Assembly: GCA_036250195.1 (NCBI GenBank)
Contig: JAVHZZ010000002.1
Coordinates: forward strand, 279,702,960-279,766,959
DNA: 64,000 nucleotides
Direction of reading: 5' to 3'
Origin: Mixophyes australis
Lineage: Eukaryota; Chordata; Amphibia; Anura; Limnodynastidae
Both the position numbers and the translations under genes were made by a program. Positions 1-64,000 of this stretch are shown one piece after another. How positions within the stretch are numbered: the stretch's first letter is position 1; each line of letters begins with the position of its first letter. The notes under the pieces are model-generated. The model was not told the DNA's origin. It did no database searches and saw only the letters and a list, made by a program, of their open reading frames with translations.

Positions 1-829
1 GTGTCTGGCCATCCAGGTGTAAGAAAAACAAGTAGCCTTGTGCAATTGTATTTGAAACTTAGGTCAGTGAGCTGGGTTCGGCTACAGGAAGTGGTCATGT
101 GTGTTTATGGCTAGCTGTTGTGTGAGGTGGCTCTGTACAGGAAGTGGTCAGCAATCTATTTCCTTTGGCCACTAAAGCAAGTGTTCCTTTGTCTGAGGTG
201 GCTCACAGCATTAATATGTAAATGCAGGGTATCTGCTTCTTATCTCACAAACTTTTTCAACCTAAAACCCAGTTTAGCTACTATTTCTTGACAAAGGCAT
301 AATGGCTGGTTCAACCATTTGGTTTACTATAAACTTAAATGACTGATTCTGAAACAGAGGCCAATAAATATCATAAAATGGAATATCCTTATCGGGCTTG
401 AATGGCTCTGAAACCTCCTCTATTTCTTTCTGACTCTTCTACCCAATTTCTGCACTGTCATCCCTTCATTATCTCAAGTGCTCTCTTCTCCCTCCACACT
501 CCATGCAGACAATTCTTCTAACCCTTACCTAATTATCTTCACCTCCACTTTCCCTACCCTTTCCTTTTCTACTTCCCCTGCCCATAGCCTCAATTACTAT
601 GCACTCTGCACCATGCACCCTCTTCAATAGCCAGCCTTCCCTAACTGTATATTCCCCGTTATTCACATATGCCCTTGTCCTTATTCCCACCCTCATCCTC
701 CTCCTCCTAACTAGTGGTGACATCTGTCCCTAACCTGGGTCCCACTCAATCCTCACTATCTGCTCACTTCCCTCCTTTGTTCACAAGACTTACCACCCTC
801 CAATTACCTCTAACCTTTCAACCTTCTTC
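1..829. other. No gene seen; AT/CT-rich flank
   Basis: I see no supportable gene here. A 15-nt direct repeat (TACAGGAAGTGGTCA) occurs at 83-97 and 136-150, close to two copies of GAGGTGGCTC, so part of this stretch may be an old short tandem duplication. From about 400 onward the plus strand becomes strongly pyrimidine-rich (many TCT/CCT), which resembles the region that follows and may be the degraded 5' part of the LINE fragment starting near 830. No start codon, splice pattern or terminal repeat could be assigned. Confidence 0.4.
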
Positions 830-2143
830 TCATCCCTCCTCTTACTCACCTTTCCTTTTCCTGTGCACTCTGGAAGGTTAGATCCATCTACAACAAACTT
901 ACATCCGTCCACAAACTATTCCTCTCTCACTCCTTCAGCCAATACAGAAACATGGATCCATCCCTAGCTTCACCCTACTATGGGAGGTCTCTCCTTCTCC
1001 CACAATCCCCACACAAGTGACCCCCGTGGTGGTGATGTAGACATTCTACTGTTTCCTGAGTGCAGTTTTAGTGTTAACCCTTCTGAACGCTACCTCTCCT
1101 TCTCATCCTTCGAAGTACAAACGATACATACCTCCTCTCTATTCCATCTCTGCATAGCTGTCATTGATTACTCTCCTGACCCAAGCTTCTAAGTCTTTGA
1201 CAACTTTGCCAGTTCGCTTTCACAATCAAATTTCACAATCCCTATGGACATTACTGCAACCTCTAAACTTCTTATGCTCATCTCCTAATTTGATCTCTCC
1301 CAGTAGACTTCATCTCCCACACATTCCTGAATCTTGTGTTTTCCCATCTCTGTAACATCTCCAGCTACTCTAATTCAGCCTTTCTGCTCTCTGTCCAAAA
1401 TTTCCTTTCACCACACATCTTTAATGTATTAGTTACTATTGTTAACTATTGTTAACTGTTTGACCCACTTTCACTCAACTCACTCCCTTCTCAATCCACT
1501 GCAATTGGCCTTCTGGACTCCACCAAGTTGGTCCTCATTAAAGTGACCAGTGATCTATTCTTGGTAAGGTCGAAGCCCATACTGCTGTTTTTGACCCTGT
1601 CAACCATACTCTTCTTTTCAACACATTTCACTCACTTTGCCTTTACAGCTTTTTTTTCTCCTGGTTCATCTCCTATCTATCTGACCACCCCTTTCATTGT
1701 CTCTATTTGTGACTCATGCTCTCTTCCTCTCCCAATATCTGTTTTCAAAAGGTAGCTCATCATTTCCCACCCTCCTAGTGTCACTTAACCTCCCCTCAAC
1801 TCTGTCACAGTTGACTACATCATTCTTTCCCCATTCCACCACACCAGTTTCCTTGGAGCCATCATCAACTCAACCTGCAGCTTCACTGAATATATGCAGT
1901 CCTTATATAGTCTTGTCACCTCCTCCTTTGAAACATTTCCAGAATTCACCCCTTGCTCACTCAGGACATAACCAGACACTCCCTCAACTCTTCACTATAA
2001 CCTACACTACCCACCCCTGAGACTACTCCCTCTTCACGTTCTACTTATGTCCCATTAGCTCCTACTGTCTCTGCTCCCCCCTCCCTCAAGACTGTAAGCT
2101 CTCTATAACCTTTGTCTTATGTATGCCCCTCCTTTGTTTACCT

Positions 2144-2180
<37 letters not shown>
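830..2180 (+). mobile_element. Decayed L2/CR1-like LINE with TGA-repeat tail
   Basis: This is a non-LTR retrotransposon relic. Around 880-1160 the plus strand can be read, with stops, as the start of an AP-endonuclease domain: a W-x-VRSIYNKL motif, then a TETW-like stretch near 945, then a PRGGDV motif near 1018 followed by SSFEV. The RT centre is missing. Around 1570-2040 a C-terminal remnant (FDPVNHTLLF, FLGAI-like) is recognisable, followed by the short 3' UTR motif GACTGTAAGCTCT near 2090 that is common in CR1/L2 3' ends, and a (TGA)n tail. Several stops and frameshifts make it non-functional. The clade is inferred from motifs, not from an alignment. Confidence 0.6.
2144..2179 (+). repeat. 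(TGA)12 microsatellite
   Basis: About twelve perfect TGA units. They lie exactly at the 3' end of the LINE relic and probably are its tail. A second, imperfect ATT-rich tract lies at about 2400-2430. Confidence 0.9.
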
Positions 2181-2504
2181 TCATTTTCATTAACGTTCCT
2201 CAATGTGTACATTTAGTTGCATTAAGTGGGTCTTTCTTAGACAGGAAATCCTTTATTATTTTGGGTGGTAACCTGTTGTAATGTGACTTGGTTTTAGGAA
2301 CGTTTACGCAAGGAATCCAATGATTTAAAGGTTTTCTTAAAATGCATTTTGTCCTAGATTCATCTTGTCTTCTTACCATTTAACAATTTCAATTCATTCT
2401 CATTATTATTATTGTTATTATTGTTATCATTTTTGATTTGTAAAATTCCAACATATTACGTAACACTGTACATTAAGGGGATCATGATGTAAACAAATCA
2501 CATA

Positions 2505-2895
2505 CAATATGTCAGACTCAGAGATACACTGTGGACTCGTAGATGTACTGGAACCACTAACTGGTATTTATGCTACTGAACAAGGAGGTACAGAGTCTAA
2601 CCTATGTTCACCAGGAACCCCCGCAAGGAGGTTTTGGCTTAGCGGCAAGGGGTGCACAGGTCACAGTCCTTCAAGACAGTTATCAGTGTAGAGATTGAAA
2701 ATAGGACAGTCCAGGTCAAGTCTATCAGGTGGAGACGGTACCAAAGGGAGTACCACAGAGAGGTCAGACAGGCCGAGGTCACAATGATCAGACGAGAATA
2801 GCGCAATTCTGGAGAATAGTCAGGATAACAGAGCCGTGAGCTCTATTTATAGTCTAAGGGTAATTCCCACACTGCCTTAGACTATAAATAGAACT
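2505..2895 (-). mobile_element. Reverse-oriented chromovirus LTR fragment (F)
   Basis: On the minus strand this stretch ends in ...GACA (plus TGTC at 2505) and carries at 2605-2628 the same U5 block as the better preserved LTRs in this window (minus CCTTGCGGGGGTTCCTGGTG), followed by a GTTAGACTCTGTACC stretch. A TATA-like box (TATAAATAG on minus, near 2850) lies about 250 nt upstream of the block, as in the other LTRs. No internal region was found on either side, so it is a solo or truncated LTR. The upstream (U3) end is not defined. Confidence 0.6.
2843..2891. repeat. 17-bp perfect inverted repeat around a TATA box
   Basis: Left arm 2843-2859 (CTATTTATAGTCTAAGG) and right arm 2875-2891 are perfect reverse complements separated by 15 nt. 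Each arm contains the TATA-like core, so the putative promoter of LTR fragment F is duplicated in mirror image. A second perfect 10-bp hairpin (ATGCTTGTAC/GTACAAGCAT, 3-nt loop) follows at 2926-2948. Confidence 0.8.
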
Positions 2896-3385
2896 TGCTG
2901 TTCTGTTATACTCATTAGCATTGCGATGCTTGTACACTGTACAAGCATAGTTCCCGTCGTGTGTTTACTGGGTTTATTTTTTTAACAAGCATGTTCCGGT
3001 TGGGATATCCAAAATGGGGGTCCCCCTGACCCAAAGAAAGAAGACTTCAATCAAGATCAATTTACAATTTACAAGTATGGACTTTTGGAATTACAAATAT
3101 TTTGGGGACATCTTCAGGGATCTTATTTTGGAATACAAATATTTGTGGACATGGTTTACAAGAATTTTTGGATTGAAAGTTGCTGACAAAAGAAGAAGAC
3201 ATCATATGGGTGAGTATATGGGGTTTTATTATTTTTAATAAACAGATGTGGTACTAAAGAGGACGTGTTATGTAATTATTGGGGTTTTATTATTTTTATT
3301 AAAATGTTGTGGTTTAAAAAAGGGTGTGGTTTTTTTACATTTTTGTTTTAGAATTACAGGTCGCAGGCAGACATGGGTGTCAGGC

Positions 3386-3475
3386 CATGTTGGCACTTGT
3401 GGTTCTCCAAGTGCCAGCATGACCTGGCTGCCATAGGTATGCTGGTGCTTGTAGTTCTACAAGCATCAGTATACC
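3386..3475. repeat. Two adjacent imperfect hairpins
   Basis: Hairpin 1 (3386-3421) pairs CATGTTGGCACTTG with CAAGTGCCAGCATG, one mismatch. Hairpin 2 (3436-3475) pairs GGTATGCTGGTGCTTGTAG with CTACAAGCATCAGTATACC, two mismatches. The two stems are similar to each other and look like a tandem duplicated palindrome. The right arms carry CTACAAG-x-x-CAG, resembling the ACTACAA-CCCAGCATG class of sites, but no function is shown. Confidence 0.7.
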
Positions 3476-4099
3476 CAAACTGTTTAGGGCAGTCTGTCCT
3501 GTCTGGGACTTGTAGGGGTTGTTATTACCCTACACCCACCACCCAAGGGTGCAGGAAGAGTGCTGGTTATTGCTAGAGGGGGGCCGCACATTTTTCCTCG
3601 GGCCCCACTCCCTGACCTGCGCTGAACATCCTGGGGTTGGTTTGTCCTTATGGCACGGGGACCTCTGCTGCATGTCCCCCTATTAGTGTGTCACCCACCC
3701 TGCCTGGTTTGCCTAGTGCTGGATACGTGAAAATCAGGTGGACTCCACGCAAATTTTTCCCCGATTTTTACGCAACCAGCAGGAGGCTGGCAGCACTAGA
3801 GTTAATAATGCTCAGACGGAGGTAACCCACGCATTTTATTTTTAAACTTTTGACAGCTGCCGAGATCTGCGGCTGTATAGGCAGGCAGTGTAACAGGATG
3901 TGTTTGCTAATCTCATATCTCAGAAGCAAGGTGTTGTATATGCCAATTTTCACCTTAACTAGGAAGAGTTAGCTAAACACAGGAGAGTTGGCTACACACG
4001 GGCCTGTTTTAGTTCCCAGCAAAGAGGACAAGCGATTTTGAAAATCAGAGTAAGAAACGTAGCTTCATAGATCTGGATACTTGGGGACTCAAATTGAGG

Positions 4100-4166
4100 G
4101 TTATCACCTGCAATTTTCCACGATTTTAAACAAATCGGAGCTTGATACATTTACTCCCAGAAGTGA
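4100..4166. other. Possible DNA-transposon terminus
   Basis: The phrase AGCTTGATACATTTAC at 4139-4154 occurs again at 63186-63201, with different flanking sequence. I recognise this wording as typical of the ends of abundant frog Harbinger-type elements (recalled, not looked up). The matching opposite end was not found, so this is a weak call. Confidence 0.35.
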
Positions 4167-4894
4167 ATTTTTAATATGAATGGTGCCAGGTCACTGAATA
4201 TTTAATTAAACACCTAACTTTTTTGCTCTATCTGATTTTTTGCTCTACCTTGAGCGTGGCCAACTGAAAATATTGACTGCTAAAACCTTTTATAGAAATT
4301 ATAACTTAGGGGAAATTAAAGAGCTACAGAGAGAAAAACCAGTTTCAACTTAAACAGAAAAGCTATAAAATGGGACAAATATAAAGGGCCTGATTCCACT
4401 TCGGATGTAACCCCCATTGCGTTCCATATTCTGCATTCAGCTTCCCAGCACAAACTTTACGTCAGTGAACACAAGTGCATGCAATTCAAGTCCACACACA
4501 AATGACACTTCTGACAATGTACAAGGGCGGAACGGGGAAGGGAATGAGCATATACACATAGGCAATGTATCGAAAGGGGTGCCGATGACTACTGCATGCA
4601 CTTTTGTCCGATTCACGCTCTGGGCAACTCTGAACCACATAATCTTTAGCCGTATCACTTACACCTGCTACAGGGCAGCTGTAAGTGCTGATTGATAGTG
4701 TTGACTACATGTATGCGTGCCAGAACATGTGTTTGCAAGTAAGACAAACTATAAAAATACATTTTATGTACTGTAGGCATTAAGGACATCTTGATATATG
4801 TATTTCATGTTAAAAAGAAATTATAAAAAAAAAATTTTTTTTTATGTGTTTTTATTAATGATAGTACTAAGAGGTGTTAATGTATTTAAAATTG

Positions 4895-5784
4895 TTCCTC
4901 CTAAATCTTGTACCTAATGATTTCAGCACATATACTGCTATCTACCACTCCTATAGAAGTTCTCTGGCCACTGCTAAACAAGCATATTTCCAATCTCTCA
5001 TCTATGCTCAGGCTTCTAACCCCAAATGCCTTTTTAACACATTTGAATCTCTTCTCAATCCTTCCACCCCAAACCTCCGACTACAATCAGTGCTCAGGAT
5101 CTTGCTTCCTATTTCAAGGCTTGAAATGGTATCCTCTCCCTCGACTAGCAATCAGCTCAATTCCTTCCCAGTATCCTCTGACACCCTGTCTTCATTGTAT
5201 CCCACAAATGAAGATGAAGTTTCTACTCTCTTCTTATCTTTTTACTTTACCTCCTGCCCTCTTTATTCCATACCCTCACAAATTGGTAGGTCCTTGTCTC
5301 CTGTGCTAATTCCACCTCCAACGAAAATCTGTAATCTATCTCACTCTACTGGTATATTTCTATCAGTACTCATCTCCTATTCTAAGAAAAAAACACTGTT
5401 GACCACTCTTTCCTCATACAGATGCTACAATCCCTAGGTCTTCAAGACACTGTCATATTCTGGTTCTCATCCTACCTATCTAATCACTCTTTCAGTGTTA
5501 ATTTCTCTGGAACAACCTCCACTCCGCTTCCTTTATCAGTTGGAGTACCACAAGGCTCAGTCCTAGGTGCTCTGCTATTCACTATCTACACCACTTCTCT
5601 TAGCAAACTAATAAGCTCCTTTCGATTTCAATATCATCTCTATGCAGATGATACACAAATGTATCTATCCTCTCCTGATCTCTCACAATCTGTGTTGTCT
5701 CGCATTACTGACTGTCTTTCTGCCATTTCATCTTGAATGTCTTCTTGCCAACTCAAACTCAATCTTTCAAAAACAGAATTAATA
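4895..5784 (+). pseudogene. L2/CR1-like LINE reverse transcriptase remnant
   Basis: A partial RT of a non-LTR retrotransposon. The segment 5422-5784 reads with the family hallmarks: a [12 protein letters not shown] motif (5548-5583), then YADDTQMY at the catalytic site (around 5641), then LKLNLSKTEL near 5755. The frame is interrupted by a TGA at 5734-5736, exactly where the family normally has a tryptophan (W-M-S-S-C), so the lesion is probably a single TGG-to-TGA change. The upstream part 4895-5420 covers the region before the RT but is frameshifted. The LINE stops abruptly at about 5785, where a different repeat begins. No endonuclease or 3' tail is present. Confidence 0.75.
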
Positions 5785-5785
5785 A

Positions 5786-6440
5786 ATAGAGATGGGCGGG
5801 TCCGGTTCTCCGAGAACCGAACCCACCCGAACTTTGGGTATCCGAGTACCGAACTGAGCAGCTCGGTACTCTCCCGCCCGTTCCGAATCCAAATCGAGGC
5901 CGAACGTCATCGTGACATCGTCGGATCTCGGGGCTCGGTTCTCGCGATACTTCAACTTTATAAATACACGCCTCCACAGCAATCCATCGCCATTTGACAG
6001 AGGGAGAGAGCAGGGTGTAGTCATAGGCTAATTAGAGCAGGGACAGAGAATACAATATTGTTCTTGCAATTGCTCTAACCAAAATCTCTAGTGCAGAGAG
6101 GAGGATAGAGGTTTATTATTTTTTCTTAATATTTGGCACTCCCCAGCACTTTTGGGGTGTCCCCCATAATTGTGCATAAATATTTCTTAGTAGTAAGAAG
6201 AACCTGTTGTTCTTGGACTATCTCTACTGACTGTTTGTGCACCAACTTACTACTGACTACTCACTTGTATGTCAGCCTGACTTACCACTGGCTATCCACT
6301 TGTGTACCAGCCTGGCATACTACTGACTACCTGTTTGTGTACCCATCCATCTTACTACTGAGTACCCACTCCTGCACTGACCAGGTTAACATTTGACTAC
6401 AGGCGTGTACTAGCCCAGCTAATGTCTGACTATGCGCTTG
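5786..6440. mobile_element. Unclassified interspersed element with palindromic head and degenerate tandem tail
   Basis: It begins inside the LINE with GATGGGCGGGTCCGGTTCTC, a GC-rich head made of overlapping palindromes (GGTTCTCCGAGAACC; CGGTACT flanking). This head resembles a repeat common in frog genomes, as I recall it. From about 6210 to 6440 a loose repeat of roughly 45 bp (ACTACTGACTACC-x-TTGTGTACC) occurs about five times. I found no inverted copy of the head at the far end and no target duplication, so class and right boundary remain open. Confidence 0.45.
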
Positions 6441-6994
6441 TTTGCCAATATTGCTTAAATCTGAACATTTACTTCCATTCTATATTTATGACACTTTCAA
6501 TTTGCTCTGTATACTGATTCGGTTTGCAATTAGTTTTTTCACCTTTGGAATCAGCTAATCCACCAGTTTCGTGATAGGATACTCAAACAGTAATAATGGA
6601 GTCCACCAAAGGTATACCTACTATATGGCACATGGCAAGTTAGGGCACAATACTAATTGAATGCTAGAGCTGAAAATACTAAAATATAGCTTAATAACTC
6701 AAGTCAATGAATGCTGCCCATAATAGTGAAGTCGTGGCTCTGGTCTAGCAACAGCTGATGCACTTGAATGAAACGGTCTAAAAAACATGGATATTATGAA
6801 CAGAGTAATCACTTACATAAAGAGAAAGGCAATCTTACAAATGTAATCTTCATTTTATTTCTTGTTTCTCCAAGATACAGCATGGTTTCATTTACATGGT
6901 GTCAAATGAAAAATTTACTCTTTATAACCGAAAAGTTATATTGTTCTTGCCATCAGAGTTATTAACCACCAAGTTGACAGTAAACAATTGATTA

Positions 6995-7229
6995 CAGTGG
7001 CGCACACAGCGGGGGTTTCTGGGTCTCCAGAAACCCCTCCCCTCAAGAAGTGCCCCTGTACTATCCAGCAGCCCCAGCGCTGTCAAAGAAGCGTCCGCCG
7101 CGGATGCTTCTTTGACAGCGCCACGGCTGCTGAATAGTACAGAGCTGCCGAGCGCATGCGCATGCACAGCAGCTTTTGCTTTTTTTTTTCTTTTTCATTT
7201 TTTCTTTAAAAATCCTGTGTGCGCCCCTG
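6995..7229. mobile_element. 235-bp hAT-like MITE
   Basis: The ends are inverted repeats: CAGTGGCGCACACAG at 6995 and the complement of CAGGGGCGCACACAGG at 7229. Both sides are flanked by GATTA (6990-6994 and 7230-7234), which fits a 5-bp target duplication. The interior is a long hairpin (7058-7140) whose inner arms 7077-7092 and 7106-7121 are perfect 16-mers. CAG-start TIRs point to the hAT superfamily; there is no coding capacity. Confidence 0.8.
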
Positions 7230-7234
7230 GATTA

Positions 7235-8330
7235 AATAGACATGTGTTTTGGGAAACTAAACAAAATCAAGTGTGGTCACAAGTTGGATGGGAGACCTTA
7301 ATGGAGCTACAATATATCAGCTATTACAGCTGAATTAATTACTGGTTTTGCTATTCAAATAATTGGAGACAGGTTTTTGGCATATATCTGGGAGACATTG
7401 CAACTTGGTATAAGAGGGACTGTGGATTATGGTTCCACATTTTCTCTCACAACATCTACTTAACTGTATGGATTTTAATATCTCCCTAAGGATCAATTGT
7501 TAGTATTCTGTAATCTTTTTTTGTAGTTTCTATGGTGCAGCATGACAGGAGCACTTTCTACACATCTACAGCTGCTCCTGCAACCAAGCACACTATATAT
7601 TCTGGCTTAACCTTACACTCCCTGTCAGATCATTGTGTTCAGTTTACCTGAAGAATGCTTCAGACTGGTTTGTTCCAAGGACTGTTCCTATCTGGGTTCC
7701 TGAGTGGTTTCTGTTTCTTAATGGACTACCTTGGTTCCTTGGTAATTACTCAAACATCTTTAAGGCTGTATTGCCTTTTCTTAGTTATGTCTTGCGTGTT
7801 CTTCCTGTATAAGTTGGCTCATTCTCCCTTCCATGCATTGACTTATATTTCATTATGGTTCTGACACTATAATAAAAACTTTTTATTGCATCTTTTTGTG
7901 TCAGACCTTACATAATGATTTGGAAATACAAAGAGTCAACAAAGAGGTGAAAATCTAAAAGGTATAAAGCACCTAGCCCAGATAATTTCTAGCAGTCAAT
8001 AATCGTTTTACTGCATAAGACTTCCATTGCAATAAAATCTGCATTTATCATATGATTTTGTGATGTTCTGTTGATGCTCTGATTCACCAATATGTACCAA
8101 TTCCTAATCAGTCTGTTTGCTTATTTAAAGGTCTTTCCCGTTCCTGCACGCAAACATCATTGTCTAAATCACAACAGAATATTTCCATGTGACAATCTCC
8201 TATTTCTACTGTTCTTAGTGCCTCACCACTATAAGCTTCACATAAATCAGCCCTGGTCTCCCGAAGGTTACCTTTGGTCAAGCTCAATTTTGATTGTCAA
8301 AGAAGTGTTACAATCTCCTGACCTATGAAT
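7235..8330. other. No gene seen
   Basis: Nothing with recognisable coding potential. A run of T-rich sequence ends in AATAAAAAC near 7871-7880, which could be a polyadenylation signal of a lost element. TATTTAAAGG near 8113 is TATA-like. Neither can be tied to a gene. Confidence 0.4.
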
Positions 8331-8338
8331 ACCCACAA

Positions 8339-9227
8339 CAGTTACTGCCTCCTGCCCTGAGGGTCCAGTTACTGACTCCTGCCCTGAGGGTCCAGTGGCT
8401 GACTGCTGCCCTGAGGGTCCAGTTGCTGCTTCCTGATGTGAGGGTCCACTTGCTGCCACCTGATATGAGGAACCAGTGTTTGCCACCTGCTCTGAGACCC
8501 CAGTCTCTGCCATCTGCCCTGTTGTGTCTGAGATGACTGCCCAGTCTGAGATGACTGCCCAGTCTGAGGTGTCTGTGATGACTGCCCACTCAGAGGTGTC
8601 TAAGATGACTGTCCAGTATGAGGTATCTAAGAAGTCTAGTCTGGCCTCTGGTCATGAGGACAAATCTGTTGCCTCCAAGACTATTACTCAGAGATGGTTG
8701 CCTTGCCCGATGTTCCAGGTTCTGCCTTACCAGAGCTACTAATTACTGATTTGCCCAAGTTCTCAGATGACTGCCTTGCTAGAATTCCAGTTTCTGATTT
8801 GCCCAAGGTCACAGAGAGTGCAGTCCTGTGCCCCAAGGTCCCAGAGAAAACAGTCTTGTGCCCTGAGTTCCCAGAGGAGATAGCCTTGTGCCCTGCTGTC
8901 CCAGAGAATGCAGCCTCATGCCCAGGGTCCCAGAGACCACTAACCATGCCTAAGGACCATAGTCCTGTTTCCAGTATGACTGCCTTGCCAGAAGTTTCAG
9001 TCACTGATATTCCAAAGGTTTCATAGATGACTGCCTCGTCAGAGGTTCCAGTCACTGTCTTTCACAAGGTCCCAGAGATTACAGACACATGCCTTGAGGA
9101 CCCAGAGAGTGCATACTCATGCCCCAAGGTTCCAGATAGTGCAGCCTTTTGCCCCAATGTACTAGAGAGGACAGTCTTGTTACTTGAGTTCCCAGAGGGG
9201 ACAGCCTCATGCCCCAAGTTACCATAG
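8339..9227 (+). repeat. Coding-like tandem repeats, periods all multiples of three
   Basis: Three successive tandem blocks lie on the plus strand. Block 1 (8339-8470) has about five 27-bp units reading PVTDSCPEG-like. Block 2 (8527-8625) has 18-33 bp units reading MTAQSE-like. Block 3 (8810-8940 and again 9060-9225) has about 36-bp units reading AVLCPKVPEKT-like. The open frame passes through with few stops (8442-8444 and 9024-9026 among them). Because every period keeps the frame, this was probably a Pro/Glu/Cys/Ser-rich repetitive coding region, now broken. I do not recognise the protein. It could be part of a retroelement or of a lost host gene. Confidence 0.5.
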
Positions 9228-9394
9228 AGAAAACAGCACATAGAAGTGAGTTAGACAAAGACATTGGTGAGGTATATGAGTGTGTTGTTTGCAGTGTGGT
9301 GAACACCCTGGTATCTTGTGTGTCTTCACCCACTATGTATCTCAGTGATATATTTAACCCACACTAAAGTAGTGGAAGGAGCAGGGGCAATACA

Positions 9395-10080
9395 TAAGGA
9401 TGGCTTCTATTCTGATGACACCCAAAACTATTTCTCCTCTGACCTTTCCTTTTGTGTACTATCTCATGTAACCAACTGTCTCTCTGTTATCTCCACATGT
9501 ATGCTTCAACACTACTTAAAGCTTAAAGTCCAAAACAGAGCTTAAATATTCCTTACTCTCAGAGTCACCATCTCCACTCAAATCTTCCTCACTGTCAATA
9601 ACACGATGATTTCCTCAGTCTCCCAAGGCCACTGCCTTTGTGTCACAACTGACTCTACAGTCTGCTTTATTCCTTACATCCAGTCTCTCTCCCAATTCTG
9701 TCCCCTCCATTTTAGAATTATTGCCAGAACACTCCCTTTTCTTACCCAATATGCTACCACAACTTCTATCCTCTCTCTCATTATCTCTCGCCTTGAATAC
9801 TGCAACCTCCTCCTACCTAGTACTCCCCTCACCCATGTATCACTGCTCCAATCCCTCTTAAATTATGCAAAAAGACTGATCTTCCACAGCTACCGTAACA
9901 CTTTGCAAATATCTACACTGGCTTCTTGGGCCCTCCAGATTCCAATTCAAATTACTCACCATTCCCTATAAAGCCCTCAACAACTTCACCCCTTCGTACA
10001 CCTCCAATCTCAACTAAAAATCCATTCCCTCTAACCCTGTTAGATCTACCTCTATCTAACCTATCGTCTCATCTCTAAAT
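9395..10080 (+). pseudogene. LINE RT C-terminal remnant (second L2/CR1-like copy)
   Basis: Reads with frameshifts as the C-terminal part of a LINE RT: a degraded catalytic motif (YSDDTQNY at about 9412), then LKLK near 9520, then after a frameshift the thumb/C-terminal signature SRLEYCNLLL (about 9788-9817) and AKRLIF (about 9869). It overlaps in content with the LINE at 4895-5784, so the two are separate copies, not halves of one. Multiple stops make it dead. The 3' boundary near 10080 is approximate. Confidence 0.65.
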
Positions 10081-10600
10081 AACACAAGGAAATAGAAATG
10101 TTTTGATAAGGTCCTACAAATCCAACTTGCCAAAACAAAAATTGAGACTGGGGCAATCCAACTGGACAGGTAAATGAGTTCTTGAAGGTCAATTACATCC
10201 CCTGCGTGCATCTGGAGCACAACAATACATTTTGTGCAGGGTAGACAACATTTTGAACCAACAAAATTATGATAATAGTGATCACTAACAAAGTTTAGAT
10301 AACGGTAAAAGGTAATAATAGTAGAGATAAAATAATATGTGATTACAGTAAAGCTAAAATGACAAACTGTGTTTTGGAAATTATTTCTTTAAAGCAGGCA
10401 AGTGGATTGTCTAGGGAAAAAGTGGACAGTGACTAGATAAAGGTTTGAGATCAGTTACAACTCCTACCATCCAAAAAACTGGGAAGTAGTTGGAAAGTCT
10501 ACAGTGAAAATATCTACACCAAAATGTTTAGATTCATTGCGTTAATAGAGTTGATAAATGGCTTACCGTGTATGTCCCCTTACCTTCCCAAACCTTTATA
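10081..10600. other. No gene seen
   Basis: AT-rich sequence without terminal repeats, open frames or recognisable repeats between the LINE remnant and the presumed 3' end of the Ngaro element. Confidence 0.4.
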
Positions 10601-11207
10601 GCTTAACCAACTTAACTAAAATAAACAGAGACATGTATAAGGTTGACAAAAATGAAGGTGAGAGTTTATTAATTTAAATAACCTTTAAATAACCTTTGGT
10701 GGTGGAGAAAGGGCACTGCGGGACAGCTACCAAGCTGATACAACCAAGTAAATGTAGGAACTGGCGAAACCGTCGTACATCCACTAACAGGGTAATTAAA
10801 CGTGGGAACTGGCGAAACCGCTGTACATCCATTAACAGGGGATCTTATCCCAAAACTACCGTGCGCTAAAGTGGTGTCAGAGTGACTGTACCCCCTCTAA
10901 ACACACAATGCCCTCCCCTCACCGAGCCGGACAAGGGGCCCTCCTCACCGAAGGTTACTGGTACCTCGAAGGGGACAGTGACCTGTGGCCAAACAAACAC
11001 TAGCGCCTTACTAATCAATCGCTGAACGCAGTGCCTTCCTACCACGCTACGCCTCACCAACGCCGCAGCCCGCCACCACCTAACCAAGAACGGCCCTCAC
11101 ACCCTCGATAATCCTATCCACGAAGAGACCAATGCACCCCCCTGTCAAGTGAACAACGTCCCTTCAAAATAAATGTGGTGACCCTTTCCCAATCCCGGGA
11201 TGCTCTA

Positions 11208-11666
11208 TCAAACCCCATCTAACGACCTTACTATTTTTCTGATGGCACTATTCAGCTTCCTAGCCATAACCGACATCGTCCTAATAGGGATAGCTGTTCT
11301 CCACACTAAACGGGGAATGAGAGCAGACCAACAGATGGTAATGGCAGGGCAGCTTGCGTGAATCTGATGTAGGTCCTCTCTAATCCTGATTATGAGCTCA
11401 AGAGAGTTACCTTTCCCCAGATCATTAACCCCCGCATGGACTATCAAAATATCAGGTGTGCTGTGCCAACTAATAAACTGCGCCAAGCAGGGCATAAGGT
11501 CGGGCCAACAGAGCCCCCTTCTACCGAACCATAATATATCAGTGCCAGGGTGAGATGGAAAAACTGTTTTGGCCCTGGGATGGCCGACGGCCCAAAAAAC
11601 GTACGAGTGCCCAATTATCCAAACAAGCTTCGCTGAAGCATCTTTGCCTGCAGGTAAAGAAAACAA
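11208..11666 (-). CDS. SGNH-hydrolase-like ORF of the Ngaro element
   Basis: A 152-residue open frame with SGNH/GDSL hydrolase features: an IIGHS(Y) block near residue 18 in place of the usual GDS, and a conserved VHAGVNDLGK block near residue 90 carrying the Gly and Asn oxyanion residues. This gene lies downstream of the recombinase in several Ngaro-type elements and probably encodes an esterase of unknown role in the life cycle. The frame is open, but the C-terminal catalytic D-x-x-H is not obvious and the start may not be the original one. An alternative reading is a C-terminal domain originally continuous with the recombinase ORF. Confidence 0.6.
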   Translation of the reverse strand: MFSLPAGKDASAKLVWIIGHSYVFWAVGHPRAKTVFPSHPGTDILWFGRRGLCWPDLMPCLAQFISWHSTPDILIVHAGVNDLGKGNSLELIIRIREDLHQIHASCPAITICWSALIPRLVWRTAIPIRTMSVMARKLNSAIRKIVRSLDGV

Positions 11667-12076
11667 ATGTCAGGACAACCAATACCCACATGCGTTCTGA
11701 CAGTTTAGAATCAACGAAAGTGAGACCACCACAAAGGATAGTAAAATTTAGGCATGTACCAAATGGGGGGGGGGATGGAAAGGAGACACATGAAAGGGGC
11801 AGACCACCCAAGCGAAGGTAAATAACATCAGAGTAAAACCCTGCAAGCACACCACTGATCAGGACTTACACCAGGGAAACCACGGAAGAAAATCCCTTCG
11901 CGCACTCGCATAAAAGCAAAGAGCAGAGGAGCCCTGGGTATCCCGCCTGAAGGGAAACACAAGGGCCGAGGAGGGATAAAGTGGAGGAGGGGGGATAGGG
12001 GAACTAGAAATTGAAAGTGAGGAGAAGAAGCATCTGCATGAACAAAAACCAACATTAATCAATCAACAACAATACA

Positions 12077-12439
12077 TCATGAAACACCACTAGGCCTAAC
12101 ATAAGATTTGTATGCCGCGGACTTCCAACGACCCAGTGTCTTAACAACTTCTGTGGATGAACCAGCCATGGCTGCGAACATAGCCGCCCCAATCCTAAAA
12201 TAGTGGGTGCCGTACAGTGAGCTATAAAAATCAAGAAAATGTACAGCCCACTTCAATATGGCTGTAAACTGGTACCTAGTCAATGGCATACTGTCATGGT
12301 GAATAAGAAACTGCAAGGCCTCAGGTCTTATCAATCTGAATTGTGAGGTTAAGCTAACTGGACAAATCTGGTTATTATGGTGTGAGGTTATGTGCACCCA
12401 TGACCCCTTTCCACTCTGATCCGTTTTAGATCTACAGAT
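12077..12439 (-). pseudogene. Tyrosine recombinase, C-terminal part (Ngaro element C)
   Basis: The catalytic C-terminal half of a DIRS/Ngaro tyrosine recombinase. The H-x-x-R motif appears as HYFRIGAA and is followed by the LGRWKS block and the nucleophile region YKSYVRP. The upstream catalytic Arg is in the other half at 23579-23853. Joining the sequences at the CAGAT duplication keeps the frame open (GVLSCKIC-RSKTD across the join), so the gene was intact at this point when element A landed. It is now split by 11.1 kb. The product would circularise and insert the element's cDNA. Confidence 0.8.
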
Positions 12440-13144
12440 TGTTAGGAACTCCCAAGTCAGTACAGTGAAACTCGGGAACTACTCAGAAGGCCGGGTGTTC
12501 GCTGGAGCCCCTAGTGGTGGGGACAGACTGGGCTGCGGGCCGACCGAGGGTCGAGTAACATATACTGACTTAAAGGAGTTCCCAGGAGAGGAGTGATTGG
12601 TGGACTGTAGTATAAGAAGAATCCTAGGTCAAAAGGTCACAGGCACAGATGCAATATCCAAGGGCAAGCGAAGGGTCAAACTCACAGGCAGAGAAGCAAA
12701 GTCCGATTTCCAGGCAAAAGGTCAAGGTCAGAAGAGAAGGGTCACAGGTCCAATAACAAGCAGGGGTCAAAACACGGGTGATCAAATCTAAGGTAGCAGG
12801 AACCAAAATGGATAGCACAAGCAGGCAGCAGAACTGAGGACAGAACGCTATAACCGGCAATGAGGCAGCAGGCCTCGTTGCCCTAAATACTGAAGCAAAC
12901 CAATGAGAGCCTAGTTCTCTAATTGCCCACAAGCTGTTCTAATTAGCCTTCAGGCTTGCCCCGCTGTTGCGCACGCGCCTGGCTGCTCTATAATGCCGGG
13001 ACGCAGCGCTGGACGAGAGAGCTTCTTACCATTGCCATGGCAACGTCTGACGAGCCCCCGGAAGTGACGTCCCGGTCGCCATAGCGACGGCCGGGACGGA
13101 GACAGGGAAGTCGCGGCGGCTGGGCACCGCCGCGGCTCGTAACA
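12440..13144 (-). repeat. 3' LTR of element A
   Basis: 705 bp, TG...CA on the plus strand, 705 bp like its partner. On the minus strand it carries the TATA-like CAGTATTTAG box and the primer-donor sequence (plus TATAACCGGCA at 12849-12859). Confidence 0.93.
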
Positions 13145-15230
13145 GTACCCCCCCCCTTGAGGAGGGGTCAAGGAACCCTGACATCCAGGTTTCGTGGGAA
13201 ACTTATTAAAAAACTCTTTAATGAGCCTTTCAGCATGGAGACGCTTCTGTGGTATCCAACATCTCTCTTCTGGGCCGTTACCCTTCCAGTGGACTAGGAA
13301 ATGAACTTGGCCTTGAACCATCCTAGAGTCGAGGATCCTTTCGACAATGTATTCTTGGTCTCCGTTCACAATCAAAGGCCTGGGCCTGTTAGAGGAAGGT
13401 TGACTGAATTTGCTGGGAGCCGCAGCTTTCTTTAGAAGAGAACAATGGAATGTTGAGGGTATTTTTAAGGAAGGTGGTAGTCTCAGCCTGAACGCCACTG
13501 GATTTATCTTTTTCTCGATTGAAAATGGTCCAATGTATCGGGGCCCCAGTTTCTTACAAGGTTTCCGTAACCTAATGTTGCGTGTGGACAACCAAACTCG
13601 ATCTCCCACCTTCAGAGAACATGGCACACAATGGCGATCAGCGAAAGCCTTGGATTTTTGCGAGGCTTGACCCAGGGCAGAGTGCACCTTTTTCCAGACA
13701 GATCTCAACCTAGCCTTAAAAGGAGGTGTTCCAAAATCCCCACTGGGAACAGCAGTAGAGAAAGAGTTAGACTGGTGAAATCCAAGGTTGCAGAAGAACG
13801 GAGATGTGTGTATTGTGGAATGGCAGGAATTGTTGTAAGCGAATTCCACCCAGGGCAAGAGAGAGGACCAGTTATCATGAGATTTTGAAACATAAATGCG
13901 TAAAAACTGTTCCAAGGACTGGTTGGTTCTTTCTGTCTGTCCATTCGACTGCGGGTGATATGCTGAGGACAAATTGATAGTGATCCCAATGGACTTACAA
14001 AAAGATCTCCAGAATCGTGCAATAAACTGAGATCCTCTGTCCGAGACGATGTCTTCAGGAAGACCATGGAGACGAAAGATGTGGGTCAGGAACAAGGTAG
14101 CCAAAGTCCTGGAATCCGGTAGTTTGGGTAAGGATATAAGTGCCATCTTACTGAATCGGTCCACGACTACCCAAATGGTGTTATGGCCTGTAGATACTGG
14201 AAGGTCAACAATAAAATCCATCGAGAGATGGGACCAAGGTCTTCTTGGAGCAGGCAGGGGTAGCAGTAGACCAGCTGGACGGTTCCTAGCAGATTTGTTT
14301 CTAGCACACTCAGGACAGGCACGAACGTAAGTCTCCACATCATCCGATAAGGTGGGCCACCAAAGCTAGCGAGAAAGGATTTCAATAGTCCTACGAATTC
14401 CCGGATGACCCGCAGAGCGATTCTTGTGAACCTCTATGAGGACAGGTCTCCTTAGATGAACCGGAACAAGTAACTTGTTGAGAGGTGTCTGAACGGAAGC
14501 AATTTTCTGGAAGTGTTGGATAGTGGCTCCCAGATCCTGGGTGAGTCCGAGATGAATTGAAGTGGAAGGAATAATAGACTGCGAGTCAGGAGTTTGAGGA
14601 TGCTGAGCCAAAAAACTTCCGGACAAAGAATCAGCCTTAATATTTTTTGCACCTGGACGAAATGTGACGATGAACCTAAATCTGGTGAAGAATAGGGCCC
14701 AGCGAGCCTGCCTGGGATTCAGAGTTTTTGCAGTCTGAATATATTGGAGGTTTTTATGGTCTGTGAAGATGGTACTGGTGTGTGCAGCCCCCTCCAACCA
14801 ATGTCGCCATTCCTCCAATGCCAACTTAACAGCCAATAGTTCACGGTTTCCGACGTCATAATTACATTCCGCTGGCAGAAATTTTCTCGAGAAAAATGCA
14901 CAAGGATGTAGTTTTTTACTCTGTGAGTCTTTCTGAGAGAGGATGGCACCAGCACCGACATCCGAAGCATCCACCTCCACAATAAACGGAAGTCCTGGGT
15001 CAGGGTGTCTAAGGACTGGGGCGGAAATGAATGCAGCTTTGAGAGCTGAAAAACTCGCCAGTAATTCTGCGGACCACTTCGCTGGGTTTGCTCCTTTTCG
15101 AGTGAGGGCAGTGATAGGAGCCACTAACGAGGAGAATGAGCCAATAAACCTACGGTAATAATTGGCGAAGCCAAGGAATCTTTGGATCGCCTTCAAGTTA
15201 GTAGGTAGGACCCAATCCTGAATTGCCTGC
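12950..15230 (-). pseudogene. Element A pol, 3' part: RT end, RNase H, integrase, chromodomain
   Basis: Minus-strand continuation of the A polyprotein after the B insertion. It begins with RT thumb sequence (AIQDWVLPTNLKAIQRF), then RNase H (VEVDASDVGAGAILSQ; TDHKNL), then an integrase with the H-x-x-C-x-x-C finger (RACPECARNK), the DDE catalytic core (MDFIVDL; VSDRG; NGQTERTNQ), and a C-terminal chromodomain (YIVERILD...FLVHWKG). One in-frame TAG at 14366-14368 sits between RNase H and integrase, in the ILSR-stop-LWWP context, where an aromatic or basic residue would normally stand. The frame runs on into the 3' LTR to 12950. The chromodomain presumably directs integration to particular histone-marked chromatin. 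Confidence 0.88.
13145..13168 (-). promoter_or_regulatory. Polypurine tract of element A
   Basis: Directly inside the 3' LTR the minus strand reads CCCCTCCTCAAGGGGGGGGG then TAC, immediately before the LTR's TGTTACG. This is the expected plus-strand DNA primer site. Confidence 0.85.
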
Positions 15231-15843
15231 TGTCAGACGCCGTCCCTGCGCCTCCTCCTCGAGCAGGGACGGACGTCTGTCTCCGGAGCGCCCCGTTGCC
15301 AAGCAACGGGGACGCCTCTTCCGGCGACGAGGTGCGCAGGCGCGCCCGTCGCCATAGCAACGGGACGCGTCTCTCTCTTCCTGTCGGCGGTCAGAACAGC
15401 TGACCGCCGATTCCCTGCCCACCAATGAGGAAGCTTCACTTCCTATTTAAAGCCTGCTCTGACACCATTAGGGTACTCAGTCTCCAGCGTCCCTGTATAG
15501 TAACTTCTGTTTTCCTGTGTTTTGACCCGGCTTCCTGACCTCGCTTTCGGATTCTCCATTTGTTCATCCTGATATCCTGGTTTGACCTCGGCCTGCTGAC
15601 CATTCTCTGTCTCCTGATTCGGTACCTCATCTGCCCGGTTGGTTCCTGACTCTGCCTGTTTGACTACGTCTTTCTCTATATCTCGCAAGTAGCTACCTGG
15701 GAGGGCCGCGACCTGCACATCGTTGCCGCTAAGTCCAAACTTCCTTGCGGGGGTCCCTGGTGAACACCAGCGGCGTGTTAGACTCCGCGCCTCCTGGTGT
15801 AGTAGTGCCAATACTTGCAGGTACTAAGGTCACGTCTGTGACA
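15231..15843 (+). repeat. 5' LTR of element B, lacking 17 bp
   Basis: 613 bp. TATTTAAA box at 15444-15451. Between 15474 and 15475 it lacks the 17 bp GCCAGAGCAACTGGTTT present in the 3' LTR, which holds the predicted transcript start and self-primer. The U5 block CTTGCGGGGGTCCCTGGTGA starts near 15744. Confidence 0.92.
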
Positions 15844-15856
15844 GTTTGCTCTGGCC
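15844..15856 (+). promoter_or_regulatory. Self-primer binding site of element B
   Basis: GTTTGCTCTGGCC lies between the LTR end and the gag ATG (15857). Its core TTGCTCTGGC is the exact 10-nt complement of GCCAGAGCAA in the 3' LTR (20338-20347), which is 31 nt below TATTTAAA (20307-20314). There is no TGG-start tRNA match. Confidence 0.75.
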
Positions 15857-16804
15857 ATGTCAACCGACTCATCTAACGAACCCTCTGCACGTGACCTTCT
15901 ACTCCACTTGGCTCATAGGGTGGAGAAGCAAGAAGCAGAGCAGGCACAGTTACTTCACTGTATCCAAGGAGTCGCAACTCGTCTTGAGACCCTCCAGGTC
16001 TCCATAGCTTCTGCTCAAAATGTTCCAGTGACTACCGCGGTAGTCGCCGCCACCTCCTCCTCTCCTGCGGTGGTTTCCTCTACAGCCCTGAGACTCTCTC
16101 CACCGGACAAGTTTGATGGCGAGCCTAAAAGATGCAGAGGATTCCTTAATCAGTGTCTGATCCACTTCGAGTGTAGTCCTGCATCTTTTCCCTCTGAACG
16201 CATTAAGGTGGCATTTATTATGTCCTTATTGTCCGGACAGGCCCTTGCTTGGGCCTCCCCCCTGTGGGAGCGAGATGACCCTATGCTGTCCAACGTCACC
16301 ACCTTCATTGAAACCTTCCGCAAGGTTTTTGATGAGCCCGGACGCATCTCCTCGGCTGCCTCCAGTCTCCTGAACCTCCGCCAGGGATCCCTGACCGTCG
16401 GGCAGTATGCTATACAATTCCGCACGCTGTCCTCTGAGCTCAGTTGGAATAACGAAGCTTTGGTAGCAACCTTTTGGCAAGGACTCTCAGACCGAGTTAA
16501 GGACGAGTTAACTTCCCGTGAGCTTCCCGCTGATTTGGATTCCCTGATTTCCTTATGCAATCGCATTGATCTACGTTTCCGTGAGCGGACTCTGGAACGT
16601 GCCACTTCCAGACGGTCCTCTACTCGCCTTGCTCCCATGTTTCAAAACCCGGTCCTTCCTGAAGAACCGATGCAGATCGGCCGTTCCCGGCTGTCCGCCG
16701 AGGAACGTCAACGTCGCTTCAAGCAAAACTTATGTTTGTATGTGGAGATCCTGGTTAATACCATCTCATCTTGTACCAAGAGACCGGGAAACGCCCCCTC
16801 CTAA
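15857..16804 (+). CDS. Element B gag
   Basis: A 315-codon open frame starting at the ATG directly abutting the primer site (MSTDSSNEPSARDLLLHL). It has an N-terminal coiled-coil-like stretch (residues 8-35), a retrotransposon gag core with WASPLWERDDP (about residues 130-145), the FDEPGRISSAAS block, and EEPMQIGRSRLS. It would form the particle shell. The C-terminal CCHC knuckle, intact in element D (LCLHCGEPGHLLSVC), here reads LCLYVEILVNTISSC: a one-base loss before TGTGG and a compensating one-base gain a few codons later have replaced the Cys/His ligands while keeping the frame. The end overlaps pol by 34 nt in the -1 frame. Confidence 0.88.
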   Translation: MSTDSSNEPSARDLLLHLAHRVEKQEAEQAQLLHCIQGVATRLETLQVSIASAQNVPVTTAVVAATSSSPAVVSSTALRLSPPDKFDGEPKRCRGFLNQCLIHFECSPASFPSERIKVAFIMSLLSGQALAWASPLWERDDPMLSNVTTFIETFRKVFDEPGRISSAASSLLNLRQGSLTVGQYAIQFRTLSSELSWNNEALVATFWQGLSDRVKDELTSRELPADLDSLISLCNRIDLRFRERTLERATSRRSSTRLAPMFQNPVLPEEPMQIGRSRLSAEERQRRFKQNLCLYVEILVNTISSCTKRPGNAPS

Positions 16805-19800
16805 TCGGTGGAAGGGAGGCCGATTTAGGAGTTGGAGTTATTACTCCCTACACCATTGCTAGCAACGACTGCCTCATGCCCATCTCCTTGCATACCTCTG
16901 TCGGCCCCTTTGAGACCTTAGCCTTTGTGGATTCCGGCTCTGCCGGAAATTTCATCTCTGCCACTCTGGCATCGCAACTCCAATTAACTACTATCAAATT
17001 GCCTCAGCCGTTATTCCTCACCGCGGTAGATGGGAATCGGATCTCCAACGGGTCTGTTTCTCACGCCTGCGCCCCAGTTCGGCTGACGGTAGGGGTGCTA
17101 CACTCTGAAGTCATCGAGTTCCTGGTTCTTCCTCGTTCTGTCAACACCGTCATTCTAGGATTACCTTGGCTCAAGCTTCATTCACCCCAATTTGATTGGA
17201 ATCGTGCGATGGTTACTTCTTGGGGCCCACAATGTTTTAAGTCCTGTTTGTCTGGTCTAAAACCCAGCCAGACCTCTCTTCCTTGTCTTCTGATATCTCC
17301 ACACGTTGAACTGCCACTTCCATATATTGCTTATCAAGATGTGTTTTGCAAAGCTGCGGCCGAGGTCCTGCCCCCCCATCGGCCCTGGGACTGCTCCATC
17401 GAATTACTACCTGATAAACCTCTTCCTAAGGGCAGAATCTATCCCCTATCTCTCCCTGAGAATACTGCCATGACCACCTATATTTCTGAGAATCTTCAAC
17501 GTGGCTTTATCAGGAAATCGTCCTCTCCCGCGGGCGCGGGATTTTTCTTCGTCAAGAAGAAAGACGGTTCCCTACGGCCGTGTATTGACTACCGGCGATT
17601 GAACGCCATCACTATAAAGAACAGATACCCATTACCTCTCATCTCTGAGCTCTTTGATAGAATCGCAGGATCCAAGGTCTTTACTAAGCTAGACCTACGG
17701 GGGGCGTATAACCTCATCCGTATACGCTCAGGAGACGAGTGGAAGACTGCATTCTGCACTAAAGAAGGCCACTTCGAATACCTGGTCATGCCCTTCGGGT
17801 TGTGCAATACCCCCGCTGTTTTCCAATCTTTTATTAATGAGATTTTCCAAGACCTTCTCTACATCTCCGTAGTAGCTTATCTGGATGACATCTTAATCTT
17901 TTCTTCAGACTTGACCAGCCATCGTGTTCATGTAAGAGAGGTCCTGTCTCGTCTACGAGCCAATAAGTTGTATTGCAAGCTGGAGAAATATGTGTTTGAG
18001 AAGCCACAGATTCCCTTCCTGGGCTACATCGTGTCAGGCTCCGGTCTACAGATGGATCCAGTCAAGCTATCTGCCATCCTCAAATGGCCTAGACCTATGG
18101 GTCTGAAAGCTACCCAGAGATTCATTGGCTTCGCCAACTATTACCGGCAGTTCATTCCACGGTTTTCTTCTATCATCGCACCAATTACCGCTCTGACTAA
18201 GAAAACTGCTAATCCTCATGTTTGGCCCACGGAGGCCATCGACGCCTTCGAAGCACTCAAGAAAGCCTTTTCTTCCGCCTCTGTGCTTGTTCAACCGGAT
18301 CAAGATAAACCATTCCTGGTAGAAGTGGACGCATCTGCAGTAGGAGTCGGGGCAGTTCTGTCACAAGAATCCATTTCAGGGGGACTGCTGCCATGTGGGT
18401 TCTTTTCGAGGAGATTCACTTCCTCTGAATCTAACTACGGTATAGGGGATAAAGAGTTATTGGCGGTGAAGTCTGCGCTCGAAGAATGGCGCCATCTTCT
18501 AGAAGGGGCACGTCATCCTGTTACGGTATTCACCGACCACAAGAACCTCATCTATCTCCGGGATGCTCGGTGTCTCAACCCCCGGCAAGCCAGATGGTCC
18601 TCATTCTTCGCCCGCTTTAATCTCATTCTTACTTATCGTGCTGGTTATCTCAATTCCAAGGCTGATGCCCTCTCCCGCTCTTTCGATGTCTCCGATTCTT
18701 CACCCACTACTGTACCCCCACCAGTGTTTGAACCCTCCTGTATTGTAGCCATCACCCGTACTCCTCCTGTGGGCTGTTCCTTTCTAGTACCACATCTACG
18801 CTTAAAGGCGTTACGTTGGGCCCATGCCTCTAGATTTGCCGGTCATGCTGGTACTGAGAAGACTCTCTCGCTGTTATCACGACACTACTGGTGGCCAACG
18901 GCCCGTACGGATGTCCAAGAGTTTGTAGCCTCATGCTCTATTTGTGCCCAGAACAAAGTGCCTAGACAATCCCCCGCTGGATTGTTACAACCTCTTCCGA
19001 TTCCTGATCGCCCATGGTCCAGCATCTCGATGGATTTTATTACTGATTTGCCACCCAGCAGCGGCTTTGACACCATTTGGGTCACAGTAGACCGGTTCTC
19101 TAAAATGGCTCATTTCGTTCCTCTAAAAGGCCTTCCATCTGCATCCAAATTGGCACAAGTTTTCATCAAAGAAATCTTTCGTCTCCACGGGTGTCCTCTG
19201 GAAATAATATCTGACCGAGGTGTCCTGTTCGTGTCTCGCTTCTGGAGAGCCTTCTGCAAAGATATAGGTATTACTCTCAAGTTCTCCTCTGGATATCATC
19301 CCCAGACGAACGGCCAGACGGAGCGAGTAAACCAAGACCTGGAGGCGTTCCTTCGTTGTTTCTCATCTCTTAACCAATCTAATTGGAGTCTTCTGCTACC
19401 TTGGGCCGAGTTCACACACAACAATCATGTCCATTGTTCTTCTGGGTTCTCGCCCTTCTTCACTGTGTATGGGACGCATCCTACCCTCCCCACGTTCTCT
19501 TCCACCTCCTCCACGGTCCCTGCCGCCCATGCCATGACTCAAGATATGGCTAAGTTATGGGCTACCACCAAGGAGAACCTCCTGAAATCCAGACGGCACT
19601 ATAAATCTTCTGCCGATCATCATAGAAGAGTTGTGCCAGCTCTCCAAGTGGGGGACAAAGTGTGGCTGTCCACCAGGAATCTAAAATTACGGGTTCCTTC
19701 CATGAAACTGGCACCTCGTTTCATTGGTCCTTTTCCAGTAACTCAAGTAATTAATCCAGTTACGGTTCGACTCCAACTTCCTCCACAGATGAAGATTCAT

Positions 19801-20220
19801 AACACCTTCCATATTTCCCTCCTCAAACCGCTGGTCCTAAACAAATTTGTTCATACCTCCACTGTCCCTCAGGCCATTTCCACTACTATGGGCAATGAAT
19901 ATGAGATTAGCCAAATTCTTGCTGAACGCAAAGTTCGAGGTCGGTTCCAATACCTAGTACACTGGAAAGGCTTCGGCCTAGAGGAGAGATCTTGGGTCTT
20001 TAAAGAAGATTTGCATGCCCCTAGACTACTGGCAGACTTCCTGAAACATCGTTCTGTACCCAGTGATTCCCCCAATTGTAAGGAGAGGGGTACTGTCAGA
20101 CGCCGTCCCTGCGCCTCCTCCTCGAGCAGGGACGGACGTCTGTCTCCGGAGCGCCCCGTTGCCAAGCAACGGGGACGCCTCTTCCGGCGACGAGGTGCGC
20201 AGGCGCGCCCGTCGCCATAG
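16771..20220 (+). CDS. Element B pol: protease, RT, RNase H, integrase, chromodomain
   Basis: A 1149-codon uninterrupted frame in -1 relation to gag. Domains in order: aspartic protease (DSGSAGNF at about residues 54-61); RT with FFVKKKDGS and the catalytic YLDD at about 370-373; RNase H (VEVDASAVGVGAVLSQ about 515; TDHKNLIYL); integrase zinc finger (HASRFAGH...CSICAQNK about 690-730); DDE core (MDFITDL about 753; ISDRG about 813; NGQTERVNQ about 850); and a chromodomain (ISQILAERKVRG...LVHWKGF) near 1045-1090. The frame runs past the polypurine tract into the 3' LTR and stops at 20218-20220. Every catalytic motif that I can check is present, so the enzyme set may be functional. The actual start is probably reached by frameshifting from gag. 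Confidence 0.93.
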   Translation: MYQETGKRPLLIGGREADLGVGVITPYTIASNDCLMPISLHTSVGPFETLAFVDSGSAGNFISATLASQLQLTTIKLPQPLFLTAVDGNRISNGSVSHACAPVRLTVGVLHSEVIEFLVLPRSVNTVILGLPWLKLHSPQFDWNRAMVTSWGPQCFKSCLSGLKPSQTSLPCLLISPHVELPLPYIAYQDVFCKAAAEVLPPHRPWDCSIELLPDKPLPKGRIYPLSLPENTAMTTYISENLQRGFIRKSSSPAGAGFFFVKKKDGSLRPCIDYRRLNAITIKNRYPLPLISELFDRIAGSKVFTKLDLRGAYNLIRIRSGDEWKTAFCTKEGHFEYLVMPFGLCNTPAVFQSFINEIFQDLLYISVVAYLDDILIFSSDLTSHRVHVREVLSRLRANKLYCKLEKYVFEKPQIPFLGYIVSGSGLQMDPVKLSAILKWPRPMGLKATQRFIGFANYYRQFIPRFSSIIAPITALTKKTANPHVWPTEAIDAFEALKKAFSSASVLVQPDQDKPFLVEVDASAVGVGAVLSQESISGGLLPCGFFSRRFTSSESNYGIGDKELLAVKSALEEWRHLLEGARHPVTVFTDHKNLIYLRDARCLNPRQARWSSFFARFNLILTYRAGYLNSKADALSRSFDVSDSSPTTVPPPVFEPSCIVAITRTPPVGCSFLVPHLRLKALRWAHASRFAGHAGTEKTLSLLSRHYWWPTARTDVQEFVASCSICAQNKVPRQSPAGLLQPLPIPDRPWSSISMDFITDLPPSSGFDTIWVTVDRFSKMAHFVPLKGLPSASKLAQVFIKEIFRLHGCPLEIISDRGVLFVSRFWRAFCKDIGITLKFSSGYHPQTNGQTERVNQDLEAFLRCFSSLNQSNWSLLLPWAEFTHNNHVHCSSGFSPFFTVYGTHPTLPTFSSTSSTVPAAHAMTQDMAKLWATTKENLLKSRRHYKSSADHHRRVVPALQVGDKVWLSTRNLKLRVPSMKLAPRFIGPFPVTQVINPVTVRLQLPPQMKIHNTFHISLLKPLVLNKFVHTSTVPQAISTTMGNEYEISQILAERKVRGRFQYLVHWKGFGLEERSWVFKEDLHAPRLLADFLKHRSVPSDSPNCKERGTVRRRPCASSSSRDGRLSPERPVAKQRGRLFRRRGAQARPSP
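20080..20093 (+). promoter_or_regulatory. Polypurine tract of element B
   Basis: AAGGAGAGGGG followed by TAC, ending one base before the 3' LTR TGTCAGA. Standard position of the plus-strand primer. Confidence 0.85.
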
Positions 20221-20723
20221 CAACGGGACGCGTCTCTCTCTTCCTGTCGGCGGTCAGAACAGCTGACCGCCGATTCCCTGCCCACCAATGAGTAAGCTTC
20301 ACTTCCTATTTAAAGCCTGCTCTGACACCATTAGGGTGCCAGAGCAACTGGTTTACTCAGTCTCCAGCGTCCCTGTATAGTAACTTCTGGTTTCCTGTGT
20401 TTTGACCCGGCTTCCTGACCTCGCTTTCGGATTCTCCATTTGTTCATCCTGATATCCTGGTTTGACCTCGGCCTGCTGACCATTCTCTGTCTCCTGATTC
20501 GGTACCTCATCTGCCCGGTTGGTTCCTGACTCTGCCTGTTTGACTACGTCTTTCTCTATATCTCGCAAGTAGCTACCTGGGAGGGCCGCGACCTGCACGT
20601 CGTTGCCGCTAAGTCCAAACTTCCTTGCGGGGGTCCCTGGTGAACACCAGCGGCGTGTTAGACTCCGCGCCTCCTGGTGTAGTAGTGCCAATACTTGCAG
20701 GTACTAAGGTCACGTCTGTGACA
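20094..20723 (+). repeat. 3' LTR of element B (complete)
   Basis: 630 bp, TG...CA. TATTTAAA at 20307-20314, predicted transcript start and primer donor GCCAGAGCAA at 20338-20347, U5 block at 20623-20647. Followed by the CCTGC target duplication. Confidence 0.93.
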
Positions 20724-22032
20724 CCTGCACCTTGGCGGGATCCATAGCGAATCCTGATGAGGAGATGATATAACCCAGGAATGCCACTGTGGACACCTCG
20801 AATTCGCATTTCTCCCGTTTTGCATACAGATGATGTTCACGCAATCTCAGTAATACCTGGCGGACCTGCTGACGATGCTGAGATAGGGATTCAGAATAAA
20901 TTAAGATGTCATCCAAATAAACAACCACTGTTTTTCCCAATAACTCACGTAATACATCGTTAATCAGATCCTGAAAGACTGCCGGAGCGTTGCACAAACC
21001 GAATGGCATTACGAGATATTCGTAATGTCCCGAGTGGGTATTAATGGCAGTCTTCCACTCATCCCCCTTCCTGATTCGGATAAGATTGCAGGCCCCTCGG
21101 AGGTCAATTTTGGAGAATACAGTAGCTGTTTTTAATTGATCGAACAGAACAGAGATCAAGGGTAACGGATACATATTCTTAATCGTGATACTATTTAGTC
21201 CACGGAAATCGATGCAAGGCCTCAGGCTGCCATCTTTTTTAGAAACGAAAAAACAACCTGCGCCAACCGGGGACTTAGAAGGGCGGATGAACCCTTTCTC
21301 CAGGTTTTCTTTTACGTATAATTCCATGGCCTAAGTTTCGGGAAGGGATAGTGAATATAAACTCCCTTTGGGCAACTTAGAACCGGGTACCAATTCAATG
21401 GCGCAGTTGTATTCCCGGTGTGGTGGAAGTGAATCAGCTTTCTTCTTGCAAAAGACATCACTGAAGTCCTGATAGGGTACCGGCAACAATTCTGGACTAG
21501 GCTGTACAATTCTAAGAGGCAAGGTCAACCAGGACGTAGAGCACCCGGGACTCCAACGGACAATCTCCCCTGTTTTCCAATCAATAAGGGGGTTATGACT
21601 GCAAAGCCATGGATACCCCAATATCAAAGGAGCAGAGGGACAAGAGATGAGATAAAAGGAGAGCTCCTCTGTATGGAGGACTCCTACAGACAACCGAACC
21701 ATTGGAGTCCTGGCAAGAATCCTTCCCCCAGGCAAGGGGTTACCATCCAAACCACACGTGGTGATGCTTGATCCTAACATGATATGTGGAATATCAAGTG
21801 TCTGAGCCAAATGCATATCCAGAAAATTACCAGCCGCACCACTGTCAAGAAAAGCTTTCAGGTCCATGGATCTCTCACGGAAAGTTAGACGTCCAGGGAC
21901 TAATAAGGAATTGTCTGAAGAGGTAATCTGAAGACCCAAGCGCACCTCTTCACCTGCACTTAGGTTTTGGAGTTTCCCGGCTTGCTGGGACATGAACGGA
22001 CTAAGTGGCCTGGTTGACCACAATACATACAC
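20724..22032 (-). pseudogene. Element A pol, 5' part: protease and RT
   Basis: Minus-strand pol. The protease carries the aspartic site [10 protein letters not shown] (about 21850). The RT follows from 21327, with [12 protein letters not shown], the palm motif [11 protein letters not shown], and [10 protein letters not shown] at the point where element B interrupts it (20724). A TAG at 21331-21333 breaks the frame between protease and RT (PET-stop-AMELY, where CAG would give the family's usual Gln). Joining across B restores reading from DPAKVQ to AIQDW without loss of bases, which shows that B inserted into a continuous gene. Confidence 0.88.
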
Positions 22033-22831
22033 AAACCTAGTGAGCGTCTTCTGGAGCGTTCCTCCGGAGGCAAGCGATAAGCGCCCAATTGCATAGGTTC
22101 AGAGGAATCGGGCAAGGTTTTATCAGAGCTTGTGAAAACGTCCATCGGAGCAGCGGACTCCCATTCAGCCTTTCTCTCTCTGATCCGACGATCAATTTTT
22201 ATGACAAGTTGCATCAGGTTCTCCAGCGTGTCGGACATCGGATACTGAACTAAGGAATCCTTAATCTGCTCAGTAAGTCCTAAGCGAAATTGGCTTCGCA
22301 ATGCTGGGTCGTTCCAGGCGCTATCAGTGGACCATGGCCGAAATTCCGCACAATACTCTTCCACTGAGCGACGTTCTTGCCTTAGCGTAGGAGATGAGCC
22401 TCAGCTGAGGCTACCCTGTCCGGGTCATCGTACAATAACCCCAGAGCTTGAAAGAAGGCACCCACAGACTGTAAGGCTGGACTTGTGGAAGGCAAGGAGA
22501 AGGCCCAAGACTGCGGGTCGCCCTGGAGTAATGAGATGATGATCCCTACCCTCTGCTGTTCGGAACCAGAGGAACGTGGTTTCAGACGGAAGTACAATTT
22601 GCAGCTCTCTTTGAAATTACGGAAGGCTGGCCTGCTTCCAGAGAATCAGTCAGGCAAATTGATTTTAGGCTCCGGTGCGTCACCAGCGGGAACTTGCTGG
22701 AGCTGCCGGTCTCTGGAAACCCCTTCTTGGACTGCCAGACGCTGAGATAAAGTCTGCACCACTTGAGAAACCGCCTGTATCTGGTTGGCCAGAATCTGGG
22801 CTGGGGACAGATTCGATTCTTCTCCGTTCAT
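21960..22831 (-). pseudogene. Element A gag
   Basis: Minus-strand gag of a sushi-like chromovirus. It starts at the ATG at 22829-22831 (MNGEESNLSPAQILANQIQ), just inside the self-primer site, and ends with a CCHC zinc knuckle ([14 protein letters not shown] near 22010). The middle is broken: reading resumes in other frames at about 22600 and 22380, so at least two frameshifts or stops are present. The product would form the particle shell and bind RNA. The gag end overlaps the protease frame. Confidence 0.8.
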
Positions 22832-22855
22832 GGCCGTATGATACCAATCTTCCTG

Positions 22856-22867
22856 TGCCGGTTATAA
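22856..22867 (-). promoter_or_regulatory. Self-primer binding site of element A
   Basis: Immediately after the 5' LTR (minus strand) the sequence is T-TATAACCGGCA rather than a TGG-start tRNA site. An 11-nt exact complement, TGCCGGTTATA on the minus strand, lies in the LTR at 23277-23287, 30-31 nt below a TATTTAG box (23311-23317), i.e. at the predicted RNA 5' end. This is the arrangement of the Tf1/sushi self-priming group. Confidence 0.75.
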
Positions 22868-23572
22868 TGTTAGGAACTCCCAAGTCAGTACAGTGAAACT
22901 CGAGAACTACTCAGAAGGCCAGGTGTTCGCTGGAGCCCCTAGTGGTGGGGACAGACTGGGCTGCGGGCCGACCGAGGGTTGAGTAACGTATACTGACTTA
23001 AAGGAGTTCCCAGGAGAGGAGTGATTGGTGGACTGTAGTATAAGAAGAATCCTAGGTCAAAAGGTCACAGGCACAGATGCAATATCCAAGGGCAAGCGAA
23101 GGGTCAAACTCACAGGCTGAGAAGCAAAATCCGATTTCCAGGCAAAAGATCAAGGTCAGAAGAGAAGGGTCACAGGTCCAATAACAAGCAGGGGTCAAAA
23201 CACGGGTGATCAAATCTAAGGTAGCAGGAACCAAAATGGATAGCACAAGCAGGCAGCAGAACTGAGGACAAAACGCTATAACCGGCAATGAGGCAGCAGG
23301 CCTCATTGCCCTAAATACTGAAGCAGACCAATGAGAGCCTAGTTCTCTAATTGCCCACAAGCTGTTCTAATTAGCCTTCAGGCTTGCCCCGCTGTTGCGC
23401 ACGCGCCCGGCTGCTCTGTAATGCCGGGACGTGGTGCTGGACGAGAGAGCTTCTTACCGTTGCCATGGCAACGTCTGACGAGCCCCCGGAAGTGACGTCC
23501 CGGTCGCCATAGCGACGGCCGGGATGGAGACAGGGGAGTCGCGGCGGCTGGGCACCGCCGCGGCTCGTAACA
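22868..23572 (-). repeat. 5' LTR of element A
   Basis: 705 bp, same length as its partner. It contains the TATA-like box (23311-23317) and predicted transcript start near 23287. Followed by CAGAT (23573-23577), the target duplication. Confidence 0.93.
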
Positions 23573-23578
23573 CAGATT

Positions 23579-23853
23579 TTGCAAGATAACACCCCATGCG
23601 GCAAAATTACATTCTTGGCGTGCAAACTGGACTCGCTATGCCTCTTTGCTCTAGCGACCAACTCAGATCCTCGGAAGGCCCCCAAAAACGCCAAGGAGAA
23701 GGCTGTGCTAAACAGTAGCATCTCGTACTCATCTAAAGTGACCTGACCTAGGCACAGCAGCAGCTTACAAAGGATGGGAACCGTGATTGGCAGCCGGGGG
23801 TCCGCTGGCGTAGGCCGAACCTTCCCCCAACCTTTTAGTGCCTTGGCAATCAA
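23579..23853 (-). pseudogene. Tyrosine recombinase, N-terminal/central part (Ngaro element C)
   Basis: First catalytic half of the recombinase. The segment PILCKLLLCLG...FSLAFLGAFRGSELV carries the conserved catalytic arginine in the GAFRGSELV block, equivalent to FLR-x-SEL in the family. It runs up to the CAGAT duplication at 23573-23577, where element A enters. The remaining H-x-x-R and Tyr are at 12077-12439. Confidence 0.8.
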
Positions 23854-23969
23854 AAACCCCTTTGTGACGTCCAGTGAACCATGTTATTGTGACATGACTG
23901 AGATGCCCGCTAATGTGAAGGCCATGCTGGCTTTTGAAGCCCCTCTGGAATACTTATCCCACATAAAAG

Positions 23970-24670
23970 CTATAATGGCCTCTCTCTGACCTGAGTCCGA
24001 CTGCTCCCTGTGGCTGAGGAAGTGAGACCACTGCTTTCAGGCTGCCTGATAGACTTGCAGGGTTTGAGGGAGCTACGGCCTGTTCCAGAAGCCCCCTTAT
24101 GCCGGCTTGATGATCTGCCAAACACAAGAGGGACACGGAATGCCAACATTATCAGCTTGGGGGGCCAAATTACGAAACCTACTCCAGTGGAACGCGACAA
24201 TGCGCCGGCCAAGCTGTTCTGTACCCCAGGAACATGTCTTGCTTTGAACGATATGTCATGTTGTGGACAGGACAAGATAAGATGTTGCAGCAAGGAAATC
24301 ACGTGATGTAATGACGCGCTCTGTTTGTTGATAGATTGAACCACTCCCAGATTGTCGCACCAAAAAACTATGTGCTTGCTCCGCAATGCGGGCGTCCACA
24401 GCTCTATTGCCACAACAATCGGGAACAGCCCAAGTACCAGAAGATTCTTAGTAATGCCTGTCTGATGCCAACTATCCAGCCAGCGCTCGGCGCACCGTGC
24501 CTGTCCAAATACGCCCCAAAACCAAACGCTCCCGACGCATCAGTAAACAGGTTGATTTTGAAATTTTCAATGGGGGAATGGCCAAATTCGCCTGCCGTTA
24601 AATTCCCGAACGAAGAATAGCCAAATCTGTAAATCGTCTCTGATTTCTCTGGACAAGCAAATGGCCGCAT
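23970..24670 (-). pseudogene. RNase H of Ngaro element C
   Basis: Two overlapping frames give the domain: LFTDASGAFGFGAYL at about 24560 (first catalytic Asp) and, after a frameshift near 24410, HIVFWCDNLGVVQSINKQS and GVQNSLAGALSR (usually N-x-x-AD-x-LSR). The missing Asp in NSLAGALSR and the frameshift indicate a dead copy. It directly follows RT and precedes the recombinase, as expected for DIRS-like pol. Confidence 0.75.
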
Positions 24671-25253
24671 GTGGCCTATTTCTGCCAGCAGTCGTTCTTT
24701 GCAGCTTCCTACAAAACACTCTCCCCATGGGAATCACCCGGCAGGCAAAATTGAACAGGCCCAATAACGACTGCACCTGTCTCAATGAACATGAACTGGA
24801 ACCTACCACCACCGCAAGGACTTTGTCAGAGGGAAGTCTGCATAGCCCCACTGACGTATCGATCTCTATGTCCAAAAATGACAAACGCACAGTAGGGCCC
24901 TCGGGTTTTATCTGCGGCAATGGGGACACCTAGTGCGGTAAACAAAGCTTGTATGGAGAACAACATATCCTGACAACCTGAAGAGTCCGGTGGGTTGATA
25001 ACCAAAAAATCATCAAGTGCGCAATCCACTTGCAACCCATTCCCGCCTGGATGCACCAGTGCAAGAAACTGCTAAACTTTTCAGAAAGGGAGCATGATAT
25101 AGAACAACCCATTGGTAAACAGCGGTCAATATAATACCGCCCACGATCTTTAAAACCCATATACTGATACGGCTCCGAGTGAAGGGGCAACAAATGGAAA
25201 GCAGACTCAATATCGATCTTAGCCAGAAGGGATCCTCTCCCGCATTCTTGCAC
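24567..25253 (-). pseudogene. Reverse transcriptase of Ngaro element C
   Basis: Read on the minus strand in three frames: LLAKIDIESAFHLLPLH (motif A, catalytic Asp) at about 25230; CLPMGCSISCSLSEKFSSFLHW (motif B) at about 25125; then CALDDFLVI (motif C; normally YLDDFL) at about 25020; then SFLDIEIDT and LLGLFNFACRVIPMG. The KIDIESAFRLLP and LPMGCSISC wording is characteristic of DIRS/Ngaro RT rather than gypsy. At least two frameshifts break the gene, one at the motif B/C boundary. Confidence 0.8.
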
Positions 25254-25473
25254 TAGGGCCAGGGCAGACTCGAATGACTGATAGCTAACTGAGCTAAGGG
25301 AGGTGTCGATGGCGTCATTAATGGATTGGCCAGCGGGGTAGGAAAGGTAGGTAGTGAATTAGCTTAAACTTACCCACCGCATTCTTGGGCACTACACCTA
25401 AAACAAGGTTGGGAATAGGAGGCAGTTGGCCCAATCATGCGACCCAAACTAATTTATTACCCTATCTTCTTGT

Positions 25474-26711
25474 CTAAAACTTCGGGGAAGGCGAGTGCTG
25501 ACGTAAGATTAAATGGGGCTGCCGTAGTTTAAAACCAAAATGAAAACCATTGTGAAGCAAGGTTGGCGTGTCCCGATCATGGCAAATTCTCAGCCTTTTG
25601 TCCAATTCCGCCAGATTAATTGGCAATGGGCCCTTGACGAGAAAGAGCTGTTGTTGCCCCTCTTCCCCTACCGCCATTACCCCGGGCATGCACGCATTTG
25701 GCAGTGGGATGCTGCCCGCCGCACGACGCCCAGGTGTGCTTGAATCTACTTGCTGCACCTCGCTGACATGATCCGGAATTGAAATCATAGCATTTTCCTA
25801 GGAAACCTCTTGCCCGAGCCAACATCTGCTACCTGACTACTCGGCCTCATCAATTCCAACCAAGTATCGATGTCCTTCGACCCTAATGGTAGCTTCTCAA
25901 GTCCACTCATACACTTCCTAAAAACTTTGTCATACGCTCTCCAAATGAATGATCTGTTCTTTACAAACACACCACTAATCAGATGCAAATACCTCCAAAC
26001 CTCTGCGTGCTCGCTAGGCCTAGACTCTGTGTACACCGCTGCAAAGACGCAGAAGCAATTCACCCATCTGGGAAACAAGCGATATCTGTCCTCTCCCATG
26101 CCCGTCCTCTCAAGTGCCGCCGTCAGGGCCTTTTTATCATCCCCAGTAAGCGCAAACATGTCCACGTACTTTTCACGCTTGATTTTATCCCGCACACTCG
26201 GCCTGATCCCGTAAGTTGACTCTAAATTCTCAACCCGATCTAAATCACTGAACCTCATTATCGGCTCTGGGCTACCCGACCGTGGTGATTGTTTTGTGTG
26301 CTTGCCTAACAACTCTGCTTCTAGAATCCTAATCAGTTTCTTAGGCCTATCCTTGGAGTCTGATGACTCGCCACTGGTAGTTGAAACAGGTAAACCTAGC
26401 TGCTGTGACTTGTGCGTAATTAAACCAGAGCACTCATCCACAGGCGCTGGATTCCCTGAACCGGAAGCCGTGTCCTCATTTGACCCCAACGCTGAAGCAG
26501 CCGCGACCGTAACTGAAGCAACCAGTCTCCCAGAGCTGGCAGGCTTCGGCTCCCCGAATTCCTCTGCAGGAGTCCTCCCATGTGAGTGCGACCCTGAGTG
26601 GCCATGACTGACCGGTACCGCTTCTGGCTCAATGTGAATGAGAATACTGCTCCTCTCGACACCGCGGGGGGGAGGGGGATCTAACGTACCGCATCCGGGG
26701 CAGATCCTCAC
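25474..26711 (-). pseudogene. gag-like protein and finger of Ngaro element C
   Basis: A 308-codon frame (26711-25785) rich in Ser/Pro/Gly at its start, with a helical core in the second half (residues about 150-290: FSDLDRVENLESTYG, SEHAEVWRYLHLISG). After a one-base shift near 25797 the protein continues into a cysteine-rich finger (CYDFNSGSCQRGAASRFKH...CGGQHPTAKC at about 25780-25690), the CCCH-like motif typical of DIRS/Ngaro gag. A further frame (25788-25474) holds KGPLPINLAELDKRL and LHNGFHFGF, the segment preceding RT in this group. The protein would package the RNA. Broken by frameshifts. Confidence 0.7.
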
Positions 26712-27000
26712 CGTGAACGACCGGTGACACGAAATCTATCGGTGCGAAGGGCCATTGCAATGGGTTATCGAGGCTCGCATGGTGATAATCAATAACTACG
26801 TTAGCCTGCGTGTTACTTTGTCCCGCGTATGGGCCGCCCATCGCTGCGCGATCAGGGGAATGAACCAACATTGACCCATATATGCTGACTGCTGGTGGAG
26901 ATAAGGATTGGAGGTAAAGGTGAAGTTTCACAGACATTTCACTCCTTGCCGGGAAAATGCGTGCTCCACCGCGATCAAACGCCGCAGGGTCCAGGGGCTG

Positions 27001-27931
27001 ACATTCAAGGGTGCTATGCGGGAAAATGTCTGTGCCCGGCCGAGAAATAGACTGGTAAAGGGCCCGTCTCGCCGGAATTTAAAATTATAAAATTATAAAA
27101 TTGCGCCCCCCAGGATAAACCTCTGGTACTTTGCGACAAAAATGGGCTAGGGGAAAAGTATAGCTGGTGAGGGGCTGGGGGGTTAGTAATATGTGCACCC
27201 ACAGAATGGGATGTAATGGGGGGTGTTATGGGGCATAGCAAGAAATTCCCTGGGCTATTAAAGCCTGCAGCTCCCCCTGGTGGCCAAATGAGCTCATGGC
27301 CACCTCCCCTCCCTGAGCTGGCCGCGGGAGGAGTCATGCAGGCAGCTTGGACCGAGGCAGGCCTGGATGAGGAAGATGGAGAGGGACTCCCGTCCAGCCC
27401 CACCTGTGTGTAGTCAGCAGTGTCCATGGGCACCTCGCCCTGCACCCTGCGCATGTGCGAACCAGCCGGCAACTCATTCTGAGCTGCCCAGTCATGCGAC
27501 TTCCGGCTGCCGCATCCCTGGACTGAGGACCCCACCGGGAGAGAGGCCGGGGAAGGAGCCCCGCTGAAGGAGGTGGCTGGGGGGACAGGTCGAGCTATAG
27601 CCCAGGAAGCCGGGGAGGGTGTAGAGCAAGATGGTGACCGGAGCTGGAGGGGGAGTGGGACCAAAGCTGCGCCGGGCGAATGGAGGGTCTTTTAGGACGG
27701 GGCATGCTGAAAAACTGGCTAGGAAACAGAGGGCAGCAAATTAAGGGAGTAAAGAGGGGCTTAGAATGACAATAACAGATGGAAGTAACAATGGGTAAAA
27801 GGAGAAGGAGGGAGGAGGAGGGGAGAGAGGGAGCAACAGGGAAGAAAAAAGAAGGGGACAGATTAACAGAAAGCAGGAACCAGTGAAAATAATTACAACA
27901 GGAGAAAACAATAGTACACAAGGCAAAGATA
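27001..27931. other. Unassigned stretch between elements C and D
   Basis: GC-rich at 27110-27660 and purine-rich (GGAG/AGAA) at 27720-27930. A minus-strand open frame of 216 codons (27664-27014) is Pro/Ser-rich and starts with TTG, not ATG. It may be Ngaro leader sequence by position only. No repeats or motifs otherwise. Confidence 0.4.
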
Positions 27932-28251
27932 GCAAACGAATGGGTAAACGTAACGGACCAATCAAGACCTGGAAGCATTTCTAAGGTGTTACTGTTTGAA
28001 CCAACAATCTTCCTGGAGTGAACTTTTTCCTTGGGCAGAATTTACTCATAATAACCACCAACACGAGTCTACAGGTAACTCTCCCTTTTTTATCATGTAA
28101 GTCCTATTCTCCCCACCTTCTCCGATCTATCTGATTCCTCCGTACCTGCCGCACAAGACTTGGTCTGTGAAGAGGATATTCATGCTCCACGTCTGTTGGC
28201 GAAATTTCTGCAGGATTCTTGCACCACCCGCAAGAGAGAGGGGGAGGATAC
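27932..28251 (+). pseudogene. Internal fragment of an upstream D-family copy (D')
   Basis: Plus-strand piece of a second copy of element D pol: integrase C-terminal region (equivalent to 32330-32570) fused directly to the very end of the chromodomain (equivalent to 33012-33102), so about 440 bp is deleted, at a short shared GGTCT. It ends in the same polypurine tract and abuts the LTR at 28252. It shares with D the same TAA in the NG-x-TER integrase motif, so both derive from one mutated copy. Confidence 0.8.
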
Positions 28252-28879
28252 TGTCAGGTGCCGCCTCCGCACCTACGCAGGGTGCCGGAGACGGACACCC
28301 TCTGCCCGGAAGAGACGTCCCGTTGCTCAACAGGATGCGATCACGTGACCGCAGCGCAATGCGCCGATTCAGTTGAGAGGCAACCCAGACGCTTCCCGGC
28401 GATCAGCTGAGACTGATCGCCGGAACTTCCTCGATAGGGCTTCCTGTCTGCCACTATTTAAAATCCACTCTGGCACCATTAGTAAGCCAGAGTATTGGTT
28501 CTAACCAGCTCCAGAATTTAGTTTATATTCCTGTTCCTGACCTCCTGTGTATTTGACTCCTTGGCTTGTTTGACCTCTCTTCCGGATATCCCTTGTACTT
28601 CGCTGCCCGCACTGGTATTCACCTTTGGACTGTTCCTGACTACTCTTGCCTACTCTCCGTGGTACCTCGCTTCCTTGGTTTCAACTCGGCCTGTCTGACT
28701 ACCCTATTCTCTGCACTGGTGACTTCCTGGGAGAACCGCGACCTGCACATCGCACGCAGCCAAGCCCAAACCTCCTTGCGGGGGTCCCTGGTGAACACCG
28801 ATGGTGTGTTAGACTCCGTGCCTCTCAGGTTAGTAGCGCTAATACCAGTCGGTGATATTCTCTGTGTAAAAGTGTGACA
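28252..28879 (+). repeat. Left/shared LTR of element D
   Basis: 628 bp. TATTTAAA at 28455-28462, predicted transcript start and primer donor GCCAGAGTATT at 28496-28506, U5 block at about 28774-28798. Acts as 3' LTR for fragment D' and 5' LTR for D. It lacks about 12 bp (a TCACGCATGCGTGATG palindrome region) found in the right LTR. Confidence 0.92.
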
Positions 28880-28892
28880 GAATACTATGGCC
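28880..28892 (+). promoter_or_regulatory. Self-primer binding site of element D
   Basis: GAATACTATGGCC between LTR and gag. Its reverse complement GGCCATAGTATTC matches the LTR's GCCAGAGTATT (28496-28506) at 10 of 11 positions. The LTR site lies 31-32 nt below TATTTAAA. No tRNA-type TGG start. Confidence 0.7.
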
Positions 28893-29815
28893 ATGAGCGG
28901 ACCGGACGAACCTTCGGCCCGCGACTTATTACTTCACCTCGGTCAGAGAGTGGAACGACAAAAATCCAACCAGGCACAATTATTGCAATGCATTCAGGGA
29001 GTCATCTCCCATCTGGACTCCTTACAACCATTGCCACCTACCACACCCTCTGCTGCATCAGATCCTACCATCCCTGCTAGGGGTGCTACTGTCAGAGGCC
29101 TCCGTCTTCCTCCTCCCAAGAAATACGATGGGGATCCGCTAAAATGCCGTGGCTTCCTCAACCAGTGCTCTATTCAATTAGAATTGGTTCCGGAGAAATT
29201 CTCGTCAGAGCTAAAGTGGCCTATTTGATTTCGCTCCTCTCAGGGCAAGCATTGGCCTGGGCTTCCCCTCTCTGGGAACGGGATGACCCTATACTGCAAA
29301 ATTCTGTGGTCTTCATTGAAAGATTCCGTAAGGTATTTGATGAACCCGGAAGAATCTCTTCGGCCGCCTCCCGTCTCCTAGGATTACGCCAAGGCTCTCT
29401 TACAGCTGGACAATATGCGGTGCAATTTTGGACCCTTGCAGCCGAACTCCGATGGAACGATGAAGCTCTCATCGCTACCTTCTGCCAAGGTCTTAATGAG
29501 CGTATCATGGATGATTTAGCTTCTCGTGATCTTCCTTCCAATCTGGATGACCTCATATCCCTTTGTATTAAGGTGGACATCCGCCACAAGGAACGTGCTC
29601 TCGAACGGGACCACACTCGCCGGCCGTTTCCTCATCTAGCACCCAACTTTATTCCTCCTACTCCACCTGCAGAAGAACCTATGCAGATCGGCCGTTCTCG
29701 TCTGTCCCCAGAGAAACGTGAGAGACATATGAAAAACCGCCTCTGTTTGCATTGCGGTGAACCAGGACATCTTCTCTCCGTTTGTCCCAAGAGGCCGGGA
29801 AACGCCACCTCCTAG
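28887..29815 (+). pseudogene. Element D gag
   Basis: Starts MAMSGPDEPSARDLLLHL, close to the B gag start, and ends in an intact CCHC knuckle (CLHCGEPGHLLSVC, about 29745-29790). A one-base deletion near 29210 moves the frame: the first 114 codons stop at 29228, and the rest (29144-29815) continues in another frame with WASPLWERDDP, FDEPGRISSAAS and EEPMQIGRSRLS. Apart from this the gene is well preserved. Confidence 0.85.
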
Positions 29816-32800
29816 GTGATAATAGGGAGGTCAACCTAGGACCCCAGTCCCTTTCTCCCTACCTTCGGAAGGAGTCAGAGTTTTTGATGCCAGTCACCCT
29901 GGTTTTTCCCTAATGGCCCATTTACTACCTGAGCCTTTGTGGACTCGGCGTCTGCAGGGAACTTTATTTCTTCCAAACTTATGACCAAACTCTGTCTGGA
30001 TACTATCCCTTTGGCTCAATATTTGATGCTCACTGCTGTGGACGGAAATAGAGTCTCCAATGGCTCAATCTCTCTCTCTCTACTTCCCCACTCCGGATGG
30101 AGATAGGAGCACTTCACTCCGAGAGTATAAGTTTCCTTGTGCTACCCCATACAGTTAACCCTATCATCCTGGGGCTACCATGGCTGAAGCTCCATTCTCC
30201 ACAATTCGACTGGCAGCCAGCTCAAGATATCCGCTGGGGTTCATCCTGCAATAAAAGATGTGCGAGACCCGTTTTCCCATCAAAACCCAAGCTGGCCTGT
30301 CTCTGTACTTCTTCCCTGGTGGGCCTTCCTGAAGTCTACTCTGAGTTCGCTTATGTGTTCTCTAAAACCGCTTCCGAAATCCTTCCTCCTCATCGGCCTT
30401 GGGATTGCCCCATCGACCTCATCCCTGGAAAGAACATTCCTAGAGGCAGGGTATATCCGCTGTCTTTGCCCGAGACACAGGCTATGCCGGAGTATGTTAC
30501 TGAGAACCTCAGGAGCGGATTCATTAGGAAATCATCTTCTCCAGCAGGGACAAGCTTCTATTTTGTAAAGAAGAAGGACGGCTCTCTCAGATCGTGCATT
30601 GATTACAGGAGACTAAATGCCATCACGATTAAAAATCGTTACTCCCCCTTCCTTTAATCTCTGAGCTCTTTGACCGTATTCGAGGGGCACAAATCTTTAC
30701 TAAGTTGGACCTCAGGGGAGCCTACAACCTAATCAGAATTCGCAGAGGAGACGAGTGGAAAACCGCATTTAATACCAGAGACGGCCACTATGAATACCTG
30801 GTGATGCCGTTTGGGCTCAGTAACGCCCCAGCTGTCTTTCAGGACTTTGTGAACTAAATATTTAGGAATTTACTCTACCAATCAGTGGTTGTTTATTTGG
30901 ATGATATCCTAATCTTTTCACAAGACCTGTCTACTCATCTCATGCATGTCAAAGAGGTGTTTTCCCGTTTACGTGCTAATCTCCTGTTTTGCAAGCTCGA
31001 GAAATGTCTCTTCAATTGCTCTCAAGTACCCTTTCTAGTGTATATTGTATCAGGCTCCGGTCTTCGGATGGATCCAAGCAAATTGGAGGCTATTCATAAC
31101 TGGCCTCAACCTTCTGGGCTCAAGGCTACCCAGCACTTTATTGGCTTCACAAATTATTATCGCCAATTCATTAAGGGGTATTCTACGTTAATTTCCCCTA
31201 TTACTCTTCTCACTCAGAGAGGCGGGCCAATCCAAGTCTTGGCCCCCAGATGCTGTACGAGCATTTCTAGCAATCAAGGAGGCCTTCTTGTCTGCACCCA
31301 TCTTATCTCAACCCGATCAAAATAAGCCATTTTTCTTAGAGGTGGACGCATCCTCCGTTGGGATTGAAGCAGTACTGTCCCAAAAGAATTCTGAAGGCTT
31401 TCCTGTTCCTTGTGGTTTTTTCTCCAAAAGATTTTCGGCCAGTGAAGCCAACTACGGGATTGGGGATAAGGAACTTCTCGCCATCAAGACCGCCCTGTAA
31501 GAATGGCGTTATCTGTTGGAGGGGGCACGCTTTCCCATCACAGTGTATACTGATCATAAAAATCTCACTTACTTACAGTCTGCACAATGTCTGAACCCTC
31601 GACAGGCCCGTTGGTCGCTATTTTTTAACAGATTCCAGAAGATACTAACTTTCCGGCCCGGTACCAAGAATTTGCATGCTGGCGCATTATCCCGATCCTT
31701 TGATTTCTCCGATGTCTCGTCATCCATGGTTGTCAAACCTATCCTCAACCCCTCTACAATTCTAGCCTTGACCAACTCCTCTTTCAAGACCCCTCTTCCT
31801 GGTCGTTCCTTTGTCAAGAACATCTGCGCATCAAACTCTTGAGATGGGTCCACAATGCCAAATTTGCTGGTCATGCTGGAGTTAAGAAGACAGTTGCTCT
31901 CCTATCCCGCTTATACTGGTGGCCCTCGTTATCCTCGGACGTCCAGAAATACATCCGCTCTTGCGAGGTCTGCGCACAACACAAGACGCCTAGGAGATCC
32001 CCTGCTGGCCTTCTCCACCCACTGCCCATTCCAGATCTACCATGGTTCAGTATTAGCATGGACTTCATTACGGATCTTCCTGCCAGCCATGGCTTTAACA
32101 CCATCTGGGTAGTGGTGGACTGCTTTTCTAAACTAGCCCACTTCGTTCCCCTCAAGGGACTTCCCTCTGCTTCCCAGTTGGCCCATCTGTTCATTCGAGA
32201 GATCTTCCGCCTTCATGGCTGCCCGAGGGACATCATTTCTGATAGAGGAGTCCAATTTGTCTCACGATTCTGGAGGCCCTATGGCAAACAGCTGGGTATT
32301 AGTCTAAAATTCTCCTCCGGGTACCACCCGCAAAGGAATGGGTAAACGGAACGCACCAATCAAGACCTGGAAGCATTTCTAAGGTGTTACTGTTCGAACC
32401 AACAATCTTCCTGGAGTGAACTTTTTCCTTGGGCAGAATTTACTCATAATAACCACCAACACGAGTCTACAGGTAACTCTCCCTTTTTTACCATCTACGG
32501 GAGACATCCTATTCTCCCCACCTTCTCCGATCTATTTGATTCCTCCGTACCTGCCGCACAAGACTTGGTCCGCAATTTCTCCCAAATCTGGTCCCAAGTT
32601 CGTTCCAGGTTACTACTGTCTTCAAATCGGTACAAACACTTTTCTGAAACCTTCCAAGACTTCGGGTAAGAGATAAAGTGTGGTTAACTACCCCTTACCT
32701 TAGACTCAAGGTTCCCACTATGAAACTGGCTCCACGCTATATAGGGCCTTTTCCCATCTCCTCTGTGATTAATCCAGTCACTTACAGACTTCAGCTACCA

Positions 32801-33112
32801 GCTTCCCTTCGGATTCATAATACATTCCATATTTCTCTGCTGAAACCACTCATTCTCAACAAATTTTCCAGTAAATCCTCTCCATCTCCTCCAGTCAAGA
32901 CCATTCGTGGTGAAGAATTCCTAGTTGAACGCATTCTGGAATCTCGCATATCTAGAGGTAAACGCAAATTTCTTATTCATTGGAAAGGCTATGGCCCGGA
33001 GAAAAGATCTTGGGTCTGTGAAGAGGATATTCATGCTCCACGTCTGCTGGCGAAATTTCTGCAGGATTCTTGCACCACCCGCAAGAGAGAGGGGGAGGAT
33101 ACTGTCAGGTGC
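29816..33112 (+). pseudogene. Element D pol: protease to chromodomain, broken
   Basis: Order of domains as in B. The protease site reads VDSASAGNF (about 29938-29965), with Ala in place of the conserved Gly of D-S-G. RT covers 30400-31100, with YLDDILIFSQDL at about 30890. RNase H lies at 31330-31720 (FLEVDASSVGIEAVLSQ). Integrase lies at 31840-32480 (HNAKFAGHAG; CEVCAQHK; MDFITDL; ISDRG), and the chromodomain at 32915-33060 (ERILESRISRG; FLIHWKGYG). Stops include TAA at 30655-30657, 30855-30857, 31498-31500 and 32342-32344, and the frame changes near 31220 and 32590. Non-functional. Confidence 0.88.
33084..33102 (+). promoter_or_regulatory. Polypurine tract of element D
   Basis: AGAGAGAGGGGGAGGAT then AC directly before the right LTR. 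The same tract precedes the left LTR (28234-28251) in fragment D'. Confidence 0.8.
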
Positions 33113-33743
33113 CGCCTCCGCACCTCCGCTGGGTGCTGGAGACGGACACCCTCTGCCCGGAAGAGACGTCCCGTTGCTCAACGGGACGCGATCACGTGAC
33201 CGCAGCGCTCACGCATGCGTGATGTGCCGATTCAGTTGCTAGGCAACCCAGACGCTTCCCGGCGATCAGCTGAGACTGATCGCCGGAACTTCCTCGATAG
33301 GGCTTCCTGTCTGCCACTATTTAAACTCCACTCTGGCACCATTAGTAAGCCAGAGTATTGGTTCTAACCAGCTCCAGAATTTAGTTTATATTCCTGTTCC
33401 TGACCTCCTGTGTATTTGACTCCTTGGCTTGTTTGACCTCTCTTCCGGATATCCCTTGTACTTCACTGCCCGCACTGGTATTCACCTTTGGACCGTTCCT
33501 GACTACTCTTGCCTACTCTCCCTGGTACCTCGCTTCCTTGGTTTCGACTCGGCCTGTCTGACTACCCTCTATTGCTGCACTGGTGACTTCCTGGGAGAAC
33601 CGCGACCTGCACATCGCATGCAGCAAAGCCCAAACCTCCTTGCGGGGGTCCCTGGTGAACACCGGTGGTGTGTTAGACTCCACGCCTCTCAGGTTAGTAG
33701 CGCTAATACCAGTCAGTGATATTCCTTGTGTAAAAGTGTGACA
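33103..33743 (+). repeat. Right LTR of element D
   Basis: 641 bp. Primer donor GCCAGAGTATT at 33349-33359, U5 block at about 33638-33662. Ends GTGTGACA. Confidence 0.92.
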
Positions 33744-34039
33744 CCTAGGATCTGTACAGTTTAGCGCTACACCAACAGGGCGCGGAGTCTAACAAGCAGA
33801 CTGTGTTCACCAGGAACCGCCGCAAAGCAGTATGGTCTTAGCTGTGTCTGCTCGCAGGTCGCGGCCCCTGTCAGACTACTGAACGAGACCCTCTTGGGAA
33901 GTCATGAGAAAAAGTAATAGTTGGATTACCGGAACAGCTGAAGGAACGTCAGCTCCGTAGACCGAGGATGGATCAGTAGATATTAGTTGGAGCATGAGCT
34001 CAGAAGACCAGCAGGTAGGATAGCAGGTACATCAGTATA

Positions 34040-34256
34040 GTGTCAGCTTTGCAGACGAGTAAAGTAGTAGGTACTTGAGTAGAGTGTCAGCTTTGCAGAC
34101 GAGTAAAGTAGAGTAGTCGGTACCTGAGTGGAGTGTCAGCTTTGCAGACGAGTAAAGTAGAGTAGTCGGTACCTGAGTGGAGTGTCAGCTTTGCAGATGA
34201 GTAGAGTAGCAGGTACTTGAGTAGAGTGTCAGCTTTGCAGACAAGTAAAGTAGAGT
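34040..34256. repeat. 44/49-bp minisatellite in LTR E (left part)
   Basis: Units starting GTGTCAGCTTTGCAGACGAG alternate between 44 and 49 bp. About five copies lie here and about two more continue at 54481-54580. The PLE array is inserted within one unit. Confidence 0.85.
34244..34256. repeat. Target-site duplication of the PLE array (left)
   Basis: AGTAAAGTAGAGT, repeated at 54481-54493 on the other side of the array. The minisatellite itself contains this word in several units, so the exact length (13-14 nt) is ambiguous. Confidence 0.75.
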
Positions 34257-36395
34257 ACACCTATTGAAAAGAAAAGTTGACTGCACCAGGTGTACCATTA
34301 AACCTCCTCTTATTGTATGAATACCTCTTTCACCGTTAATATGGAGAAAATAACTTTATTAAGGAGGGGTGCACCCGGTCAAAGATTTGTAATAACCTTT
34401 TAGAAAGAAGAAAAAGAAATGACCATCTGGGGCACTCATAAATGGATGTAAACATATATATTTTAATTATATTTATATGTTGAAAGTAATAAAATTAATC
34501 TTTATTGGTATCTGATTAAAAACAATTGTCTAATAGCGAAATATAAAAGGTGATAATGGAAACATTGATTGTTATAAACATAAATTCAGTTAAGATAGAC
34601 AAAAAATTGTCTAGCCGCGAGGCTACCCGTGTATCTTAGGACTTATTCAAAGGAATTCTGTAATAGATCCACCTTATTAAGTATTGCAACACTCCTAATT
34701 TAAATATAAATGCTTCGTGTTGCCTCTGTTATTACACTTGATAAATATATACTCATAGATCGGATTCAGCAATGAATGGTATAGAATCAGATTGTCCCAC
34801 TAAACCCTTACTAGTTATAAGAGGTTTTAATTAGCTCCTAATAGTCAGTTCATAGATTGTCCTTATGAATGCTTGTTATTACTTCTGTTTTTCTACCTTT
34901 GTATTCTCTCATATACAAATCCAGCAGTAGGTAATATTGGTTATAATAAACTCTTAGATCCCTTATAGGGTGTTAATGATTTAACAATCTAATACTAGTA
35001 GGCTCGTGAATTTATGAGGAAGGATATCCTACCTCAAAGACCTACTAGCTGGCTACATATGAGGATAATTAGGACATCAGAGGAGCTACACATAGACCTT
35101 AGACTCTAGGATATTGGGCTTGACCTGGGACTTCCTATATAGATTGATCCCATGAAATGGATCTAGATTGCTATCTATATCATCCCCTGGATCTCTACCG
35201 CTGACCGCTATAATAGCTCCACTATCTACTGCTTCAGAGGCACACGCTAAATGAATTATTGAAGGAATTGACACGAGTAGCGAGCGCGGCGTCCGCCGAC
35301 GCGCGTTTCGCTAGTAGCTTTGACAAGGCAAGCCGATATCACGGCTGGAGGGAGTATATAAAGAAGAGAGCCCTCCCACAAAATGACGTGTACTTGACAA
35401 CGTTGTAGCAACCGAGGTTGCATGGAATGAACTTCAGGAAATGACTGTTCACTTAACTCCCCTTGATGACAACTTCCTTAGTAACGCTATAGCAACCATC
35501 GGGTTGCTGAGGAAATCTTTTCACGATATTGTTGTATTATTTGAGAGAGAAGGCAAGAGAAAGGAGGAAACATCAAGCTGCTAATCTTCATATTTGATCA
35601 CAGTTAAGGTGGAATACATTTTACATATAACGAAATATCCTCCGCAGTAAAGCGGATAAAATTCATGATAACATAATTCATCTGAGGGTGTGCAATGTAA
35701 ATGGATCAAAATCCATATCGAAGGCTTGATACAGATAAGTGAGTAATATAAATTTTATATTGAAGGTCTCAACTTTCATTAGGTGTATACTTGTTAGTTG
35801 CACTTAGGATTAAAGTTTCAATAATCCACATAATTGATTTTATAAATAATTCCTCTGTTATTCTCCAAGCTTGAGCATTTGAAAATTGTAAGTATGTATA
35901 ATAAAAACAGTTCCTGGAATTTCCATCCAAATCTAGTGTGTGGATACATGGTGTATAAATTAACCCTGATGGGTAAGTGACACCTCCTATATTGTGAAGT
36001 GTAAAATAGACAAATATAAAAGCTAATATTATTACCAATCAAACTGAATGATAATGTGATGCGTGACTGATATTCCTCATACTCAATGTGAATAATATAT
36101 ATTAAATTTGTTATTTGAGATAGGGTCAGATCAAAAATGCCCTAAAGATTGAGTGTCAATTCTAAATACCATCAATTGTGTTAAGACGATCCAAACCGGA
36201 CCGAGGTTTAAACATAATAATTAAAGTGAACAAAACATAAATAAAAGTGAAAATAAAAATGAAAATAGATAATATAAAGATGCCCATAAATAATATCATT
36301 TAGACATAGGTATTATTAGTAAGGGTTATTCCAGGTTTCTCAACTCTAAAGAAGGGGGGGGAAATTTTTGGTTTTGTTTAAATGAACAAATGTAC

Positions 36396-38681
36396 TCAAT
36401 CCAAAAATACAGAGTAGTTGCTGTGGTCATTCAGACCATACGGAACCATACTGCCCATCATGAAAATTAGTTTAGTTTCTTCACGTAGTAGCTCACTGTT
36501 AATGTCACCTCCCCTCAGACCTAGATTTATCTGTTTCATCGCGAAGGCTGTTAAAGCCTTCGGATCACTGCGGTGATATTTTAAAAAATGTTTAGCAACC
36601 ACTGTTATCTGTTTCAGATTGGCTTTGTCACTGGCAGCCCTCCTGATGTTCCCCAAATGTTCCAAGACACGTTTTTTGAAGGGTCTGCTCGTCATGCCTA
36701 TGTATACCAAATTGCAAGGACATGATAGGCAATAAATGACATTGATTGAATTACAGTTGAGAAATTTAGCGATTTTCCATGTCTTGCCAAATTTGTCCCT
36801 ATACTCCTTGGTCTGCTGCATATTGGGACAGGCTTTGCATGAACCGCATTTGAAAAAACCATTGGGAATTTTGCCTGAACTTTTTTTCGGAGTTAAGAAG
36901 CTATGTACTAATTGGTCTCTTAAATTTTTTGATCTTCTCCAAGTAATGGAGACTCTATCCTCTAATGATTCTCTCAGATCTTTATCCAATTTTAGAACAT
37001 GCCAGTGTCTCTGTAATATCCGTGTGATAGTTCTCCATTCTGCACAGAAAGTTCCTATTACTCGTAATTTACTGTTCCGACTATCTGTTGGACCTTTTTT
37101 GATTGTCTGATGTATAAGAGCATCTCTTGTGTATTTGGACACATTATTTTCAGCAGTTTTGATAGTATTGGCATCATACCCCCTCTTTTTTAATCTGTAT
37201 TTTAATTCAGATGATCTCTGTTTGTAAGTCTGTTCATCTGAGCAGTTCCTCTTTGTTCTTAATAATTCTGCTTTTGGGATTCCTGAGATCACTGATGGAA
37301 AGTGGGAACTAGACGCATGTAGTAAACTGTTCGTGGCTGTTTCTTTCCTGAACATGTCAGTATGTAATCTACCATCTTCAGTTATGGATATAGTTAAATC
37401 CAGAAAATTGATGGATACACTCTGGATATCAGCTGTTAATCTCAGATTAAGATCATTCTTGTTTAATAAATCAGTAAATTCATGGAATAGTTCAAAACTA
37501 CCATCCCATAGAATGATCACATCGTCTATGTATCTAAGCCATAATAATATATGGTCAGAATATTTCTCATTCTGCTGCTGGAAAACTACTTCCTTCTCCC
37601 ACCAGCCAAGATATAAGTTAGCATAGGTGGGAGCGCAAGCAGTTCCCATCGCAGTCCCCCTGATTTGTAGATAGAATTTTTCTTCAAACACAAAATAGTT
37701 CTTAGTTAATACAAATCTAAGAAGTGTAATTACAAATGTTGTAAGGTCGGTGTTTTTCTCCATCCCTAGAAAATAGTCTACAGCATGTAGTCCATTATCA
37801 TGTGCTATATTCGTATACAGGGATTCTATGTCATATGACGCCAATTTAGTGGTTGCGTTAACATTAATGTTGTCAAGTTTGGACAGAACATCTTTAGTAT
37901 CTCTAATATAGGAATCCAGGCTAATAACATGTTTCCGAAGATGATAGTCGATAAATCTACTGGCTTTTTCAGTCAGGCTGCCATTCCCTGATACTATCGG
38001 TCTACCCGGGGGTAGCCGTTCGTTCTTATGAATTTTTGGCAACATGTACAGTGTGGCAATTCTAGGGTTGGTGACCTTGAGAAATTCGTAATCTGATTTA
38101 GAGATTACATTACTTTGATGGGCATGACCAATAATGTTATTGTAACTAATAAGAAAATTTGCAGTTGGATTGAATAGAATTTGTTTATAACAATCCTTAT
38201 TGTTCAATTGTCGATAAACTTCATCAAGATACATTGATTTTGGCCACAATACTACATTGCCCCCTTTATCCGAGGGCTTAATCACAACATCTTCCCATTG
38301 GGACATCTCTCTCAGTGCCTTCATTTCATCTTTATTTAAATTTCCATCCCGTGATTTAAACTGTTTAGTTTCAAAGAGAAGTTTGTCCAAATCCTTGGAG
38401 ACTAATTCTCTGAAAATTTCTACTTGTGGACAGATCGATGAATCAGGAAAGAAAGTGGATCTAGGTTTGATATTAGGTAACCTCACAAAGTCAGATATCT
38501 CAGTAGTGGTAGTAATCTCACTATCTTCCACATTGCATTGATACAGTTCTTCTAAAATGGATAGAACCTGTTTGTCTTCTTCAGTATCAAGAGAGGTACT
38601 ATTTACCATAGGTATTGCTGTATCTTCCAGATTAGGGATAATCTCCTCCCTTTGTTTAACTTTGAAGAATTTATTGAGCAA
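36396..38681 (-). CDS. PLE RT-GIY-YIG endonuclease ORF2, copy 1
   Basis: Same 761-codon frame as the plus-strand copy at 44660-46945, described there in full. Here it lies on the minus strand, with all motifs intact (YIDD, GIY-YIG) and the LPPGRPIV block unmutated. The frame is open upstream to the G8 run (C8 on the plus strand, near 38922-38930). Confidence 0.9.
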   Translation of the reverse strand: MLNKFFKVKQREEIIPNLEDTAIPMVNSTSLDTEEDKQVLSILEELYQCNVEDSEITTTTEISDFVRLPNIKPRSTFFPDSSICPQVEIFRELVSKDLDKLLFETKQFKSRDGNLNKDEMKALREMSQWEDVVIKPSDKGGNVVLWPKSMYLDEVYRQLNNKDCYKQILFNPTANFLISYNNIIGHAHQSNVISKSDYEFLKVTNPRIATLYMLPKIHKNERLPPGRPIVSGNGSLTEKASRFIDYHLRKHVISLDSYIRDTKDVLSKLDNINVNATTKLASYDIESLYTNIAHDNGLHAVDYFLGMEKNTDLTTFVITLLRFVLTKNYFVFEEKFYLQIRGTAMGTACAPTYANLYLGWWEKEVVFQQQNEKYSDHILLWLRYIDDVIILWDGSFELFHEFTDLLNKNDLNLRLTADIQSVSINFLDLTISITEDGRLHTDMFRKETATNSLLHASSSHFPSVISGIPKAELLRTKRNCSDEQTYKQRSSELKYRLKKRGYDANTIKTAENNVSKYTRDALIHQTIKKGPTDSRNSKLRVIGTFCAEWRTITRILQRHWHVLKLDKDLRESLEDRVSITWRRSKNLRDQLVHSFLTPKKSSGKIPNGFFKCGSCKACPNMQQTKEYRDKFGKTWKIAKFLNCNSINVIYCLSCPCNLVYIGMTSRPFKKRVLEHLGNIRRAASDKANLKQITVVAKHFLKYHRSDPKALTAFAMKQINLGLRGGDINSELLREETKLIFMMGSMVPYGLNDHSNYSVFLD

Positions 38682-38830
38682 TAACTTCCTAGAGAATAGT
38701 ACTAGATCTTTTTCCCATGCAAATCTATTTAAATACTGGGTAGGGGAGAAGGAGAGACCTTTACTTAATAATGTAACCTGTGTGGAGGTAAGGGTTCTGT
38801 TAGATAAATTAATAACCCTAAGGGAGTCTT

Positions 38831-39664
38831 CTAATATCTGGTTCGTCTGAAGTTTCTCCTCATAGCCGGTTGGTTCCCCTGTTCCTCCATCTCCTTTCTT
38901 TTTCTGTCCCTTAAACTTCTTCCCCCCCCTCCGAATTTGGTAGAACTTTCCTGTCCTCCTCTGTCTCTGTGTCTGGCACCCAATTCTAAAAAATCCCTCG
39001 TCGATGTTAAATCTCTTGTTTCATTAGGACCATATCGATCAGAAGTTTCATTTTCAGATGAATCTGGTTCAGAGGTACTATAAGTTGGTGTCTTCTTAAA
39101 TGATTTTTTGGTATACCATCTAAAAACCTTATTTTGTGCATAATCATCTTTATCTCGGGAGAATTTATTACGTTTCTTCTCCACAATGGTACTCTCAAAG
39201 AGATCCAAATCTTTTTTCAATTTTTCATAAGCTTTCTGAAAGGGTTCAAGTCCCTCAAAGTTCTTCAACTTCTCTCCCAGTACAGAAATCTCAAGTGCAT
39301 ATTTTTCCAATAAGATATTATCATGTCTCACCAAGATGTTAATCAGTTCATTGGAACATTTGGTTAGTGAATTTTCCCACTCCTTTCTCAGCTCTTCATT
39401 AATAAGATCAAAAGCTGGATATAACTTTGGTCTCAGCCCTCTGGGAATCATGTTCTGCTTAGTATAATTGCAGAACATGGTTTTATTCCAGAAGGTTTTT
39501 ACTTGTTTAAACATAATAGTCTTTAATTCAAAAAGATCCTGTGTCCAACCTCTTGTAGTTGTGGGGTGGCCTGAAATATTATCAGCCAAAAAGTCAATAT
39601 CCCCATCTGACTGCCATTTCTCTTGTCTCTTAGAAAGCTCTCCACTTAGACTGAAATTAGCCAT
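38831..39664 (-). CDS. PLE ORF1 (N-terminal region), copy 1
   Basis: 277-codon frame identical in content to the plus-strand ORF1 at 43677-44510, starting MANFSLSGELSKRQEKW. Described under that copy. Confidence 0.88.
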   Translation of the reverse strand: MANFSLSGELSKRQEKWQSDGDIDFLADNISGHPTTTRGWTQDLFELKTIMFKQVKTFWNKTMFCNYTKQNMIPRGLRPKLYPAFDLINEELRKEWENSLTKCSNELINILVRHDNILLEKYALEISVLGEKLKNFEGLEPFQKAYEKLKKDLDLFESTIVEKKRNKFSRDKDDYAQNKVFRWYTKKSFKKTPTYSTSEPDSSENETSDRYGPNETRDLTSTRDFLELGARHRDRGGQESSTKFGGGGRSLRDRKRKEMEEQGNQPAMRRNFRRTRY

Positions 39665-39793
39665 AATTTATTAAACTTTTATTATATTGTATTGTTAATT
39701 AGAATAATATCTAGTGTTATTTATTATAACAAAACACCTGTGCTAGTCTGGAAAAGGGTGGGCAGAGACCACCTTGGATATAGCATCCAGTAT

Positions 39794-42700
39794 ACACCTA
39801 TTGAAAAGAAAAGTTGACTGCACCAGGTGTACCATTAAACCTCCTCTTATTGTATGAATACCTCTTTCACCGTTAATATGGAGAAAATAACTTTATTAAG
39901 GAGGGGTGCACCCGGTCAAAGATTTGTAATAACCTTTTAGAAAGAAGAAAAAGAAATGACCATCTGGGGCACTCATAAATGGATGTAAACATATATATTT
40001 TAATTATATTTATATGTTGAAAGTAATAAAATTAATCTTTATTGGTATCTGATTAAAAACAATTGTCTAATAGCGAAATATAAAAGGTGATAATGGAAAC
40101 ATTGATTGTTATAAACATAAATTCAGTTAAGATAGACAAAAAATTGTCTAGCCGCGAGGCTACCCGTGTATCTTAGGACTTATTCAAAGGAATTCTGTAA
40201 TAGATCCACCTTATTAAGTATTGCAACACTCCTAATTTAAATATAAATGCTTCGTGTTGCCTCTGTTATTACACTTGATAAATATATACTCATAGATCGG
40301 ATTCAGCAATGAATGGTATAGAATCAGATTGTCCCACTAAACCCTTACTAGTTATAAGAGGTTTTAATTAGCTCCTAATAGTCAGTTCATAGATTGTCCT
40401 TATGAATGCTTGTTATTACTTCTGTTTTTCTACCTTTGTATTCTCTCATATACAAATCCAGCAGTAGGTAATATTGGTTATAATAAACTCTTAGATCCCT
40501 TATAGGGTGTTAATGATTTAACAATCTAATACTAGTATGCTCGTGAATTTATGAGGAAGGATATCCTACCTCAAAGACCTACTAGCTGGCTACATATGAG
40601 GATAATTAGGACATCAGAGGAGCTACACATAGACCTTAGACTCTAGGATATTGGGCTTGACCTGGGACTTCCTATATAGATTGATCCCATGAAATGGATC
40701 TAGATTGCTATCTATATCATCCCCTGGATCTCTACCGCTGACCACTATAATAGCTCCACTATCTACTGCTTCAGAGGCACACGCTAAATGAATTATTGAA
40801 GGAATTGACACGAGTAGCGAGCGCGGCGTCCGCCGACGCGCGTTTCGCTAGTAGCTTTGACAAGGCAAGCCGATATCACGGCTGGAGGGAGTATATAAAG
40901 AAGAGAGCCCTCCCACAAAATGACGTGTACTTGACAACGTTGTAGCAACCGAGGTTGCATGGAATGAACTTCAGGAAATGACTGTTCACTTAACTCCCCT
41001 TGATGACAACTTCCTTAGTAACGCTATAGCAACCATCGGGTTGCTGAGGAAATCTTTTCACGATATTGTTGTATTATTTGAGAGAGAAGGCAAGAGAAAG
41101 GAGGAAACATCAAGCTGCTAATCTTCATATTTGATCACAGTTAAGGTGGAATACATTTTACATATAACGAAATATCCTCCGCAGTAAAGCGGATAAAATT
41201 CATGATAACATAATTCATCTGAGGGTGTGCAATGTAAATGGATCAAAATCCATATCGAAGGCTTGATACAGATAAGTGAGTAATATAAATTTTATATTGA
41301 AGGTCTCAACTTTCATTAGGTGTATACTTGTTAGTTGCACTTAGGATTAAAGTTTCAATAATCCACATAATTGATTTTATAAATAATTCCTCTGTTATTC
41401 TCCAAGCTTGAGCATTTGAAAATTGTAAGTATGTATAATAAAAACAGTTCCTGGAATTTCCATCCAAATCTAGTGTGTGGATACATGGTGTATAAATTAA
41501 CCCTGATGGGTAAGTGACACCTCCTATATTGTGAAGTGTAAAATAGACAAATATAAAAGCTAATATTATTACCAATCAAACTGAATGATAATGTGATGCG
41601 TGACTGATATTCCTCATACTCAATGTGAATAATATATATGAAATTTGTTATTTGAGATAGGGTCAGATCAAAAATGCCCTAAAGATTGAGTGTCAATTCT
41701 AAATACCATCAATTGTGTTAAGACGATCCAAACCGGACCGAGGTTTAAACATAATAATTAAAGTGAACAAAACATAAATAAAAGTGAAAATAAAAATGAA
41801 AATAGATAATATAAAGATGCCCATAAATAATATCATTTAGACATAGGTATTATTAGTAAGGGTTATTCCAGGTTTCTCAACTCTAAAGAAGGGGGGGGGA
41901 ATTTTTGGTTTTGTTTAAATGAACAAATGTACTCAATCCAAAAATACAGAGTAGTTGCTGTGGTCATTCAGACCATACGGAACCATACTGCCCATCATGA
42001 AAATTAGTTTAGTTTCTTCACGTAGTAGCTCACTGTTAATGTCACCTCCCCTCAGACCTAGATTTATCTGTTTCATCGCGAAGGCTGTTAAAGCCTTCGG
42101 ATCACTGCGGTGATATTTTAAAAAATGTTTAGCAACCACTGTTATCTGTTTCAGATTGGCTTTGTCACTGGCAGCCCTCCTGATGTTCCCCAAATGTTCC
42201 AAGACACGTTTTTTGAAGGGTCTGCTCGTCATGCCTATGTATACCAAATTGCAAGGACATGATAGGCAATAAATGACATTGATTGAATTACAGTTGAGAA
42301 ATTTAGCGATTTTCCATGTCTTGCCAAATTTGTCCCTATACTCCTTGGTCTGCTGCATATTGGGACAGGCTTTGCATGAACCGCATTTGAAAAAACCATT
42401 GGGAATTTTGCCTGAACTTTTTTTCGGAGTTAAGAAGCTATGTACTAATTGGTCTCTTAAATTTTTTGATCTTCTCCAAGTAATGGAGACTCTATCCTCT
42501 AATGATTCTCTCAGATCTTTATCCAATTTTAGAACATGCCAGTGTCTCTGTAATATCCGTGTGATAGTTCTCCATTCTGCACAGAAAGTTCCTATTACTC
42601 GTAATTTACTGTTCCGACTATCTGTTGGACCTTTTTTGATTGTCTGATGTATAAGAGCATCTCTTGTGTATTTGGACACATTATTTTCAGCAGTTTTGAT

Positions 42701-42986
42701 AGTATTGGCATCATACCCCCTCTTTTTTAATCTGTATTTTAATTCAGATGATCTCTGTTTGTAAGTCTGTTCATCTGAGCAGTTCCTCTTTGTTCTTAAT
42801 AATTCTGCTTTTGGGATTCCTGAGATCACTGATGGAAAGTGGGAACTAGACGCATGTAGTAAACTGTTCGTGGCTGTTTCTTTCCTGAACATGTCAGTAT
42901 GTAATCTACCATCTTCAGTTATGGATATAGTTAAATCCAGAAAATTGATGGATACACTCTGGATATCAGCTGTTAATCTCAGATTA
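39794..42986 (-). mobile_element. PLE unit 2 (minus), 5'-truncated
   Basis: 3193 bp of the 3' part of a unit, directly tandem and upstream (in element sense) of unit 1. It begins within ORF2, so only the last 319 codons remain (42892-41933, starting near DMFRKETATN): the C-terminal linker and the GIY-YIG domain. The sequence stops at CAGATTA, where the plus-strand fragment begins. It serves as the pseudo-LTR of unit 1. Confidence 0.9.
41933..42892 (-). pseudogene. PLE ORF2 C-terminal fragment
   Basis: 319 codons of ORF2 without the RT catalytic core. It contains the CGSCKACP zinc-finger-like linker and the GIY-YIG nuclease (IYCLSC...VYIGMTSRPFKKR). It was truncated by the inversion junction at 42986. 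No start signal of its own is evident. Confidence 0.9.
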
Positions 42987-42990
42987 TAAC
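42984..42990. other. Inversion junction at the centre of the PLE array
   Basis: Minus-oriented unit 2 meets plus-oriented sequence here. TTA (42984-42986) fits both partners: the ORF2 region (CAGATTA) and the 3' region (CTTATAACTAG, compare 48521-48530). The join thus has 3-nt microhomology. Confidence 0.85.
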
Positions 42991-43547
42991 TAGTAAGGGT
43001 TTAGTGGGACAATCTGATTCTATACCATTCATTGCTGAATCCGATCTATGAGTATATATTTATCAAGTGTAATAACAGAGGCAACACGAAGCATTTATAT
43101 TTAAATTAGGAGTGTTGCAATACTTAATAAGGTGGATCTATTACAGAATTCCTTTGAATAAGTCCTAAGATACACGGGTAGCCTCGCGGCTAGACAATTT
43201 TTTGTCTATCTTAACTGAATTTATGTTTATAACAATCAATGTTTCCATTATCACCTTTTATATTTCGCTATTAGACAATTGTTTTTAATCAGATACCAAT
43301 AAAGATTAATTTTATTACTTTCAACATATAAATATAATTAAAATATATATGTTTACATCCATTTATGAGTGCCCCAGATGGTCATTTCTTTTTCTTCTTT
43401 CTAAAAGGTTATTACAAATCTTTGACCGGGTGCACCCCTCCTTAATAAAGTTATTTTCTCCATATTAACGGTGAAAGAGGTATTCATACAATAAGAGGAG
43501 GTTTAATGGTACACCTGGTGCAGTCAACTTTTCTTTTCAATAGGTGT
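42987..43547 (+). mobile_element. PLE 3'-end fragment (plus)
   Basis: About 561 bp equal to 48524-49084, i.e. only the end of a unit, placed in tandem before the full unit at 43548. Non-coding. Confidence 0.88.
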
Positions 43548-43676
43548 ATACTGGATGCTATATCCAAGGTGGTCTCTGCCCACCCTTTTCCAGACTAGCA
43601 CAGGTGTTTTGTTATAATAAATAACACTAGATATTATTCTAATTAACAATACAATATAATAAAAGTTTAATAAATT

Positions 43677-44510
43677 ATGGCTAATTTCAGTCTAAGTGGA
43701 GAGCTTTCTAAGAGACAAGAGAAATGGCAGTCAGATGGGGATATTGACTTTTTGGCTGATAATATTTCAGGCCACCCCACAACTACAAGAGGTTGGACAC
43801 AGGATCTTTTTGAATTAAAGACTATTATGTTTAAACAAGTAAAAACCTTCTGGAATAAAACCATGTTCTGCAATTATACTAAGCAGAACATGATTCCCAG
43901 AGGGCTGAGACCAAAGTTATATCCAGCTTTTGATCTTATTAATGAAGAGCTGAGAAAGGAGTGGGAAAATTCACTAACCAAATGTTCCAATGAACTGATT
44001 AACATCTTGGTGAGACATGATAATATCTTATTGGAAAAATATGCACTTGAGATTTCTGTACTGGGAGAGAAGTTGAAGAACTTTGAGGGACTTGAACCCT
44101 TTCAGAAAGCTTATGAAAAATTGAAAAAAGATTTGGATCTCTTTGAGAGTACCATTGTGGAGAAGAAACGTAATAAATTCTCCCGAGATAAAGATGATTA
44201 TGCACAAAATAAGGTTTTTAGATGGTATACCAAAAAATCATTTAAGAAGACACCAACTTATAGTACCTCTGAACCAGATTCATCTGAAAATGAAACTTCT
44301 GATCGATATGGTCCTAATGAAACAAGAGATTTAACATCGACGAGGGATTTTTTAGAATTGGGTGCCAGACACAGAGACAGAGGAGGACAGGAAAGTTCTA
44401 CCAAATTCGGAGGGGGGGGAAGAAGTTTAAGGGACAGAAAAAGAAAGGAGATGGAGGAACAGGGGAACCAACCGGCTATGAGGAGAAACTTCAGACGAAC
44501 CAGATATTAG
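43677..44510 (+). CDS. PLE ORF1 (N-terminal region)
   Basis: 277 codons from an ATG in AATTATGGC context. Lys/Glu-rich, predicted mostly helical: residues 1-75 contain several Trp (W17, W41 and W59), and 95-165 look coiled-coil-like (NELINILVRHDNILLEKY...EKLKKDLDLF). From about residue 165 it is basic and low complexity (KKRNKFSRDKDD; STSEPDSSENETSD; RHRDRGGQES). After the G8 run at 44412-44419 the last 30 codons differ from what the -1 frame offers. That alternative frame reads on as KKFKGQKKK into ORF2, so ORF1 is probably the N-terminal part of one larger PLE protein. The run is G8 in all three copies. Role likely nucleic-acid binding; family-wide function unknown. Confidence 0.85.
   Translation: MANFSLSGELSKRQEKWQSDGDIDFLADNISGHPTTTRGWTQDLFELKTIMFKQVKTFWNKTMFCNYTKQNMIPRGLRPKLYPAFDLINEELRKEWENSLTKCSNELINILVRHDNILLEKYALEISVLGEKLKNFEGLEPFQKAYEKLKKDLDLFESTIVEKKRNKFSRDKDDYAQNKVFRWYTKKSFKKTPTYSTSEPDSSENETSDRYGPNETRDLTSTRDFLELGARHRDRGGQESSTKFGGGGRSLRDRKRKEMEEQGNQPAMRRNFRRTRY
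44411..44420 (+). promoter_or_regulatory. G8 run linking ORF1 to ORF2
   Basis: AGGGGGGGGA near the ORF1 end. A -1 slip (or one extra G) continues translation into the ORF2 frame, which is open from before this point through 46942. The same run is at 38922-38930 (C8) and at 49948-49956. Confidence 0.6.
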
Positions 44511-44659
44511 AAGACTCCCTTAGGGTTATTAATTTATCTAACAGAACCCTTACCTCCACACAGGTTACATTATTAAGTAAAGGTCTCTCCTTCTCCCCTA
44601 CCCAGTATTTAAATAGATTTGCATGGGAAAAAGATCTAGTACTATTCTCTAGGAAGTTA

Positions 44660-46945
44660 TTGCTCAATAAATTCTTCAAAGTTAAACAAAGGGAGGAGAT
44701 TATCCCTAATCTGGAAGATACAGCAATACCTATGGTAAATAGTACCTCTCTTGATACTGAAGAAGACAAACAGGTTCTATCCATTTTAGAAGAACTGTAT
44801 CAATGCAATGTGGAAGATAGTGAGATTACTACCACTACTGAGATATCTGACTTTGTGAGGTTACCTAATATCAAACCTAGATCCACTTTCTTTCCTGATT
44901 CATCGATCTGTCCACAAGTAGAAATTTTCAGAGAATTAGTCTCCAAGGATTTGGACAAACTTCTCTTTGAAACTAAACAGTTTAAATCACGGGATGGAAA
45001 TTTAAATAAAGATGAAATGAAGGCACTGAGAGAGATGTCCCAATGGGAAGATGTTGTGATTAAGCCCTCGGATAAAGGGGGCAATGTAGTATTGTGGCCA
45101 AAATCAATGTATCTTGATGAAGTTTATCGACAATTGAACAATAAGGATTGTTATAAACAAATTCTATTCAATCCAACTGCAAATTTTCTTATTAGTTACA
45201 ATAACATTATTGGTCATGCCCATCAAAGTAATGTAATCTCTAAATCAGATTACGAATTTCTCAAGGTCACCAACCCTAGAATTGCCACACTGTACATGTT
45301 GCCAAAAATTCATAAGAACGAACGGCTACCCCCGGGTAGACCGATAGTATCAGGGAATGGCAGCCTGACTGAAAAAGCCAGTAGATTTATCGACTATCAT
45401 CTTCGGAAACATGTTATTAGCCTGGATTCCTATATTAGAGATACTAAAGATGTTCTGTCCAAACTTGACAACATTAATGTTAACGCAACCACTAAATTGG
45501 CGTCATATGACATAGAATCCCTGTATACGAATATAGCACATGATAATGGACTACATGCTGTAGACTATTTTCTAGGGATGGAGAAAAACACCGACCTTAC
45601 AACATTTGTAATTACACTTCTTAGATTTGTATTAACTAAGAACTATTTTGTGTTTGAAGAAAAATTCTATCTACAAATCAGGGGGACTGCGATGGGAACT
45701 GCTTGCGCTCCCACCTATGCTAACTTATATCTTGGCTGGTGGGAGAAGGAAGTAGTTTTCCAGCAGCAGAATGAGAAATATTCTGACCATATATTATTAT
45801 GGCTTAGATACATAGACGATGTGATCATTCTATGGGATGGTAGTTTTGAACTATTCCATGAATTTACTGATTTATTAAACAAGAATGATCTTAATCTGAG
45901 ATTAACAGCTGATATCCAGAGTGTATCCATCAATTTTCTGGATTTAACTATATCCATAACTGAAGATGGTAGATTACATACTGACATGTTCAGGAAAGAA
46001 ACAGCCACGAACAGTTTACTACATGCGTCTAGTTCCCACTTTCCATCAGTGATCTCAGGAATCCCAAAAGCAGAATTATTAAGAACAAAGAGGAACTGCT
46101 CAGATGAACAGACTTACAAACAGAGATCATCTGAATTAAAATACAGATTAAAAAAGAGGGGGTATGATGCCAATACTATCAAAACTGCTGAAAATAATGT
46201 GTCCAAATACACAAGAGATGCTCTTATACATCAGACAATCAAAAAAGGTCCAACAGATAGTCGGAACAGTAAATTACGAGTAATAGGAACTTTCTGTGCA
46301 GAATGGAGAACTATCACACGGATATTACAGAGACACTGGCATGTTCTAAAATTGGATAAAGATCTGAGAGAATCATTAGAGGATAGAGTCTCCATTACTT
46401 GGAGAAGATCAAAAAATTTAAGAGACCAATTAGTACATAGCTTCTTAACTCCGAAAAAAAGTTCAGGCAAAATTCCCAATGGTTTTTTCAAATGCGGTTC
46501 ATGCAAAGCCTGTCCCAATATGCAGCAGACCAAGGAGTATAGGGACAAATTTGGCAAGACATGGAAAATCGCTAAATTTCTCAACTGTAATTCAATCAAT
46601 GTCATTTATTGCCTATCATGTCCTTGCAATTTGGTATACATAGGCATGACGAGCAGACCCTTCAAAAAACGTGTCTTGGAACATTTGGGGAACATCAGGA
46701 GGGCTGCCAGTGACAAAGCCAATCTGAAACAGATAACAGTGGTTGCTAAACATTTTTTAAAATATCACCGCAGTGATCCGAAGGCTTTAACAGCCTTCGC
46801 GATGAAACAGATAAATCTAGGTCTGAGGGGAGGTGACATTAACAGTGAGCTACTACGTGAAGAAACTAAACTAATTTTCATGATGGGCAGTATGGTTCCG
46901 TATGGTCTGAATGACCACAGCAACTACTCTGTATTTTTGGATTGA
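44660..46945 (+). CDS. PLE reverse transcriptase with GIY-YIG endonuclease (ORF2)
   Basis: 761 codons from the first listed start (a TTG). The frame is open further upstream to the G8 run, including the PLE N-terminal block VINLSNRTLTSTQVTLLSKG and FAWEKDLVLF, so the true protein is longer. RT motifs: KPSDKGGNVVLW (about 135), LPKIHKNERLPPGRPIVSG (about 215-235), ASYDIESLYTNI (motif A, about 280), GTAMGTACAPTYANLY (motif B, about 340), YIDD catalytic site at 384-387, INFLDLTI (about 430). Then a CGSCKACP cysteine cluster (about 612) and a GIY-YIG nuclease, with the IYC and VYIG halves at about 649-662 and SRPFKKRVLEH following. The family nicks target DNA and primes cDNA there. All visible catalytic residues are kept, so this copy may be active. 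Confidence 0.93.
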   Translation: MLNKFFKVKQREEIIPNLEDTAIPMVNSTSLDTEEDKQVLSILEELYQCNVEDSEITTTTEISDFVRLPNIKPRSTFFPDSSICPQVEIFRELVSKDLDKLLFETKQFKSRDGNLNKDEMKALREMSQWEDVVIKPSDKGGNVVLWPKSMYLDEVYRQLNNKDCYKQILFNPTANFLISYNNIIGHAHQSNVISKSDYEFLKVTNPRIATLYMLPKIHKNERLPPGRPIVSGNGSLTEKASRFIDYHLRKHVISLDSYIRDTKDVLSKLDNINVNATTKLASYDIESLYTNIAHDNGLHAVDYFLGMEKNTDLTTFVITLLRFVLTKNYFVFEEKFYLQIRGTAMGTACAPTYANLYLGWWEKEVVFQQQNEKYSDHILLWLRYIDDVIILWDGSFELFHEFTDLLNKNDLNLRLTADIQSVSINFLDLTISITEDGRLHTDMFRKETATNSLLHASSSHFPSVISGIPKAELLRTKRNCSDEQTYKQRSSELKYRLKKRGYDANTIKTAENNVSKYTRDALIHQTIKKGPTDSRNSKLRVIGTFCAEWRTITRILQRHWHVLKLDKDLRESLEDRVSITWRRSKNLRDQLVHSFLTPKKSSGKIPNGFFKCGSCKACPNMQQTKEYRDKFGKTWKIAKFLNCNSINVIYCLSCPCNLVYIGMTSRPFKKRVLEHLGNIRRAASDKANLKQITVVAKHFLKYHRSDPKALTAFAMKQINLGLRGGDINSELLREETKLIFMMGSMVPYGLNDHSNYSVFLD

Positions 46946-47980
46946 GTACATTTGTTCATTTAAACAAAACCAAAAATTTCCCCCCCCTTCTTTAGAGTTG
47001 AGAAACCTGGAATAACCCTTACTAATAATACCTATGTCTAAATGATATTATTTATGGGCATCTTTATATTATCTATTTTCATTTTTATTTTCACTTTTAT
47101 TTATGTTTTGTTCACTTTAATTATTATGTTTAAACCTCGGTCCGGTTTGGATCGTCTTAACACAATTGATGGTATTTAGAATTGACACTCAATCTTTAGG
47201 GCATTTTTGATCTGACCCTATCTCAAATAACAAATTTCATATATATTATTCACATTGAGTATGAGGAATATCAGTCACGCATCACATTATCATTCAGTTT
47301 GATTGGTAATAATATTAGCTTTTATATTTGTCTATTTTACACTTCACAATATAGGAGGTGTCACTTACCCATCAGGGTTAATTTATACACCATGTATCCA
47401 CACACTAGATTTGGATGGAAATTCCAGGAACTGTTTTTATTATACATACTTACAATTTTCAAATGCTCAAGCTTGGAGAATAACAGAGGAATTATTTATA
47501 AAATCAATTATGTGGATTATTGAAACTTTAATCCTAAGTGCAACTAACAAGTATACACCTAATGAAAGTTGAGACCTTCAATATAAAATTTATATTACTC
47601 ACTTATCTGTATCAAGCCTTCGATATGGATTTTGATCCATTTACATTGCACACCCTCAGATGAATTATGTTATCATGAATTTTATCCGCTTTACTGCGGA
47701 GGATATTTCGTTATATGTAAAATGTATTCCACCTTAACTGTGATCAAATATGAAGATTAGCAGCTTGATGTTTCCTCCTTTCTCTTGCCTTCTCTCTCAA
47801 ATAATACAACAATATCGTGAAAAGATTTCCTCAGCAACCCGATGGTTGCTATAGCGTTACTAAGGAAGTTGTCATCAAGGGGAGTTAAGTGAACAGTCAT
47901 TTCCTGAAGTTCATTCCATGCAACCTCGGTTGCTACAACGTTGTCAAGTACACGTCATTTTGTGGGAGGGCTCTCTTCTT

Positions 47981-48071
47981 TATATACTCCCTCCAGCCGT
48001 GATATCGGCTTGCCTTGTCAAAGCTACTAGCGAAACGCGCGTCGGCGGACGCCGCGCTCGCTACTCGTGTC
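47981..48071 (+). ncRNA. Hammerhead-like ribozyme fold below a TATA box
   Basis: TATATA at 47981-47986 is followed about 30 nt later by TTGCCTTGTCAAAGCTACTAG, then CGAAACGCGCGTC and a GC-rich hairpin (GCGCGTCGGCGGACGCCGCGC), ending in CTCGTGTC. The GAAAC core, stem III-like hairpin and GTC look like the hammerhead motifs known in PLE pseudo-LTRs. The usual CTGATGA core is replaced by CTTGTCAAAG, so cleavage is doubtful. Copies at 53548-53608 (+) and, minus strand, 35270-35330 and 40807-40867. Confidence 0.45.
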
Positions 48072-49213
48072 AATTCCTTCAATAATTCATTTAGCGTGTG
48101 CCTCTGAAGCAGTAGATAGTGGAGCTATTATAGCGGTCAGCGGTAGAGATCCAGGGGATGATATAGATAGCAATCTAGATCCATTTCATGGGATCAATCT
48201 ATATAGGAAGTCCCAGGTCAAGCCCAATATCCTAGAGTCTAAGGTCTATGTGTAGCTCCTCTGATGTCCTAATTATCCTCATATGTAGCCAGCTAGTAGG
48301 TCTTTGAGGTAGGATATCCTTCCTCATAAATTCACGAGCATACTAGTATTAGATTGTTAAATCATTAACACCCTATAAGGGATCTAAGAGTTTATTATAA
48401 CCAATATTACCTACTGCTGGATTTGTATATGAGAGAATACAAAGGTAGAAAAACAGAAGTAATAACAAGCATTCATAAGGACAATCTATGAACTGACTAT
48501 TAGGAGCTAATTAAAACCTCTTATAACTAGTAAGGGTTTAGTGGGACAATCTGATTCTATACCATTCATTGCTGAATCCGATCTATGAGTATATATTTAT
48601 CAAGTGTAATAACAGAGGCAACACGAAGCATTTATATTTAAATTAGGAGTGTTGCAATACTTAATAAGGTGGATCTATTACAGAATTCCTTTGAATAAGT
48701 CCTAAGATACACGGGTAGCCTCGCGGCTAGACAATTTTTTGTCTATCTTAACTGAATTTATGTTTATAACAATCAATGTTTCCATTATCACCTTTTATAT
48801 TTCGCTATTAGACAATTGTTTTTAATCAGATACCAATAAAGATTAATTTTATTACTTTCAACATATAAATATAATTAAAATATATATGTTTACATCCATT
48901 TATGAGTGCCCCAGATGGTCATTTCTTTTTCTTCTTTATAAAAGGTTATTACAAATCTTTGACCGGGTGCACCCCTCCTTAATAAAGTTATTTTCTCCAT
49001 ATTAACGGTGAAAGAGGTATTCATACAATAAGAGGAGGTTTAATGGTACACCTGGTGCAGTCAACTTTTCTTTTCAATAGGTGTATACTGGATGCTATAT
49101 CCAAGGTGGTCTCTGCCCACCCTTTTCCAGACTAGCACAGGTGTTTTGTTATAATAAATAACACTAGATATTATTCTAATTAACAATACAATATAATAAA
49201 AGTTTAATAAATT

Positions 49214-50047
49214 ATGGCTAATTTCAGTCTAAGTGGAGAGCTTTCTAAGAGACAAGAGAAATGGCAGTCAGATGGGGATATTGACTTTTTGGCTGATAAT
49301 ATTTCAGGCCACCCCACAACTACAAGAGGTTGGACACAGGATCTTTTTGAATTAAAGACTATTATGTTTAAACAAGTAAAAACCTTCTGGAATAAAACCA
49401 TGTTCTGCAATTATACTAAGCAGAACATGATTCCCAGAGGGCTGAGACCAAAGTTATATCCAGCTTTTGATCTTATTAATGAAGAGCTGAGAAAGGAGTG
49501 GGAAAATTCACTAACCAAATGTTCCAATGAACTGATTAACATCTTGGTGAGACATGATAATATCTTATTGGAAAAATATGCACTTGAGATTTCTGTACTG
49601 GGAGAGAAGTTGAAGAACTTTGAGGGACTTGAACCCTTTCAGAAAGCTTATGAAAAATTGAAAAAAGATTTGGATCTCTTTGAGAGTACCATTGTGGAGA
49701 AGAAACGTAATAAATTCTCCCGAGATAAAGATGATTATGCACAAAATAAGGTTTTTAGATGGTATACCAAAAAATCATTTAAGAAGACACCAACTTATAG
49801 TACCTCTGAACCAGATTCATCTGAAAATGAAACTTCTGATCGATATGGTCCTAATGAAACAAGAGATTTAACATCGACGAGGGCTTTTTTAGAATTGGGT
49901 GCCAGACACAGAGACAGAGGAGGACAGGAAAGTTCTACCAAATTCGGAGGGGGGGGAAGAAGTTTAAGGGACAGAAAAAGAAAGGAGATGGAGGAACAGG
50001 GGAACCAACCGGCTATGAGGAGAAACTTCAGACGAACCAGATATTAG
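49214..50047 (+). CDS. PLE ORF1, copy 3
   Basis: 277 codons, as at 43677-44510, with one visible replacement: TSTRAFLEL instead of TSTRDFLEL near 49883. Keeps the G8 run. Confidence 0.85.
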   Translation: MANFSLSGELSKRQEKWQSDGDIDFLADNISGHPTTTRGWTQDLFELKTIMFKQVKTFWNKTMFCNYTKQNMIPRGLRPKLYPAFDLINEELRKEWENSLTKCSNELINILVRHDNILLEKYALEISVLGEKLKNFEGLEPFQKAYEKLKKDLDLFESTIVEKKRNKFSRDKDDYAQNKVFRWYTKKSFKKTPTYSTSEPDSSENETSDRYGPNETRDLTSTRAFLELGARHRDRGGQESSTKFGGGGRSLRDRKRKEMEEQGNQPAMRRNFRRTRY

Positions 50048-50196
50048 AAGACTCCCTTAGGGTTATTAATTTATCTAACAGAACCCTTACCTCCACACAG
50101 GTTACATTATTAAGTAAAGGTCTCTCCTTCTCCCCTACCCAGTATTTAAATAGATTTGCATGGGAAAAAGATCTAGTACTATTCTCTAGGAAGTTA

Positions 50197-52482
50197 TTGC
50201 TCAATAAATTCTTCAAAGTTAAACAAAGGGAGGAGATTATCCCTAATCTGGAAGATACAGCAATACCTATGGTAAATAGTACCTCTCTTGATACTGAAGA
50301 AGACAAACAGGTTCTATCCATTTTAGAAGAACTGTATCAATGCAATGTGGAAGATAGTGAGATTACTACCACTACTGAGATATCTGACTTTGTGAGGTTA
50401 CCTAATATCAAACCTAGATCCACTTTCTTTCCTGATTCATCGATCTGTCCACAAGTAGAAATTTTCAGAGAATTAGTCTCCAAGGATTTGGACAAACTTC
50501 TCTTTGAAACTAAACAGTTTAAATCACGGGATGGAAATTTAAATAAAGATGAAATGAAGGCACTGAGAGAGATGTCCCAATGGGAAGATGTTGTGATTAA
50601 GCCCTCGGATAAAGGGGGCAATGTAGTATTGTGGCCAAAATCAATGTATCTTGATGAAGTTTATCGACAATTGAACAATAAGGATTGTTATAAACAAATT
50701 CTATTCAATCCAACTGCAAATTTTCTTATTAGTTACAATAACATTATTGGTCATGCCCATCAAAGTAATGTAATCTCTAAATCAGATTACGAATTTCTCA
50801 AGGTCACCAACCCTAGAATTGCCACACTGTACATGTTGCCAAAAATTCATAAGAACGAACGGCTACCCCTGGGTAGACCGATAGTATCAGGGAATGGCAG
50901 CCTGACTGAAAAAGCCAGTAGATTTATCGACTATCATCTTCGGAAACATGTTATTAGCCTGGATTCCTATATTAGAGATACTAAAGATGTTCTGTCCAAA
51001 CTTGACAACATTAATGTTAACGCAACCACTAAATTGGCGTCATATGACATAGAATCCCTGTATACGAATATAGCACATGATAATGGACTACATGCTGTAG
51101 ACTATTTTCTAGGGATGGAGAAAAACACCGACCTTACAACATTTGTAATTACACTTCTTAGATTTGTATTAACTAAGAACTATTTTGTGTTTGAAGAAAA
51201 ATTCTATCTACAAATCAGGGGGACTGCGATGGGAACTGCTTGCGCTCCCACCTATGCTAACTTATATCTTGGCTGGTGGGAGAAGGAAGTAGTTTTCCAG
51301 CAGCAGAATGAGAAATATTCTGACCATATATTATTATGGCTTAGATACATAGACGATGTGATCATTCTATGGGATGGTAGTTTTGAACTATTCCATGAAT
51401 TTACTGATTTATTAAACAAGAATGATCTTAATCTGAGATTAACAGCTGATATCCAGAGTGTATCCATCAATTTTCTGGATTTAACTATATCCATAACTGA
51501 AGATGGTAGATTACATACTGACATGTTCAGGAAAGAAACAGCCACGAACAGTTTACTACATGCGTCTAGTTCCCACTTTCCATCAGTGATCTCAGGAATC
51601 CCAAAAGCAGAATTATTAAGAACAAAGAGGAACTGCTCAGATGAACAGACTTACAAACAGAGATCATCTGAATTAAAATACAGATTAAAAAAGAGGGGGT
51701 ATGATGCCAATACTATCAAAACTGCTGAAAATAATGTGTCCAAATACACAAGAGATGCTCTTATACATCAGACAATCAAAAAAGGTCCAACAGATAGTCG
51801 GAACAGTAAATTACGAGTAATAGGAACTTTCTGTGCAGAATGGAGAACTATCACACGGATATTACAGAGACACTGGCATGTTCTAAAATTGGATAAAGAT
51901 CTGAGAGAATCATTAGAGGATAGAGTCTCCATTACTTGGAGAAGATCAAAAAATTTAAGAGACCAATTAGTACATAGCTTCTTAACTCCGAAAAAAAGTT
52001 CAGGCAAAATTCCCAATGGTTTTTTCAAATGCGGTTCATGCAAAGCCTGTCCCAATATGCAGCAGACCAAGGAGTATAGGGACAAATTTGGCAAGACATG
52101 GAAAATCGCTAAATTTCTCAACTGTAATTCAATCAATGTCATTTATTGCCTATCATGTCCTTGCAATTTGGTATACATAGGCATGACGAGCAGACCCTTC
52201 AAAAAACGTGTCTTGGAACATTTGGGGAACATCAGGAGGGCTGCCAGTGACAAAGCCAATCTGAAACAGATAACAGTGGTTGCTAAACATTTTTTAAAAT
52301 ATCACCGCAGTGATCCGAAGGCTTTAACAGCCTTCGCGATGAAACAGATAAATCTAGGTCTGAGGGGAGGTGACATTAACAGTGAGCTACTACGTGAAGA
52401 AACTAAACTAATTTTCATGATGGGCAGTATGGTTCCGTATGGTCTGAATGACCACAGCAACTACTCTGTATTTTTGGATTGA
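50197..52482 (+). CDS. PLE RT-GIY-YIG ORF2, copy 3
   Basis: 761 codons, as at 44660-46945. One visible replacement: the conserved block reads ERLPLGRPIV instead of ERLPPGRPIV (CCG to CTG near 50870), a C-to-T change at a CpG. Catalytic YIDD and GIY-YIG are intact. The P-to-L change lies in the fingers region before motif A and could weaken the enzyme. Confidence 0.9.
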   Translation: MLNKFFKVKQREEIIPNLEDTAIPMVNSTSLDTEEDKQVLSILEELYQCNVEDSEITTTTEISDFVRLPNIKPRSTFFPDSSICPQVEIFRELVSKDLDKLLFETKQFKSRDGNLNKDEMKALREMSQWEDVVIKPSDKGGNVVLWPKSMYLDEVYRQLNNKDCYKQILFNPTANFLISYNNIIGHAHQSNVISKSDYEFLKVTNPRIATLYMLPKIHKNERLPLGRPIVSGNGSLTEKASRFIDYHLRKHVISLDSYIRDTKDVLSKLDNINVNATTKLASYDIESLYTNIAHDNGLHAVDYFLGMEKNTDLTTFVITLLRFVLTKNYFVFEEKFYLQIRGTAMGTACAPTYANLYLGWWEKEVVFQQQNEKYSDHILLWLRYIDDVIILWDGSFELFHEFTDLLNKNDLNLRLTADIQSVSINFLDLTISITEDGRLHTDMFRKETATNSLLHASSSHFPSVISGIPKAELLRTKRNCSDEQTYKQRSSELKYRLKKRGYDANTIKTAENNVSKYTRDALIHQTIKKGPTDSRNSKLRVIGTFCAEWRTITRILQRHWHVLKLDKDLRESLEDRVSITWRRSKNLRDQLVHSFLTPKKSSGKIPNGFFKCGSCKACPNMQQTKEYRDKFGKTWKIAKFLNCNSINVIYCLSCPCNLVYIGMTSRPFKKRVLEHLGNIRRAASDKANLKQITVVAKHFLKYHRSDPKALTAFAMKQINLGLRGGDINSELLREETKLIFMMGSMVPYGLNDHSNYSVFLD

Positions 52483-54480
52483 GTACATTTGTTCATTTAA
52501 ACAAAACCAAAAATTCCCCCCCCCTTCTTTAGAGTTGAGAAACCTGGAATAACCCTTACTAATAATACCTATGTCTAAATGATATTATTTATGGGCATCT
52601 TTATATTATCTATTTTCATTTTTATTTTCACTTTTATTTATGTTTTGTTCACTTTAATTATTATGTTTAAACCTCGGTCCGGTTTGGATCGTCTTAACAC
52701 AATTGATGGTATTTAGAATTGACACTCAATCTTTAGGGCATTTTTGATCTGACCCTATCTCAAATAACAAATTTCATATATATTATTCACATTGAGTATG
52801 AGGAATATCAGTCACGCATCACATTATCATTCAGTTTGATTGGTAATAATATTAGCTTTTATATTTGTCTATTTTACACTTCACAATATAGGAGGTGTCA
52901 CTTACCCATCAGGGTTAATTTATACACCATGTATCCACACACTAGATTTGGATGGAAATTCCAGGAACTGTTTTTATTATACATACTTACAATTTTCAAA
53001 TGCTCAAGCTTGGAGAATAACAGAGGAATTATTTATAAAATCAATTATGTGGATTATTGAAACTTTAATCCTAAGTGCAACTAACAAGTATACACCTAAT
53101 GAAAGTTGAGACCTTCAATATAAAATTTATATTACTCACTTATCTGTATTAAGCCTTCGATATGGATTTTGATCCATTTACATTGCACACCCTCAGATGA
53201 ATTATGTTATCATGAATTTTATCCGCTTTACTGCGGAGGATATTTCGTTATATGTAAAATGTATTCCACCTTAACTGTGATCAAATATGAAGATTAGCAG
53301 CTTGATGTTTCCTCCTTTCTCTTGCCTTCTCTCTCAAATAATACAACAATATCGTGAAAAGATTTCCTCAGCAACCCGATGGTTGCTATAGCGTTACTAA
53401 GGAAGTTGTCATCAAGGGGAGTTAAGTGAACAGTCATTTCCTGAAGTTCATTCCATGCAACCTCGGTTGCTACAACGTTGTCAAGTACACGTCATTTTGT
53501 GGGAGGGCTCTCTTCTTTATATACTCCCTCCAGCCGTGATATCGGCTTGCCTTGTCAAAGCTACTAGCGAAACGCGCGTCGGCGGACGCCGCGCTCGCTA
53601 CTCGTGTCAATTCCTTCAATAATTCATTTAGCGTGTGCCTCTGAAGCAGTAGATAGTGGAGCTATTATAGCGGTCAGCGGTAGAGATCCAGGGGATGATA
53701 TAGATAGCAATCTAGATCCATTTCATGGGATCAATCTATATAGGAAGTCCCAGGTCAAGCCCAATATCCTAGAGTCTAAGGTCTATGTGTAGCTCCTCTG
53801 ATGTCCTAATTATCCTCATATGTAGCCAGCTAGTAGGTCTTTGAGGTAGGATATCCTTCCTCATAAATTCACGAGCATACTAGTATTAGATTGTTAAATC
53901 ATTAACACCCTATAAGGGATCTAAGAGTTTATTATAACCAATATTACCTACTGCTGGATTTGTATATGAGAGAATACAAAGGTAGAAAAACAGAAGTAAT
54001 AACAAGCATTCATAAGGACAATCTATGAACTGACTATTAGGAGCTAATTAAAACCTCTTATAACTAGTAAGGGTTTAGTGGGACAATCTGATTCTATACC
54101 ATTCATTGCTGAATCCGATCTATGAGTATATATTTATCAAGTGTAATAACAGAGGCAACACGAAGCATTTATATTTAAATTAGGAGTGTTGCAATACTTA
54201 ATAAGGTGGATCTATTACAGAATTCCTTTGAATAAGTCCTAAGATACACGGGTAGCCTCGCGGCTAGACAATTTTTTGTCTATCTTAACTGAATTTATGT
54301 TTATAACAATCAATGTTTCCATTATCACCTTTTATATTTCGCTATTAGACAATTGTTTTTAATCAGATACCAATAAAGATTAATTTTATTACTTTCAACA
54401 TATAAATATAATTAAAATATATATGTTTACATCCATTTATGAGTGCCCCAGATGGTCATTTCTTTTTCTTCTTTCTAAAA

Positions 54481-54824
54481 AGTAAAGTAGAGTAGTCAGT
54501 ACCTGAGTGGAGTGTCAGCTTTGCAGACGAGTAGAGTAGCAGGTACTTGAGTAGAGTGTCAGCTTCGCAGACGAGTAAACAGGATACAGAGTAGCCACGT
54601 CTTAGGCACTCAAAGGCAACTGAGGAACAGGCACTGAGTGTTTGAAGGAAGTGCCTTTTGTATTTAGCGCCAATATTGCTTGACCAATAGGCATGCAGGC
54701 AGAGGTTTTATAAGTTGCGCATACGCAGACCCGAATCCAAGATGGTGGTGCCCGGGCCGGAGCGCCGGAGCGAGGTAAGTTTGCCGGAGGTCGGGTGGGC
54801 TGCTCGATACCCCGGCGAGTGACA
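54481..54824 (-). mobile_element. Chromovirus LTR E, right part
   Basis: Continues the minisatellite (to about 54580) and then U3 sequence. On the minus strand it starts TGTCACTCGCCGGGG (at 54824), the same TGTCA start as LTRs B and D, and has TATAAAAC (about 54712-54705) some 120 nt downstream. Confidence 0.7.
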
Positions 54825-55577
54825 GCACGTGTATGTACCTTTTTTGTCTGGTTGGAATATTTAATTGCTTATGAATTTTGGTGGAAATTCTTGTGTGCAT
54901 ACATAGCAGCATACCGTAGTGAAGCGCCTAACACTATCAATCCCATTGCATACAGTAAGTTTAGTGTTGTTAATGTACAATTCACAGATCACATCCATAG
55001 ATTGGCCAGATAAATCTGTTCTTCTCAATTCTTCATTTCCACTGTATGTTTGAAAAACAAAAAGGACATTGCTAGCATAAGAAAGTGTATAGAAAATAAT
55101 AAAAAGATATGTAAATTTTCTGTTTAAAACACTTCAATCACTGTAACATCTTAAAATGTTATGCTTAATTACCACAATATTTATGTTATATCATAGCCCT
55201 TACAAGATAAGTACTTACATTTGATTAGGACATTGAAGGCCCTATGCCATCACTCCACGATATGCCAGTTATATTCATGAATAGCAGTAATGGACCCCAA
55301 TTGGTCTTTGTAATAGTTTTCTGTATGGAATAGAGAATATAATAAAACTGTAATTTGTCTTTATTGCACATTCGATCCTATAAGACAAACTACTAATCTT
55401 TATCCAATTTAATATCTGTCCTAATAATGGAAATATGTTTAAAATGAAATACAGTCTTACTTAATGAAAAAAAACATTACATTTTCATAGTCAAATCTAA
55501 TACATATACTCACCCTGGTTGTCATCCATAATAATTTTATGTTCATATTCTTCTCCATGTGTTCCCAAGTTTGGGAC
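54825..55577. other. No gene seen
   Basis: AT-rich sequence without repeats, terminal motifs or supportable open frames. Near 55561 it runs into the palindromic start of the hAT-like element. Confidence 0.45.
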
Positions 55578-56361
55578 CAGTGGTTCCCAAACTTTTGCAG
55601 TTCGCGACATCCTTAGAGTCTCTATAATTTTTTCAAGGCACCCCTCCAAAATAATTACCAAGCAGTCCCATTTTATAAGTAGCTGGGTCAAAAAACGTAA
55701 TAAGTATTTAGGTCAGGACAGAAATACTTATTTAGTTGTATGCAAAAATACACATAAATCCAAGGGAAAATAATATTTTTATATATTTTTTTCAATTATA
55801 TTTATGTCAAAGAATAATTTACAGCTAACTCACACTGTGCCCTCCTTCATCTCCACACACTGTGCCCCTGAATCATCTCCACACTCTGCGCCCCCTCTGC
55901 ATCCACAAGCTCTGCACCCTCTCTGCATCCACAAGCTCTGCGCCCCCTCTGCATCCACTCGCTCTGCGCCCCCTCTGCATCCACTCGCTCTGCGCCCCCT
56001 CTGCATACACTCAGTCTGCCCCCTCTGCATCCACTCGCTCTGCCCCCTCGCTCTGCCCTCTCTGCCCCCTCGCTCTGCCCTCTCTGCCCCCTCTGCATCT
56101 TCGCTCTGCTCCCTCTGCATCCCGCAGAGGGGGCAGAGGGTCACTGCTTGTCACCGCTTGTCACTGAATGTTGGGCATGACGTCATCACATCTGACATTC
56201 AGTGACAAGCAGCAGTAGAAAGGAGGATGCTGGGTCCCGGGCGCCGCCGGATTGGTAAGTTTTTTTTCTGTTTTGTGTTTTTTTTCTCTACCTGGCCACG
56301 GCACCCCTGTGACATCGCCGCGGCACCCCTGGGAGCCACGGCACACAGTTTGGGAACCTAG
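55578..56361. mobile_element. hAT-like non-autonomous element with internal minisatellite
   Basis: Left end CAGTGGTTCCCAAACTTTTG and right end ...CAGTTTGGGAACCTAG are inverted repeats of the hAT/Charlie type. The interior carries a CT-rich minisatellite (about 55855-56120; units of 15-30 bp built on CTCTGCATCCACTCG) and a 16-bp perfect inverted repeat (56156-56171 with 56195-56210, GCTTGTCACTGAATGT). No transposase. An 8-bp target duplication could not be found, and the right terminal bases (CCTAG) deviate from the usual CCACTG. Confidence 0.65.
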
Positions 56362-56658
56362 GGATTAATCCTTTATTGTAATCTTAAAGACACTTGCTTA
56401 TTTGCTGTGTATTTTCTTATCTATAAGCAAACAAATGAAAACACACAATTTAGTTGTAAATTGGTCATTAAATACTTTGCATCCACGCTATTTTATAGAT
56501 CCTTTCTATTGTTGAAATGCTCATAGGCCTGATGCAATTGTTATTCAGCATCCTCCTCTTCTTAGAATACAACATGTCCTTTATTTCCTAGGTAGAAAAA
56601 GGTCACAATTAATATAAAATTAGCATTAAAAAGTAGTTTGTAACATATGGTAGCGCAG

Positions 56659-56888
56659 TGCTCAGACATTGCTGTAAGTGTATACTTACGTGCAATTTTA
56701 GGGAGGCCAGCTTCACATCCAGACTTGTTTGAAGCCCACGTCAGGCACATGATTTCCTACTGAAAAAACAAAATTTTCAGCCCAATAAAAAAAAAACTGT
56801 TCTTTTTGGTCGCGCATAGGTCAACATTGCTCATGCTCAGACATTGCTGTAAGCGCATACTTACGGGCAATTTTAGGGAGGCCAGCTT
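56659..56888. repeat. 55-bp direct duplication, 175 bp apart
   Basis: 56659-56713 and 56834-56888 agree at 52 of 55 positions. On the minus strand both read AGLPKIARKY-x-LTAMSEH in one frame, and both contain a strong donor-like GTAAGTAT. Before the first copy (minus sense) stands TTTGTTTTTTCAG (about 56772-56760), an acceptor-like site, so a small exon of about 66 nt is possible. Confidence 0.6.
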
Positions 56889-57497
56889 GCATTGCATATA
56901 TTGCATTCTCATAACCAACTGGATTATAAGTGGTAGGCGATCCCTCTTAAATATGTCATTAGAGCCACTGTTTCCCTCTGGCCGATAAATGTTTGTAATG
57001 CAGTTTCCCAGTTCTTTTTGCTCCCGTCGTGGCAGTGTCCTTGGCATGTTGGCAGTCACCTTCTGTATTTGGGCTTTTGTGGTGTTTTGCTCTTTAATGA
57101 AGTAGTAGATTAGGTTGAACACACCTAACTTCTTCTCGTCCAATATGCTGCCAACCTTCCAAGTTATTATTTTTTGCAGAATGCCCAAACTGTTATTTTA
57201 ATGTACCGACCACATTCTGGGAGGGAACAACTGTGCTGTTCTTGTAGATTGGCTGTGAGTTCTTTCGCGTCTTCTACCAAGAACATAATTTTCTTCAAAA
57301 TATTTAACGACAGCTTCTGCATTTTCCGGTAAATGTCTTTTCAATTCTTCAAAAGCATCTGGAATCTCATTCGGGGGCAAAAAGGCAAGGGCTTGCAAAT
57401 GTCTCATGAGGAGCGCAAAAGCTGGGTCAGTGCTATACAGCTGAGCTAATCCTGCTATCTGCATGCTTCGGTAAAGGCTCTGACCCAGGTGAAACAA
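56757..57497 (-). pseudogene. MULE transposase, C-terminal part
   Basis: Minus-strand frame reading FHLGQSLYRSMQIAGLAQLY, then ALAFLPPNEIPDAFEELKRHLPE and LFPPRMWSVH, which I recognise as the region after the DDE core of animal MULE (Mutator/Phantom-type) transposases. A TAA at 57198-57200 interrupts it. The same frame continues with GVFNLIYYFIKEQNTTKAQI, the family's FI-x-x-LK-x-EQ region. The catalytic core that should precede FHLGQ is missing. The N-terminal part lies beyond the foldback element at 57503-57939. Confidence 0.7.
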
Positions 57498-57502
57498 AAC
57501 AT

Positions 57503-57939
57503 CAGGGGCTTACAGGGGGTACTGTTGTACCGGGCCCGGGCTCACCAGGGTACAACAGCGCAACACAAACTTACCTGGGGGCCCGCTGTCTTGCAGTCCG
57601 CTGGTCTCCGCTACTCTGCGCTGATGTCTTCAGCCTGGCTGTCACCATGACAGTCAGGCACCAGAATGCGATCGCATGGGTGGAGGAATCATTCCCCCTG
57701 CCTGTGACAGCCAGATCACATGATCGCAGGGGGAATGATTCCTCCATCCCTGCGATCGCATTCTGGTACCTGGTTGCCACGGTGAGAGCCAGGCTGAAGA
57801 CATCAGCGCAGAGTAGCGGAGACCAGCAGACTGCAAACAGCCGGCCCCCAGGTAAGTTTGTGTTGCGCTGTTGCTCATGGGGGGGCGCTCATCAAGGGGG
57901 GGCCCGTACTGGGTCCAATGATTTCTGATGGCGGCCCTG
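57503..57939. mobile_element. Foldback MITE in the MULE gene
   Basis: A long imperfect palindrome: the arms 57553 to about 57710 and about 57716-57873 are near-complements (CAACAGCGCAACACAAACTT pairs with the end at 57873). Outer ends read CAGGGG and GGCGGCCCTG, giving CAGGG-type hAT-like ends. It sits exactly where the transposase core is missing. No clear target duplication. Palindromic open frames on both strands are by-products. Confidence 0.75.
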
Positions 57940-58540
57940 CCATCCATCACCCAATATACGGTCTCCTGTAGTTTCTCCAAATTTTCACGAGTTGCCAAGA
58001 GTAAAATTCTTTTGCTGCCAAATGTGGAGTCCTTCCCGAGAAATTTCTCTCCATCGATTTCTTTTAAATTGTCAGGCACATTTATATCGTTTAGATACGT
58101 TGGCTGTGCCAGCATGTCAGCGAGTCTCACCCTCTTCACCGATTGCCTGAGAGCAGATCGATTTGGCATGTACACTGTGCTTGTTGATGGCATTTCAGCT
58201 GTGACATGCTGGATGATCTGTGCTGTGCTCTCCATTGTATTATGTGCTCGTTCCCTGATGTTGTGTCTTGCTCTGGCAACATCAGTTCTTTCTGCCCTCG
58301 CTGCGTGGTTATGTTCAGTGTGTGAGATGAGCTTGCAGCTATTGGCAAATTCCACGGTGATGGCCCATGCACGACAACTGCCATTCTTAAACTCGTTACA
58401 ACTCCAATAACACCTTTCTCCACGTTGTTTGTTCCTGGCAAAAATAAATCAACGCTGAGTAGATTTCCACCCTTCTGAAATGGGACAAGGGAAGCATATG
58501 CAGTTGCCATGATTCCGGTAATAGTAGAATCTGCGTCCAA
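57940..58540 (-). pseudogene. FLYWCH finger and N-terminal part of the MULE transposase
   Basis: Minus strand. A FLYWCH-type zinc finger is readable around 58510-58310: LLSVDLFL, RNKQRGERCYWSCNEFKNG, SCRAWAITV, and the closing HTEHNHAA with the His pair. One frameshift lies near 58450. The linker follows (RSALRQSVKRVRLAD; FLGKDS) and then LEKLQETVYWVMDG, the last motif before the first catalytic Asp region (normally DGTFK). The frame then enters the foldback element. FLYWCH fingers bind DNA, and fusion to MULE transposase is known in animals. Confidence 0.72.
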
Positions 58541-58599
58541 AAAAAATCCTCGAAATTGCCGAGATTTGTCACAAAGGTGGATAACAGCGGAATGGCAAG

Positions 58600-59500
58600 C
58601 AGGTATCCCAAAGGAGTATATAGGAAAATCTGTTCTCTGGTTAAGAGTCAGGCAAATCCAGGTATAAAACCCGAATTAGCAAGCTTATTCAGTAGTAATA
58701 AGTGGCGATTTGACTCTGGTTGGGAGAAGTTTTTATAGGGGCAGATGTGAGGTTGGACTATTTACCTACATTACGTAAATATTTTAGCTATGAATGAATT
58801 CATTAATTATAGCTCAAATTTGTAGATGTCAGACTGTGTGCCTCTGCAGTAATTTACTGTTTGTTATTAAGTTAGTTAAGTTAACACTTGTACCAGATAG
58901 ACCATCAAGTGACATGGTCGCGTGAACTTTATTACCTTGTAAATTTGGTGACAGGTTTTCTATTTGTTTATAAGTGTACACTGTAAGCCACAGACAATAG
59001 GAATTTAGTAAAAAAAAAATATAGGGAATTAGTCTAATAAATGTTAGTGTTGAAACAGATACCATACATATTTGTAATAAAACGTTATTCCATATGTAAT
59101 AAATGTACTTTCTACAGCAAATTTAACATTGTATTTTAAGTTATTATTATTTCACACTTTATCATTTCTAATTTCATACTAAAAGACACATTCATAACAC
59201 TGGTGGGTTACTGACTATGTTATGTTAATGAATGGTACTTTCAATGTTATATATGTGTATTATTGGATTTTTGGACAGATTTTAATACAAAAATATAATG
59301 ATTACAAGTAATCACTGTTTGTGCAGTGCACACTATAGGATTTCTACAGTTTCAATTGTATTACTATGTAGCCTATACAGTTTGTGATACAGACTACAGT
59401 TATAAAGTGACTGTTTGGCAACTTATGTCCTAAAGTCCTTTTTTGTAGTGTAAAATATAGAGTTATGTGTTGTTATAAATTTTAATTTGAACATTTAATT
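58600..59500. other. No gene seen
   Basis: AT-rich spacer between the MULE remnant and the Myb pseudogene. No motifs, terminal repeats or supportable open frames. Confidence 0.45.
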
Positions 59501-59506
59501 AGTATA

Positions 59507-62120
59507 TTATACAATCATGTAATTTACCAGGAGTTGCAGACTGCTGGAAACTGCAATGCTCGCTGCAGCCGCCTGTTGCTGTGTTATCCACATTTCATCC
59601 ACATTTGCCCACATTTGATGCTGTGGCATTTCGATGTTCCTGAGTGCTGTGGAATGTTCCATTTGACGCATTCCCTGGTTCAAAAGTATTTGGACAAACA
59701 GATTTTGATTGCCCAAAATTTGTCTCTGATTGATCCATGTGATGGAGGTGTATTCACCTGTTCTGCTGTTTCTTCTGTTGTGTCCGTGACCTCAATTGTA
59801 CCATGGTCCACCTCTTCAGAGTGAATGGTGTCCTGAAACTGAACTGTGGCTTGGTCAGATTCAGGTGGAGTGGTGTTCTCAACCTCTATTGTCACTTGGT
59901 GGGCTTCCATTTCCACTGTACATAAATCTTCTGTTGGATGGACTTCCATGGATACATTCTCCAAATCGATCACAGTGTCTTCATGACTTACATGCTCAGG
60001 TACTTCCTCAACAAAAAGTTTTCTTCTCTTAGCTGATAACAGATATTAAAAATGGTTAACTATTAATTTTTAGCTTTGTGGCAGGACATGTGACAACATT
60101 ACAGGTTTAACGATAGTATGTACTAAATGTAAATACCTCGCACAGAGGAAACTGAGGAAGCTGATGATTCTTCGTGTCCAAAGACTTCACGGTTCTCTTC
60201 TAAGTCATGAAAAGACTGCTCAATTAAACCTAAAGTTTGCGTATCTGAAATTATAAGTTATTTTAGTTTGGGGAGTATTTAATTTACACATTACAATTCC
60301 TTTACAAATAAGCTACAATTACCGGTAAAGAGAGGAGTCTTTTTTTTCATCAGGGTCCTGCTAAAATCCCTTGCCTTGCCTTTTTTATCTGTGATAAATT
60401 TAAGAATCAAAAATGTATACATTTTTGGAAAAGTACTGTGATTTAAAGGTTGGCAAACGTGGTGCCGTGAACAGTATGCTTAAATTAACTAGTCTATATT
60501 ACATTGACAAAAAATTACCATAGGACTTCGGTTTCCCTTTTGGAGTTTTCCCAGGAGATCTTCATCCGATGTGTTCAGGTCATTGCACAACTTCTCCCGC
60601 TATTTCTTCCAGGCGACCTTGTGTCTCTTCTTACCATCAGGCCGGCGGGAGGTCTTCGCAATCTTCACCTTGGTACTTATCTGGCAATCCCAAAAACTCT
60701 TCTTACAAGTCTCCTCATTGCGAGGGATGCCACGGACCACTTACACAGCTTTGGCGATGGAACTTCAGATCTTCCTTCTGACATGGTAGCTGGTCTTCAT
60801 ACCCTATTTGCCAAGTATCTTGTCCTTAAATCGCAAAACCTATAAACAACAACAATATGAAATGGCCTTATTTTTAGTTTTTTTAGTTTTAAATGTAGCA
60901 TTAAACATTATTACACAACACTTATCTTCAGTGTTACATTGTGGATCACACTTAAGGTATTTTGTGGCAGGGGGTGTGGATTTAAGTACATTTAAAAAGA
61001 TAGTTCTTGTCTTGTACATGTATACAAACAGTCAAGATTAACTAGATAGGGGAATTGACACTTGACTGAACAGATTACAGATAGAAAATAGCCCTGTTGT
61101 ATGCAGTGTAAAAGCCATAAAATTAGTGTGCACAGCTCTACTTTAGACAGAAAAGATAAAAAATATGTTGGTCAGCTTTTGTTTGAAGTAATTGTTGGAA
61201 ATCATCATCATCAACATTTATTTATATTGCGCCAGCAAATTCCGTAGCGCTTTACAATTGGGAACGAACATTGATAAGACAATACTGGGTAATAGATACA
61301 GACAGAAAGGTAAGAGAACCCTGCTCGAAAGCTTACAATCTAAATGAAATTTTGATTAAATGTTGACACCACCAACTAAAAAAAATCCATTTGATATTAA
61401 CATCATGTTTCACTATGGTGAAATGTAACTGCATAATGTACAAAAAATAAAATAAAAAGGGAGGTTTATTTGAGGCTGGTGTATTGTAAATATGCAAGGG
61501 CCATATTTTGTATTTTTTATACATTGGGGATTAAATATTAGTATTTCAGGCTTATTTGGGTATTGCTCACAATTCAGCCCTTCATTTATGTCAGCCACTA
61601 TACCTTGGGGGTGAGTGCATCTGATTTTAACAGTATTTTAATGGGCTCAGAAGCAGAGAGAAAAATAATTTCCTTTTACATTTTACATGAATGTAAAACT
61701 ATAATTAAATTAAACAAATGTGACCATTAATACTGATGTGAATTTAACTGGTCTTTTTGCAAAAAAAATATTACTAGTACAGGTGACTGTTTATAGGAAC
61801 ATTTACATTGGGGGTAGGGTTTTAGGGTAATAAATTAAAATATCAGTTTTATACCTGAGAAACTAAGACTTTATTTTCAGCCTCACTAAAGCGTGGGGCG
61901 CGATTTGAAGTGCTGAGCCCCTCGTCACCGTCATCATCCTCGCTCGATTCCTGGTCACTTATGTCCAGTTCCATTTCTGCCTCTGAAATGGCTGATGTTG
62001 ATGAAGCTGAAACGGGTCGATACTCTGAACCACTGCTTTCTCTTCACTTGAGTCTTGAAGTTGTCGCTCTTCCTCGGGCTTGTCCTGTGAAGAAACACAC
62101 CTCCTACGATCCCTAGACAT
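59507..62120 (-). pseudogene. Harbinger-type Myb/SANT protein, five-exon pseudogene
   Basis: Minus strand. Exon 1 62120-61855: ATG start (MSRDRRRCVSSQDKPEEER), one frameshift near 62020, acidic stretch (SDQESSEDDDGDEG), start of the Myb domain (RFSEAENKVLVSQ). Exon 2 60839-60519: rest of the Myb/SANT domain (VLRFKDKILGK; GIPRNEETCKKSFWDCQ; KVKIAK) with four in-frame stops but no indel. Exon 3 60388-60323, exon 4 60244-60137 (LIEQSFHDLEENREVFGHEE), exon 5 60032-59680 (acidic, then a frameshift and a Gln/Ala-rich tail to 59507). All introns have GT donors and AG acceptors, and exons 3, 4 and 5 share phase 1. The exon 2-3 join is out by one base. Such Myb-like proteins are the partner of Harbinger nucleases. 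Confidence 0.7.
61203..61345 (+). repeat. Short interspersed repeat of frog type
   Basis: ATCATCATCATCAACATTTA, then TTTATATTGCGCCAGCAAATTCCG and GCGCTTTACAATTG, ending GCTTACAATCTAAATG. I recognise this wording as a very common repeat in frog genomes (LINE-tail or SINE related). It lies inside the first intron of the Myb pseudogene. Confidence 0.65.
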
Positions 62121-63119
62121 ACTGTGAGATTAGAGAAGTACAGAATAAAAAATAATTTGTGCTTTTAAAAAAGCAGTTGTCCTCTATTCGGTGTCGAATT
62201 AACGGCTATACCAACTGTGCACTACTGGTAAAGGAATTCTGGAAGCAGTAACCGGGTCAGCCAATCCAAATCCACCACAAAAATCAGCAAGATCATCAGA
62301 ATCATAGAAATGTCAGCGTGCATATTCCAAAAATTTATAGTAGGGGATTCGAGGTGCGAATTGTATCAATTTTATACTAATCTTTTAGATTTGATAGGAT
62401 AGTATTAATATATTCATATTTTTGTGACATCATCAGTGAATTAGGAGTTTAAATTTTTTTTTTTTTTGGTCAACCATGACTTTATTGATAAGACAATTGC
62501 ATAAGTCTGTTTCTGTACCTGCTCTTTTATTTGAACAACTATGACTTTATTAACAAGACTATTGTATTGGCTTGCTGTGGTTAGTGGAATGTTTCGTTGC
62601 TAATTGTGGTTGTACAACAATAAATATAAAAGCATCAAATAAAAAATTTGGATATATGTAAATAACGTTTTTTGTTTTTTTTAATAAAAGTATAACTATT
62701 GTAGATATTTATGTTTGTTGTTTTTATTAATTTTTCTACAGTTATGTATGATTCGAAATTAGGTAGGTCAATATTTTTCTTAGCAGGTATTATTTAGGAT
62801 CGTTCATTTAGTTGATCGTGTTCATATCCATTTCGATATTTCTGTAGTTAATTTCCAAGATTGCGATTATATTGGTCGCAATTTGTTTTACTAGGTATTT
62901 TAATATTATCAGGGTTTTTTGTGTAGGTATATTTTATATAGGTTTTTAGAATGTGTCATGATTAAATATGTTGAATTTGTGAGGCAGCAATTGTTGTAAT
63001 GTCATTATTTTAGTTATGCCTTAATTTATTTGGTGAGGTAAATAATCGCGTCTAAACATTAAGTATCGTTATTTTCGAGTCTAATTTATTGTTGTCATGT
63101 TATTTAGTGTAGGGAATGT
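62121..63119. other. AT-rich stretch, no gene
   Basis: Long T-rich tracts (62453-62467). A loose 30-bp direct repeat occurs at 62472-62503 and 62537-62568 (CAAC-x-ATGACTTTATT). No coding region. Confidence 0.5.
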
Positions 63120-63208
63120 GACTACCACCGAAATAAATGATAGCTAGAATCTGATTGGTTTTCAAACCCGCCGGAAAACTCTCAGCTTGATACATTTACC
63201 CCCTGATG
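63120..63208. other. Probable Harbinger-type transposon end
   Basis: TAGAATCTGATTGGTTTTCA, AACCCGCCGGAAAACTCTCA and GCTTGATACATTTACCCCC follow one another. I know this series as a terminal sequence of abundant frog DNA transposons (recalled). It lies 1.1 kb upstream of the Myb pseudogene start and could be that element's 5' end. The opposite end was not found. Confidence 0.45.
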
Positions 63209-64000
63209 TCTTCTGGCAATTATCTTATGGACACATTCATAAAATAAATTCAATTGCTTTTTAGCATTTACATGATTTTTGTTATGCCTATACTATATGT
63301 TTTTTTACTCCTCTTTATTGATCCTATGCCACTCATTGTTTGTGTGGTTTTTTTATGTATTTGGTAATAAAACATTTTTTATCCATGGTTCATAGTTCAT
63401 TTTTTTGGATACCTATACACTATTGTATATTTTTTCTCTTTGTTTGGGGTTAGAAGCCTGAGCATAGATGAGAGATTGAAAGTATGTTTGTTTTGCAGTT
63501 TCTAGAGCATTTCAATATGAGTGGTAGATAGCAGTATATGTGATGAAATGTATAACATTTACACCAGTGACGTTCTGCTTTTTGAGAGTTTTTTAAAAGT
63601 TCTTGTTACTTTAGAGTGCCACGGTTGGCAACAAAGTCTACACGGAGAATGAAGAGTCGCTGGAGCCCTTGATCAAGAGCAGTTGCTAGGGTTTGGTGAA
63701 AATGAGGTACTGCCCTATCAGGGGAGGAGAATGTAGAAATTGGGGAGAGAAGGTGTTGAAGAGAGGTGGAAAACTGTTGAAAATCATTAGTGTTAATATT
63801 CTTGTGGGTGTGAGGAGGCTTGGAAGAGTTTGACAGCGGGGCGGGTAAAAAAAAACTGGGGGTGAGCATCTAATAAGGTGATGTTCGTTTCGAGAGGGGG
63901 AAAGGAGTTTTAAGCAAATGAGAAACTGAGCATAGTCTAGAGAAAGCAAGATCAAGACAATGGCCACCCTGATGAGTAGCAGATTCAATCCACTGGGAGA
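63209..64000. other. No gene seen
   Basis: AT-rich, then a purine-rich stretch from about 63640. Short open frames on the minus strand are Pro/Ser/Leu-rich, without recognisable domains. Confidence 0.4.

Follow-up and report, generated by a model that had tools for sequence, protein, structure and literature searches.

The 20-kb back-to-back Penelope block at 34256-54480 of the window (the whole stretch of 64,000 nucleotides analysed, C2:279702960-279766959) is best read as a single insertion of a type that recurs in the Mixophyes australis genome. In each of 14 completely mapped two-armed insertions, the outer ends fall at two places in the repeated unit, one at phase 412-431 (site A) and the other at phase 551-570 (site B), with no A+A or B+B pair among them. 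We regard it as probable that such insertions arise in one two-sided target-primed event, coordinated over two sites, in which each end of the break is primed at a different start site. The window array is ordinary in kind for its Penelope-like family and is informative through its unequal ends.

Structure of the array and its target site

Self-comparison of the window gave both arms as copies of a Penelope-like unit with a period of 5,537 bp, whose phase 0 was placed at 42984 (Table 1). The left arm holds a complete unit and a further 3,194 bp, the right arm two complete units and a further 423 bp, amounting to ∼3.65 units, with three to five copies of each unit position. Together with unit mapping, this bore out the coordinates, orientation, period and unit number proposed in the first-pass annotation, as well as the presence of AGTAAAGTAGAGT on both sides. 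The arms are 99.9% identical without indels, and the units differ at eight sites, seven of them singletons. The remaining one (phase 3995) splits 2:2 and is a T3C8/T2C9 homopolymer border in a tract that is also variable in the C11 and C10 long arrays. As the arms meet at different phases (0 and 2908), the array has no central palindrome. The outer 3′ ends are unequal, a detail missing from the first-pass annotation, the left (phase 564) extending 142 nt beyond the right (phase 422). At 20.2 kb, this is the largest two-armed insertion among those examined.

The insertion target is a host minisatellite with repeat starts, read by eye, at 34058, 34102, 34151, 34200, 34244 (equivalent to 54481), 54530 and 54574. 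The target-site duplication of 13-15 bp is in register with it. Because the minisatellite itself repeats AAGTAAAGTAGAGTA, the window duplication taken alone is weak and ambiguous. It is nonetheless credible, since the register holds across the empty site, where the 44/49 repeat spacing is preserved once the insert is removed, and since the duplications at sister insertions match it in size. In all 14 two-armed insertions the left flank shares 14-16 nt (overlaps included) with its own right flank, compared with at most 10 nt in 182 control comparisons with the right flanks of other insertions. Outer-end overlap lengths in diverged copies were unreliable, some being negative, and were excluded from the statistics. 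With one duplication around the block and the same layout in 14 insertions, the earlier suggestion of a single insertion at one target site is well supported. To the left of the array, translations read by eye showed several Ty3/Gypsy-type open frames on both strands (12950-22098 and 29081-32345).

Table 1. Features of the array (window positions) and related insertions elsewhere in the genome.
Feature	Position	Strand	Details
Host minisatellite, 44/49-bp, insertion target	34010-34257, resumes 54481-54579		Sequence comparison
Target-site duplication, left copy	34243-34257		AAGTAAAGTAGAGTA; ∼13 nt without element-end overlaps
Left (B) arm	34256-42986	-	8,731 bp; phase 2908 to 564; outer end is site B
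142-nt "tail"	34256-34397	-	A-to-B interval; missing from right arm's outer end
Centre junction	42984-42986		3-nt microhomology TTA; left phase 2908, right phase 0
Right (A) arm	42984-54480	+	11,497 bp; phase 0 to 422, two laps; outer end is site A
Target-site duplication, right copy	54480-54494		Repeats AAGTAAAGTAGAGTA
Upstream ORF, first right-arm unit	43677-44510	+	First ATG at phase 693; 278 codons
Upstream ORF copies, stop-to-stop	49211-50047; 38831-39667	+; -	Open reading frames
874-codon frame, reverse transcriptase and putative GIY-YIG-like endonuclease	44321-46945; 49858-52482; 36396-39020	+; +; -	Pfam
C-terminal part of 874-codon frame	41933-43000	-	
TATATA box	47981-47986, also 53518-53523	+	Phase 4997; recurrent 5′ arm ends lie ∼30 nt downstream
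Long two-armed arrays besides the window	C11:62476721-62492089; C6:224146386-224160403; C3:163923531-163936361 (C3b); C10:15273462-15287899; C12:39663456-39673478; C3:272785204-272796483 (C3c)		
Short two-armed arrays	C10:53422199-53424146 (C10b); C6:215529354-215531437 (C6b); C2:372023521-372025368 (C2b); C2:274155796-274157731 (C2c); C2:78098220-78100191 (L035); C1:305385485-305386954 (L039); C1:406438111-406439586 (L041)		
A-ended single-arm insertions	C1:431021025; C1:216611381; C1:346562785; C2:270347320; C5:248573331		C2:270347320 examined on one side, could hide an exception

Sister insertions and the pairing of their ends

Relatives of the unit were searched for in the whole genome (3.13 Gb, 680 contigs) and mapped by unit phase, with ends taken from BLAST boundaries and exact matches. 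The 14 completely mapped two-armed insertions, seven from an internal probe and seven from a probe favouring B ends, are all head-to-head with their 3′ ends outward. The B-favouring probe gave 24 B-ended matches, eight at loci already known and 16 additional. Eleven of those 16 were examined, comprising seven complete two-armed insertions, one incomplete (L036) and three without a second arm in the examined piece (L037, L038, L040). Excluded from the set of 14 were L036, whose right arm leaves the piece, L040 and C1:3517704-3520687 as incomplete or old, and all single-arm insertions.

Site B is on the left in nine of the 14 and on the right in five. Were the two ends chosen independently, the probability of 14 A+B pairs out of 14 (seven internally sampled, seven B-sampled) would be at most 2e-4 at any frequency of A. 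The 24 B-ended matches, out of 40 given by the B-favouring probe, which spans the ends, terminated at phase 550-570, and site B is therefore a family-wide end. An end-blind probe (phase 100-422, present in both end types) was also used, and the best 40 of its 483 candidates were scored. These held 17 insertions at ≥97% identity, six single-armed and 11 two-armed; all 11 recognised two-armed insertions are A+B and belong to the 14. The array had initially been described as an unusual product, a judgement that does not stand: a head-to-head pair of arms is present in 11 of the 17 close insertions among these best 40 matches, and the available parts of two publications (PMC3846280, PMC11167929) describe inverted, tailed copies. 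The strict A/B pairing, which is new here, and the presence of several units in either arm go beyond these published copies. The pairing rule was not found stated in the accessible portions of the open-access literature searched, though it may exist in print, and the available text of PMC12910113 added nothing on this question.

Single-armed insertions carried an A end in five cases overall and a B end in three; in the end-blind set (best 40 of 483) the division was five to one. Three A-only insertions have target duplications of 11, 26 and 10 nt, and the B-only L037 and L038 of the B-selected set have duplications of 10 and 11 nt. No duplication was found for the B-ended single arm C3:24399176-24405481, which is 99.8% identical to the window unit, and none of ≥7 nt was found in 131 + 72 nt of flank at the A-ended C5:248573331. 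As far as these data can be read, single-sided insertion occurs with site A or site B, and two-sided insertion, among those examined, uses both.

Some single-armed copies showed further peculiarities. The 5′ end of C5:248573331 (L052/L053, C5:248573200-248574320) is a 13-nt inverted self-copy of phase 5029-5041 that resembles a very short foldback. In the A-ended insertion with the 26-nt duplication (L050/L047, C1:216610650-216611860), ∼25-30 unexplained nucleotides separate the arm from the left copy of the duplication. By eye, ∼17 nt resembling site A lie in plus orientation directly upstream of the 5′ end of the B-ended L037 (L037:1651-1680). Eleven matches had 79-81% identity, among them C2:133068337-133073907, a diverged relative of the family in which a pair of matches is likewise head-to-head.

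The blocks flanking both start sites (GAGTGCCCC, TGACCGGGTGCACCCC, GGTGCAGT; 48902-49092, phase 381-571) appear by eye nearly unchanged in two relatives of 78-79% identity, and this conservation suggests an RNA or protein-binding signal around sites A and B. A picture of the two sites as two hairpins, seen in one fold, was abandoned when an alignment fold paired them otherwise with almost no covariation; RNA structure around A and B was unsupported by the folding score (z -0.48) and by double changes (one in 39 pairs).

Template, joining and competing explanations

Under the coordinated two-site model that we favour, the element enzyme would make a staggered break leaving two 3′ overhangs of ∼13 nt. 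Both 3′ ends would then prime reverse transcription within the element RNA, the first at one of sites A and B and the second at the other, and both cDNAs would extend 5′-ward on a linear read-through RNA of at least three tandem units. The window cDNAs would have halted short of the RNA 5′ end and then been joined by microhomology. Both primers may be served by one ribonucleoprotein whose two catalytic units occupy adjacent start sites; the strictness of A/B pairing suggests one such particle rather than two independent events, and we infer a protein dimer as the enzyme arrangement behind it. Two-sided target priming, one of the routes named in the first-pass annotation, is well supported. Concatemeric cDNA and template switching, named alongside it, are unneeded for the two orientations, and the multi-unit arms are better explained by read-through RNA, although C3b does have a jump within one arm. 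That jump, in the left (B) arm (L018, L019), links phase 4446 to phase 3056 without a change of strand and with a 3-nt overlap, and could be a template jump or an RNA deletion.

Four of the 28 arms of the 14 arrays start at phase 5026-5028, two of the four belonging to one insertion (L035). Such a cluster was absent from 20,000 uniform draws and had a probability of 0.00075 when starts were limited to 700 nt, P values that are indicative only, the cluster having been noticed before testing and half of it coming from L035. Further arms start at phase 5026 at C1:216610769 and C1:212912861. Phase 5026-5028 (window 48010-48012), below the TATA box, is a probable transcription start, and the RNA would accordingly be linear with a true 5′ end. 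If so, arms that exceed a single unit, such as those of 13.2 kb (C10), 12.9 kb (C6) and 11.5 kb (window), would have needed a read-through transcript covering several units. At one site in C6 and two sites in C10, a variant common to the terminal units of the two arms sets them apart from the inner units, a pattern predicted when copying of both arms begins on the same final unit of a single multi-unit template. An excess of shared terminal variants was not found in C3c (one of 12 substitution sites). The window variants do not indicate which template unit was used; the 2:2 split at phase 3995 is at odds with copying in the same register, but its position is the edge of a homopolymer. The evidence on the template as a whole is suggestive rather than strong.

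Multi-unit arms could also come from rolling reverse transcription on a circular RNA over several laps, a template first considered because the tandem units are joined seamlessly and hardly differ. Other retroelements are reported to have circular RNAs that carry hammerhead ribozymes (PMC7761336, PMC4918200). A circle has no 5′ end, yet arms of short insertions stop repeatedly at phase 5026-5028, and at three sites (C6, C10) the terminal laps of the two arms match each other but not the inner laps. Nor was a hammerhead ribozyme found, with no Rfam match at E ≤ 1 in the window and no CTGANGA core in the unit's terminal-repeat region, searches that short divergent motifs could escape. Taken together, the recurrent 5′ end near a TATA box and the shared terminal variants favour linear multi-unit RNA and make the circular template unlikely.

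At the centre, the seven long arrays overlap by 1-3 nt, with a mean of 2.0 against 0.67 by chance (P = 0.0024, from BLAST boundaries in these seven arrays only and with equal base frequencies assumed), which indicates microhomology joining. The centres of the seven short arrays vary from 17 extra nt to a 36-nt overlap.

Twenty kilobases of 99.9% identical repeats are difficult to assemble, and the array is known from the assembly alone; repeat collapse, expansion or a chimera might have produced it, and the number of units could be off by one. The full units can, however, be told apart by their variants, the flanks are direct rather than mirrored, which speaks against a missed-adapter foldback, and ten other insertions from the end-blind sample (best 40 of 483) share the layout, several of them only ∼2 kb long. 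We consider an artefact quite unlikely. Union of the two orientations by two independent insertions, or by recombination between two, could draw on near-identical copies elsewhere (e.g., C3:24399176-24405481), but is highly improbable given one duplication around the entire block, nothing between the window arms and 14 occurrences of the A + B layout.

Least probable of all as a general account is self-priming foldback, in which the cDNA turns and copies itself into an inverted arm, as proposed for Penelope from central palindromes (PMC3846280, available text): both arms of the short arrays L035 and C2c start at the same phase and overlap at the centre, and C5:248573331 bears its inverted stretch, but a tail cannot be copied from a tailless arm, private variants of window units in one arm are missing from the other, the A arm exceeds the B arm in the window, C10 and C11 and extends further 5′ in C2b, and the C3b A arm lacks the internal deletion of the B arm. 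The longer A arm excludes foldback copying in the window, and arm length or content led us to reject it also for C10, C11, C2b and C3b; it is possible for some short symmetric arrays.

Two-sided priming at two sites may go further and be obligatorily asymmetric in this family: one ribonucleoprotein with a multi-unit linear RNA would place two reverse transcriptases on its two sites, the two ends of a staggered break would never be extended from the same one, and every two-sided insertion would have exactly one tail, marking the target strand served by the second enzyme. We advance this tentatively, with slightly less than even confidence. If true, the tail, so far regarded as an "optional extension", would be the signature of that strand.

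Element proteins and relation to known systems

The element shows several hallmarks of endonuclease-bearing Penelope-like elements, namely tandem or partial-tandem units with pseudo-LTRs, 5′ truncation, short target-site duplications and a tail on a subset of ends. Its 278- and 874-codon frames (43674-44510 and 44321-46945 in the first right-arm unit) overlap and are both open in all three full units. As they lie in different frames, a single protein would need splicing or frameshifting; among 117 open GT-AG joins, none was compelling. The reverse transcriptase was counted as present on the basis of PF00078 (E 4.7e-5 for the reverse transcriptase piece, 23.6 bits against a curated cut-off of 29.6) and a YIDD motif seen by eye. 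The GIY-YIG endonuclease gave a weak match to PF01541 (E 0.012, 16.3 bits against a cut-off of 22.6), with the motif IYCLSCPCNLVYIGMT recognised by eye. An AlphaFold model of the endonuclease made without an alignment was useless (mean pLDDT 36). No solved relative was found by sequence at E ≤ 1, and no related loci were found in viral contigs.

A close functional comparison is with Poseidon of Anolis carolinensis (PAc), whose purified protein cuts and extends both strands and whose two internal RNA start sites delimit the tail (PMC11167929). According to the available part of that 2024 in vitro study, no active full-length protein of the Penelope-like class had been purified before, the protein is predicted to dimerise, and no difference in start-site use was seen between strands, which speaks against a strand-specific pairing. 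PAc thus shares with the window element its tandem units, two internal start sites, extension of both strands and a dimer model. Its main start lies inside the ORF, whereas the window sites precede the first ATG by ∼128 and 270 nt, and it has a hammerhead motif where none was found in the window element. A/B-type pairing at the two ends of one insertion was not found reported in the accessible text of PMC11167929.

Penelope elements of Adineta vaga (Pen2a_Av and others) have direct and inverted terminal repeats, the latter mostly head-to-head, with duplications, partial tandems and a tail optionally on one inverted repeat, and self-priming was proposed for them (PMC3846280, in the portion available). 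In the copies described there, the inversion mostly involves a short terminal repeat, whereas both arms in the window family can hold at least one full unit. The tail is 31 bp in A. vaga and ∼125-145 nt in the window family, and duplications are 8-10 bp in several copies as against 10-16 nt, with one of 26. The central palindromes reported there also contrast with the window array. Inverted pseudo-LTRs and 3′ extensions have likewise been noted elsewhere (PMC8969392, available sections).

The insertion mechanism of Penelope-like elements is still open, and intact two-armed products are numerous in the family described here. The one-A-one-B rule is a constraint on any mechanism and can be checked in other genomes by counting end pairs. 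It would make the optional tail evidence for two coordinated initiations and would explain tandem and inverted arrays in one step.

In LINE-1 twin priming the second priming position is not known to be fixed, whereas in the window family it is, and two-armed insertions make up 11 of 17 close copies (best 40 of 483). In both, a single break supplies a pair of 3′ ends that prime on the element RNA, giving an inverted junction and a duplication (PMC2837659, as far as its available text describes).
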